From Synechococcus sp. UW140 (lineage in GTDB: Bacteria > Cyanobacteriota > Cyanobacteriia > PCC-6307 > Cyanobiaceae), in contig CAMAPJ010000012.1 in the NCBI GenBank assembly GCA_945860085.1, forward strand, positions 1 to 44,651: DNA of 44,651 nt, written 5' to 3'. Position 1 is the stretch's first letter. Each line of letters opens with the position of its first letter. A program made the position numbers and the translations under genes. Below are positions 1 to 44,651 of the stretch, piece after piece. The notes below the pieces were generated by a model. It searched no databases and was not told the DNA's origin. It worked only from the letters and a program-made list of their open reading frames with translations.

Positions 1-302
1 AAGACTTGACAAGTCAATCGTCACGATTCATCGTGGATCAACGAGGCGTAGTTGCGCCTCCAGAATGACAGACCGTCATTCCACCCTGTTCACCCTCTGA
101 TCAGGGCATTCGGGTCTCGGGATTTACACCACGTAAAGGGACGCGGCCCAACTGAGGAACGGCAATTATAGATTAGTGACCCATTGAAGATCAGACATGG
201 CAGTCTAAAACTATTGCGTGGACGAAGGCGTTAGGAGAGACAGATGGGATACACCATGACCAGAAAAGCCAATAAAATACCATGACAGCCCGCTGGACTT
301 AC
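1..302. other. Non-coding start of window with clustered short hairpins
   Basis: No convincing gene is present. The first 140 bases hold a run of short inverted repeats: 3-15 (6-base arms, 1-base centre), 22-35 (6-base arms), 43-60 (6-base arms, 6-base loop), 63-81 (7-base arms, 5-base loop), 93-106 (4-base arms) and 123-137 (5-base arms, 5-base loop). On the minus strand at 198-166 an 11-codon frame begins MSDLQWV, like the frame starting at 1728. This suggests that the duplication described below once reached this far. What the hairpins do is unknown. Confidence 0.5.
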
Positions 303-1211
303 CTACATCACAGCTTTATCAATGATCACATCAGCATACTGCCTTAGGGGCTCGAGATAGGAGCTTGAAAGCATCTCTAGCAAGCGAAGCACTTGCGGAC
401 TCTCCTCCAAGCCGCGTAAAACAACAAGCGATTCTTTAGCCCTAAAACCACAGTCATAATCAATCCTCCTGTAGTGGCCAAAGCCTTCAAAGGCCAAGGG
501 GTGATGCGCCATAAGAAAGGTCACTGAAGAACGATCCTCAAGCGACTGATCAGAGCCGCAATCAGCATCCTGGCTATCTCCATAAAGATGGTTAAATAAT
601 TGAACGACGCACCCCTTACTTTCCGGCGAAAGGAATCCCTGGGGTTTTACACGCGACAAGCCTCTAACATCGCCTGAACTAAGACTTTTTTCGGAATAAA
701 GGGGGTTACTAGCTTGCTTTTCAGTCAAACCTTCCGCGCAAAGAATTAAGGGAACCTCGTAAAGGTCAAAGCAAACAAATTTGGGATTCTCATCTGCTGG
801 TCGCTGACTAGTTTCAGTAATCATGGCATCAATCACCCGATCTTCCAACAACCTCAAGGCCGCCCCTACCGGCTCCTTCTTCCTGGCGGGATTCACCATC
901 CAGTCTGCGTCCAACTGGCCATCCAATCGGCGGCTCGCCCAATAGGGCGCATGCAGCCTGAGCCTGCTCCTGCTCCTGCCGGAGAGGCGATAGAGCTGAT
1001 GCACTTCCCGTTCCATCCGTACCAAGCTGCTATTGCCAGCCAGCCGATGGAGATCTAGGGCGCGATTGGGCTTGAGCTGGAAGGTTTTGAGGGCATGCTG
1101 ACTGCGCCGGCTGATCGTACTTTGGTTGCAATAGCCCAGCAGGGCCGCATCATCGCCATTGCAGAGCCAGCACATCAGATCAAGAGCCTCTAGCTCCTCG
1201 GGAGTGACCAC
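303..1211 (-). CDS. LysR-like HTH transcriptional regulator, copy A
   Basis: A 302-residue protein starting at GTG 1211. Residues about 10-46 form a winged-helix HTH of LysR type (AALLGYCNQSTISRR, followed by ALKTF). The order of the later segments fits a compressed LysR effector domain: a segment ending DRVIDAMI, then a strand reading LYEVPLILC followed by NPL. The family resembles orphan LysR-like proteins common in picocyanobacteria; this is recall, not a search. It is a tandem paralogue of the gene at 1827-2714. The two are nearly identical over the first 140 residues and the last 45, but diverge strongly between. A near-palindromic T-N11-A box lies about 100 bases upstream. The inducer and targets are unknown. 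Confidence 0.75.
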   Translation of the reverse strand: MVTPEELEALDLMCWLCNGDDAALLGYCNQSTISRRSQHALKTFQLKPNRALDLHRLAGNSSLVRMEREVHQLYRLSGRSRSRLRLHAPYWASRRLDGQLDADWMVNPARKKEPVGAALRLLEDRVIDAMITETSQRPADENPKFVCFDLYEVPLILCAEGLTEKQASNPLYSEKSLSSGDVRGLSRVKPQGFLSPESKGCVVQLFNHLYGDSQDADCGSDQSLEDRSSVTFLMAHHPLAFEGFGHYRRIDYDCGFRAKESLVVLRGLEESPQVLRLLEMLSSSYLEPLRQYADVIIDKAVM

Positions 1212-1308
1212 GCAGCTTTGCCGAAATTTATTTTCGCAATATAGAGACTCAATAGCCGACTAGACCACTATCTTTAGAAAGAATATGGCTAGACCCATGT
1301 CTCGTTTA

Positions 1309-1323
1309 TTACAATTATTGCAA
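1309..1323. promoter_or_regulatory. Candidate LysR-type box upstream of copy A
   Basis: TTACAATTATTGCAA contains a T-N11-A core with 7-base half-sites that match except at one position. It is the counterpart of the perfect palindrome at 2810-2824 and lies about 100 bases upstream of the copy A start. LysR-type regulators classically bind T-N11-A dyads near their own promoters. Autoregulation is inferred. Confidence 0.45.
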
Positions 1324-1377
1324 GGATTCAGTGAGCCCAGTTCCTTTGCGGTTGTTGCTGTTGCTGCTAAGCAGCCC

Positions 1378-1541
1378 TCAGTCCTGGCGGGCGCGACGAA
1401 CGGCCAGGCCAGCTTCCACTGCCGTCACCGCGGCTAGCAGCAGCAAGCCGGCCAGAGCGATCAGTTGCTGGCGCTGGGTCAGGGCCGCTTCCTCCTGGCC
1501 GCCAAGCAAGGCACCGGCAACAAACCAGCTGGTGGCCAGGG
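1378..1541 (-). pseudogene. Truncated copy of the TM2-like membrane protein gene
   Basis: The minus strand encodes the C-terminal half (about 54 residues, ending RRARQD) of the protein encoded intact at 2879-3172. The stop is at the equivalent position. Similarity ends abruptly at 1541, and the N-terminal half with its glycine-rich hairpin region is absent. Further upstream the same frame runs into unrelated sequence (reading backwards LTLEGVQLAASR) and a TAA. It is therefore a duplication remnant rather than a functional gene. Confidence 0.75.
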
Positions 1542-1590
1542 TCAATTCACCGACTTGAAGGGCGGCAGAGCGAGAACCAAACTGGCCGGC

Positions 1591-1773
1591 TTACCCCAGG
1601 GGCAGGTAGTCGTTGATCGGCAAAACTTTGGCAATCTTCCGGGCGTAAGTTTGGGGATCTCGCTGGATGGCAGCTTTGCTACTAAGGAAAGGCAACTTAA
1701 GACTTTCAACCCATTGAAAATCAGACATCACATTACGGATAATTTTAAGGATGAAGAGATGCCAAGACATCAA
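1591..1773 (-). CDS. Small unrecognised ORF in the duplication junction
   Basis: Up to 60 codons; the more likely start is ATG 1728, giving 45 residues that begin MSDFQWVES and end PINDYLPLG. It is not a family I recognise. After its TAA the frame continues open into the truncated membrane protein fragment at 1378-1541, so the stop may have split a formerly longer chimeric frame. A second copy of the first seven codons (MSDLQWV) occurs at 198-178 upstream of the window's first regulator. There is no clear ribosome binding site. It may be a degraded gene rather than an expressed peptide. Confidence 0.25.
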   Translation of the reverse strand: MMSWHLFILKIIRNVMSDFQWVESLKLPFLSSKAAIQRDPQTYARKIAKVLPINDYLPLG

Positions 1774-1826
1774 AGAAATACGCCTTAATCAGCAAAGTCG
1801 ATCAAGGCCATAACAACCTAGCGCCC

Positions 1827-2714
1827 CTAAACAAAAGCCTTGTCAATGGTCACATCGGGATAATCCCTTAGGATTGGCAGGTATGCGTGAGAAAGCATTT
1901 CCAGTAAGCCAAGTATTTTCGGACTCTCCTCCAGGCCACGTAAAACGACTAGCGATTCTTTAGCCTCAAACCCACACTCACAATTCACCACATCAAAGTG
2001 ACTGAACTCAGGCAATAACAAGGTAGGAGATATAAAAAATGTTGACTGCCTCTTGCTTGGCGGCCCATCAGGACCACCATCATCATCGCAAGAATAGCCT
2101 CCGTAAAGAGAGTCAAACAAATGCGAGCCACATTCTTTTGTGGTCGTCGAGGCAAACGGAAAGGGATTAAATGACGCAATGCGCCCGACATCCTGACTAG
2201 TGAGATTAGATTCACCGAACAGGGGATTCCCTGCTTCTTGGATACCACAAAGTAGCAAGGGAGCCTTGTAAAGGTCGAAGTAAAAAAAGGTTGGATCGTT
2301 ATCTGCTGGGCGCTGAACAGGTTCGGCAATCAAGGCATCAATCACCCGATCTTCAAGCAACCTCAAGGCCGCCCCTACCGGCTCCTTCTTCCTGGCCGGA
2401 TTCAGCATCCAGTCTGGGTCTAACCGGCTGCTCAACAGGCGGCTTGCGCCATAGGGCGCATGCAACCTGAGCCTGCTCCTGCCTGAGAGGCGATAGAGCT
2501 GGTGCACTTCCCGTTCCATCTGTACCAAGCTGCTATTGCCAGCCAGCTGATGGAGATCTAGGGCGCGATTGGGCTTGAGCTGGAAGGTTTTGAGGGCATG
2601 CTGACTGCGCCGGCTGATCGTACTTTGGTTGCAATAGCCCAGCAGGGCCGCATCATCGCCATTGCAAAGCCAGCACATCAGGTCAAGAGCCTCTAGCTCC
2701 TCGGGAGTGACCAT
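1827..2714 (-). CDS. LysR-like HTH transcriptional regulator, copy B
   Basis: A 295-residue paralogue of the gene at 303-1211, starting at ATG 2714 where copy A has GTG. The N-terminal HTH (residues about 10-46, with STISRR) and the adjoining linker are almost unchanged. Residues about 150-245 are very different, including an acidic-glycine stretch and altered spacing. The last 45 residues (from CGFEAKESLVVLRG) are again conserved. This fits two regulators with the same DNA specificity but different ligand pockets. A perfect 15-base palindrome with a T-N11-A core lies 96 bases upstream of its start, so self-regulation or mutual regulation is plausible. The TM2-like gene upstream shares its strand. 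Confidence 0.75.
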   Translation of the reverse strand: MVTPEELEALDLMCWLCNGDDAALLGYCNQSTISRRSQHALKTFQLKPNRALDLHQLAGNSSLVQMEREVHQLYRLSGRSRLRLHAPYGASRLLSSRLDPDWMLNPARKKEPVGAALRLLEDRVIDALIAEPVQRPADNDPTFFYFDLYKAPLLLCGIQEAGNPLFGESNLTSQDVGRIASFNPFPFASTTTKECGSHLFDSLYGGYSCDDDGGPDGPPSKRQSTFFISPTLLLPEFSHFDVVNCECGFEAKESLVVLRGLEESPKILGLLEMLSHAYLPILRDYPDVTIDKAFV

Positions 2715-2809
2715 GCAACTTTTGGAACTAACTTAGTAAATCTAAAGACTCGATGACCGACTAGATCACTATCTTTAGAAAAAATACGGCCAAACCCATG
2801 ACTCATTTA

Positions 2810-2824
2810 TTGCAATTATTGCAA
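2810..2824. promoter_or_regulatory. Perfect palindromic LysR-type box
   Basis: TTGCAATTATTGCAA is a perfect dyad with 7-base arms around a central T and contains the T-N11-A signature. It sits between the stop codon of the TM2-like gene (2879) and the start of regulator B (2714), upstream of the likely regulator promoter. The equivalent site before copy A differs at one base. Binding by either regulator is inferred. Confidence 0.55.
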
Positions 2825-2878
2825 GGATTCAGTGATTCCAGTACCTTTGCGGTTGTTGCTGTTGCCGCTAAGCAGCCC

Positions 2879-3172
2879 TCAGTCCTGGCGGGCGCGACGG
2901 ACGGCCAGGCCAGCTTCCACCGCCGTCACCGCGGCTAGCAGCAGCAAGCCGGACAGACCGATCAGTTGGTGGCGCTGGGTCAGGGCCGCTTCCTCTTGGC
3001 CGCCAAGCAAGGCACCGGCAACAAACCAGCTGGTGGCCAGGGCCGAGGTAAGCCAGTAGGCGCGCCAGCGTCGTTGATAGAGATAGCCCGTTCCCAGGCC
3101 CGGCACCACATTGAGCAGCCCCGCCACCCAGCCGCTGGATGCGGCCAGAATCTCCTGCTTGCTCGGGGTCAT
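2879..3172 (-). CDS. Small TM2-like membrane protein
   Basis: A 97-residue protein. Residues 12-33 are hydrophobic with a glycine-rich turn (VVPGLGTGYLYQRRW) typical of TM2-like and related small membrane proteins. Two more membrane segments follow at about 40-57 and 70-88, and the C-terminus is basic (RRARQD). Similar short proteins are widespread in picocyanobacteria, with no assigned function that I know of. It lies upstream of regulator B on the same strand, separated by 164 bases that carry the palindromic box. Its second half is duplicated as a fragment at 1378-1541. Confidence 0.65.
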   Translation of the reverse strand: MTPSKQEILAASSGWVAGLLNVVPGLGTGYLYQRRWRAYWLTSALATSWFVAGALLGGQEEAALTQRHQLIGLSGLLLLAAVTAVEAGLAVRRARQD

Positions 3173-3323
3173 GGCTGCGGTCGATCGTGGATCGCTGCAA
3201 TCTGGCGGATGGACAGCCCTGTTGGTGGCCCGTAGAATGGCCCAGGTGGCCTACCTGGCCGAACCCTGGAGCTACCGCTGCCACCAAGGCCGCAGCCCCC
3301 AACCCATGGAACCTGCTCGCCTG

Positions 3324-3387
3324 CTCCAGTTGGCGATCCCCAGGTGCTAGCGCTGCTTGGTTCCCCAACTGGAGTTGGGGAACCAAG
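3324..3387. repeat. Nested perfect inverted repeats
   Basis: CTTGGTTCCCCAACT (3356-3370) is followed, after two bases, by its exact reverse complement (3373-3387), giving a 15-base perfect stem. A further CTCCAGTTGG at 3324-3333 is the reverse complement of 3365-3374, so alternative pairings exist. The structure lies just before the fetB remnant. It could be a REP-like element, a cruciform or the scar of a rearrangement. No transposase is nearby. Confidence 0.6.
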
Positions 3388-3429
3388 TGCGGAAAGAAGT
3401 GAGGCAAGGAGTGGAACGGGAGCCCTGCC

Positions 3430-3799
3430 GATCAGCGATGGGCGTCTGGCCCTGGTGGGGGATCATTCGGCCCCAGCCCTGGTTTGCGCCCCAGTATTGG
3501 ATTCCTCTTTTAGGGATGGTGCTGGGCAACACCCTCCCTGGCAACTCCCTGGGGCTCGATCGGCTGATGGAGTCGTTTTCGATGCTGGTGATGGGGCTGG
3601 TCAGCCTGCCCGGGATGATGACCGGCCAGATCCTGCAGGGGGGCGCCCCGAGCGCCGCGGTTCGCTAGCAGATCGTGATCCTGTTGATGATTGCGGCCGC
3701 CACTGCATTGGGCCTGGTGTTGGTGTTGCGGCTCTCCCACCTCAGGCTCACCAGCCGCAACCACCAGCTCCGCCAAGAGCGGCTCACTCTGGTGGCTTG
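3430..3799 (+). pseudogene. fetB remnant (UPF0014 iron-export permease)
   Basis: The frame reads a FetB-type core: WWGIIRPQPWFAPQYWIPLL, then GMVLGNTLPGNSLGLDRLMES, then GLVSLPGMMTGQILQGGAP, then SAAVR. After AVR there is an in-frame TAG (3667-3669). Beyond it the frame continues with the normal C-terminal helix (QIVILLMIAAATALGLVLVL) to a TGA at 3799. Three lesions are visible. About the first 100 residues of a roughly 260-residue FetB are missing. A stretch of about 45 residues between LDRLMES and GLVSLPG is deleted. The amber stop is the third. No fetA ATPase is nearby. The permease normally works with FetA in metal export, so its loss beside a metal-efflux island is notable. Confidence 0.8.
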
Positions 3800-3813
3800 A
3801 AATCTGCTCAATA

Positions 3814-3847
3814 AGCCCGGCCTTGGTCTAGATACCAAGACCGGGCT
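3814..3847 (+). terminator. Hairpin after the fetB remnant
   Basis: AGCCCGGCCTTGGT (3814-3827) pairs with ACCAAGACCGGGCT (3834-3847) with a single mismatch and a six-base loop. It lies 15 bases past the remnant's final stop and 75 bases before the first ATPase. There is no T-run, so rho-independent activity is uncertain. Confidence 0.5.
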
Positions 3848-3921
3848 CTGCTCTCCAGGTTCGCCCCAGACAGGTCGAAGGGCGCCCTAACTAAGGTATC
3901 GGCTCCAAGCCTTCAGCCTGC

Positions 3922-6684
3922 TTGACGCCCCTTGATCAGCCCCACTGGCACAGCCTCAGTGCCCAGGATTGCCTGACCCAGCTGGAGGCCAACCAGCAGG
4001 GGCTCAGCAGCGCCGAAGCCGCCGAGCGGCAGCAACGCAGCGGACCCAACCGGCTGGAGCTGGCGGCGGGTCGCAGCAGTCTGGCGATCCTCTGGGACCA
4101 GTTCAGCAACGTGATGTTGTTGTTGTTGCTGGCAGTGGCAGCGATTTCAGCCACAATTGCCTTTAGCACCAACAAGTTTCCCAAGGACGCGATCGCGATT
4201 GTGCTGATCGTGGCCCTCAATGCCCTGCTCGGCTATCTGCAGGAAAGCCAGGCCCAGAAAGCCTTACTGGCCCTGCGCCAGATGGCCCAGCCCCTGGTAA
4301 CGCTGCGGCGTGACGGCCAGTGGCAACGCCTGCCCAGTGAGCAATTGGTGCCGGGCGACCTAATCCGGCTCGAGGCCGGCGATCGGGTCCCGGCCGATGC
4401 CCGCTTGCTCGAGGTCGCCGACCTGGGCGTGCGCGAGGCCGCCCTAACTGGCGAAGCCGAGGCGGTATTTAAACGGGCCGACCTGCTGCTCGATCCGGCT
4501 ACGCCCGTGCTGGAACGCCAGAACTGTCTTTTCCAGGGCACCGAAGTGGTGCGCGGCCGCAGTACTGCCGTGGTGACCGCCACCGGCATGGCCACCGAAC
4601 TAGGCCAAATCGCCCAGCTGATCAATACCGCCGGCGGCGAAAGCACGCCCCTGCAGAAACGTCTCGACGGCCTGGCCTCGGTGCTGGTCGGCTCGGCCCT
4701 CGGCCTGGTGGCTCTGGTGATCGGGATCGGCTGGTTATTGGGCCAGCCCCTGCTCAACCTGCTGGAAGTGTCCCTATCGATGGCCGTGGCGATCGTGCCC
4801 GAGGGTCTGCCGGCCGTGATCACCGTGACCCTGGCGATCGGCACCCAGCGCATGGTCAAACGCGCCGCCCTAATCCGACGCCTGCCCGCGGTGGAGGCCC
4901 TTGGTTCGGTCACCGTGATCTGCTCGGACAAAACCGGCACCCTCACTTTGAACCGCCAGGTGGTCGAAGAGCTGCGCTGCGGCAGCCAGGCGATCACCGT
5001 CAGCGGCCAGGGCTACGAGCCCCGGGGCGACTTCACTGCCCACAATCTCGAGGCCCCCGCCGGCCTAGCCGCCGGGATCGCCCCTGGCGCCCTGGAGCTA
5101 CTGCTGCAAGCGGGGGTTCTGTGCAGCGACGCTGAACTCAAGCGCGAGGCGGATGGCAAGGTCGACATCCTCGGCGATCCCACCGAAGGGGCCTTGGTTG
5201 TGGCTGCCGCCAAGGCGGAGATCGACGACTTCAGCCTGCGGGCGGACTATCCCCGCCAGGGCGAGATTCCCTTCAGCTCAGAGCGCCAGTGGATGGCGGT
5301 CTGGGTTCAGGATCTGAGCGGGCACCTCCAGGCGCCCCTCGGCCCCATGGCTGCGGACTCGAGGGTGTTAATGATCAGTAAGGGAGCTCCTGAGGTGGTG
5401 CTCTCCAGCTGCGACCGCTGGTTGGCGGCCCCAGGAGTGGTCGCCTTAGCCGAAGGCGAGCGCAGTTGGTGGCTGGATCAGGCCCGGCAACTGGCGGCTA
5501 GGGGCCTGCGGGTGCTGGCCTTTGCCTGCGCTCCCCACCACCGGGGCCCCGAACAGGAGGCCGACCAGCTGGTGTTTCTGGGGTTGATGGCCCAGCTTGA
5601 TCCGGCCCGTCCCGAGGTGGGTGCCTCAGTGGCCACCTGCCGGGAAGCCGGCATCCGGCCGGTGATGATCACCGGCGACCATCCCCTTACGGCCCGGGCG
5701 ATCGGCGCCAGCATCGGCCTAAGCAGCGCCGATGCTGAAGTGGTGCTCGGCCGCGAGTTGCAGGGCTACAACGACACGGAATTACAGGCGGTGGTCGACC
5801 GCTGCAGCCTCTACGCCCGGGTGCCGCCCGAGCAGAAGCTGAGGATTGTCAAAGCTCTGCAGGCCAACGGCGAGGTGGTGGCGATGACCGGCGATGGCGT
5901 CAACGACGCCCCGGCCCTCAAACAGGCCCACATCGGCGTCGCCATGGGCATCACCGGCACGGAAGTGAGCAAGGAAGCGGCCGATATGGTCTTACTGGAT
6001 GATAATTTCGCCACGATTGTGAGCGCGGTTGAAGAAGGGCGACTGGTGTATGCCAACATCCGGCGCTTCGTTAAATACATCCTTGGCAGCAATGTTGGTG
6101 AATTAATCACGATTGCGGCGGCGCCCCTACTCGGCCTCACCGGGGTGCCCCTGTCGCCGCTGCAGATTCTCTGGATGAACCTGGTCACCGATGGTGTGCC
6201 CGCCCTCGCCTTGGCCCTCGAACCTGGCGAAGAGGGCCTGATGCAGCGGCCGCCGGCCCAGCCGGGGGAATCGATTTTCGCCCGGGGCATCGGCCGTTAC
6301 ATCCTGCGCATCGGCATTGTCTTCGCAGCGATCACGATTGCCTTGATGGCCTACTCCGCCCGCAGCGGAGCCCCCTGGCAGACGATGGTGTTCACCACCC
6401 TGTGCCTGGCCCAAATGGGCCATGCCCTCGCCGCCCGCAGCGACCGGCCCCTGATCCAGGTGGCGCCCTTCTCCAACCCGGCCCTGCTGGCGGCGGTGGT
6501 GTTGACTTCGGCCCTGCAACTAGCCCTGCTCTACGTGCCGGTGCTCTCGAACTTCTTTGGCACAACGCCCCTGACCCTGCATGAACTGGGCATCTGCGTT
6601 GGCGTGAGCGCCCTGTTCTTCCTCTATCTGGAGGCGGAAAAAGTGGTGCGTCTCTGGCGTCGCCGGCGGGCCGCCCACGCCTGA
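3922..6684 (+). CDS. P2A-type cation-transporting ATPase (calcium pump-like)
   Basis: A 920-residue pump that moves a cation across a membrane using ATP. An N-terminal cation-ATPase domain (residues about 5-65) precedes M1 and M2. The actuator loop carries LTGEA near 176. M4 has PEGLP with Glu294, the position of SERCA Glu309. The phosphorylation site DKTGTLT starts at Asp336. The hinge reads GDGVNDAPALKQA, and M6 has NLVTDG (Asn753, Asp757). This set is that of PacL/SERCA-like P2A pumps, so Ca2+ (or Mn2+) export is likely but not proven. Translation appears to start at TTG 3922, since the N-domain begins directly after it. It is the first gene of a run of cation transporters, and a strong hairpin follows it. 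Confidence 0.88.
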   Translation: MTPLDQPHWHSLSAQDCLTQLEANQQGLSSAEAAERQQRSGPNRLELAAGRSSLAILWDQFSNVMLLLLLAVAAISATIAFSTNKFPKDAIAIVLIVALNALLGYLQESQAQKALLALRQMAQPLVTLRRDGQWQRLPSEQLVPGDLIRLEAGDRVPADARLLEVADLGVREAALTGEAEAVFKRADLLLDPATPVLERQNCLFQGTEVVRGRSTAVVTATGMATELGQIAQLINTAGGESTPLQKRLDGLASVLVGSALGLVALVIGIGWLLGQPLLNLLEVSLSMAVAIVPEGLPAVITVTLAIGTQRMVKRAALIRRLPAVEALGSVTVICSDKTGTLTLNRQVVEELRCGSQAITVSGQGYEPRGDFTAHNLEAPAGLAAGIAPGALELLLQAGVLCSDAELKREADGKVDILGDPTEGALVVAAAKAEIDDFSLRADYPRQGEIPFSSERQWMAVWVQDLSGHLQAPLGPMAADSRVLMISKGAPEVVLSSCDRWLAAPGVVALAEGERSWWLDQARQLAARGLRVLAFACAPHHRGPEQEADQLVFLGLMAQLDPARPEVGASVATCREAGIRPVMITGDHPLTARAIGASIGLSSADAEVVLGRELQGYNDTELQAVVDRCSLYARVPPEQKLRIVKALQANGEVVAMTGDGVNDAPALKQAHIGVAMGITGTEVSKEAADMVLLDDNFATIVSAVEEGRLVYANIRRFVKYILGSNVGELITIAAAPLLGLTGVPLSPLQILWMNLVTDGVPALALALEPGEEGLMQRPPAQPGESIFARGIGRYILRIGIVFAAITIALMAYSARSGAPWQTMVFTTLCLAQMGHALAARSDRPLIQVAPFSNPALLAAVVLTSALQLALLYVPVLSNFFGTTPLTLHELGICVGVSALFFLYLEAEKVVRLWRRRRAAHA

Positions 6685-6702
6685 TTGCCCTTCACCATCG
6701 CC

Positions 6703-6731
6703 CCACGGCATGGCGCCATGCCATGCCGTGG
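6703..6731 (+). terminator. Strong hairpin between the two ATPase genes
   Basis: CCACGGCATGG (6703-6713) and CCATGCCGTGG (6721-6731) form an 11-base perfect stem with a 7-base loop, 19 bases after the first ATPase stop. There is no T-tract. It could attenuate or terminate transcription before the second ATPase, or stabilise an mRNA end. Confidence 0.45.
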
Positions 6732-6816
6732 ATGCACGGCGGAACCCCAGCAGGGGCGACCCATCGCCGGCGCCCGGGCCATTCCTCGCTAATCAAGGGG
6801 GATTGATCGCGCCGCC

Positions 6817-9171
6817 ATGGGGTTGCTTGAGCCCACCAACCTGCTGCTGCTGGCCTGCGCCCTGATCTATGGCCTGATCGGCGAGACGATCGATGGCGCC
6901 ATCCTGCTGGTGTTTGTGGCGGCGATCGCCCTGCTCGATGCCCTGCAACAACAACGCAGCAACCGGGCCCTGGCCGAACTGGCGCGCCTGTCGGCCCCGA
7001 AGGCCCATGTGCGCCGGGCCGGGGTGGCCCTGGAGCTCCCCGCCGACCAACTGCTGGTCGGCGATCTGCTGCGACTGGAGGAGGGAGATCGGATCGCAGC
7101 CGATGCCCGGGTGGTTGATGCCTTGGGCCTGTGGCTGGATGAATCCCTGCTCACGGGTGAATCCCTGCCGGTGCCGAAATCAGACCCCGGCAGCCTGCTC
7201 CTGGCAGGATCGCTGGTGGCCAGTGGCCGGGGCTGGGCCGAGGTAGTAGCCGTGGCCGGGGCCACGGAACTGGGCCGGCTCGGCGCCAGCCTGGCCGGCG
7301 TTCAGCCGCCGCCCACCCCCCTGCAGCGGCAGACCCGGCGCCTGACCTCGCGGCTGACGCTCTGGGCCCTGGGCCTTTGCCTGGTTCTGGCCCTGGCTCA
7401 AGTTGGAATGGGCGGCTCCTGGTCTGGGGCCCTGCTGGCGGCCCTGGCCCTGGCTCTAGCCCTGCTGCCCAATGAGATTCCGGTGGTGCTGGCCTTGTTT
7501 TTGGCCCTCGGCGCCCTGCGCCTGGCCCGGATCGGGGTGCTGGCCCGTTGGCCGGCGGCGGTGGAAAGCCTGGGCAGTGCCACGGTGCTGGCCGTCGATA
7601 AAACCGGCACCCTCACCGAGAACCGCATGGGGGTGCAGCAGCTGCTCACCTGGCCGGAGCAGGAGCTTTGGCAGCGGGGCCAACCCCTGGGCGAAGCCTT
7701 CCACCGGCTGGTGGAGCGGGCGGTGCTGGCCAGCCGCGGCGATCCGGTTGATGCGATGGAACAGGCGATCCAGCGCCTGGCCACAGACCAGCTCGACGGC
7801 AGCGAGCACCTCCACCCGGACTGGCCTCTGCAGCGGGAATACCCCCTGCAGAGTGACTTGTTGGTGTTTTCGCGGCTCTGGCAGACCGGCGGGGGCAGCA
7901 GTCAACTGGCAGCCAAGGGGGCCCCGGAGGCCATCGCCGACCTGTGCCATCTGCCGGCTGACCCGGCCCGGCGGCTACTGGCGGCAGCCGACCGGTTGGC
8001 TACAGCGGGCCTGCGGGTGCTGGCCGTGGCCCAGGGCCTGGATGGTTCCCGGCTCCATGGCGGCGAACCCCTGCCGGCCAGTGGCGAGCCGCCCAGCAAC
8101 GTCCACGATTTTCTGTTTGAACCGCTGGGACTGATCGCCCTGGCCGATCCCCTACGCGCCGATGCCGCCGCTGCGATTGCCACGGCCCGCTCGGCCGGGG
8201 TACGGGTGGTGATGATCACCGGCGATGGTCCGGTTACGGCCCGCTCGATCGCCGATCAGGCCGGCCTGCCGCCGGGGCCGGTGCTCTGCGGCGCCGATCT
8301 GGCCGGTCTGGGCCCTGCCGGCCTGGCGGACCAGGTCGCCAAGGTGTCGGTGTTTGCCCGGGTAATGCCCCGGCAGAAACTGATGCTGGTGCAGGCCCTG
8401 CAGGCGGCCGGCGAGGTGGTGGCCATGACCGGTGATGGCGTCAATGACGCCCCGGCCCTGAAGGCCGCCGACATCGGCGTGGCCATGGGGCTCCGCGGCA
8501 CGGCCGTGGCGCGGGAATCGGCCGATCTGGTGTTGCTGAATGACACCTTCAGCGACCTGGTACGGGCCCTGGCCCTGGGGCGTCGCGTCGATGCCAACCT
8601 GCACCGGGCCCTGGGCTACACCTTGGCGATCCACCTACCGATCGCGGCCCTAGGCCTGGTGCCCCTGGTCTGGCCCGGCCAGGGCATGATCCTGTTGCCA
8701 GTGCACATCGCCCTGCTGCACCTGGTGATCGATCCGGCCTGCACGGTTGTGTTTGAAGCCCTGCCAGGGGCGCCGGAGTTGATGGGCCAGCCGCCGCGCC
8801 CGCCAACGGCGCCCCTGTTCGGGCTGGCCACCTGGCGCCGCGCCCTGGTCCAGGGAGCGGTGGTGATGCTGGCGGCCCTAGCCCTGGTCTTCTGGCCAAC
8901 CAATGATCCCGAGCTACGCCGCAGCTTGGTGTTTTCGCTGCTGCTGCTCACCAGTGGCGCCCTGGTGTGGCTGAACGGCGATCGGGCCAGCCGGCTCAGC
9001 GCCGCCGGCGCCGTCCTTGGCCTTGGCCTCTGGCTGGCTTTGCTGACGATCCCTGGCCTGATGCCGTTACTGAGCCTGGGCCCATTGCAGACTCCCCAGA
9101 TCATCACGGTGGTGGCGAGCGCGGTGATCACCTCCCTGCTGGCAGCCCTCCTGACCCGCAGCCCCACCTAG
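6817..9171 (+). CDS. P2-like cation ATPase, N-terminally short
   Basis: A 784-residue P-type ATPase. DKTGTLT starts at Asp261, the actuator motif LLTGES is near 113, and the hinge reads GDGVNDAPALKAADIGVAMG. It begins almost directly at M1 (EPTNLLLLACALIYG), so the usual 60-80 residue cation-ATPase N-domain is missing. An in-frame TAA at 6790 rules out extension upstream. M4 reads LLPNEIPVV, placing Asn219 where SERCA has Glu309. M6 reads HLVIDPACTVVFE rather than NLVTDG. This M6 pattern belongs to a little-studied bacterial P2-like subgroup, so the transported ion cannot be stated. The gene ends 5 bases before the CDF start, so the two are probably cotranscribed. Confidence 0.82.
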   Translation: MGLLEPTNLLLLACALIYGLIGETIDGAILLVFVAAIALLDALQQQRSNRALAELARLSAPKAHVRRAGVALELPADQLLVGDLLRLEEGDRIAADARVVDALGLWLDESLLTGESLPVPKSDPGSLLLAGSLVASGRGWAEVVAVAGATELGRLGASLAGVQPPPTPLQRQTRRLTSRLTLWALGLCLVLALAQVGMGGSWSGALLAALALALALLPNEIPVVLALFLALGALRLARIGVLARWPAAVESLGSATVLAVDKTGTLTENRMGVQQLLTWPEQELWQRGQPLGEAFHRLVERAVLASRGDPVDAMEQAIQRLATDQLDGSEHLHPDWPLQREYPLQSDLLVFSRLWQTGGGSSQLAAKGAPEAIADLCHLPADPARRLLAAADRLATAGLRVLAVAQGLDGSRLHGGEPLPASGEPPSNVHDFLFEPLGLIALADPLRADAAAAIATARSAGVRVVMITGDGPVTARSIADQAGLPPGPVLCGADLAGLGPAGLADQVAKVSVFARVMPRQKLMLVQALQAAGEVVAMTGDGVNDAPALKAADIGVAMGLRGTAVARESADLVLLNDTFSDLVRALALGRRVDANLHRALGYTLAIHLPIAALGLVPLVWPGQGMILLPVHIALLHLVIDPACTVVFEALPGAPELMGQPPRPPTAPLFGLATWRRALVQGAVVMLAALALVFWPTNDPELRRSLVFSLLLLTSGALVWLNGDRASRLSAAGAVLGLGLWLALLTIPGLMPLLSLGPLQTPQIITVVASAVITSLLAALLTRSPT

Positions 9172-9176
9172 GAGCC

Positions 9177-10181
9177 ATGGCCCAGCCCAATCACCACAGC
9201 CATGGTCAAGACCACAGCCCTAGTCCTGACTACAGCCCTAGTCCTGGTTATAGCCATGCCCATAACAACAGCCCTGGCGCCGCGGCCAGCCATCCGGCGG
9301 TAGCGATCCAGCGCCAGCCCCATCCGCGCCAGCACCAGCACCGCAGCGGCTCAGCGACCGCCTTTCGCTGGAGCGTGATCCTCAACAGCGGCCTCTCAGC
9401 CCTGCAGCTGGTGATCGGTTTTGGCTTCGGCTCCCTGGCCCTGATCGGCGATGCGGTCCACAACCTGGGCGACGTGGCCGGCCTGTTGCTCGGCTGGGGG
9501 GCGGAACGGCTGAGCAGTCGCGCCCCAAACGAACGATTCACCTACGGCTTTGGCCGCAGCACCCAGCTGGCCTCCCTGGCTAACGCGGTGTTGATCCTGA
9601 TGGCCTCGGCCGTGGTGCTGATGGAGGGGATCAAACGCCTCGGCCAAACCACCGAAGTGATCAGCACGCCAGTGGCCTGGGCCGCCGCCATCGGTATCGC
9701 CGTGAATCTGTTTTCGGCTCGCCTGTTCGGCCACGACAGCAGCCACGACCTCAACCGCCGGGCGGCGGTGATCCATCTGCTGGGCGATGCGGCGGTGTCG
9801 GCGGCGGTCTTGCTCAGCGCCATCATCGTGGGGCTGACTCACTGGTACTGGCTCGATGCCGCCACTGGCATCGGGGTCGGCCTGGCCGTGGCATGGACCG
9901 GCTGGGGCCTGCTGCGCGATGCCATGCAGGTGGCCCTTGATGCCGTGCCGCCTGGCATTGAGATAGCAGCCGTGGACCAGGCCCTGCGCAATTTGAAAGG
10001 GGTGCTTGATGTCCACCACCTGCATGTCTGGGGCATGAGCACCTCCCAGATCGCCCTCACCGCCCACATGGTGCGCCAGCCCCTGGATGTCGACGACATG
10101 GAGCTGCTGCATCAGGCCAAGGAGCGCCTGGCCGAACTGGGCATCGCCCACAGCACAATCCAACTGGAACCGCCGACCTGA
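9177..10181 (+). CDS. CDF zinc/cadmium-type efflux transporter
   Basis: A 334-residue cation diffusion facilitator. ATG 9177, with GGAG five bases upstream, is chosen as start because the frame further upstream lies inside the ATPase gene. The first 60 residues are rich in His, Ser and Pro and include a near-repeat (HSPSPDYSPSPGYSHAH) that may bind metal. Six membrane helices follow. The metal site is His95-xxx-Asp99 (DAVHNLGD) in TM2 and His200-xxx-Asp204 (HLLGD) in TM5. In characterised CDF proteins the H/D pattern goes with Zn2+ and Cd2+ rather than Mn2+. The C-terminal cytoplasmic domain contains LHVWGMS. The gene is coupled to the ATPase before it and is a paralogue of 13888-14892. Confidence 0.9.
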   Translation: MAQPNHHSHGQDHSPSPDYSPSPGYSHAHNNSPGAAASHPAVAIQRQPHPRQHQHRSGSATAFRWSVILNSGLSALQLVIGFGFGSLALIGDAVHNLGDVAGLLLGWGAERLSSRAPNERFTYGFGRSTQLASLANAVLILMASAVVLMEGIKRLGQTTEVISTPVAWAAAIGIAVNLFSARLFGHDSSHDLNRRAAVIHLLGDAAVSAAVLLSAIIVGLTHWYWLDAATGIGVGLAVAWTGWGLLRDAMQVALDAVPPGIEIAAVDQALRNLKGVLDVHHLHVWGMSTSQIALTAHMVRQPLDVDDMELLHQAKERLAELGIAHSTIQLEPPT

Positions 10182-10300
10182 GGCCAGGCCCGGGCGGGCC
10201 ATTGCACCGAGCCCTGCCATTCCCACAGCCAGTCCCACGGCAACGGCCACTGAGACTGCCACCGCGACGGCCACTGCCACTGCCACGGAGCGGAGCTGGG

Positions 10301-10335
10301 CTGAACTGAACTGAGCTGAGCTGAGCTGAGCTGAG
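10301..10335. repeat. CTGAG/CTGAA pentamer repeat
   Basis: Seven tandem pentamers (two CTGAA, then five CTGAG) follow GCCACTGCCACTGCCACGG hexamer-like repeats. They lie in the 265-base gap between the CDF gene and the lipoprotein gene and are immediately followed by a HIP1 octamer (10339-10346). No coding role is apparent. A slippage-prone tract of this kind may vary in length between strains. Confidence 0.85.
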
Positions 10336-10449
10336 CAGGCGATCGCCGCATTCAACAGCAATCGCGCCCAGGGACTTGCTGTAGAGCTGCAGAGGCTTGC
10401 TGAATCGGCCCGGTCTGGACCCAGGATGGGGCTCGCTCTGGAGTGAGTG

Positions 10450-10878
10450 ATGGTCAACCGGGATCCACGCGCCATGGACAAGTCCAGCCAGGGGCAACTG
10501 GGCCAGGGCCCTGTCGCCAGAACTGGACGGCCCGGGCGGGGCGCCAAGCCCCCAGGGCTGCTCGGACTGGCGCTTTTGCTGGGGCTGGGACTGGCCAGCT
10601 GCGCCGATCCCAATGCCTGGAAGCGCACCGCCTGTGAACAGGCCAAGGCCCAGCTGGGCGAGGCCACCGTGCAGCAGGTTGAGCTGTTGCGTAAGGCCCT
10701 GGGGCTGGCCGCCGAGGTGGATCCGGTGGCCTACTGCCGCTCGATCGGCGCCGCCATGGGCAACGCCGCCCCAAGCTCGGCTCCAGGCCAGAACCCGACT
10801 TCTGCGCCAAACGCCATGCCAACCAGCTCGCCCACGGGCCGGCCCCTGTCGGCCGCCGAGCAGGCCCCAGGCCGCTGA
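10450..10878 (+). CDS. Putative small lipoprotein
   Basis: About 142 residues from ATG 10450; GTG 10447 and ATG 10474 are alternatives. A basic N-region is followed by a leucine-rich segment (GLLGLALLLGLGLASC) ending in a lipobox-like LASC. This suggests a lipid-modified, periplasm-facing protein. The mature part has two further Cys residues (TACEQ and AYCRS) around a short amphipathic helix and ends in a Pro/Ser/Ala-rich tail of low complexity. I do not recognise the family. It lies between a zinc-type CDF exporter and a two-component system, so an accessory role in metal sensing or handling is possible but untested. Confidence 0.5.
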   Translation: MVNRDPRAMDKSSQGQLGQGPVARTGRPGRGAKPPGLLGLALLLGLGLASCADPNAWKRTACEQAKAQLGEATVQQVELLRKALGLAAEVDPVAYCRSIGAAMGNAAPSSAPGQNPTSAPNAMPTSSPTGRPLSAAEQAPGR

Positions 10879-10953
10879 ACCGGACCTTGTCACCTAGGCG
10901 CCAACCAGGCCCATGCCAGCCTGGCTCCGGCCCAGCGCAGGACTCCCCCACGG

Positions 10954-11640
10954 TTGAAACTCCTGGTGGTGGAAGATGACGCCCAGTTGCGGGGCGCCCT
11001 GATCCAGCTACTGGGGCGCTGGGGGTACGCCTGTGAGGGCAGCGGCGACGGTGCCTCGGCCCTGGCCTTGCTGGAGGTCCAGCCTTTTGATCTGGTGTTA
11101 CTGGATCTGGGCTTGCCGGGGGTTGATGGGTTGGAGGTCTGCAAGCGGCTGCGCCAGCTCCCGGGCCACCAGCCCCTGGTGTTGATGCTCACCGCCCGCG
11201 ATGCCAGTGGTGACAAGGTGCGCGGCCTTGATAGCGGCGCCGACGACTACCTGGTCAAACCCTTTGAACCGGCCGTGCTGCAGGCCCAGGTGCGGGCCCT
11301 GCTGCGCCGCCGCGGCCGGCCCCTAGACGTGGATCTCAGCTGGGGGCCCCTGCGGCTGATTCCGGGCCAGAGCGTCCTCTGGATCGAGGGCCAGCCCCTG
11401 GCCATCACCCGCAAGGAAGCCCTGCTGCTGGAAATGCTGCTGCGGCGCCAGGGGCAATGCTCCAGCAAGCAGGAGTTGCTCTCGGGCAGTTCCGCCAGTT
11501 GTCGGGAGGTGGGCGAGGCCACGATCAAGGCCCACATCCGTAACCTGCGCAGCAAGTTGACCAACGCCGGCTGCCGGGCCGATCTGATTGAAACCGTCTA
11601 CGGCCTTGGCTATCGCCTCAACCCCAGCGCCCTCGCCTGA
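10954..11640 (+). CDS. OmpR/PhoB-family response regulator
   Basis: A 228-residue two-component regulator. The receiver domain (residues 1-115) has the acidic pair Glu7/Asp8/Asp9, phosphoacceptor Asp51 (LLDLGLPG) and the conserved Lys in LVKPF. The C-terminal winged helix (about 130-225) contains TIKAHIRNLRSKL and ends in the usual YGLGYRL. The start is TTG 10954, giving the standard MKLLVVEDD opening. It overlaps the histidine kinase frame downstream, so the two form a pair. It resembles cyanobacterial RppA/NrsR-like and related regulators, some of which control metal efflux. Its position amid cation transporters suggests it regulates them. Confidence 0.88.
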   Translation: MKLLVVEDDAQLRGALIQLLGRWGYACEGSGDGASALALLEVQPFDLVLLDLGLPGVDGLEVCKRLRQLPGHQPLVLMLTARDASGDKVRGLDSGADDYLVKPFEPAVLQAQVRALLRRRGRPLDVDLSWGPLRLIPGQSVLWIEGQPLAITRKEALLLEMLLRRQGQCSSKQELLSGSSASCREVGEATIKAHIRNLRSKLTNAGCRADLIETVYGLGYRLNPSALA

Positions 11641-13072
11641 TCCGCTGCGGCTCAAACGGCGACTGGGGCTACAGGGGGCCGGCTTTGCCCTGCTGTTAAT
11701 GGGAACCTTTACCGCCGCGATGTACTTGGGCATCGCCGCCCAACGCCAGGAGGATCTGCGCGGCGAACTGCGCCAGCTGGCCGCCAGCGCTGCCTCCCAG
11801 CTACCCCTGATCGCCCACGAAGCCCATGAGGTGGGCAATGCCCGTAAGTTCAACAACGATCGCGCCGTGGTGGCCCTGCCGGAGCGCAACCCCCAGCGAT
11901 TGCAGTGGTTTGACGCCGATGGCCGTCTCTTAAACGACCAGGGCCAGCTGGCCCTGCCGCCCCTTGCTGGGCTTGGTAAAGCGCCTAGATCTGGGGCAAC
12001 TGGACAAGACGTCCACCCAGGCAGCACGCCCCCAGCCCTCTGGCAGCGCTGGCCTGGGGGCCTCAGCCTCTGGCAGCCGGTGTACACCCGGCCCCGCCAG
12101 GCTTCGGGGTCGGGGTCGGGTCAAGGAGCTGGCTCCGCCCAGTTCAGCGGCTCAGTGCGGGTGGCCCTTTCCAACCAGGCCGCCCTGGCGGACCTCCGCC
12201 GGCTGCAACGGGGCCTGCTGCTCGGGGCGATCGCGGCCGTGCTCTCAGCCCTAGTGGTGGGGCGGCGCATGGTGCAGGCGGCCTTCGCCCCCTTGCAACA
12301 ACAAGTAGACGCGCTGCAACGGTTCAGCGGCGAGGTTTCCCACGAATTGCGCCACCCGCTCACCAACCTGCGCACCCTGCTCGCTGCCGCGCCGGACTCG
12401 ACGGATCCGGCCAGCCGCCGGTTGCTGGCCCAGGTCGATCGCCTGGCGGCCCAGATGGGAGCCCTGCTCAACGACCTGCTGTTTCTGGCCCGCGAGGAGC
12501 AGGGCCTCGAACCCGGCCTGGGCCAGCACAAACGCTGGCGCCGCTTTGACCTGCTCGAACTCCTCGATGACCTGCTGCAGAACCACCAGCTCCAGGCGGC
12601 CCAGCGCGGCATCCAGCTGAGCCTGGACGCCCCCGCCGGCATCGAAGCCCTAGCCGTCACGGCCGAGGCCGAGCCCCTGCAACGGCTGTTCACCAACCTG
12701 CTGCTCAATGCCTTACGCCACAGCCCCCGCCATGGCCGGGTCACGGTCAAGGTGAGGGCCCTTCACCTGAAGGGCGTCGGCGCGAGGCTGGTGGTGGAGG
12801 TGGTCGACGCGGGGCCGGGCATTGCCGCCGCCGATCGGGAGCGGATCTTCGAGCGCTTCTGGCGGGGCGTGCCGCCCGAGGAACAGGGCCAAAAGGACAG
12901 CGGGGGAACGGCTTATCAGGATCCCAGCAGCCCCGAAGCCCAGGCGATCGAACCCAGCGGCCTTGGTCTGGCGATTGCCCGCGCCATTGCCCGCCAGCAG
13001 GGCGGCGAGCTCAAGCTGGTCGCAGCCGATCCCGGCCACTGCGTGTTTGCCGTTGAGTTGCCCTGGGGATGA
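11588..13072 (+). CDS. Sensor histidine kinase
   Basis: Up to 494 residues from TTG 11588. This start overlaps the response regulator by 53 bases; TTG 11606 is an alternative. TM1 is at about 29-51, and a periplasmic domain of about 150 residues follows. TM2 is at about 208-226. The dimerisation box is FSGEVSHELRHPL with His252. The ATPase domain has an N-box (LLLNALRHS), DAGPGIA and GLGLAIARAIARQQGG. The periplasmic domain is the likely sensor. It has no obvious His or Cys cluster, so the stimulus is not readable. The last codons (PWG, stop) lie inside a 16-base tandem repeat. Confidence 0.85.
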   Translation: MKPSTALAIASTPAPSPDPLRLKRRLGLQGAGFALLLMGTFTAAMYLGIAAQRQEDLRGELRQLAASAASQLPLIAHEAHEVGNARKFNNDRAVVALPERNPQRLQWFDADGRLLNDQGQLALPPLAGLGKAPRSGATGQDVHPGSTPPALWQRWPGGLSLWQPVYTRPRQASGSGSGQGAGSAQFSGSVRVALSNQAALADLRRLQRGLLLGAIAAVLSALVVGRRMVQAAFAPLQQQVDALQRFSGEVSHELRHPLTNLRTLLAAAPDSTDPASRRLLAQVDRLAAQMGALLNDLLFLAREEQGLEPGLGQHKRWRRFDLLELLDDLLQNHQLQAAQRGIQLSLDAPAGIEALAVTAEAEPLQRLFTNLLLNALRHSPRHGRVTVKVRALHLKGVGARLVVEVVDAGPGIAAADRERIFERFWRGVPPEEQGQKDSGGTAYQDPSSPEAQAIEPSGLGLAIARAIARQQGGELKLVAADPGHCVFAVELPWG

Positions 13073-13134
13073 GTTGCCCTGGGGATGGCCTGGCCTGGGG
13101 ATGGTCTGCCCTGGGGATGGTCTGCCCTGGGGTT
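13055..13134. repeat. Five tandem 16-base repeats over the kinase stop codon
   Basis: Five consecutive 16-base units ending in CCTGGGGAT or CCTGGGGTT run without gaps. The first two are identical (GAGTTGCCCTGGGGAT), and units four and five differ only at the penultimate base. The kinase stop codon (13070-13072) is formed where unit one meets unit two. Changes in repeat number would leave the protein end unaffected but alter the spacing to the next gene. Confidence 0.9.
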
Positions 13135-13191
13135 AACAGCCCCCCTGAGGCTTGAGGTCTGACCACGATCTGCCCTGGATCTGACGCAACC

Positions 13192-13213
13192 TTGACGACT
13201 TTTTGACCGCTTT
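13192..13213 (+). promoter_or_regulatory. Adjacent 11-base direct repeats upstream of the GDT1-type gene
   Basis: TTGACGACTTT (13192-13202) is followed immediately by TTGACCGCTTT (13203-13213), with two mismatches. OmpR/PhoB-family regulators often bind direct repeats with 11-base periodicity, and such a regulator is encoded 1.6 kb upstream. The site ends 18 bases before ATG 13232. It could also contribute a -35-like TTGAC. Binding is inferred only. Confidence 0.35.
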
Positions 13214-13231
13214 CAGGCCAGGGTTGGTGTC

Positions 13232-13888
13232 ATGAGCTTTCCTTTAGTCGCTAGTGATCCAGGCCTGGCGGCCTTTGGATCGAGTCTCACGGCCATCTCC
13301 CTGGCGGAACTGGGGGACAAGACCTTCTTCATGGCCCTGATCCTGGCGGCCCGCCATCGGCCCCGCTGGGTGTTCATCGGCGCCTTCGCGGCCCTGGCCG
13401 CCGTCACCGTGATCTCCCTGGGCCTGGGCTACGGCCTACGGGAGTTGTTACCACCGGGCCTGGTGCCCTGGCTGGCCGCCGCCCTGTTCCTGGGCTTCGG
13501 CCTCAAGCTGCTGATTGACGCCCAGGCGATGGAGGCCGATGCGGCCCAAGACGAAGCGCAGGATGCCGAAGCGGCCGTCAATGCAGCGGAGGTGGGCCAG
13601 TCGATCGCCACGGCCTGGGCCGTGATTTGGGAAGCGTTTGCCCTTGTGTTCATCGCCGAACTGGGCGATCGCACCCAGTTCGCCACGATTTTTCTGGCTA
13701 CGGCCCCTTCCTTCAGTTTTGCCGGACTCCTGGCCGGCAGCCTGGTGGGCCACGGCCTAGTGACCTGGCTTGCGGTCGGCGCCGGCCAATGGATCGGCGG
13801 CCGCATCAGTGAACGGATGCTGTATCGCCTCAGCGCCGGCCTATTCCTGCTGTTTGGCCTGGCCTCCCTGCGCCAGGCCCTCGGCTGA
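13232..13888 (+). CDS. GDT1/TMEM165 (UPF0016) family cation transporter, Mnx-like
   Basis: A 218-residue membrane protein with two homologous halves of three helices each. Each half carries the family signature: SLAELGDKTFF near residue 26 and IAELGDRTQFA near 145. The halves are joined by an acidic linker (EADAAQDEAQDAEA). Cyanobacterial and plant members (Mnx, PAM71, CMT1) move Mn2+ or Ca2+ across thylakoid or plasma membranes to prevent Mn toxicity and supply photosystem II. The length is typical. Its stop overlaps the start of the next CDF gene (TGATG), so the two are translationally coupled. An 11-base direct repeat lies just upstream. Confidence 0.9.
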   Translation: MSFPLVASDPGLAAFGSSLTAISLAELGDKTFFMALILAARHRPRWVFIGAFAALAAVTVISLGLGYGLRELLPPGLVPWLAAALFLGFGLKLLIDAQAMEADAAQDEAQDAEAAVNAAEVGQSIATAWAVIWEAFALVFIAELGDRTQFATIFLATAPSFSFAGLLAGSLVGHGLVTWLAVGAGQWIGGRISERMLYRLSAGLFLLFGLASLRQALG

Positions 13889-14892
13889 TGGGATCGAACC
13901 CTCCTGCCCAGAGCAGTTATCCCCCCGGCAGCCATCCCCCCGGCAGCCATCCCCCCGGCAGCCATGGCGATCCCAGCGATCGCGTCGATGATCACGATCA
14001 CGACCCCAGGCAGGGGCAGGGACACCAAGGCCCTGGCTTAAGCCCAGGCGCGGCCTTCCGCTGGAGCCTCCTGCTCAACAGCCTGCTGACCGGGCTACAG
14101 CTGGTGATTGGCCTGGGTTTCGGCTCCCTGGCCCTGGTGGGGGACGCGCTGCACAACCTCGGAGATGTCGTGGGTCTGGCCCTGGGCTGGGGGGCGGATC
14201 GGCTCAGCCGCCAGGCCCCCCGAGGCCGCTTCACCTATGGCTTTGGCCGCAGCACCCAGCTGGCCTCCCTGATCAACGGCTCGCTGACCTTCCTGGCCGG
14301 GGCCGTGGTGGTGGTGGAAGCCCTGCAACGGGTCCAGCATCCGGTGCCGATCCAGGTGGCCCCCGTGGCCCTGGCCGCAGTCGCTGGCATTGCCATCAAC
14401 CTGGTTTCCGCAAGCCTCTTCGGCCACAACCACCACCACGACCTCAACCAGCGGGCGGCGGTGTTGCACCTGATCACCGATGCGGCCGTGTCCGTGGCGG
14501 TCTTAGCCAGTGCCCTGCTAATAGGGGCCAGCGGCTGGCTCTGGCTCGATGCCCTGACAGCAATTGCCGTCGGAGGGGTCGTGATGGCCAGCGCCTGGGG
14601 CTTGCTGCGCGAGGCCCTGGCCGTCAGCCTCGATGCGGTGCCGGCGGGAATCGATCTGGCTGCGATTGAAGCCGCTTTGCGGGCCTTGCCCGGGACCATC
14701 GATGTGCAGGCCCTGCACGTCTGGGGGATCAGCAGCTCGACAACCGCGCTGACGGCCCGACTGCAGCGGCTCGAGCAAGCCCCTTATGACAGCAATGCCA
14801 TCTTAAAACTGGCCCAACAGCAACTCAGAGCCCTGGGCATTGACAAGGCCACCTTGCAGTTGGAAATCGTTCCTCCCAAAACCATGGTTTGA
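13888..14892 (+). CDS. Second CDF zinc/cadmium-type efflux transporter
   Basis: A 334-residue cation diffusion facilitator, paralogous to 9177-10181. The N-terminus has three PPGSH units and an acidic-His stretch (DRVDDHDHDP). Metal-site residues are His89/Asp93 (DALHNLGD) in TM2 and His194/Asp198 (HLITD) in TM5, again the zinc/cadmium pattern. The loop after TM4 has a histidine cluster (FGHNHHHDL), where the paralogue has FGHDSSHDL. The start codon overlaps the stop of the GDT1-type gene. Two similar exporters with different loops may differ in affinity or metal preference. Confidence 0.9.
   Translation: MGSNPPAQSSYPPGSHPPGSHPPGSHGDPSDRVDDHDHDPRQGQGHQGPGLSPGAAFRWSLLLNSLLTGLQLVIGLGFGSLALVGDALHNLGDVVGLALGWGADRLSRQAPRGRFTYGFGRSTQLASLINGSLTFLAGAVVVVEALQRVQHPVPIQVAPVALAAVAGIAINLVSASLFGHNHHHDLNQRAAVLHLITDAAVSVAVLASALLIGASGWLWLDALTAIAVGGVVMASAWGLLREALAVSLDAVPAGIDLAAIEAALRALPGTIDVQALHVWGISSSTTALTARLQRLEQAPYDSNAILKLAQQQLRALGIDKATLQLEIVPPKTMV
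13921..13965. repeat. Three identical 15-base repeats in the CDF N-terminus
   Basis: Three exact copies of CCCCCCGGCAGCCAT encode PPGSH three times. Because the unit is a multiple of three, gain or loss keeps the frame and changes only the length of the possibly metal-binding N-terminal tail. Confidence 0.9.
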
Positions 14893-15184
14893 GACGCGTT
14901 CAATCCGGAATCGCTGAGGCAGGAAGCCCCAGGCAGCAGCAAAAAGCCAACCCAGAACCCCTGACCCCAGAACGCTGAAACCCCGGGGGACAAAGCAGCA
15001 AACCTGAGATCGCGGGGACTCCCCCAATGACGACGGCGAGGAACTGATCCGAACGACTTTTGAGCCCTAACCGCAGAATTCCAGAAGGCCACACCTTGGG
15101 CTGAACGACCGCCCTTCGGCTTGAACCAGCACTCACGCCAGCTGGCTTGCGAAGATCAACGGCCCCCTTGCCTTAGCCCCGCCG

Positions 15185-18100
15185 ATGCCGCTCACCGCCC
15201 TGGTTCGCCAGCTCCAGCAGGTGACCCTCACCGGTGAAGTGCTGGAGCGCAGCAAGCGGCCCGAGCGGTTGCGCCTCAGCGGTGCCGGTCGGGCAGCCAG
15301 GGCCCTGGTCAGCAGCGCCCTGGCCTCAGCGGCAGGAGCGCCCCTGCTGGTGGTGGTGCCAACCCTGGAGGAGGCGGGCCGCTGGGCATCCCTACTGGAG
15401 CTGATGGGCTGGAGCAGCAGCCTGCTCTACCCCACCAGCGAGGGCTCCCCTTACGAACCCTTTGATCCCACCAGCGAAATCACCTGGGGCCAGCTGCAGG
15501 TGCTCAGCGAGCTGCTTGATGGGGGTTCCAGCCGGCTGGCGATCGTGGCTACCGAGCGGGCCCTGCAACCCCACCTGCCGCCACCAGCGGCCCTCAAGGC
15601 CCACTGCCACAGCCTGCGCAAGGGCGACAGCATCAACTTAGAGGCCCTTGGCCAAACCCTTAGCCGCCTGGGCTATGAGCGGGTCGCCACGATCGAACAG
15701 GAGGGCAGCTGGAGCCGGCGCGGCGACATCGTTGATGTTTTTCCGGTGAGCGCCGAACTGCCGGTGCGGTTGGAGTTCTTTGGCGAAGAGCTTGAAAAGC
15801 TGCGGGAATTTGACCCCGCCAGCCAGCGCTCCCTCGATGCGATCGAGGTGGTGCGCCTCACCCCCACCGGCCACGGCCCGTTGATCGCCGATGCCCTGCG
15901 GGAGACGATGCCGGCGGGCCTAGAGCAGCTGCTCAGCCCCGAGGCCCTAGATCAGCTGCTGGAGGGCGGCACCCCCGAAGGCATGCGACGCCTGCTGGGG
16001 CTGGCCTATGCCCAGCCGGCCTCCCTGCTCGATTATCTGCCCGCCGCCACCCTGATCGCCATTGATGAGCGGCGCCACTGCTTGGCCCATGGCCAGCAGT
16101 GGTTTGACCACGCCAGCGCCCACTACGGCGATGTAATCGCCGAGCTGGATATCGCCAAGCTGAATATCGCCGAGCTGAAGAACGCGGAACAAGCCTCGGC
16201 GGTCCCCAGGAGCGGGGCTGGCAGCAGCCTGCTGCCAGCCGGCCTGCACATCAGCGCCCGCGAGGCTTTGGAGCAGGCCGAAAGTTTTGCCGGCTTCGAC
16301 CTGGCCGAACTGAACGAAACCGACAACCACGCCAACAGCTTCGATCTGGCCAGCCGCTCGGTGCCGGCCTATCCCAATGCCTTTGGCAAATTGGCAGCCC
16401 TGGTGCGCGACTTCCAGGCGGACAAGGCGCGGGTGTGGCTGCTCTCGGCCCAGCCGTCGCGAGCGGTGGCCCTGCTGGAGGAACACGACTGCATCAGCCG
16501 GTTTGTGCCCAATCCAGCCGATTTCGCCACGATCAACCGGCTGATTGAACAAAACACCCCGGTTGCTCTCAAGACCCGGGGCACGGCCGAACTGGAGGGC
16601 CTGCAACTGCCGGCCTGGAAGCTTGTTTTAATCACAGATCGGGAATTCTTCGGCCAGCAGTCGTTAACAGCAACGGGCTATGTGCGGCGGCGGCGCAAGG
16701 CGGCCAGCCGCACGGTCGATCCTGGCAAGATGCAGCCGGGCGATTTTGTTGTGCACCGCAACCACGGCATCGGCCGCTTTATCAAGCTGGAAAAACTGGC
16801 GATCAGCGGCGAATCCCGCGATTACCTAGTGGTGCAATACGCCGATGGCCTGCTGCGGGTGGCCGCCGACCAACTCGGCAGCCTGGGCCGCTATCGGGCC
16901 AGCACCGATGCCCCGCCCGAGCTCAACCGCATGGGCGGTACGGCCTGGACCAAGGCGAAGGAGCGGGCCCAAAAGGCAGTGCGCAAGGTAGCGCTCGACT
17001 TGGTCAAGCTCTACGCCGAACGGCATCAAGCGCCGGGCTTTGCCTTCCCCGCCGATGGCCCTTGGCAAAGCGAACTCGAAGACTCCTTCCCCTACGAACC
17101 CACCCCTGACCAGCTCAAGGCGATTACCGATGTCAAACGGGACATGGAGCGACCCCAGCCCATGGACCGGTTGGTCTGCGGCGATGTGGGCTTCGGCAAA
17201 ACGGAGGTGGCGATTAGGGCCATCTTCAAGGCGGTAACCGCCGGCAAGCAGGTGGCCCTACTCGCCCCGACCACGGTGCTCGCCCAACAACACTGGCGCA
17301 CCCTCAGTGAACGCTTCGCCCCCTACCCACTCAAGGTGGCCCTGCTCAACCGCTTCCGCACCACACTCGAACGCAAGACAATCCTGGCGGGCCTGGGCGA
17401 GGGAAAGGTTGATGTGGTGGTTGGCACCCACCAGCTACTGGGCAAGGGCACCAACTTCAAGGAACTGGGATTGCTGGTGGTGGATGAGGAGCAGCGTTTT
17501 GGCGTCAATCAGAAGGAAAAGATCAAGGCCCTGCGTAAAGACGTCGATGTCTTGACCCTCTCAGCCACGCCAATCCCCCGCACCCTTTACATGAGCCTCT
17601 CTGGCGTGCGTGAGATGAGCCTGATCACCACGCCGCCGCCCCTGCGCCGGCCGATCAAAACCCACCTCGCCGCCCTCGATGAGGAAGCGGTGCGCAGCGC
17701 CATCCGCCAGGAACTCGATCGCGGCGGCCAGATTTTCTATGTGGTGCCGCGGGTGGAGGGAATCGAGGAGGTAGCCGGCCAGCTGCGCCAGATGGTGCCA
17801 GGCCTGCGCCTGCTGGTGGCCCATGGCCAGATGGCCGAAGGCGAACTGGAAAGCGCCATGGTGGCCTTCAATGCCGGCGAATCCGATCTGATGCTCTGCA
17901 CCACGATCGTGGAAAGCGGCCTCGATATTCCCCGCGTCAACACGATCTTGATCGAGGACGCTCACAAATTTGGCCTGGCCCAGCTCTATCAACTGCGGGG
18001 CCGGGTCGGCCGCAGCGGCATCCAGGCCCACGCCTGGCTCTTCTACCCCGGCGATGCCTCCCTTTCAGAAGCGGCGCGCCAGCGGCTGCGGGCCATCCAG

Positions 18101-18814
18101 GAATTCGCCCAGCTCGGCTCGGGCTACCAGCTAGCGATGCGCGACATGGAAATCCGCGGCGTCGGTAATTTGCTGGGGGTAGAGCAGAGCGGCCAGATGG
18201 AAACAATCGGCTTCGATCTCTACATGGAGATGCTGCAGGAATCCCTCGCCGAAATCCAGGGCCAGGACATCCCGGCAGTCGATGACACCCAGATTGACCT
18301 GCCGATCACGGCCTTCATCCCGGGCGATTGGATCACCGAAAACGACGAAAAGATCGCCGCCTACCGGGCCGCCGCCGAGTGCGACAGCCAGGAGACCTTG
18401 GTGGAACTGGCTGCCGGCTGGGTCGATCGCTATGGCGCCATTCCGGCTCCGGTGCAGAGCCTGCTGCAATTGATGCAGCTGAAAGTCCTGGCCAAGCGCT
18501 GCGGCTTCTCGCGCATCAAGCCGGAGAAGCCCAACATCGCGCTGGAGACACCAATGGAGGAGCCGGCATTCCGGCTGCTACGCCAGGCCCTGCCCCAACA
18601 TCTGCATGGACGGCTCGTGTATCAGGGCGGGCCTGGCAGCACGGCCAAGGTGCTGGCCCGGGGGTTGGGGGTGTTGCCAATCGAGAAACAGCTGGAGCAA
18701 CTGATGGAGTGGCTCAAACTGATGGCCGACCAGATTCCCGGCAGCGATGGCCTCAATGCCAACCAACGCCGCCAACAACTCGAAACCCGCAATGCCGAGG
18801 TGCTGCGTGTTTGA
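15185..18814 (+). CDS. Transcription-repair coupling factor Mfd
   Basis: A 1209-residue ATP-dependent translocase. It displaces stalled RNA polymerase and recruits UvrA for strand-specific repair. Domains in order are: UvrB-like module (about 1-310), RNA polymerase-interaction domain (from GDFVVHRNHGIGRF, about 515-590), RecG-like helicase with Walker A GDVGFGKT (666-673), DEEQ box (767-770) and motif VI (QLRGRVGRSG), then the TRCF C-terminal domain. The length is slightly above the usual 1150 or so. Part of the excess is an insert at about 319-380 that begins with pentapeptide-like units (AELDI, AKLNI, AELKN). The start is ATG 15185. The next gene begins inside its last codons. Confidence 0.96.
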   Translation: MPLTALVRQLQQVTLTGEVLERSKRPERLRLSGAGRAARALVSSALASAAGAPLLVVVPTLEEAGRWASLLELMGWSSSLLYPTSEGSPYEPFDPTSEITWGQLQVLSELLDGGSSRLAIVATERALQPHLPPPAALKAHCHSLRKGDSINLEALGQTLSRLGYERVATIEQEGSWSRRGDIVDVFPVSAELPVRLEFFGEELEKLREFDPASQRSLDAIEVVRLTPTGHGPLIADALRETMPAGLEQLLSPEALDQLLEGGTPEGMRRLLGLAYAQPASLLDYLPAATLIAIDERRHCLAHGQQWFDHASAHYGDVIAELDIAKLNIAELKNAEQASAVPRSGAGSSLLPAGLHISAREALEQAESFAGFDLAELNETDNHANSFDLASRSVPAYPNAFGKLAALVRDFQADKARVWLLSAQPSRAVALLEEHDCISRFVPNPADFATINRLIEQNTPVALKTRGTAELEGLQLPAWKLVLITDREFFGQQSLTATGYVRRRRKAASRTVDPGKMQPGDFVVHRNHGIGRFIKLEKLAISGESRDYLVVQYADGLLRVAADQLGSLGRYRASTDAPPELNRMGGTAWTKAKERAQKAVRKVALDLVKLYAERHQAPGFAFPADGPWQSELEDSFPYEPTPDQLKAITDVKRDMERPQPMDRLVCGDVGFGKTEVAIRAIFKAVTAGKQVALLAPTTVLAQQHWRTLSERFAPYPLKVALLNRFRTTLERKTILAGLGEGKVDVVVGTHQLLGKGTNFKELGLLVVDEEQRFGVNQKEKIKALRKDVDVLTLSATPIPRTLYMSLSGVREMSLITTPPPLRRPIKTHLAALDEEAVRSAIRQELDRGGQIFYVVPRVEGIEEVAGQLRQMVPGLRLLVAHGQMAEGELESAMVAFNAGESDLMLCTTIVESGLDIPRVNTILIEDAHKFGLAQLYQLRGRVGRSGIQAHAWLFYPGDASLSEAARQRLRAIQEFAQLGSGYQLAMRDMEIRGVGNLLGVEQSGQMETIGFDLYMEMLQESLAEIQGQDIPAVDDTQIDLPITAFIPGDWITENDEKIAAYRAAAECDSQETLVELAAGWVDRYGAIPAPVQSLLQLMQLKVLAKRCGFSRIKPEKPNIALETPMEEPAFRLLRQALPQHLHGRLVYQGGPGSTAKVLARGLGVLPIEKQLEQLMEWLKLMADQIPGSDGLNANQRRQQLETRNAEVLRV

Positions 18815-20102
18815 GTTTTTTGCCAACTGCCTTCCCCCCAGTCGACGGCCCAGGTTGGCCCGGGGACTGACCCTGGCCCTTGGCCTTGCAGGGTCCCTTG
18901 GCCTGCAGGCCTGCCAAGGGACCCTGCCCTTCCAACGTCAAACCCTGATCATCTATGTGGTGCCTCCCGGCTCATCCACCCTGACCAAAGTCGACATTGA
19001 CAACTTCTGGAATCCACTGGTTACAGCCTACAAACGACTGCATCAAGGCGTCCATCTCAATTTCAACTTCGTCGTCTTTGAATCCCAGCGACTAAAACAA
19101 GAATTGCGGCGTCGTAATAGCCGCGGCTTGGGCCCCGACCTGCTGGTTGTCAATGCTGCCACCGCCATCGATCTGCTCAATCAGGGACTGATTAGCAAGC
19201 TGCAGGTCCCGGCCGACGTGCAGAACAGCCTCCAACCTTGGGTGCTCTCCAGGGTGCGGGTCAAGGGGGGACTCGCGGCCCTACCGATTGCCCTGGAGCC
19301 CCAGCTGAGCTGTTACAACCGGTCCCGCATTCCGAGCCCACCGGCCACCCTCGACGAGCTGCTGCAGCTGGCCGCCAAGGGCAAATCGATCGGTCTTTCC
19401 GTCTCACCGCCAAACATTTGGTGGACGATCGGACCCTTGGGAGCAGATCAACCTCTGCAGGCCTTGATGGAGACTCCCGTGGATAGGCCGATGCCGATTG
19501 ATGGCCGCGGTCGAGCCAGAATCACAACCTGGCTGGCCTGGTTGCGTGATGCAGCACGCCAAAGTCATGTCAATTTCTTCAACAACGACGAAGAACTGCT
19601 CACCGGCCTCAGCAACGGCCAACTGGATTGGACCAGTTGTTTGAGTTTCAACCTGCCACGGTTGCAGGCAAAAATGGGTGCCAATCTTGGTGTGGCGAGC
19701 CTGCCGCAAGGCCCCCATGGCCTGGCCTCCCCCAACTCGCTGCTACGCGTGGTCGCCTTCGGCGTCAATTCCTCCCCCCAACAACGCAAGCGCGCCCTGG
19801 AACTTGGGCTTATGCAACTCAACCCATTGATGCAACGCTCTCTCACCCTCAACAGTCAGCAAATGTTGCCGGTCAATCGCTTCGCGCCGGCACCGGTGGC
19901 CAGTTCGGCCAGGATCCAAGCCTTGGTCAATGCCGAGGAGCAATTTCAGCGCAGCTCCCTTTTCGCCCGCGCGCCCTTGGCGGTCAATCGGCTCGACACC
20001 GTCAGCCCAGCGGTCGAAAATCTGCTGACCCAGTTGGTGGTCGATGTGATCGGGCCCGAACAGGCCAGTGAGCGCCTGATCGGGATCCTGAGGCATCCCT
20101 AA
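18807..20102 (+). CDS. Lipoprotein extracellular solute-binding protein (family 1-like)
   Basis: About 431 residues from GTG 18807, chosen because GAGG lies 6 bases before it; an earlier ATG at 18747 would lie deep inside mfd. A hydrophobic signal ends in a lipobox (LGLQAC), so the protein is probably anchored in a membrane facing the periplasm. The mature chain has the layout of sugar-type binding proteins: a first lobe with FNFVVFESQRLKQEL and PDLLVVNAATAIDLL, then a hinge, then a second lobe with ARITTWLAWLRDAA. No ABC permease or ATPase is adjacent. The gene overlaps mfd by 8 bases and its TAA overlaps the ATG of the MscS gene. The ligand is unknown. Confidence 0.75.
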   Translation: MFEFFANCLPPSRRPRLARGLTLALGLAGSLGLQACQGTLPFQRQTLIIYVVPPGSSTLTKVDIDNFWNPLVTAYKRLHQGVHLNFNFVVFESQRLKQELRRRNSRGLGPDLLVVNAATAIDLLNQGLISKLQVPADVQNSLQPWVLSRVRVKGGLAALPIALEPQLSCYNRSRIPSPPATLDELLQLAAKGKSIGLSVSPPNIWWTIGPLGADQPLQALMETPVDRPMPIDGRGRARITTWLAWLRDAARQSHVNFFNNDEELLTGLSNGQLDWTSCLSFNLPRLQAKMGANLGVASLPQGPHGLASPNSLLRVVAFGVNSSPQQRKRALELGLMQLNPLMQRSLTLNSQQMLPVNRFAPAPVASSARIQALVNAEEQFQRSSLFARAPLAVNRLDTVSPAVENLLTQLVVDVIGPEQASERLIGILRHP

Positions 20103-21322
20103 TGGGCGACTTGATGCTGGCGATGGTCAGCTGGCTGGGCTTCTTACAGCGGCCAGATGTACTCGTGCAGCTCCTGGCGATTGCCCTGGCGGTGTTGCTA
20201 GCCAGGCGCCTGCGGGGATCCCCCTGGCTGGGCCGCCCGTTCCGGCCGAGCTGGCTCCCGGGCTGGATTCGGCGTCCCCCCGTCGCCCTGGCCGAGACAG
20301 GAGCCCTGGTGCTGGCCATACCGCTGCTGAATCTGGCGGGCCAGGAAAGCGGGTTGGTGCTGCTGATTGCCCAGCTCAAGGCCGCCTGGCTAGCCCTGGA
20401 GCTGGTGGAGAAGCTGCTGCTCAGCCGCTGGCTCGATCCGGTGATGGCCTCCAGGCTCTCGAGCCGCCTGCTGCGGCCCGCCCTGCTGCTGGCCACCCTG
20501 CTCATTGGCCTGGATGCAGTGGACAACCTTCAAGAGCTGGCAAACCTGCCGATGGGCCGCCTGTTCGGATCGGCCGTCAACCTCGGCAGCCTCTTCGAGG
20601 TGGTAGTGGTGCTCTACGTCCTGGTGATCGGCTCGGGACCGCCCGCCTGTGCCATCGGCTGGTTCTGTCAACGGGGCCTGGGCATGACCGAAGGCAGCCG
20701 CCGGGCCCTGGAGCTGCTGCTGCGCTATCTGCTAGTCAGCTTGGGCGTGCTCTGGGCCCTGGGGCACCTGGGCTTCAACCAGACTGGCCTGTTCGCCATC
20801 GCCGGCGGCCTGTCGGTGGGCCTGGGCTTTGGCGTCAAGGAGGTGTTCTCGAACTTCATCAGTGGCCTGTGGTTGCTTTTTGAAGGGTCGGTGCGGCCGG
20901 GTGAAGTGCTGATCATTGATGGCGAAGCCTGTGAAGTGCGCCGTCTGGGGCTGCGGGCGGCGGTGCTCTGGCGCAGCAGTGACAACGCCGAACTGCTGAT
21001 CCCCAACCAAACCTTCTTCACCTCCACAACCGCCACCTTCACCGGCAGCGACCGGATGCGCCGCGGCATTTTGGCGGCGACGCTGACCAACAGCCTCGCG
21101 CCCAGCGAGGTGGTGTCCCGCCTCGAACAGGTGGCGACCGCCCAGGCGGGGGTGTTGATCGAGCCGGCGGCCAAGGCCAGCGTCGAGCAGCTGGGCGACA
21201 CCACCATTCGCTACAAGCTCACCTACTGGATCGCCGATCCGCTCAGCAATCAGGAGATCAGCAGCGCTCTGAAGCTGGCGCTCTGGCACAACTTCAAACC
21301 CATCGACATCAGCCTGAACTGA
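20102..21322 (+). CDS. MscS-family mechanosensitive channel
   Basis: A 406-residue membrane protein. Five or so hydrophobic helices (about 15-35, 60-80, 85-110, 120-140, 165-185) precede the pore region. The pore-lining helix is rich in Gly and Ala (GLFAIAGGLSVGLGFGVKEVFSNF). The beta domain follows, with FEGSVRPGEVLIIDG and IPNQTFF, as in MscS. Its family releases small solutes or ions on membrane tension. ATG 20102 overlaps the upstream TAA by one base, so the channel and the solute-binding lipoprotein are translationally coupled. The pair may work together, for instance in solute-gated or solute-monitored efflux; this is inference. Confidence 0.88.
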   Translation: MGDLMLAMVSWLGFLQRPDVLVQLLAIALAVLLARRLRGSPWLGRPFRPSWLPGWIRRPPVALAETGALVLAIPLLNLAGQESGLVLLIAQLKAAWLALELVEKLLLSRWLDPVMASRLSSRLLRPALLLATLLIGLDAVDNLQELANLPMGRLFGSAVNLGSLFEVVVVLYVLVIGSGPPACAIGWFCQRGLGMTEGSRRALELLLRYLLVSLGVLWALGHLGFNQTGLFAIAGGLSVGLGFGVKEVFSNFISGLWLLFEGSVRPGEVLIIDGEACEVRRLGLRAAVLWRSSDNAELLIPNQTFFTSTTATFTGSDRMRRGILAATLTNSLAPSEVVSRLEQVATAQAGVLIEPAAKASVEQLGDTTIRYKLTYWIADPLSNQEISSALKLALWHNFKPIDISLN

Positions 21323-21330
21323 GGGCTGAG

Positions 21331-21368
21331 CTGGCTTGGCGCCCCACGGAGCGGGCGGCACAAGCCAG
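21331..21368 (+). terminator. Hairpin after the MscS gene
   Basis: CTGGCTTG (21331-21338) and CAAGCCAG (21361-21368) form a perfect 8-base stem. The GC-rich loop contains a smaller GCCC/GGGC pairing. It starts 9 bases after the MscS stop and is a likely end point of the mfd transcript. No T-run follows. Confidence 0.5.
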
Positions 21369-21507
21369 GCGCCGCAACCCTTTTCCATCCCAATGCCTGG
21401 CTGCAGCCCGGCTCCATGCCTGGGTGCCAGCCAGCCCACCGCCCAGACCCCTCTCAGCTTGCGCAATTCTTCGTTACAGTTGGGACATCTTTCGTTACCG
21501 CAGCGCC

Positions 21508-21678
21508 GTGGGTGAGCTGATCGAGCAGGGAGCAGGAACTGGTGGGTTCAGCACGCTCTCGGGACTGGTCTGCCTGATTGCCCTTGGCCTCTACGGCTTG
21601 ATGAGCCGCGACCAAGAAAACAACAACGACGACGACGACTCCAGCCCAGGCGGCGGCCTGATGCAGCCCGTGGCCTGA
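21508..21678 (+). CDS. Small single-span membrane protein with acidic tail
   Basis: About 56 residues from GTG 21508; an upstream GTG at 21424 would add 28 residues of poor composition. One membrane helix (FSTLSGLVCLIALGLYGLM) is followed by an acidic run (NNNDDDDSS) and the C-terminus PGGGLMQPVA. Short cyanobacterial proteins ending in a GGGLMQPV-type motif are familiar in Synechococcus and Prochlorococcus, without a known role. The conserved tail is more likely the functional part than the helix. It stands alone between the mfd cluster and the lipocalin-like gene. Confidence 0.5.
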   Translation: MGELIEQGAGTGGFSTLSGLVCLIALGLYGLMSRDQENNNDDDDSSPGGGLMQPVA

Positions 21679-21792
21679 TCATTCTTTTGCCCTCAGAAGA
21701 ACTTGATCAGCTAACGATTTCAACGGGACAGGGGAAATGCAATCAAATCGCAGTGCAGGTCAGTTCTGATTTGCCCATCGATGCATTGACCA

Positions 21793-22287
21793 ATGGCTGC
21801 CAAAGCTAGATTTATAGCTGGCAACCCAACAATAATGAGCCTCATGATTCAAGACAATTCGCTGGACCGCGTCAAGGGCCAATGGCGCCTCTCAAGCTGC
21901 ATAACCGAAAAAAAAGGCTCCACAGAAAAATTTAAGCCCCTAGGGGAAAGACCAAAAGGCAGACTAGTCATCACAGAAACTGCTTATCTACTCGTACTGA
22001 TCACCACAAGCCAGCGAGCCATTGCCACATCGGAAGCCGACAAATCAGCCGCATATTCTACCATGGTTTCCTATTCTGGTTGCTGTGAATTCTCCGGCAA
22101 TCAATTAACAACCAAAGTAGATATATCCTGGAACGAAGAATGGGTTGGCGGCGAGCAAGTGCGCTACTTTGAATTTTCAGGAGAGACCCTTATGCTTACC
22201 ACTGCTTGGGAGGCGAATCCCTGGGAGCCCGAAACAAGCAGCAGCACGCCGATCAGAAGCGTACTGGCCTGGGAACGAGAAGCGTAA
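21793..22287 (+). CDS. Lipocalin-like domain protein
   Basis: Up to 164 residues; ATG 21835 or 21844 may be the true start, since the domain opens at DRVKGQWRLSS. Motifs match the bacterial lipocalin-like (Lipocalin_5) pattern: PKGRLVITETAYLLVLI, then AYSTMVSYSGCCEFSGNQL, then VDISWNEEWVGGEQVRYFEF, then LVLAWERE-like RSVLAWERE. Such proteins form a small beta barrel, probably for a hydrophobic ligand. There is no signal peptide. The gene and its surroundings (about 21680-22530) are visibly richer in A and T than neighbouring DNA, and codon use differs. It may have been acquired by transfer. Confidence 0.65.
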   Translation: MAAKARFIAGNPTIMSLMIQDNSLDRVKGQWRLSSCITEKKGSTEKFKPLGERPKGRLVITETAYLLVLITTSQRAIATSEADKSAAYSTMVSYSGCCEFSGNQLTTKVDISWNEEWVGGEQVRYFEFSGETLMLTTAWEANPWEPETSSSTPIRSVLAWEREA

Positions 22288-22532
22288 GTCCTTCACTATC
22301 CATCCAAACCCAATACTTGTCATCCACCACCCAATCGATGGCAAGTTTTTCTTTTGTTTTTAAAAACTTAAAAGACTCATCTCAATTAGTCTCACTTGGA
22401 TTGCCCCTTCACAATCCTGTCTCGACACTCCTTAGCATCTCAATTCTGCCCAATCAATTGCCCTAAGGTTCGCAAGCTTTCTTCGATGCCCAGAAGCAAT
22501 GCCTGAATCCTTAGCATCCCAAGCCCAAGCAC

Positions 22533-23876
22533 TCATTTGGCCGCCTTGCCTGCCCCCAGGGCCGCCGGCACATTGCTGGTGCCCGGTTGGAAGGGACGCT
22601 GGGCCAGCCCGGCGCCGCGCAGCAATTTGAGCAGGGCCGTTTCGGCCGCCACGAACTGGCTGTCCTTCTGGGTGGCAATGTCTTCGAGCTTTAGTTTCTG
22701 GGCGTCGGCATCCGACAGTTTTGCCGTGACATCGGGTTCGATGCCGCGGTGGTGGATGTCGCGACCACTGGGGGTGAGGTACTTGGCGATTGTCACGGTC
22801 ATGCCGGAGCCATCAGACAGCCCCCTCACCGATTGCACAAGGCCCTTTCCAAAGGTCTTCTGGCCCACCAGCAGGGCCCGGTGATTGTCCTGCAGGGCGC
22901 CGGAAAGTATTTCGCTGGCACTGGCAGAGCCCTCATTGACCAGGATCACCAGGGGGCGCTTGGTGAGGGCATGGCCGTTAGCCCGCTTGATGTCCTGAAT
23001 GCCATCGCGGGTTTTGGTAGACACAATCACGCCCTCATCAAGCCACTGGCGGGCAATCGCCACGCTGGCCATCAGCAGGCCGCCCGGGTTGCTGCGCAGG
23101 TCGAGCACATAACCTTGCACCCCCTTGGCTTCTAGGTCTTTCACCGCCGCACCCATGTCCCGGGCGGCATTGGCGTTGAATTGCTTCAGACGGATATACC
23201 CAAGGCGTTCGCCTTCGGGGCCGGTTTTCACCTGGTGCTCGACGGTGTGGAGTTCGATCCGTTCGCGCACCAAGGGCGAAGTGACCAGGGCGCCCTTGCG
23301 GCGCAGCTGAATCGTCACCTTGGTGCCAGCTTCGCCGCGAATCAGCTTGACCGCCTCCTCGGTGGACATGCCCTTGGTGGCTTTGCCATCGATCGAGACG
23401 ATCACATCTTTAGGCATCACGCCAGCCCGGTAGGCGGGCGACCCTTCGATCGGCGCAATCACCACCAATTCCTTACTGTCCTTGTCGATGCTCAGCTGAA
23501 TGCCCACCCCGGACAATTCGCCCGAGGTGTCAATCTGCATCTCCTTGAACTCACGCGGATCAAGGAAGCGGGTGTAGGGATCACTGAGGGTGGCCAACAT
23601 GCCGCGGATGGCGGCATAGCCTTGCTTGGGCGTATCGTAATTTTTGCCGAGCAACTGGCGCCTTAATTCACGCCAACGTTCCGGCGAATACTTGCCAGTG
23701 GTATCAAGATAGTCGCGAAAAACAATCTGCCAGGTTTGATCAATCACCTCCTTGGGGCTGTCGCTGATCAGGGAGGCCAGGCTGGGGGCGCTGAGCAGTT
23801 GACTGCCCACCAGCATGGTGGCGGCAACAGCCCCAGTCCCCATCAACACCACGACGCCGGTGCGAGCCCTGCCCAT
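22533..23876 (-). CDS. Carboxyl-terminal processing serine protease (S41)
   Basis: About 447 residues from ATG 23876, with AGGAG 8 bases before it; TTG 23879 is also possible. A single N-terminal helix or signal (VVVLMGTGAVAATMLVG) directs it to the membrane or lumen. A PDZ domain (about 115-205) is followed by the S41 catalytic domain. The nucleophile is Ser319 in NEGSASASE, and Lys344 (TFGKG) is the general base 25 residues later. Cyanobacteria carry several Ctp paralogues. One matures the D1 protein of photosystem II, and this one's exact target cannot be read. It lies next to ispG, a common pairing in marine and freshwater Synechococcus. Confidence 0.92.
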   Translation of the reverse strand: MGRARTGVVVLMGTGAVAATMLVGSQLLSAPSLASLISDSPKEVIDQTWQIVFRDYLDTTGKYSPERWRELRRQLLGKNYDTPKQGYAAIRGMLATLSDPYTRFLDPREFKEMQIDTSGELSGVGIQLSIDKDSKELVVIAPIEGSPAYRAGVMPKDVIVSIDGKATKGMSTEEAVKLIRGEAGTKVTIQLRRKGALVTSPLVRERIELHTVEHQVKTGPEGERLGYIRLKQFNANAARDMGAAVKDLEAKGVQGYVLDLRSNPGGLLMASVAIARQWLDEGVIVSTKTRDGIQDIKRANGHALTKRPLVILVNEGSASASEILSGALQDNHRALLVGQKTFGKGLVQSVRGLSDGSGMTVTIAKYLTPSGRDIHHRGIEPDVTAKLSDADAQKLKLEDIATQKDSQFVAAETALLKLLRGAGLAQRPFQPGTSNVPAALGAGKAAK

Positions 23877-24118
23877 CAATAACTCCTGTAAACCTGGAGA
23901 TTGATCTCAAGCTAGCCCGCCGGGGCGAGTTCTCGGCAGCGGGGAAAACCGGAAATGGACCAGCCAGGCGACCGAACCTTGAATAGGGGCTTGACAGGGC
24001 TTCGTTCTCGGTAACGCTCGATTGGAGCTAAGGCCAGATCAGCCGCCAGGGCTCAATCAAGCTGGTCAGCAAGGGGCCAGTCGCCCGCCACAAAAGCAGC
24101 CCCGCGTTCCGAAACCGT

Positions 24119-25390
24119 TCAGGGATCCAGCCAGCGGCCGTCCTCTTTGATCAGGGCGATCAGGGCGGCAACCCCTTCGGCCTCCGGCACCCGACGGATT
24201 TCATCGCGGCCCCGGTAAAGGGAAATAATGCCGGGGGTTTTGCCGACGTAGCCGTAGTCGGCATCGGCCATTTCTCCCGGGCCGTTGACGATGCAACCCA
24301 TCACGGCGATGTCGAGGCCGGTGAGATGGGCCGTGGCGTCGCGCACCTGGTGCAACACGGCCTCGAGGTTGAACAGGGTGCGGCCACAGCTGGGGCAGGC
24401 CACGTACTCGACCATCGTCTTGCGCAGCCCCAGGGCCTGCAGGATCGAGTAGCAGACTGGGATCTCCTTCTCCGGCGCCTCGGTGAGGGACACCCGGATC
24501 GTGTCACCGAGCCCATCGGCCAGCAGGGTGGCAATGCCTGCGGTGCTCTTAATCCGGCCGTAGTCGCCATCGCCGGCCTCGGTGACGCCCAGGTGCAGGG
24601 GGTAAGGGAAGCCCTCGGCATCCATGCGATGGGCCATCAAGCGGTAGGCCGCCAACATGACCGGCGCCCGCGACGCCTTCATCGATACAACGATGTTGTG
24701 AAAATCGAGCCGGTCGCAGATGCGGATGAATTCCAGGGCCGACTCCACCATGCCCAGGGGCGTGTCGCCGTAGGTGAAGAGCATGCGCTCCGCCAACGAG
24801 CCGTGATTGACGCCAATGCGCAGCGCCTTGTCCTGGCTCTTAAGCAGGCTCACCAGCGGTTCAAAGGTGAGGGCGATGCGATCGGCGATCTGGGCCAGCT
24901 CGGCCTCGGAAAAACTGCTGCGGTTTGGATCGGGCTTGTCAAACACAAACAGGCCCGGGTTGATGCGCACCTTGTCGACGTGGTGGGCCACCTCCAGGGC
25001 AATCTTCATGCCGTTGTGGTGCACATCGGCCACCAGGGGCACCGGCTGGTAGGAATCTTTCAGGCGTTTGCGGATCTCGGCCACGGCCTTGGCATGGGCC
25101 AGGCTCGGCACTGTCAGCCGCACGATTTCACAGCCCGCCTCGTGCAGGCGGCGGATGCCAGCGGTGGCCCCCTCAACATCGAGGGTGTCCTCATTGATCA
25201 TCGACTGCACCACCACCGGGTGCTCACTGCCAATCGCGATCTCGCCCACCCGAACGCTGCGGGTCTGGCGGCGGTGGATCAGCGAATCAAAGCGGGGATC
25301 GCTGGCCCAGTCCTGGCCGATCCCGCCAGGGGCGGCGCCAGGACTGACCCCTGGGGTGGCGGCATCGGGGCGGGCCAGGGTGCCGGTCAT
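24119..25390 (-). CDS. ispG: 4-hydroxy-3-methylbut-2-enyl diphosphate synthase (flavodoxin/ferredoxin)
   Basis: A 423-residue enzyme of the plastid-like MEP isoprenoid pathway. It reduces methylerythritol cyclodiphosphate to HMBPP using a [4Fe-4S] cluster. The TIM barrel begins at [13 protein letters not shown]. The cluster domain carries the family Cys residues in [12 protein letters not shown] and [12 protein letters not shown]. The first 30 residues (Ala/Pro/Gly-rich) are a loose extension. The length fits the short bacterial form without a plant-type insertion. The start is ATG 25390. It is upstream of the Ctp protease gene on the same strand, 242 bases away. Confidence 0.97.
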
Positions 25391-25434
25391 GGAGCGGGGC
25401 CGGAGGGTGGGACAAGCCTGTCACAGACCGCCAC

Positions 25435-26133
25435 TCAATTGGCGGGAAGCTGACCTGCCAGCTGCAGCAGGCGCTCTCGCACCGCCACCAGGTCCTGGCG
25501 GGTCAGCTCCCGGGCAGACCCGAGCTGGTTCGAGCCGTTGCGCAGCAGGTAGGCGGGATGGAAGATCGGCAGGAAGGCCCTCCCCTCAAAGTCCAGCCAC
25601 TGGCCGCGCAGCTGGCTGATCGGCCCCTTAAGCGCCAAAACCGCCTGCAGGGCCGTAGCGCCCACCAGCACCACCACCTGGGGCTGGACCAGGGCGATCT
25701 GCAGCTGTAGCCAGGGACGGCAGGCGGCCAGCTCTAGGGCGGTCGGTTTGCGGTTGGCCGGCGGGCGGCATTTCACGCCATTGCAGAAGTAGGCGTCGCG
25801 GTTGCTGTCGAGGCCCGCCGCAGCCAATAGCTGATCGAGCAACTGACCGGAGCGCCCCACAAAGGGCTGGCCCAGCGCATCCTCCCGGGCCCCGGGGGCC
25901 TCGCCGATCAACATCAACCGCGCCCGGGGATTGCCACGGCTGACCACCACCTGCTGGCGGCCCTGGGCCAGGGGGCAGCGCTGGCAAGCGCTGCACTGCC
26001 GGGCCAACGCCTCCAGATCGGCTTCGCGCCCCAGAACGGGGGAGCTGGACTCGATCGGGGCCGAGCTGGCTGCCCCGCTGGCAGCGGAGCTGGGAACCGA
26101 GCTGGAAGCTGCAGCCCGGCTCGGGGGCGGCAC
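25435..26133 (-). CDS. Family 4 uracil-DNA glycosylase (Fe-S)
   Basis: Removes uracil from DNA to start base excision repair. About 232 residues from GTG 26133. An upstream GTG at 26349 would add 72 residues of unconserved sequence running almost to the divergent aminotransferase start. The domain opens at LEALARQCSACQRCPLAQGR, giving two cluster cysteines. Others are in YFCNGVKCRP and ELAACRPW. The catalytic motif is GEAPGAREDALGQPFVGRSG, and the second motif is HPAYLLRN. The region between start and domain is Ser/Ala/Pro-rich. The gene ends 44 bases before the ispG start, so the two may be cotranscribed with ispG downstream. Confidence 0.9.
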   Translation of the reverse strand: MPPPSRAAASSSVPSSAASGAASSAPIESSSPVLGREADLEALARQCSACQRCPLAQGRQQVVVSRGNPRARLMLIGEAPGAREDALGQPFVGRSGQLLDQLLAAAGLDSNRDAYFCNGVKCRPPANRKPTALELAACRPWLQLQIALVQPQVVVLVGATALQAVLALKGPISQLRGQWLDFEGRAFLPIFHPAYLLRNGSNQLGSARELTRQDLVAVRERLLQLAGQLPAN

Positions 26134-26351
26134 GGGAAGGCTGTCGATCGCTCGGACCCGGTTGATCTGGCCAGAGTCCCATGGCCCGCAGGGGCCTAGG
26201 CAAAGGCGGCAACCAGAGCCGGACCGGATTCCCGCGCTGGCGCGGGCCTGGGGCCGAAAAGGTCTGCCCAGAACCTTCGGCGTGGCCGGCGTAGGGCAGG
26301 ATGCAAGATTGTCCAGGCATTCCTTGGAATGCCGCCCCCGACGCTGCACCG

Positions 26352-27530
26352 ATGCTGCGCCCGATTGAGCTTTCTGCCCGGGCAGAAGCGTTGCAGCCCT
26401 CCTTGACCCTGGCCATTGCCGCTCGGGCTAAAGCGTTGCGCGCCGATGGCCACGACATCTGCAGCCTCAGCGCGGGGGAGCCGGATTTCGATACGCCGGC
26501 CTTCATCCGCCAGGCCGCCACGGCGGCCCTGGAAGCCGGCCACACCCGCTATGGGCCCGCCGCCGGCGAACCGGCCTTGCGCCAGGCGATTGCCGAAAAA
26601 CTCAGCACTGAAAATCAAGTTCCAACCACGGCCGACCAGGTGCTCGTCACCAACGGCGGCAAGCAGGCCCTCTACAACCTTTTCCAGGTGTTGCTGGGGC
26701 CGGGAGACGAACTGCTGCTGCCCTCGCCCTTCTGGCTGAGCTATCCGGAGATGGCCCAGCTGGCGGGCGCCAGCGTGCGCCTGATTCCCAGCGACGCGGC
26801 CGACGGCTTCCGGCTCGATCCCAGCCGGCTTGAGGCGGCGATTACGCCTGCGAGCAAGTTGCTGGTGCTCAACAGCCCCTCCAACCCCACCGGCATGGTG
26901 CTGGGCTTAGACGACCTGGAAGCCATCGCGTCGGTGCTGCGCCGCCATCCCCAAGTGGCGGTGGTCTGCGATGAGATCTACGAATTCCTGCTGGCCCCGG
27001 GCCTGGTCCACCACAGCTTTGCGGCGGTGGCCCCCGATCTGGCTGAACGGATCTTTACGGTGAACGGCTTTGCCAAGGGCTGGGCCATGACCGGCTGGCG
27101 CGTCGGCTGGCTAGCGGGGGCCAGGCCCATCATCGCCGCCGCCAGTGCCCTGCAGAGCCAGAGCACCAGCAACGTCTGCAGCTTTGCCCAGTACGGCGCC
27201 TTGGCGGCGATCAGCGCCCCGAGGGACTGCGTGCTGGCCATGGCGACCGAATTCAACCGGCGCCGCAGCTTGCTCAGCGATGGCCTGATGCAGCTGGCCG
27301 GACTGGCCCTAATCCCGCCCCAGGGGGCCTTCTACGCCTTCGCCGACATCAGCAGCAAGGGGCTCGATTCGATGACCTTCTGCAACCGGCTGCTGGAGCA
27401 ACAGGGCCTGGCGGCCGTGCCTGGGGTCGCCTTCGGCGATGACCGCTGCATCCGCTTGTCCTGCGCCGCCTCACCTGCGACGATCCAAGATGGCCTGGCG
27501 CGGCTCGAGCGCTTCCTCGCCAGCTGCTAA
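26352..27530 (+). CDS. Class I aminotransferase (aspartate aminotransferase-like)
   Basis: A 392-residue PLP enzyme of fold type I. ATG 26352 is chosen because the family N-terminus (SARAEALQPSLTLAI) follows directly. Visible features are AGEPDFDTP, the TNGGKQALYN cofactor loop, NSPSNPTG (Asn178), DEIYE (Asp207), the Schiff-base Lys242 in TVNGFAKGWAMTGWR, and a C-terminal substrate Arg in RLSCAAS. This set is that of the AspC/AAT Ib group, so aspartate/2-oxoglutarate exchange is most likely, though prephenate or aromatic activity is possible. It stands alone on the plus strand, divergent from the glycosylase gene. Confidence 0.9.
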   Translation: MLRPIELSARAEALQPSLTLAIAARAKALRADGHDICSLSAGEPDFDTPAFIRQAATAALEAGHTRYGPAAGEPALRQAIAEKLSTENQVPTTADQVLVTNGGKQALYNLFQVLLGPGDELLLPSPFWLSYPEMAQLAGASVRLIPSDAADGFRLDPSRLEAAITPASKLLVLNSPSNPTGMVLGLDDLEAIASVLRRHPQVAVVCDEIYEFLLAPGLVHHSFAAVAPDLAERIFTVNGFAKGWAMTGWRVGWLAGARPIIAAASALQSQSTSNVCSFAQYGALAAISAPRDCVLAMATEFNRRRSLLSDGLMQLAGLALIPPQGAFYAFADISSKGLDSMTFCNRLLEQQGLAAVPGVAFGDDRCIRLSCAASPATIQDGLARLERFLASC

Positions 27531-27608
27531 CTGCCTCCTTCCTGACCTGCCTGGCTGACACCCTCCCGACAGGCCGGGCGCATCCGACCCTTTGCCTCCC
27601 CAACCTCC

Positions 27609-28559
27609 ATGGCCATCCGAGAACGTTGGGCCGCCGTCCTGGCAGGCCTATCCCTGGTCCTGCTGCCGGCGGCCCTGCCCGGGCTCAATCCCAATGGGCT
27701 CAACCTGCTGGCCCCTGCCCGGGCCGAACAGCCCCAGGCGAAAAAGGTGTTGCGCATCAGCGCCATCCCTGACCAGAAAGCGGAAAAACTCAACCGCCTC
27801 TATCCCCTAGTAGCAGCGGAACTGGAGCGGCAACTGGGAGTGCCGGTCGTGTATGTGCCTGTGGTGGATTACACCGCCGCCGTGACGGCCTTCCGCACAG
27901 GTGACCTGGATCTGGTCTGGTTCGGGGGCCTCACCGGCGTGCAGGCGCGCCTGCAGAAACCCGGCGCCTTGGTATTGGCCCAACGGGACATTGATGTCGC
28001 CTTCCACAGCATCTTCATTGCCAACACAGGCAGCGGCCTGAAGCCGATCCGTGGCGTCAAGGGTCTGGCAGAACTCAAGGGCAAACGCTTCACCTTCGGC
28101 TCGGAAAGTTCGACCTCAGGCCGGCTGATGCCCCAGTACTTCCTAGCCAAAGGTGGCGTCAAGCTTAGTGATTTTGCTGGCGGCGCCCCCGGCTTCAGCG
28201 GCAGCCACGACACCACCATCGCCCTGGTCCAAAGCGGTGCCTATGACGCCGGTGTGGTCAACGAGCAGGTGTGGCGCACCAGCCTCCACGACGGCCGGGC
28301 CAACCGGGCCAAGGTGGTGGCGATCTGGCGCACGCCGGGCTATCCCGATTACCACTGGATCGGCCAGCCCAACCTTGATCAACGCTTCGGCAAGGGCTTC
28401 AGCCGCAAGCTGCAGGGGGCCATCATCAGCTGGCGCACCACCAATCCCCAACAGAAACAAATTCTGTCTCTATTCGGGGCCCAGCAGTTCAGCAAATCCT
28501 CGGCGGCTAATTACAAGCAGATTGAACAGGTGGGTCGCCAGATCGGCAAAATCCGCTGA
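27609..28559 (+). CDS. Phosphonate/phosphite/selenate-type ABC transporter binding protein (PhnD-like)
   Basis: A 316-residue periplasmic binding protein. The signal peptide (about residues 1-39) ends ARA-EQ. The mature domain opens VLRISAIPDQKAEKL and contains DYTAAVTAFRTGDLDLVWFG, which is typical of PhnD-like type II binding proteins. A serine/threonine-rich loop (FGSESSTSGRL) normally contacts the oxyanion. Related proteins bind phosphonates, phosphite or perhaps selenate, and sequence alone does not decide. It is first in a three-gene operon whose frames overlap at both junctions. Confidence 0.88.
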   Translation: MAIRERWAAVLAGLSLVLLPAALPGLNPNGLNLLAPARAEQPQAKKVLRISAIPDQKAEKLNRLYPLVAAELERQLGVPVVYVPVVDYTAAVTAFRTGDLDLVWFGGLTGVQARLQKPGALVLAQRDIDVAFHSIFIANTGSGLKPIRGVKGLAELKGKRFTFGSESSTSGRLMPQYFLAKGGVKLSDFAGGAPGFSGSHDTTIALVQSGAYDAGVVNEQVWRTSLHDGRANRAKVVAIWRTPGYPDYHWIGQPNLDQRFGKGFSRKLQGAIISWRTTNPQQKQILSLFGAQQFSKSSAANYKQIEQVGRQIGKIR

Positions 28560-29365
28560 TGCCACCAGCCCCGGCCAGGGAGCCCGCTGCGTCGGTCAGC
28601 TCGCTGGCCCGTCCCCTGGCGGACCTGTCCTGGCTGGAGCTTCGCCAAATCACGGTTCCCGGCCGCGCCCGGCCGCGCCTGGATCGGGTGTCGCTTGCGA
28701 TCGGTTGCGGCGAACGGGTGGCCCTGCTCGGAGCCAGTGGCGCCGGCAAGAGCAGCCTGCTGGCTGTGGCCAATGGGCAGCTTGTGCCCGCCTCCGGTTC
28801 GTTGCGCTGGCTGGGATCGCCTCCGGCGCGGCCCGGCCCGGCCCGGCGCCGCCAGCAGGCCCGCATCGGCACCCTCTGGCAGGACCTGCGCCTGATTGAG
28901 GAGCTGAGTGTGCAGCAGAACCTCAACAGCGCCCGGCTGGCGGTCTGGGGCTGGCCCAGGGCCCTGCTTAACCTGCTCTGGCCCCTGGAGAGCGACGCCA
29001 ATCGCGACGCCCTCGCCCAGGTGGACCTGGGCGCCGAGCTGCTGGGTCAGCCGGTGGCCGCCCTCTCCGGCGGCCAGCGCCAGCGGGTAGCAATCGCCCG
29101 CCTGCTGCGCCAGGACCCGGAGCTGCTCCTGGCTGATGAACCCCTGGCCAGCCTCGATCCCCGCCTGGCCTCTGAGGTCTTGCAGCTGCTGCTCGACCAG
29201 GCGACGCCCCGGCGGGCCCTGCTACTGAGCCTGCATCGCCCCGACCTGCTGGTCGGCTTTGATCGGGCCATTGGCCTGCGCCAGGGCCAGGTGCTGTTTG
29301 ACCAGCCGGCCAGCGCCGTGGGGCCGGCCGACCTGGAGGCCCTCTACGGCGGCGAGCCGCCTTGA
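28559..29365 (+). CDS. ABC transporter ATP-binding protein, PhnC-like
   Basis: A 268-residue nucleotide-binding subunit that energises the importer of this operon. Walker A is GASGAGKSS (about residue 60), the signature is LSGGQRQR, and Walker B with the catalytic Glu is LLLADEPLAS. The H-loop is LSLHRPDL. The start codon overlaps the binding-protein stop (TGATG). The first 25 residues are a Pro/Ala-rich extension not typical of PhnC. The gene runs into the permease by four bases. Confidence 0.92.
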   Translation: MPPAPAREPAASVSSLARPLADLSWLELRQITVPGRARPRLDRVSLAIGCGERVALLGASGAGKSSLLAVANGQLVPASGSLRWLGSPPARPGPARRRQQARIGTLWQDLRLIEELSVQQNLNSARLAVWGWPRALLNLLWPLESDANRDALAQVDLGAELLGQPVAALSGGQRQRVAIARLLRQDPELLLADEPLASLDPRLASEVLQLLLDQATPRRALLLSLHRPDLLVGFDRAIGLRQGQVLFDQPASAVGPADLEALYGGEPP

Positions 29366-31320
29366 TCGCAGCCCCGCGCCAAGCCTTGAACCGGGCCTTG
29401 CGCAGAGCTTGGAACCGCAGCGCCTGGCCAAGGCTGGCCTGGACTCGGCTGGCCTTGGCAGGGGGCCAGGGCGCCAAATCCGATCGAAGCGGAAGCGATC
29501 TGCCCGGAGCCGCCCTGTTCAGGCCCACGGGACTCGCCGCCCCCCTGGCAATGCTGGCGCCGGCGGTGGTGCTGATCCCGGTCGTGGCGCTACTGCCTGA
29601 CCTGGTCCATGGCGGCGGTTTTGAGCTGCTCGCCGACTTCGCCCAGGCCGCCTTCAGCCCCTCCCTGGACCCCTTGGTGGTTGGCTCTGCCCTCTCGGGC
29701 CTGGGCCTCACCGTGGGAATCGCCCTATTGGGCTGGGCTAGTAGTGGCGTGCTGGGGCTGGGGCTGGCCCTGGCCAGTTCGCGCCAGGTCTGGACCACCA
29801 GCTGCGCTTTGCGCTGGCCAGCCGACCTGGTGCGACGGCTACTGGCCTTACCCCGCTCGATCCATGAGCTGCTCTGGGGCTTGCTGTTGCTCCAGGTAGT
29901 CGGCCTGCAACCGGCGGTGGCGATCGCTGCCATTGCCATTCCCTATGGGGCCCTGGTGGCGAGGGTGCTGAGCGACCAGCTCGATGCCCTGCCCGACGGC
30001 GCCCTGGCGGCCCTGCGCGCCAGTGGCGTGCCAGCCCCCCAGGCCCTGCTCACCGCCCTGGGGCCGCCGCTGCTGCCAGGACTACTCAGCTATGGCGGCT
30101 ACCGGCTCGAATGCGCCCTGCGCAGCGCCACCTTGCTAGGGGTATTTGGCCTGGGAGGCCTGGGCACGGAGCTCAAGCTCTGCCTGCAGTCGTTGCAATT
30201 CCACGAACTCTGGACCGGCCTCTGGCTCTTGCTTGCGGTGATGCTGCTGCTGGAGACAAGCCTGGCCGGCCTGCGGCGCCGCTGGCTGATGCCGCGCCGG
30301 CTGGGGCTGGCGGGCCCATCCCCAGGGTCAGCCAGCCCTGGGCTCGCCACTGCTCCGGCTCAGGCGCCCGGATCCGGCCGCAGCCCGGCTCAATCGGCGC
30401 CAGCGGACGCTGGACTCGGCGACGCCGATCCCGCTCGTCTCCGCAGCCAAGCCTCCCGCCCCGCCCAGCCAGGCCTGCCAAACCCCTTGGTCCCCGTCGC
30501 CGTCCCAAACGACGGCCTCGACGTCGATGCAGGGCCCGGGGGCTGGGCGCTGGCGGCAAAGACAGCAACCCTGGGCCGCCGCGGCCGCGAGATGGTGCTG
30601 GCCCTAGGGGTGCTGGCGCCGCTGCTCGTCTGGCTGGCCCGGGCCATGGCCGTGAACCCACTAGCCCTGCTGAGCTGGCAACCCCTGCCAAACCTGGGCG
30701 GCGCCTCCTGGGCCAGTGTCCTGGCCTTGCCCTGGCCCCAGCTCGTGGGCGCCACCCTGCTGCTGACCCTGATCGCCGCCGGCCTGGCGGTGGGGCTGGC
30801 GCCCCTGCTACTGCTGCTCACGGCCCCCTGGCCCTGGGCAAGGCCCTTGCTGCAGCTGGTCTGGGCCCTGGCCCGCCTCTGGCCGCCGCCCCTGAGTGCC
30901 CTGTTGCTCCTGCTGCTGCTCAAGCCCGGCCTGGTCACCGCCGCCCTAGCCCTGGGGTTCCACAACCTGGGCATCCTGGGCCGCCTGCTGCTCGAGGCCA
31001 GGGATGACAACCAGGCCCCGGCGGAAGCGGCCCTACTCGGCGCCGGCGTTGGACCACGGTTAGCCCTCTTTTATGGGCGTTTCAGCAGCCTGGCCCGCAG
31101 CTATCTGGCCTATGGGGCCTACCGGGCCGATGTGATGCTGCGCGAAACCGTGGTGGTGGGCCTGGTGGGCGCCGCCGGCCTGGGTAGTCAGCTGCTCGAG
31201 AGCCTGAGCGCCTTTGCCTGGGACCAACTACTGGCCCTGATGGTGGTTTACGCCCTGCTCACCCTGCTGGGGGAAGATCTCAGCGACCGGGCCCGGCGCC
31301 AGCTCCTGGCCCCGCCTTGA
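29362..31320 (+). CDS. Fused double permease of the PhnE-like importer
   Basis: A 652-residue protein made of two permease halves (about 50-310 and 425-650) joined by a roughly 110-residue Pro/Ser/Ala linker. Each half has five or six membrane helices and an EAA-type coupling loop (first half near ALRASGVPAPQALLTALGP, second near AEAALLGAGVGPRLALFYG). Most related importers use two separate phnE products or a homodimer, so this fusion gives the full channel in one chain. TTG 29362 overlaps the ATPase stop (TTGA). Substrate choice is set by the binding protein. The long linker is likely disordered and cytoplasmic. Confidence 0.9.
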   Translation: MIAAPRQALNRALRRAWNRSAWPRLAWTRLALAGGQGAKSDRSGSDLPGAALFRPTGLAAPLAMLAPAVVLIPVVALLPDLVHGGGFELLADFAQAAFSPSLDPLVVGSALSGLGLTVGIALLGWASSGVLGLGLALASSRQVWTTSCALRWPADLVRRLLALPRSIHELLWGLLLLQVVGLQPAVAIAAIAIPYGALVARVLSDQLDALPDGALAALRASGVPAPQALLTALGPPLLPGLLSYGGYRLECALRSATLLGVFGLGGLGTELKLCLQSLQFHELWTGLWLLLAVMLLLETSLAGLRRRWLMPRRLGLAGPSPGSASPGLATAPAQAPGSGRSPAQSAPADAGLGDADPARLRSQASRPAQPGLPNPLVPVAVPNDGLDVDAGPGGWALAAKTATLGRRGREMVLALGVLAPLLVWLARAMAVNPLALLSWQPLPNLGGASWASVLALPWPQLVGATLLLTLIAAGLAVGLAPLLLLLTAPWPWARPLLQLVWALARLWPPPLSALLLLLLLKPGLVTAALALGFHNLGILGRLLLEARDDNQAPAEAALLGAGVGPRLALFYGRFSSLARSYLAYGAYRADVMLRETVVVGLVGAAGLGSQLLESLSAFAWDQLLALMVVYALLTLLGEDLSDRARRQLLAPP

Positions 31321-31357
31321 GCCGGCCGTTGGAGCAAACCGGCAGCTCCGCAGCCCC

Positions 31358-32101
31358 ATGCCGCCCCTGCCGCGTCCATCGACCCGCCGCCTAGACCCCA
31401 TGGCCCTGCCGATTTCCGGCCACATTCCCCGCAACATTCCCCGCAAACTGATCGTGCTTGGGGATAGCGGCGTGCTGGGTTGGGGCGATCCCGAGGACGG
31501 CGGCTGGTGCGAGCGCTTGCGGCGCCACTGGATGGGACTTCCCGGCGGACCGGTGCTCTACCCATTGGGGGTGCGCGGCGATGGGCTGGAGCGGGTCGCG
31601 GCGCGGCTGGAGCGGGAGGTGGCCTGCCGCGGCGAACTCAGGCGCCAGCTGCCCCACGGCATCCTGCTTGCGGTAGGACTCAACGACAGCGCCAGCATCG
31701 GCCGGCCCGATGGCCGGACCCAGCTCGATCGCGACGCATTCCTTTTCGGCCTGCAGCAGCTGATTCGCCAGGCCCAGGCCCTAGCGCCAGTGTTCGTGCT
31801 GGGCCTGACCCCAGTAGATGGGGCGGTGATGCCCTACGCGGGCATGCTCTGGTATTCCCTGGCGGCCGTTCAGCACTACGAGGCCCTGCTGGAAGAGGCC
31901 TGCCTGGAGGCCGATGTGCCTTTCCTCTCGCTGCTGCCCTCCCTGCTGGCCGATCCCCGCTGGCTGCAATGGCTCGATCCCGATGGCGTCCATCTCAACA
32001 GCGAGGGCCATCGCCAGGTCTACGGGCGGCTGCGCCAGTGGCCGGCCCTGCTGCAATGGGCTGGCCTGGAGCCCGGTTCCGTGCCGACACCGATGCGCTG
32101 A
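31358..32101 (+). CDS. SGNH/GDSL-type hydrolase
   Basis: A 247-residue esterase-like protein; ATG 31400 is an alternative start. Block I is VLGDSGVLGWG with nucleophile Ser. An Asn-containing block III is AVGLNDSAS. The catalytic Asp/His block is LDPDGVHLNSEGH near the end. Family members cleave acyl esters or thioesters of lipids or polysaccharides. The protein has no signal peptide, so it probably acts in the cytoplasm. It begins 38 bases after the permease gene and precedes a sigma factor gene. Confidence 0.82.
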   Translation: MPPLPRPSTRRLDPMALPISGHIPRNIPRKLIVLGDSGVLGWGDPEDGGWCERLRRHWMGLPGGPVLYPLGVRGDGLERVAARLEREVACRGELRRQLPHGILLAVGLNDSASIGRPDGRTQLDRDAFLFGLQQLIRQAQALAPVFVLGLTPVDGAVMPYAGMLWYSLAAVQHYEALLEEACLEADVPFLSLLPSLLADPRWLQWLDPDGVHLNSEGHRQVYGRLRQWPALLQWAGLEPGSVPTPMR

Positions 32102-32158
32102 GCACCTTGGCGCGGTTGCCTTCTCTGCATGGCCTGGAATCGATCGCATCCCCTAAGT

Positions 32159-32177
32159 GGGGGAGAGCCCCTCCCCC
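32159..32177 (+). terminator. Short hairpin between hydrolase and sigma factor genes
   Basis: GGGGGAG and CTCCCCC form a 7-base stem with a 5-base loop, followed by another G-run. It lies 58 bases past the hydrolase stop. There is no T-run, so it may be a weak terminator or only a structured leader of the sigma gene. Confidence 0.35.
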
Positions 32178-32240
32178 GGGGGTAGGGAGCGGATCAGCCT
32201 TGCTACGGCAGATCCTGTGGGGCCACGATTCCCGCATCCC

Positions 32241-33068
32241 ATGGCCATCCCCCGGCGGGCTTCCAGCCCGATCACCCCGCTGCGCAGCCAAAACCAGGAG
32301 CAACTGGCTGCCTATGCCCTCAGCCGCAACCCCGCGCAACGTAACCAGCTCGTCGAAACCAACCTCGGCCTGGTCAAGCAGCTGGCCCGGCGCGAAAGCC
32401 AGCGCACGCGCGTGCCGATGGAAGACCTGGAGCAAACCGGCTCCCTTGGCCTAATCAAGGCCCTTGAGGCCTTTGATCCAGGCCGCAGCACTGCCCTCAG
32501 CAGTTTTGCGGTGCCCTACATCCGCGGCGCCATTCGCCAGCACCTGCGCGATCGTTGCCAGCCCCTGCGCACCAGCCGCGGCCTGCGTGAACTCCATGCC
32601 CGCGGCCAGAAATTGCAGCAGAGGCGCCAACACCAGGGAGGCCCGGCCATGGCCGGAAGCGAACTGGCGACCCGCCTCGGCGTCGCCGCTGGGCGCTGGC
32701 AAGAGGCCTGCGCGGCAGCCCTGGCCCTGAAGGTGACCAGCCTGGATCAGCCCCGGCCGGGGGGCGATGGCGACAGCGATGGAGCTGGCCTGGGACGGGG
32801 CCAGGGGCTGGTTGAACTGCTGGCCGATCCAGGCGGACTCGATCCGCTCGAATGGGCCTGTGGCCTGGAGCGCCAGCAACGGCTCCAGCAGCTGCTGGGA
32901 ATGCTCCAGCCCCAGGAGCAGACCCTGCTGCTCGGACGGGTGCTCGAGAACCGCTCCTTCGGGGAACTGGGCCGGGCCCTAGGGGTGAGCCGCAAGGTGG
33001 CACAGAGCCGCCATAAGGCCCTGCTGGCCTGGCTGAGACCCCAGCTAGATCAAGGCCTGCTGCCTTAA
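32241..33068 (+). CDS. Group 3 (SigF/FliA-like) RNA polymerase sigma factor
   Basis: About 275 residues from ATG 32241. Region 2 is clear (NLGLVKQLARRESQ, then EDLEQTGSLGLIKALEAFD, then SSFAVPYIRGAIRQHLRDR). Region 3 is shortened around LATRLGVAAGRWQEAC. Region 4 has an HTH (RSFGELGRALGVSRKVAQSRHKALL). There is no region 1.1, so it is not the housekeeping sigma. Cyanobacterial members of this type control stress or surface-structure genes. No anti-sigma gene is adjacent. A Gly/Asp-rich insert lies between regions 3 and 4. It may be cotranscribed with the hydrolase. Confidence 0.87.
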   Translation: MAIPRRASSPITPLRSQNQEQLAAYALSRNPAQRNQLVETNLGLVKQLARRESQRTRVPMEDLEQTGSLGLIKALEAFDPGRSTALSSFAVPYIRGAIRQHLRDRCQPLRTSRGLRELHARGQKLQQRRQHQGGPAMAGSELATRLGVAAGRWQEACAAALALKVTSLDQPRPGGDGDSDGAGLGRGQGLVELLADPGGLDPLEWACGLERQQRLQQLLGMLQPQEQTLLLGRVLENRSFGELGRALGVSRKVAQSRHKALLAWLRPQLDQGLLP

Positions 33069-33091
33069 GGCCCGGCTCGCGCTCGGTCTGC

Positions 33092-33958
33092 TCAGGCGAT
33101 GCGAAGCAACCCGGCCAGGCCGATCGCCAGCAGGGCTGCGATCAGGGTCTGGAGCCCATTAACCAGCTCATTGCTGAGCCAGTCGATGCGGCCCTGGAGG
33201 GTGGCGCCGATCAGGCTTTCGATCAGGGTGGCCACCAACCCCACCAGGGTCACCAGCAGCCAGGCCGTGCTGCCCTCGAGCAGGCCCAGCTGCAAGGCGA
33301 TCAGGGCCATCAGGGCGCTGCCGACCAGGCTGGCGAGGCTACCTTCGAGGCTGATCGCCCCCTCCGTACCAGCGGGCACGGGCCTCAGGGTCGTCACCAA
33401 GACCGTATGGCGCCCCCAGCGCTTGCCGATCTCACTGCCGCAGGTGTCGGCCAGTTTGGCGCTGAAACTGGCCGCAAAGCCGATCAGGAGCAGGGGCACC
33501 GGCGCCCAGGGCAGCGAGCAGAGCAGGGCCAGACAGGCACCTGTGGCGGCCGAACCCCAGACATTCTCGGGGCCGCGGCGGCCGCCGCGGCCCTCGGCCA
33601 GGCCCAGCTCCTGCTTGCGGCGCAGGCCCAGCCGTGTGACAACGGATCCAAGCAGCAAATACAGCACCACCGCCAGCCAGCCCGTCCAGCCGAGACAGCC
33701 CCAGAGCAGGGTGCCGAGGATGCCGGCATGGACCCAGCCGGCCCGGGTCAGCAGGGGAGCCCGTTGGGCCAGCGCTATCAATAGCGAATTCACGAGGAGT
33801 CCCACTCCCCACGGCAACAGCCGCTCGGGCGAGTCCAGACCCAGGGATGCCTCTAGGAAGAGACACGCCAGCACGACCGAGCCCCGACTGCGCCCCCAGC
33901 TCAACACAGCCTCAGCCAATGGGGAGCTGGAGCTGGTCACAGGTTGCTGGGCTGCCAC
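33092..33958 (-). CDS. DUF92/TIGR00297 membrane protein, VTE6-like phytyl-phosphate kinase
   Basis: A 288-residue membrane protein with about seven helices. It contains the family's conserved loops GRRGPENVWGSAATGA and FSAKLADTCGSEIGK, plus PAGTEGAISLEGS. Characterised relatives (plant VTE6 and its cyanobacterial homologue) phosphorylate phytyl phosphate to phytyl diphosphate. This feeds tocopherol and chlorophyll-tail recycling. The start is GTG 33958; an in-frame GTG lies six codons later. It converges with the sigma factor gene, with 23 bases between stops. Confidence 0.85.
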   Translation of the reverse strand: MAAQQPVTSSSSPLAEAVLSWGRSRGSVVLACLFLEASLGLDSPERLLPWGVGLLVNSLLIALAQRAPLLTRAGWVHAGILGTLLWGCLGWTGWLAVVLYLLLGSVVTRLGLRRKQELGLAEGRGGRRGPENVWGSAATGACLALLCSLPWAPVPLLLIGFAASFSAKLADTCGSEIGKRWGRHTVLVTTLRPVPAGTEGAISLEGSLASLVGSALMALIALQLGLLEGSTAWLLVTLVGLVATLIESLIGATLQGRIDWLSNELVNGLQTLIAALLAIGLAGLLRIA

Positions 33959-34049
33959 GCCGCAAGCTTCTGTTGCACTGCCCTAAGCCGCTGGCGGGCG
34001 GGGCCACCGCCAGCGGATAATCCAAGGCATTGCCTGGTCTGCCGCCGTC

Positions 34050-34448
34050 ATGGTCTTCAACCGCAAGGGGTCGTTTTTCCTAAACCTCGACAACAAGGCC
34101 CCCAGCCAGCCAGTCCAGGTGGCACCAGTGCGAGCCGCCGCCGCCGTTGCCGAGACCAAGCCCGGCCAGGGCGCCAAGGGTGCTGCTTCCCTTGCCAATG
34201 GAGCGCCGTCCGCCGTTGCAACCCCAAGCCCGGTAGCCCCTGAGGCTGCCCCCACCACCAACCTGACCACGGCCGAAGCGATCGCCGCCGAGCTGCGCGC
34301 CGCCCAGGAGGCCCGCCCCGCCCAAACCTTCATCACCTTTGCCCCCGAGCGGGTCAGCGCCGGTGGTGCCCTGCCGATGGCACGCCGCAAAGGTGGAGCC
34401 AACCTGGCCGGCTTCAAGGCCATGGCCGGCAGCCTGTTCGGCAAGTAA
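34050..34448 (+). CDS. Conserved-looking cyanobacterial protein of unknown function
   Basis: A 132-residue soluble protein. It begins MVFNRKGSFFLNLD, has a long Ala/Pro-rich low-complexity centre (about 20-75), and ends with a better-defined segment (TFITFAPERVSAGGALP, then RRKGGANLAGFKAMAGSLFG). The ordered C-terminal part looks like the conserved element; I recall similar tails in Synechococcus proteins but no function. It is divergent from the DUF92 gene, with 91 bases between. There is no signal or membrane segment. Confidence 0.55.
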   Translation: MVFNRKGSFFLNLDNKAPSQPVQVAPVRAAAAVAETKPGQGAKGAASLANGAPSAVATPSPVAPEAAPTTNLTTAEAIAAELRAAQEARPAQTFITFAPERVSAGGALPMARRKGGANLAGFKAMAGSLFGK

Positions 34449-34556
34449 TCCGGCCACCTCAGCAGCAAGCAGGCCCAGGCCAACCAGTCTCAAGGCTGCC
34501 CTAGTCAAAGGCTGCCCTAGCCCAAGCCTGCCCAGCCTCTCGCTATGACTTTCAGC

Positions 34557-35432
34557 TCAGCAGCGCCAACGGCGATAACGCCAATCGCTGAGCAGCCCTA
34601 GGGCCGCCACGGCGGCAGTGGAACTGCGCAGGATGCGGGGCCCTAGGTCCACGCTGATCCAGCCCTGAGCTGCGGCCAGGCTGGCTTCGGCCCCACTCCA
34701 GCCCCCCTCCGGCCCGCAGGCCAGCCACACGCTTTGAGGTGGCTCGGCGGCAGCCCAACTCTCAAGGACCTCCAGCAGGGGCTGGGCCTCACCCAAGCGC
34801 GTGCTGGCAAACAGTTTGAGGCTGGTTTTGGCTGCGGCGGCAGCTGGAGCCATCGCCCCAGTCGCCGCCACAGTTAACGCCCCAGTCAACGCCGCAGTTG
34901 CTGCGGCCGCAGCGGTCGGGGCGGCAGCGAGGGGCGGCAGGGGGCCGCTGGCGCCGAGCCAGTCGCGGGCCGGCCGGGGATCCTGTAGCTGGGGCAGCCA
35001 GGGCCGCTCACACTGCTCGGCCGCTTCACGGGCAATCGTGCGCCAGCGCTCCAGGTTCGGCTGGCCAGCCACGGCGTCGTACTCCGCCCGGCAGGGCAGC
35101 AGCCAGTCCACCCCCAGTTCCACCGCCATGCGCAGCACCACCTCGTAATCGCGCTTGACCAAGGCCGCCAGCAACACCAGCGGCGGCGTCGGCGGCGGCT
35201 GCCAGGCCAAAGGGGCCTTGAGGGGCTGTTGCAGCTGGGCCCGGTCAGAGCCGACCAGCTCGGCCTCCCACAGCCCGCCGGCCCCGTCGCTGATGGCGAA
35301 GACCGCCCCGGGGCCGTAGCGCAAGACCTTCACCAGATAGCGGCTTTCCGCCGCGCTGAGGCTCACCAGGCCGGCCGGGGCCTGCTGCAGCCGGCCTGGA
35401 TCGACCAGCAGCCGTCTTTGTTCGCGCCCCAT
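34557..35432 (-). CDS. rsmE: 16S rRNA (uracil1498-N3)-methyltransferase
   Basis: A 291-residue SPOUT methyltransferase acting on the small ribosomal subunit. The N-terminal PUA-like domain (SRYLVKVLRYGPGAVFAISD) precedes the knot domain. The knot carries the SAM loop (WLACGPEGGWSGAE) and the motif LGPRILRSSTAAVAAL. Between them at about 170-207 sits an Ala-rich insert (AAAPTAAAAATAALTG and more) that is unusual for RsmE, which is commonly near 240-250 residues. The insert is probably a surface loop. ATG 35432 is 3 bases after the DUF3531 stop, so the two genes form an operon. Confidence 0.93.
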   Translation of the reverse strand: MGREQRRLLVDPGRLQQAPAGLVSLSAAESRYLVKVLRYGPGAVFAISDGAGGLWEAELVGSDRAQLQQPLKAPLAWQPPPTPPLVLLAALVKRDYEVVLRMAVELGVDWLLPCRAEYDAVAGQPNLERWRTIAREAAEQCERPWLPQLQDPRPARDWLGASGPLPPLAAAPTAAAAATAALTGALTVAATGAMAPAAAAAKTSLKLFASTRLGEAQPLLEVLESWAAAEPPQSVWLACGPEGGWSGAEASLAAAQGWISVDLGPRILRSSTAAVAALGLLSDWRYRRWRC

Positions 35433-35435
35433 TGG

Positions 35436-36032
35436 CTAGGGCACCCGGCCGTCGAAGCCGCTGATGCCATTGCCTTGGCGCGGATCAGACCGTTTGCCAC
35501 TGTTGCCGTCCCGTTGGGAGTCGCCCCCAAAACCCTGCTCGTCCTCGTCCGGTTCCGCTTCGAACTCCTGATCCTCGTCCTCGTCGTCATCGAGGGGGAA
35601 AAGGCTGTCTGGGTGCTGCTCCACCGGCCAGTCGTCGTTTTCGCCGCCGATCAGCAATTCCTCAATCTCGACCACATCGCGATTGAGCTGGCCCAGAGAA
35701 TTGATGAGTACATCGAGGCTGAAGGCATCACTGGTGCCCAGATCCAGCCAGCAACGGGCCCAGTCCTCCCGATATTCCATCACGCCCATGTTGTGCATCA
35801 GGGCCGGCAGGGACCGCTCGGCGCCCTCGAGGTCATAGCCCATCCAACCCAGCTCGACGCCCTCCTCATGGCACTGCAGGTTTTCGGCATTGAAGCCGCC
35901 CAACTTGCCAAGGAAAAACCAACTGTCGAAGAGGGTTTCCACGTAGCTGCGCTCGGCCTGGCCGAGGGGGGAGCCAAAGCGCAGCCAGATCCAGCAGTTG
36001 AAGGGATTGAGCTCGCGAAAACGGATCTCCAT
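35436..36032 (-). CDS. DUF3531 family protein
   Basis: A 198-residue protein from ATG 36032, where the conserved opening MEIRFRELNPFNCWIWL begins. Other family landmarks are ETLFDSWFFLGKLGGFNAEN, PALMHNMGVMEYREDWARCW and IEELLIGGENDDWP. The C-terminal 50 residues are acidic and low in complexity (FPLDDDEDEDQEF and following). The family is found in cyanobacteria and plastids. I know of no assigned biochemical role. It is the first gene of a two-gene operon with rsmE and is divergent from the ABC ATPase gene. Confidence 0.9.
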   Translation of the reverse strand: MEIRFRELNPFNCWIWLRFGSPLGQAERSYVETLFDSWFFLGKLGGFNAENLQCHEEGVELGWMGYDLEGAERSLPALMHNMGVMEYREDWARCWLDLGTSDAFSLDVLINSLGQLNRDVVEIEELLIGGENDDWPVEQHPDSLFPLDDDEDEDQEFEAEPDEDEQGFGGDSQRDGNSGKRSDPRQGNGISGFDGRVP

Positions 36033-36132
36033 GGACGAACGGGCAGGCTCAGGGTGGGGCGACCCCCCCATCCAACATCCCCCTGCCACGATCACACCAA
36101 TCCACCATGCTGGGGGCGCCGCCCGGTCGACC

Positions 36133-36762
36133 GTGCTCGAACTCCTCGACCTGACCTACCAGGCGGCCACCGCCCCGGAACCGCCCCTGCGCGGCCTCAA
36201 CCTCCGCCTGGAGCCGGGCCGGCCCAACCTGGTTGCCGGCCGCAGCGGCTGCGGCAAAACCACCCTGCTGGAACTGATCGCTGGCCTGGCCGAGCCGGGG
36301 CGGGGCTCGATCCTGTGGCAGGGCCAGCGGCTGAATGGCCGCCAACGGCGCTGGCTCTGCGGCCTGGTGTTCCAGTTTCCCGAACGCCATTTTCTTGGCC
36401 TAAGCGTGGGCCAGGAGCTGAAACTGGGCCAGCATCGCCTCGGCAGTGAGCAACTCGCCGCCGTCCTGGCCCAGGTCGGCCTGGCCGGGCTGTCCCTGCA
36501 GCAGGCCCCGGAGCGCCTCAGCGGCGGCCAGCAGCGGCGTCTGGCCCTGGCCGTGCAGCTGCTGCGCAATCCCCAGGTGTTACTGCTCGATGAACCCACC
36601 GCCGGGCTGGACTGGTCCGTGCGGGCGGAGGTGCTGGAGCTCCTAGGCCAGCTGGCCCGCGAGCGGGTGCTGCTGGTGGTCACCCATGAGCCCGACCTGT
36701 TCGAGGACCTGGTGGAACACTCCTGGCAGCTGGAGCGAGGCCAGCTGCGGCCCCTGACATGA
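36133..36762 (+). CDS. ABC transporter ATPase of ECF/CbiO-like type
   Basis: About 209 residues from GTG 36133. Walker A is GRSGCGKTT, the Q-loop region VFQFPERHFLGLSVGQE is like that of EcfA/CbiO, the signature is LSGGQQRR, and Walker B is LLLDEPTAG. The H-loop is VVTHEPDL. The protein resembles the plastid ABCI11-type ATPases linked to metal or cofactor transport. No permease is adjacent, so its partners are encoded elsewhere. The gene is divergent from the DUF3531/rsmE pair by 100 bases and is followed by hslO after 127 bases. Confidence 0.85.
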   Translation: MLELLDLTYQAATAPEPPLRGLNLRLEPGRPNLVAGRSGCGKTTLLELIAGLAEPGRGSILWQGQRLNGRQRRWLCGLVFQFPERHFLGLSVGQELKLGQHRLGSEQLAAVLAQVGLAGLSLQQAPERLSGGQQRRLALAVQLLRNPQVLLLDEPTAGLDWSVRAEVLELLGQLARERVLLVVTHEPDLFEDLVEHSWQLERGQLRPLT

Positions 36763-36866
36763 GCTTTTGCTGAGACCCAACCGGCTCTGCGCCCCCTGCT
36801 GCCCCTGATCGGCTACTGAAAACCGCCCTGAATCCGCCAGCGCCCTGCATACGATGGGGTGAGTTG

Positions 36867-36888
36867 GGCCCCGCAACGGGGCCGTTGC
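36867..36888 (+). promoter_or_regulatory. Mutually exclusive hairpins directly before hslO
   Basis: Two overlapping stems can form. GGCCCCG (36867-36873) can pair with CGGGGCC (36877-36883) around a 3-base loop. GCAACGG (36873-36879) can pair with CCGTTGC (36882-36888). Both cannot exist at once, and the second ends one base before the ATG. No Shine-Dalgarno sequence lies at normal spacing. The layout would suit a thermometer-like or alternative-structure control of translation. This is inferred. Confidence 0.45.
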
Positions 36889-36889
36889 G

Positions 36890-37810
36890 ATGCCCGATCA
36901 GCTGGTCCGAGCCACCGCCGCCGGGGGCGGCATCCGCCTAGTGGCGGTGAACAGCACGGTGGCCTCCCGCTATGCCCGGCGGCGCCATGGCCTCTCCTTC
37001 CTGACCACCGCCCTACTGGGCCGGGCGATGACGGCGGGCCTGCTACTGGCCAGTTCGATGAAGGTGCGCCATGGCCGGGTCAACCTGCGCATTCAGTCCG
37101 ATGGGCCGCTCAAGGGCTTGATGGTCGATGCCGGCCGCGACGGCACGGTGCGTGGCTACGTGGGCAACCCCGGCCTAGAGCTCGACCTGCTCGAAGCGGC
37201 CGATGGCTCACACCAGTTTGATTTCCGCCAGGCCTGCGGCACCGGCTACCTGCACATCGTGCGCGACCAAGGCCAGGGCGAACCCTTCAGCAGCACGGTC
37301 GAGCTGGTCAGCGGCGGCATCGGCGACGACGTGGCCTCCTACTTGCTCCATTCCGAGCAGACCCCCTCCGCCCTGTTCGTCGGCGAACAGCTCGACAGCC
37401 ATGGGGTGCGCTGCGCCGGCGGGGTGCTGGTGCAGGTACTGCCCAAGGCGGCCCGGGAACCCGCCCTAGTGGCCCTGCTGGAAGAGCGCTGCCGCGAGGT
37501 CACCGGCTTCAGCCAGCGGCTGGGCGAGGCGGCGGGCAACCTCAAGGCCCTACTCGAAGACATCTTTCCGGATCTCGATCCCCAGCTGCTCGAAGATGCC
37601 GAAGCCGACCAAGAACTCACCTTCCACTGCCCCTGCAGTCGCCGCCGCAGCGTCAACGCCTTGAAACTGCTGGGCCGCGATGAACTCAATGCGATCCTCA
37701 ACGAGGACGGCAACGCAGAACTCAATTGCCATTTCTGCAACGAGACCTACCGGGTCGAAGCGCCTGAACTAGAAGAGCTGATCGCTGAACTCTCCAGCCC
37801 CACTGGCTAG
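36890..37810 (+). CDS. hslO: Redox-regulated molecular chaperone Hsp33
   Basis: A 306-residue holdase that is activated by oxidation and heat, protecting unfolded cytoplasmic proteins. The N-terminal domain opens [20 protein letters not shown] and contains a typical GYLGNP-like GYVGNP loop. The zinc-binding redox switch near the C-terminus has CPCSRRR (CxC) and CHFCNE (CxxC), so all four cysteines are present. The length is slightly above the usual 290 or so. Its start is ATG 36890, right after two competing hairpins. A long-loop hairpin follows the gene at 37852-37899. Confidence 0.96.
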
Positions 37811-37851
37811 GAAGCCGCTGGCAGGGGAGCGCCTGGCGAGAGCCCTACCCG

Positions 37852-37899
37852 GTCCCCTGGCTAATTCCCGTTCCACGGAGCTGCATGGGCCCAGGGGAC
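37852..37899. terminator. Inverted repeat between hslO and the CPP1-like gene
   Basis: GTCCCCTGG (37852-37860) and CCAGGGGAC (37891-37899) form a 9-base perfect stem with a 30-base loop. It lies between the convergent ends of hslO and the CPP1-like gene. It may act as a terminator for either strand, although there is no T-run and the loop is long. Confidence 0.4.
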
Positions 37900-37938
37900 T
37901 GGGCTGGATGGACCGGGCTCAGCAAGATTCAGAAGCGC

Positions 37939-38634
37939 CTAACCGATCAGCAGGGCGCCAAGCAGAAGCAGCACTAGGGCTGGCATGGCCTGAACCTGCT
38001 GCACAGACAGGGGCAACCCCAGGGGCAGGCTGGGGTCAAGCAGGCCCTGAAGCAGGCCCCCGAGCAGTAGACCGACGCTCAGTAGAGCGAAACTCCAAGC
38101 AACGGCCGCCAGGAAGCGGCGATGGCGCCATTGCAGGGTCACCACGGTCACGCCAGTGGCCAGGGCCAAGAGCAGTTCGGCCGAGGGGCCAGGCAAAAAC
38201 AGCAGCAGCAGCAGGACCAGCCCATCGGCCGCCAAGGGGAACCAGCGCTCGCGCCCCTCGGCCAGGGCCAGCACCGGCAAGCTGAACTTGGGCACCGACA
38301 AGTTTGGCCGAGGCAGGGACGGCAGCGAGGGCAGGCTGGGCCGGGCCAGGGGTGGCGGCGGCGGACTGGCTGCGGGCCGCACGGCCTCGCGCTGGGAGGC
38401 ATTGAGGGCGGCACTGCTGACCTTGCCCTGCTGGCGCTCCTTGAGCCGGTCCATCAAGACGGCGTCGTAGGCCGCCTCGATGCGGGCCCGGGCCTGGGCA
38501 TCGTCAGGAACTTCGGCCAGGCGTGCCTTCTTAGCCGCCTGAACCTCATCAAAGCTGGAGTCAGGGCTAACGCCAAGACGCTCGTAGGCCGATGGCCGCT
38601 CGCCCGCTGTGGCTGAATCCGAACCCTGGGTCAT
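37939..38634 (-). CDS. CPP1-like (DUF3353) membrane-anchored J-like protein
   Basis: A 231-residue protein. A J-domain-like N-terminus (SAYERLGVSPDSSFDEVQAAK, residues about 15-65) lacks the HPD motif of true DnaJ proteins. A Pro/Ser/Leu linker follows (about 85-115), and then four hydrophobic helices occupy the last 100 residues. The layout matches the plastid CPP1 family, where the chaperone-like protein stabilises the chlorophyll enzyme POR. A thylakoid-linked role is therefore likely. It is upstream-adjacent to no clear partner, and it converges with hslO. Confidence 0.85.
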   Translation of the reverse strand: MTQGSDSATAGERPSAYERLGVSPDSSFDEVQAAKKARLAEVPDDAQARARIEAAYDAVLMDRLKERQQGKVSSAALNASQREAVRPAASPPPPPLARPSLPSLPSLPRPNLSVPKFSLPVLALAEGRERWFPLAADGLVLLLLLFLPGPSAELLLALATGVTVVTLQWRHRRFLAAVAWSFALLSVGLLLGGLLQGLLDPSLPLGLPLSVQQVQAMPALVLLLLGALLIG

Positions 38635-38737
38635 CGCCTAGTGCCGACGCTGCGCTGTCGTCTCATGAGCGTATCGAGCCAGGGCCCGTCCTGGGGTGTA
38701 ATGAATCAGGAATTCTGATCAACTGGGCAAGCCTCCT

Positions 38738-38977
38738 TCAGAAGAGGGGCTCGCTGCGCCGGTAACCGCCCTCTTCCTGAAGGCGCAGCCGCTGGGCCTC
38801 GGCCTCCTCGAGGGGCAGCCACATGCGGCGCTTCAACAGGGGCATCTGGGGAGGCAGGTGGCAGCCCTCGCGCATTTCGATCGTGGCGGCACTAGGGGTG
38901 CCTGGTCCGGGCAGGAAACTCACGTAGTCGCACCCTCCGTCGGCGCGGGGGCGGACCAGCCAGAAGGGTCTTGGCAT
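38738..38977 (-). CDS. Small cyanobacterial protein, DUF1651-like
   Basis: About 79 residues from ATG 38977. It opens MPRPFWLVRPRADGGCDYVSF and ends with RRMWLPLEEAEAQRLRLQEE followed by GGYRRSEPLF. The pattern of an Arg-Arg/Trp segment, a short helix and a closing GWR-like turn with a terminal Phe resembles the DUF1651 family of Prochlorococcus and Synechococcus. That assignment is from memory and weak. There is no signal or membrane segment. A longer upstream frame exists, but its composition is poor. Confidence 0.5.
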   Translation of the reverse strand: MPRPFWLVRPRADGGCDYVSFLPGPGTPSAATIEMREGCHLPPQMPLLKRRMWLPLEEAEAQRLRLQEEGGYRRSEPLF

Positions 38978-39172
38978 GGCTGTGACCTTTCGTTGTAAAG
39001 CAGTCTGGCGCCTGGGGGCCCCGGCCGTGGACCCAGATCCGGGAACCCGTATCGGCCCAGCGAGGCGCCTGAAGCCCTGCGCCGCCCACCGACATGGACA
39101 TCGCCGCCCCGCGGGAACGGAACCGTTGGGCGAACCCTGCGCCAAGCCAGCTCGACCCCAGGGCCAGCGGTC

Positions 39173-40975
39173 CTAGAGGGCGATCGGCTCAACGCCACTC
39201 ACCACAGGCGCCACGGCGCTCAGCTGCAGTTTCGGGTGATCTTCACTGAGTTGGTTGAGGTTCCATTGGTTTTTGAACAGCAACACCGGCCGGTCCCAAG
39301 CATCGCGCACTGTTTTGCAGTTGAAGATGCGGCCGACTGTCTCAAGGGCCGGCCAACCACCAACCACCCAGCGGGCCACCGTGAAGCCCAAGGGCTCCAG
39401 GCGAGTTTCCACCCCATACTCATGTTCAAGCCGGTACTGAACCACCTCAAGCTGCAGCTGGCCCACCGCCGCCAAGATCGGGTCGCGCTTGCTTTGATCG
39501 GTGTCATACAACACCTGAACGGCCCCCTCCTCGCGCAATTCATTGACGCCTTTACGGAAACTCTTGAAGGCCGAAGGGTTTGGATTACGCAACCAGGAAA
39601 AGATCTCCGGGCTAAAGCAGGGAATGCCTTCATATTCAATGCGAGGCCCCACATAGAGGGTATCGCCAATCGCAAACATACCCGGGTTGTTGAGGCCAAT
39701 CACATCGCCGGGATAGGCATCGTCGACTACTTCCCGGTCCTGGCCAAACAGCTTCTGGGGCCTTGACAAGCGAATCGAGCGGCCGGTGCGGGCAAGCTGC
39801 ACCGTCATGTCCTTCTCGAACTTGCCGCTGCAAACTCTCAAAAAGGCAACGCGGTCGCGATGGCGTGGATCCATATTGGCCTGCAACTTAAAGACAAAGC
39901 CACTGAAGCCGGGCCGCAAGGGATCAATCGATCCCTGGCTCGATTGGCGCGCCACCGGCTTCTGGGCCAGCTCCAAGAAGGCATCCAAAAACGGACGCAC
40001 ACCGAAGTTAGTCATGGCCGAGCCAAAGAAGACCGGGCTGAGTTCGCCGCCATGCACCAGCTCTAGATCAAGGTCGGCGCCGGCGCCATCGAGCAGCTCC
40101 AGTTCCTCAAGGGCCAGAGCCAGGAGCTCCGGTTCCACCAGATTGGTCAGCTCGGGATCATCCCAGGCCAGGGAGCGTTCGACGCTCTGCTTGCCCCGTT
40201 CCGCCCGGGCAAACAAGATCACCTGCTTGCTACGCCGATCGATTACGCCGCGAAAGCGATCGCCACTGCCGATCGGCCAATTCACTGGCCAGCAGGCCAG
40301 GTCAAGCTCCTTTTCGATTTCATCAATCAGGGCCAGGGGTTCGCGCCCCGGCCGATCCATTTTATTGATGAAGGTGAAAATCGGGATCTGGCGCATACGA
40401 CAGACCTCAAACAACTTGCGGGTCTGGGGCTCGAGCCCTTTGGCCGCATCCTCCAGCATCACGGCGTTATCGGCTGCGGCCAGGGTGCGATAGGTGTCTT
40501 CGGAAAAATCCTGGTGACCCGGGGTATCGAGCAAATTGATCGTGCTGCCCGCGTAGTCGAACTGCAAGACGGTGGAGGTAATCGAGATGCCCCGCTGTTT
40601 TTCCAGCTCCATCCAGTCTGAGGTCACCTTGCGCTGTTCGCCCTTGGCCTTGACGGCGCCGGCCTGCTGGATAGCACCGCCGTAGAGCAACAGCTTTTCG
40701 GTGAGGGTGGTCTTGCCGGCGTCGGGATGGGAAATGATCGCGAAATTGCGGCGGCGAGCCACGGCCAGTGCCAAGGCTGCCAGCGCCTGATCGGCGGCTG
40801 GATCGGTGGCTGGAGTGGTGGCTGGAGCCGTTGCTAGAGCAGCGACTGGAGCAGCGGCCAAGCCGCCCCCCTGATCCGGCGGGCTGAATGAGGCCAGCTC
40901 AGGAGCCGCCAGTGCTCCCAAAGAGGGATCTGGGGCGCCGCTGATCGAGGCGGTACTGGGGGGACGGCTGCTCAT
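39173..40975 (-). CDS. prfC: Peptide chain release factor 3
   Basis: A 600-residue translational GTPase that recycles RF1/RF2 from the ribosome after termination. The G domain has the P-loop [16 protein letters not shown] (about 81-96), the switch region [18 protein letters not shown], and NKMDR. The domain 2 and domain 3 barrels follow. Relative to the usual 530 or so residues, it has an Ala/Pro/Thr-rich extension of about 75 residues at the N-terminus. The extension is low in complexity and includes the direct repeats [15 protein letters not shown]. The true start could lie later, but no ATG is available before the domain. Confidence 0.95.
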
Positions 40976-41009
40976 GGGTCCAGCCTGCCAGGCAATGGCC
41001 GCGGCCGCC

Positions 41010-41690
41010 TCAGGGCAACCGGCCGGCCACTTCCAAGTAGCGATCGCCCAGCTCCTGGGCCTCGAGCCAGGGAAGCTGGGCCTCTCGCAACTGGGCCCGA
41101 ACCTCCGTCAAGGTGAAGGCCGCCGCCAGGGAATGGCCATAGTCCCGTTGCAGCAGCTCGGGGGCCCCACTGGCATAGCGCTGCACCAGCGCAAGGATCG
41201 CCTCGGGGGTGGCCGGCCGGCGCAGATCGCGGATCAACACCACCGCCCCTGGGGCCGCCAGCTGGCCGATGGCGCGCCAGAGCACTTGGGGGTCATGGAG
41301 ATGGTGCAGCAGGCTGTTGCTGACCACCACCCCAAAATCCGCCCCCAGGGGTGAGCCGGGGGCCAGGGGCAGGGTGGCCAAGGCCAGCGTGACCCGCTGC
41401 TGCCAGTCGGCCTTGCGGCGGAGGGCCTGCCTGGCCAGATCCAGCATGGCGTCAGCGCCATCGAGGCCCACCACCTGGGCGTGGCGAAAGCGCTCTGCCA
41501 GACGAAAGGTGATGTTGCCAGGCCCGCAGCCCAGATCCATGATCCGCAGCCCCTGGCTGGGGCCGTTGGCGCCGACGAGCTGCACCAGCCGCTGCACCAG
41601 GTCCTGGTCGGTGGCGCTGAAATCCGCCGCGCCATAGGCCTGGGCCTGGGCGGCGCTCTCCATCAATTCCGGCTCGGGGATCCGCTCCAT
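41010..41690 (-). CDS. Class I SAM-dependent methyltransferase
   Basis: About 226 residues from ATG 41690; a start ten codons earlier is possible. Motif I is [19 protein letters not shown]. The acidic end of strand beta-2 is [11 protein letters not shown], and the post-motif strand is [14 protein letters not shown]. The C-terminal part has two helices and a strand but no recognisable substrate domain. The order resembles small-molecule (ubiquinone/menaquinone-like) methyltransferases. The substrate cannot be read. It is upstream-divergent from nrdJ (129 bases between starts). Confidence 0.75.
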
Positions 41691-41818
41691 TGCGCCAGCC
41701 TGACAGTGCCTGGGCCTCACGGGCAGCAGGCCGTCCTGCCACCGCCGCTGGTGCCCCTATCCCCTTGCAGACCCCACCAGTGGCGTTAGCCTGAATTCCA
41801 TCTGCGCCCACCGCCCCA

Positions 41819-44200
41819 GTGACCCTGTCAGCCCCGTTGACGGCATCAAGCTCCGCGGCCGCTGCCGGACCTGGCAACAGCGGCCCCATCGGGGCGGATC
41901 CCGGCGACGATCCCGGCTCCGGCCAGCCCACCTTTGCGATCACGGCGCCGGCCGCCAACCCGGTTTTCTATCGCACCTATTCGCGTAAGACCGCCGCCGG
42001 CCGCGAGAGCTGGCACCAAGTGGCCGAACGCAACCTGGGCGGCCTGCGCAAGCTCGGCACGCTCACTGACGCCGAAGTGGACCTGCTGCGCCGCATGCAG
42101 CAGCAGCAAAAAGCCCTCCCCTCCGGCCGCTGGCTCTGGATTGGCGGCACCCCTTGGATTGAGCAGGAGCAAAACTTTTCCGGCGCCTACAACTGCACGT
42201 CCACCAACCTGGTCGACTGGGAAGCGTTCGGTCTGATGATGGACCTAGCGATGATGGGCTGCGGCACCGGCGCCATGATCGAACCGCGCCTGATCGAACG
42301 GCTGCCGGCTGTCCGCAACAGGTTGGTTATGGGTGCCATCACCGACATCGGCGCCACCCCGGCGGGCCAGCGCCAAGAGATCACCAGCTTCAGTATTGAG
42401 GGCAACCGGGTTCAGATCAAGGTGGGCGATACTCGCCGCGGCTGGGTAGATAGCTATCAATTACTGCTCACTCTCTGCAGCGATGAGCGCTTTGATGGGC
42501 CAATCGAGATCACGATTGACCTCTCCGATGTGCGGCCCGTGGGCGAAACCCTCAAGGGCTTTGGCGGCATGGCCAATCCGGTCAAACTTAAGGATCTCTA
42601 TGGACGAGTCGCCCAGATCCTCAACAAGGCCCAGGGCCGGCAACTGAGTTCGGTGGAATGCTGCCTGCTGATTGATGAGGCCGCCGTCACGATTGTGGCT
42701 GGCAACATCCGCCGCAGCGCAGGCATGCGCCAGTTCTCCGCCGAAGATCATGCCGCCGCCGGAGCCAAGGAAAACCTGTGGCAACAAGACAGCGAGGGCA
42801 ATTGGCGCATTGATCCTGAGCGCGATTCCCTGCGCATGGCCAACCACACCCGCGTCTTCCACAACCGCCCCGATCGGGCCACGGTGCTGGAGGCGGTCAC
42901 CAAGCAGTTTCAAAGCGGCGAAGGCGCCATTCAGTTCGCCCCCGAGGCGATCGCCCGCTCCAACGCCGACCTGCTCACCACCCCCGAGCTGCGCAGCGAG
43001 TTCATCGGCATCTACTGCGACCAGGGCCGCGACGAAGCGGGCCGCTGGCTCACCACTCACCACCCCGAGATCGGCGAGGCGGAACTCGAACACCGACTCA
43101 ACCGCTACGGCCTCAACCCCTGCGGCGAGATCCTGGGCGCCGATTTCCACTGCAACCTGGCCGAAATCCATCTCAACCGGATCGATCCAGAAGATCTGAA
43201 GGGTCAAGATGAAGCCTTCCAGGCCGGCGGCCTGGCTGTGGCCTGCCTGCTCAACCACCGCTTCGAGGTTGAGCGCTATCGCCAGAGCCGGGACTGGGAT
43301 CCGATCGTGGGGGTCAGTTTCACCGGCCTGTTTGATTTCTTTGTGCATGCCTTTGGCACTCCCTGGCTGACCTGGTGGGAAGCCGGCAGACCTGACAGCA
43401 TCGAGGGCCTGGCCTTCAAGGCCAAGGAAGAGGCCTACCTGAGCCGCTGGAAGGACAGTGTCAACCAGTCCGTCTGGGACTACTGCGATCGCCACGGCTT
43501 GCGCCGGCCCAACCGCTGCACCACCGTGCAACCGGCCGGAACCAAGAGCCTGCTGACCGGAGCCTCACCCGGCTGGCACCCCCCGAAAGCCCAGCGCTTC
43601 ATCCGGCGCATCACCTTCCGCAAAAACGATCCGGTGGCCCTGGCCTGCATGGACTACGGCTACACGATCGTGCCCAGCCAGTCGGATAAGGATGAGCAAG
43701 GGCGCCTACTCAATGACGCCTTTGATCCCCGCTGCACCGAATGGCTAGTGGAAATTCCCACCGAAGTGAGCTGGGCCAACATCCCCGGCGCCGATGCGGT
43801 CGAGATCAACAACTTCTCAGCCCTAGCCCAGTTTGATTTCTATATGCAGGTGCAACGCCACTACACCGCCCACAACACTTCGGCCACGGTCGAATTCCGT
43901 GAGAACGAAATAGAAGGTCTGACCGATGCCATCTTCAAGGCCATTGATGGCGGCGAGGGGTATATCTCAGCAGCCCTGTTGGCCCGCTTCGATGCCGCCA
44001 ATGCCACCTTTCCCAGGCTGCCCTTCGAGCCGATCGATCAAGCCACCTACACCAAATTGCAGGCTGAGGTGGTCGAGCGTCGTCGTACGATTGATTTCTT
44101 TGAGGCGCTGCAACGCTACGACGGTGGCGAATTGATGGAAGCCGGTCCAGCCGGCTGCGACTCCGACAAATGCCTATTGCCCCTGGCCAAGCCAAATTAA
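41819..44200 (+). CDS. nrdJ: Adenosylcobalamin-dependent ribonucleoside-triphosphate reductase (class II)
   Basis: A 793-residue monomeric enzyme that makes dNTPs from NTPs with coenzyme B12, needing no oxygen. By alignment to the Lactobacillus enzyme, Cys126 (NCTSTN) and Cys445 are the substrate-reducing pair. Cys435 in NPCGEI carries the thiyl radical. Cys780 and Cys785 (GCDSDKC) form the C-terminal relay. The sequence between is continuous, with no intein, although inteins are known in cyanobacterial nrdJ. The first 40 residues are a Ser/Ala/Gly-rich tail. The start is GTG 41819. No B12 riboswitch was recognised upstream. Confidence 0.96.
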   Translation: MTLSAPLTASSSAAAAGPGNSGPIGADPGDDPGSGQPTFAITAPAANPVFYRTYSRKTAAGRESWHQVAERNLGGLRKLGTLTDAEVDLLRRMQQQQKALPSGRWLWIGGTPWIEQEQNFSGAYNCTSTNLVDWEAFGLMMDLAMMGCGTGAMIEPRLIERLPAVRNRLVMGAITDIGATPAGQRQEITSFSIEGNRVQIKVGDTRRGWVDSYQLLLTLCSDERFDGPIEITIDLSDVRPVGETLKGFGGMANPVKLKDLYGRVAQILNKAQGRQLSSVECCLLIDEAAVTIVAGNIRRSAGMRQFSAEDHAAAGAKENLWQQDSEGNWRIDPERDSLRMANHTRVFHNRPDRATVLEAVTKQFQSGEGAIQFAPEAIARSNADLLTTPELRSEFIGIYCDQGRDEAGRWLTTHHPEIGEAELEHRLNRYGLNPCGEILGADFHCNLAEIHLNRIDPEDLKGQDEAFQAGGLAVACLLNHRFEVERYRQSRDWDPIVGVSFTGLFDFFVHAFGTPWLTWWEAGRPDSIEGLAFKAKEEAYLSRWKDSVNQSVWDYCDRHGLRRPNRCTTVQPAGTKSLLTGASPGWHPPKAQRFIRRITFRKNDPVALACMDYGYTIVPSQSDKDEQGRLLNDAFDPRCTEWLVEIPTEVSWANIPGADAVEINNFSALAQFDFYMQVQRHYTAHNTSATVEFRENEIEGLTDAIFKAIDGGEGYISAALLARFDAANATFPRLPFEPIDQATYTKLQAEVVERRRTIDFFEALQRYDGGELMEAGPAGCDSDKCLLPLAKPN

Positions 44201-44298
44201 TCCAAACTACCTTTGCAGCCACACGGGCGCTGACTTCGCATTGCGTAGATTATTTGGCCAGCCATTATTTACCCCTAACCTTTAACCCCTAACGACCC

Positions 44299-44379
44299 AT
44301 GACAATCCCCATCAAAAAACTCACCTTCGCGACTATTTCAGCCCTGCTGTTACTGACTACGGCCCAAGGGGCTACTTGA
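44299..44379 (+). pseudogene. Secreted-protein gene cut off after its signal peptide
   Basis: ATG 44299 opens a 26-codon frame with a textbook signal peptide: basic MTIPIKK, hydrophobic FATISALLLLTTA, then QGAT and TGA. The sequence turns into an IS1595-type element at about 44368, so only the signal-peptide end of the gene remains here. The rest, if it exists, lies beyond the element outside the window. Two copies of ACCCCTAAC precede the start. Confidence 0.5.
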
Positions 44380-44651
44380 TTAGGCAGTAAACTCCGCGCT
44401 CCTTAGGAGGCGTTCCGGTCGGGCGAGGCAGCAGCAGACTGTCTGCAACACCCGATCTGTCATCGCTATGAGGTTAAATCGTCGATTAAAGCGGTAACTA
44501 AAAGCGCCCAGATAACGGTTGCCGTATTTTTTAAAGCTCAGGGCGTGGAAGGTGCCGCTAAAACTTGTTTTCAGATTGCTCAATACTGTATTGATCCAGC
44601 GAAATTCAGGCAATTTGTCAGGATGACGACCTCTTGCGACTACCGCCTGAT
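44368..44651 (-). mobile_element. IS1595-family insertion sequence, partial
   Basis: The transposase gene on the minus strand identifies the element, and it runs off the window end. The left limit is a guess: GGGGCTACTTGATTAG starts at 44368, 12 bases beyond the transposase stop, and interrupts a signal-peptide frame. The other terminus and target duplication lie outside, so the boundary cannot be confirmed. Confidence 0.65.
44380..44651 (-). CDS. IS1595 (ISXO2-like) transposase, C-terminal part
   Basis: The frame is open to the window edge, so only the last 89 or so residues are seen. Motifs are GRHPDKLPEFRWINTVLSNL, then SGTFHALSFKKYGNRYLGAF, then SYRFNRRFNL, then LLRSAEF. This is the C-terminal part of the DDE domain of ISXO2/IS1595 transposases (WVNTV, GTYH, RYL-EF-YRFNRRF). 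The catalytic DDE residues upstream lie outside the window, so activity cannot be judged. Confidence 0.82.
   Translation of the reverse strand, partial: QAVVARGRHPDKLPEFRWINTVLSNLKTSFSGTFHALSFKKYGNRYLGAFSYRFNRRFNLIAMTDRVLQTVCCCLARPERLLRSAEFTA

Follow-up and report, generated by a model that had tools for sequence, protein, structure and literature searches.

The window, which is the whole stretch of DNA analysed, comprises 44,651 nt of Synechococcus sp. UW140 (contig CAMAPJ010000012.1 of assembly GCA_945860085.1, positions 1 to 44,651 of the forward strand). Eight genes of the families named in a preliminary description were all found on the + strand. They are given here with the associated features; 'the pair' denotes the response regulator and the histidine kinase, and 'the circuit' is the regulation proposed below.

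3922..6684, +: PATP1, P2A-type ATPase; neighbour of the circuit, control by the pair only putative
6817..9171, +: PATP2, short P-type ATPase; part of a block that congeners lost along with the pair
9177..10181, +: CDF1, H/D-type cation diffusion facilitator with a His-rich N-terminus; neighbour
10447..10878, +: putative lipoprotein, lipobox LASC in the translation; neighbour
10954..11640, +: response regulator, OmpR-type (receiver and winged helix), TTG start
about 11606..13072, +: histidine kinase with periplasmic sensor domain, starting inside the 3' end of the regulator
11816..11830, +: HExxE codons (H67-E68-xx-E71, numbering from 11618), candidate metal ligands
13192..13208, +: direct repeat TTGAC-N6-TTGAC with an 11-bp period ('the box'), predicted binding site of the regulator
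13219..13224, +: predicted -10 hexamer CAGGGT, 7 nt 5' of the GDT1 ATG
13232..13888, +: GDT1/UPF0016 two-domain transporter (Mnx type), predicted target of the circuit
13888..14892, +: CDF2, H/D-type CDF, predicted to follow GDT1 on the regulated transcript
15185-18814: mfd, the next gene downstream of CDF2

The description of many overlapping ends was an overstatement. Overlaps were found at two of the seven junctions, namely regulator/kinase (~35 nt) and GDT1/CDF2 (1 nt, TGATG). The other five were gapped: 132 nt between PATP1 and PATP2, 5 nt between PATP2 and CDF1, 265 nt between CDF1 and the lipoprotein, 75 nt between the lipoprotein and the regulator and 159 nt between the kinase and GDT1. 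A gene order arising by chance, which had been named as a possible refutation, can be dismissed because the order of all eight genes was kept in a sister species (L039/L143).

The regulator consists of a receiver and a winged helix and the kinase of HisKA and HATPase behind its sensor, with Pfam matches exceeding the cut-offs. The TTG start of the regulator aligned with the ATG or GTG starts of its orthologues; for the kinase, TTG at 11606 is the likely start. The HExxE motif in the kinase sensor was invariant among 20 orthologues and likewise in a sister family. As sister kinases with this motif adjoined RTX Ca2+-binding proteins at three loci, Ca2+ is indicated as much as Mn2+. A model of the sensor alone matched no solved structure at E≤0.001; the matches were weak, some of them to Cache/PDC-type ligand domains. 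The fold search with the full kinase matched kinase cores only. The cyanobacterial metal-type pair RppA/RppB (NrsR/NrsS) was among the top-scoring named families for both proteins, but its cut-offs (NF041734/NF041735) were missed by a wide margin (157.6 vs 250 and 116.5 vs 400), and the kinase match omitted the sensor part.

GDT1 matched PF01169 in two stretches (E=1.2e-41), and its translation carries both ExGD[KR]T motifs (AELGDKT and AELGDRT). This two-domain architecture is common to Mnx/SynPAM71 (sll0615), MneA, TMEM165 and Gdt1p. The best matches in other cyanobacterial families were ~38–51% identical. Characterised UPF0016 proteins transport Mn2+ and some also Ca2+ (PMC7380456), with Mn2+ being the best-studied function of the cyanobacterial exporters. 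By analogy, GDT1 is predicted to transport Mn2+ (or Ca2+). Most bacterial UPF0016 genes surveyed are governed by the yybP-ykoY riboswitch (PMC7380456). Unlike these, GDT1 of the window has no such element: no Rfam match was found in 2700–15300 at E up to 1, and this mode of control was rejected. In Synechocystis, the mnx transcript is not Mn-inducible, and a dedicated regulator is not reported (PMC11649195).

The box lies directly 5' of GDT1 and is the sole exact match in the 2.9-Mb genome of the window. It preceded every kinase-linked GDT1 (27 loci). An exact scan of 40 genomes yielded 28 matches (21 before kinase-linked GDT1, 2 before a sister regulator and 5 elsewhere), and the reversed pattern yielded 1. 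With the genus of the window left out of training, the box matrix ranked the window site first in the 44.6 kb (20.6 bits vs 13.4 bits for the next site). At 50 GDT1 loci, pair and box were both present in 26 and both absent in 24, with no discordant locus; this split is partly circular because many of the loci scored had also served to train the matrix. Circularity is less of a concern for the scan with the genus left out and for the exact scan of genomes. On the tree, the pair/box states of the 50 loci required at least six changes. Well-supported branches carry only two independent contrasts, and therefore a sign test cannot reach significance.

The spacing of box, -10 hexamer and ATG was nearly fixed. 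The distance from box to ATG was exactly 22 nt in 22 of 27 distinct sequences; among these 22, A at -11 was invariant and T at -7 was present in 18. A similar box preceded the sister regulators' own genes. We predict that the box at 13192–13208 is the site of the regulator. In PhoB-type activated promoters, a direct repeat with an 11-bp period replaces the -35 element and lies ~10 nt before the -10 element. The GDT1 promoter would be activated in the same manner, and its mRNA would be leaderless. It differs from PhoB-type promoters in the sequence of the half-sites, in the apparently leaderless target and in having a single strong site in the genome.

Across freshwater-type picocyanobacteria, regulator, kinase and GDT1 had the same order and strand at 27 of 29 testable kinase loci, e.g. 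in Vulcanococcus limneticus LL, Cyanobium sp. FACHB-13342, Cyanobium sp. Cruz CV13-4-11 and Synechococcus sp. HJ21-Hayes. This unit was frequently accompanied by an adjoining CDF2 or PATP2; PATP2 stood beside the pair in several other genomes, and CDF2 adjoined the pair or GDT1 at other loci, too. In two strains, the kinase was not followed by GDT1 (in one, L161, a CDF follows), and no 11-bp repeat was found between the kinase and the next gene in either. The gene-order survey called for in the preliminary description thus supports the three-gene unit, while the full set proved unstable across the genus: the eight-gene order was kept in one of five congeners. The other four lacked the body of PATP2, the regulator, the kinase and an intact CDF2, and deletion scars were present. 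In G003 and G005, ~16 codons of the regulator were fused to the sequence immediately 5' of GDT1 and the box was deleted; in G001 and G004, the box was mutated. Wherever a lineage had lost the pair, its box was gone or mutated as well. The comparison shows a conserved unit in which pair and box occur together and disappear together. The eight-gene set is a mosaic and not one conserved operon.

For PATP1, human SPCA1, a Ca/Mn pump, was the nearest solved relative. PEGLP in M4 and Cation_ATPase_N were present, and TIGR01522 scored 644.5 bits against an NCBIfam cut-off of 798.3. PATP1 was found in every congener whose contig covers its position. PATP2 does not qualify as a P2A Ca2+-ATPase: M4 carried PNEIP in 23 of 23 sequences, TIGR01522 scored 333.6 bits vs 798.3, and the domain search gave no Cation_ATPase_N. 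A frameshift behind its short form was ruled out because the orthologues are equally short and begin at a similar position. HxxxD pairs in TM2 and TM5 (DAVHNLGD/HLLGD and DALHNLGD/HLITD) place both CDFs in the H/D type; their metal is predicted. The lipoprotein matched no family in profile searches and was essentially restricted to the genus. No box was found before PATP1, PATP2, CDF1 or the lipoprotein in scans of the window and its genome. CDF1, lipoprotein and GDT1 (and PATP1 where covered) survived without the pair in four congeners, and therefore these genes do not require it. PATP1, CDF1 and the lipoprotein appear to form an adjoining genus-specific cluster, and PATP2 seems to have been part of what disappeared along with the pair. 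As judged from sequence, these pumps lie beside the circuit and not demonstrably under it.

The core of the locus is probably a two-component system dedicated to an exporter of the GDT1/Mnx type, whose gene it turns on via the conserved box. The periplasmic sensor of the kinase, with its HExxE motif, would detect an excess of divalent metal on the outer side of the cytoplasmic membrane, most likely Mn2+, with Ca2+ as the chief alternative. The kinase would then phosphorylate the OmpR/PhoB-type regulator encoded just 5' of it. The regulator would bind the direct repeat and act as an activator rather than a repressor, the site standing in for a -35 element. RNA polymerase would make a leaderless mRNA covering GDT1 and the overlapping CDF2, and both proteins would presumably expel the metal.

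It is very improbable that the sensor governs the whole island as a single co-regulated unit of cation homeostasis. The common strand, the mostly short gaps, the identical order in one sister species, the joint absence of PATP2, regulator, kinase and CDF2 from four congeners and the position of PATP2 beside the pair elsewhere speak for such a unit. However, the box occurs solely before GDT1, CDF1–lipoprotein–GDT1 persists without the pair, and outside the genus only regulator–kinase–GDT1 is kept, often with CDF2 or PATP2. A single operon of all eight genes was rejected in view of the congeners and the position of the box. Of the joint control by one sensor proposed earlier, the link of the pair to metal exporters is supported, given that the pair is kept beside GDT1 across many genera and that the box co-occurs with it, but its extension to all seven transporters and secreted proteins is not. 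The sole basis for a joint handling of Zn/Cd and Ca/Mn would be the H/D-type CDF2 on the predicted GDT1 transcript in this species.

The circuit may exist as proposed with Ca2+ (or Zn2+/Cd2+/Co2+/Ni2+) instead of Mn2+ as the ion sensed and exported, a serious though lesser possibility. GDT1 proteins can carry Ca2+ (PMC7380456), RTX proteins adjoin the sister pairs, and an H/D-type CDF lies on the predicted GDT1 transcript and replaces GDT1 in L161; the cyanobacterial exporters are, however, best studied for Mn2+. It is unlikely that the pair is a ManS/ManR orthologue relocated beside GDT1, so that only the target arrangement is new. ManSR of Synechocystis PCC 6803 is the sole known cyanobacterial Mn two-component system and likewise combines an OmpR-type regulator with a membrane kinase sensing periplasmic Mn2+; according to a review, it also controls one UPF0016 gene in Anabaena (PMC7380456). 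As described, ManSR represses the importer operon mntCAB from unlinked genes (slr0640, slr1837), whereas the genes here overlap in the window, adjoin in orthologous loci and are predicted to activate an exporter via a direct repeat; gene order is weak evidence against orthology. That the box is the site of another factor, or that the regulator represses there, is improbable: ManR, also OmpR-type, is a repressor, but box and pair were gained and lost together, a similar box precedes the sister regulators' own genes, and the near-fixed spacing from box to -10 is typical of activation.

The chances appear balanced that the activating circuit represents an undescribed family of metal-sensing systems (HExxE periplasmic sensor, 11-bp-period box, leaderless target promoter) dedicated to GDT1/Mnx in freshwater picocyanobacteria. 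It would provide inducible Mn2+/Ca2+ export distinct from ManSR and the yybP-ykoY riboswitch, and a sister branch would control RTX proteins that bind Ca2+. A literature search, with most subscription journals outside its scope, found no published account that ties GDT1 of picocyanobacteria to a two-component system, which is weak evidence. Mn is required by photosystem II, yet it must be kept from poisoning the cell. The import repressor ManSR is the only reliably established cyanobacterial Mn regulator, and the exporter transcript of the model strain does not respond to Mn (PMC7020235, PMC11649195). If true, a dedicated sensor that activates an exporter in freshwater picocyanobacteria would close this gap in Mn regulation, and the joint loss of pair and box would mark a natural transition from regulated export to export that is apparently unregulated.

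The assembly of the window genome comprises 2.9 Mb in 162 contigs and is about 85% complete; the window is one of these contigs (C12). All eight genes of the preliminary description, from the first P-type ATPase gene (PATP1) to the second CDF exporter gene (CDF2), were present as described. The start of CDF1 was corrected to 9177 and that of the kinase to about 11606, inside the 3' end of the regulator gene. The overlapping ends, previously ascribed to many of the genes, were confined to two of seven junctions (regulator/kinase, and GDT1/CDF2 with TGATG); the remaining five had gaps of 5–265 nt. The next gene downstream of CDF2 was mfd, from 15185. Short tandem repeats at 10300–10340 (GAGCT-type units, before the lipoprotein gene) and 13066–13130 (CCTGGGGATGG-type units, after the kinase) may be slippage-prone spacers where modules adjoin. 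On the minus strand, two ORFs in tandem (303–1211 and 1827–2714) are closely similar and have a common N-terminus (MVTPEELEALDLMCWLCNGDDAALLGYCNQSTISRRS...); a gene for a possible DNA-binding protein seems to have been duplicated there recently.

The window proteins were compared with five congeners (G001–G005) using tblastn. The whole gene order was kept in G002 (locus L039; same contig as L143, uncultured Synechococcus MAG). The other four kept CDF1, lipoprotein and GDT1, as well as PATP1 wherever the contig covered that gene, and mfd was found in three of the four. Regulator, kinase and intact CDF2 were all missing from these four (a weak CDF2-like stretch was left in G005), and only about the last 50–60 codons of the second P-type ATPase gene (PATP2) were found. 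Searches of the four genomes, two of which are <90% complete, did not find the kinase at another location. In G003 and G005, about 16 regulator codons were joined directly to the sequence just before GDT1. Because this remnant runs into the pre-GDT1 sequence, a deletion is indicated in these two genomes and not an original absence. The lipoprotein was essentially confined to the genus (6/6 genomes, with just weak matches in two others). Judged from these sequence comparisons, the island is a mosaic.

The PATP2 group consisted of the following:
6817–9171 of the window, plus strand: PATP2
L080, L082, L086, L095–L108, L113 and L114: PATP2 homologues at the loci compared
These are short P-type ATPases of about 790 aa that lack the N-terminal cytosolic segment. 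PNEIP was invariant in M4 (23/23), where PEGLP otherwise stands, and HLVIDPACT was conserved in M6. Homologues in other cyanobacteria (about 48–50% identical) mostly had longer open frames of about 875–980 aa.

Across 400 family genomes, full-length GDT1 was found in 117 and PATP2 in 66; the kinase sensor part as query gave any match, weak paralogues included, in 39. The gene after the kinase could be read in 29 loci, and in 27 of them regulator, kinase and GDT1 were contiguous and in constant order (neighbourhoods and a scan with named records; three of these loci were from one genome). Among the frequent forms were CDF2-regulator-kinase-GDT1 (L078, L084, L087, L090, L092, L109, L044), the unit preceded by PATP2 (L082) and the unit with PATP2 lying divergently (L086). 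Named carriers included Cyanobium sp. FACHB-13342 and Cruz CV13-4-11, Vulcanococcus limneticus LL, Synechococcus sp. HJ21-Hayes and GreenBA-s, and Microcystis elabens FACHB-917. Neither exception had GDT1 after the kinase:
L161, 9338–12340: Cyanobium FGCU52, kinase followed by a CDF gene
L159, 9235–11215: Cyanobium FGCU6
The DNA box described below was absent at both, and the regulator has possibly been retargeted there.

Several genomes had a second, unlinked GDT1 copy. In the window genome as assembled, the pair-linked gene was the sole full-length copy; two half-size copies on contig C28 resemble the Hmx1/2 importers of Synechocystis (PMC11649195). In G036, from another genus, CDF2-regulator-kinase-GDT1-PATP2 formed one block (L044/L167), with a second GDT1 close by on the opposite strand. 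Kinase and PATP2 were each matched there in two pieces, and these apparent breaks are possibly decay or assembly errors. In L225, L227, L228 and L235, a CDF1-type gene adjoined GDT1 and the regulator and kinase were absent from the stretch examined; GDT1 and a CDF gene are thus also paired where the two-component system is not alongside.

GDT1 upstream sequences had in common a direct repeat with an 11-bp period (CTCATGACTTCTTCATG, TTCACGACTTCTTCACC; window version TTGACGACTTTTTGACC). A weight matrix placed a strong site just 5' of GDT1 in every kinase-linked locus and no strong site before GDT1 in loci without the pair. With the genus omitted from training, the window site scored 20.6 bits and the runner-up 13.4. 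In 40 genomes, the exact pattern matched 28 times: 21 of the matches were at GDT1 genes linked to the kinase, 2 preceded a sister regulator and 5 lay elsewhere. The backward pattern matched once. The only exact match in the window genome was at GDT1. Pair and box occurred together in 26 of 50 GDT1 loci, neither in 24, and no locus was mixed. On the tree, at least six changes of state are needed; no significance is claimed, because only two independent pairs fall on well-supported branches. G001 and G004 had a diverged form of the site (ATGACGACAAGTCGACC or close to that), and in G003 and G005 the box was gone. In L174, L216, L179 and L109, GDT1 still had both a box (weaker in L174/L216) and, before it, partial or broken regulator/kinase genes. 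These loci apparently stand midway in the loss of the system, or else reflect assembly errors.

The distance from box to ATG was exactly 22 nt in 22 of 27 distinct sequences. Among these 22, all had A at −11 and 18 had T at −7 (A of ATG = position 0). In the window the spacing was 23 nt, with the hexamer CAGGGT at 13219–13224. We infer that the pattern is the one expected if the GDT1 mRNA were leaderless: the conserved positions would belong to its −10 element, and the box, some 10 nt farther upstream, would cover the −35 region. PhoB-type activators occupy their promoters in this way, and the predicted GDT1 promoter resembles such activated promoters in its layout. GDT1 would then be activated via the box, with a leaderless start.

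In the periplasmic part of the kinase, H67, E68 and E71 were invariant in 20 orthologues and also in a sister regulator-kinase family (about 26–35% identical across the sensor region). These three residues are candidate metal ligands. The AlphaFold2 model of the sensor alone (pLDDT 83, pTM 0.74) comprised two helices, five strands and a final helix; a search against the PDB gave no match at E≤0.001. The sister pairs with the same HExxE motif were:
L171, 8818–13483: Synechococcus lacustris, beside RTX-type Ca2+-binding repeat proteins
L208, 6931–9798, and L209, 6745–9684: two other cyanobacteria, beside proteins of the same type
L149, 4114–6202
L170, 9242–11320
Box-like sites lay near the sister regulator in L149, L170 and L171, and in L171 also before two RTX genes. 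The record of L168 is labelled as a Bifidobacterium breve MAG. Its full-length kinase was 31% identical to the cyanobacterial kinase and adjoined a regulator (50%); this is probably a mislabelled or contaminated bin.

The nearest solved structure to PATP1 was human SPCA1, annotated as a calcium-transporting ATPase, which pumps Mn2+ as well. Characterised GDT1 proteins transport Mn2+, and some also Ca2+ (PMC7380456). Mn2+ is favoured as the ion of the circuit, with Ca2+ as a serious rival. In cyanobacterial Mn regulation, only ManSR is reliably established; it acts as a repressor of import (PMC7020235, PMC11649195). A review cites one Anabaena UPF0016 gene as ManSR-controlled (PMC7380456), which is a precedent for a GDT1 gene under a two-component system. 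According to the same review, bacterial UPF0016 genes are usually controlled by the yybP-ykoY riboswitch, which was absent at the window GDT1. The pair was excluded as RppA/RppB by score. The metal section of a freshwater picocyanobacterial genome survey does not mention the system (PMC9361551).

The region 3922–14892 had been described as one cation-homeostasis island under its own two-component system. It is a real gene cluster of different composition: a conserved, predicted exporter-control circuit inside a lineage-specific cluster of metal pumps. Regulator, kinase and GDT1 probably form a self-contained circuit, and CDF2 may bring Zn2+/Cd2+ export with it.
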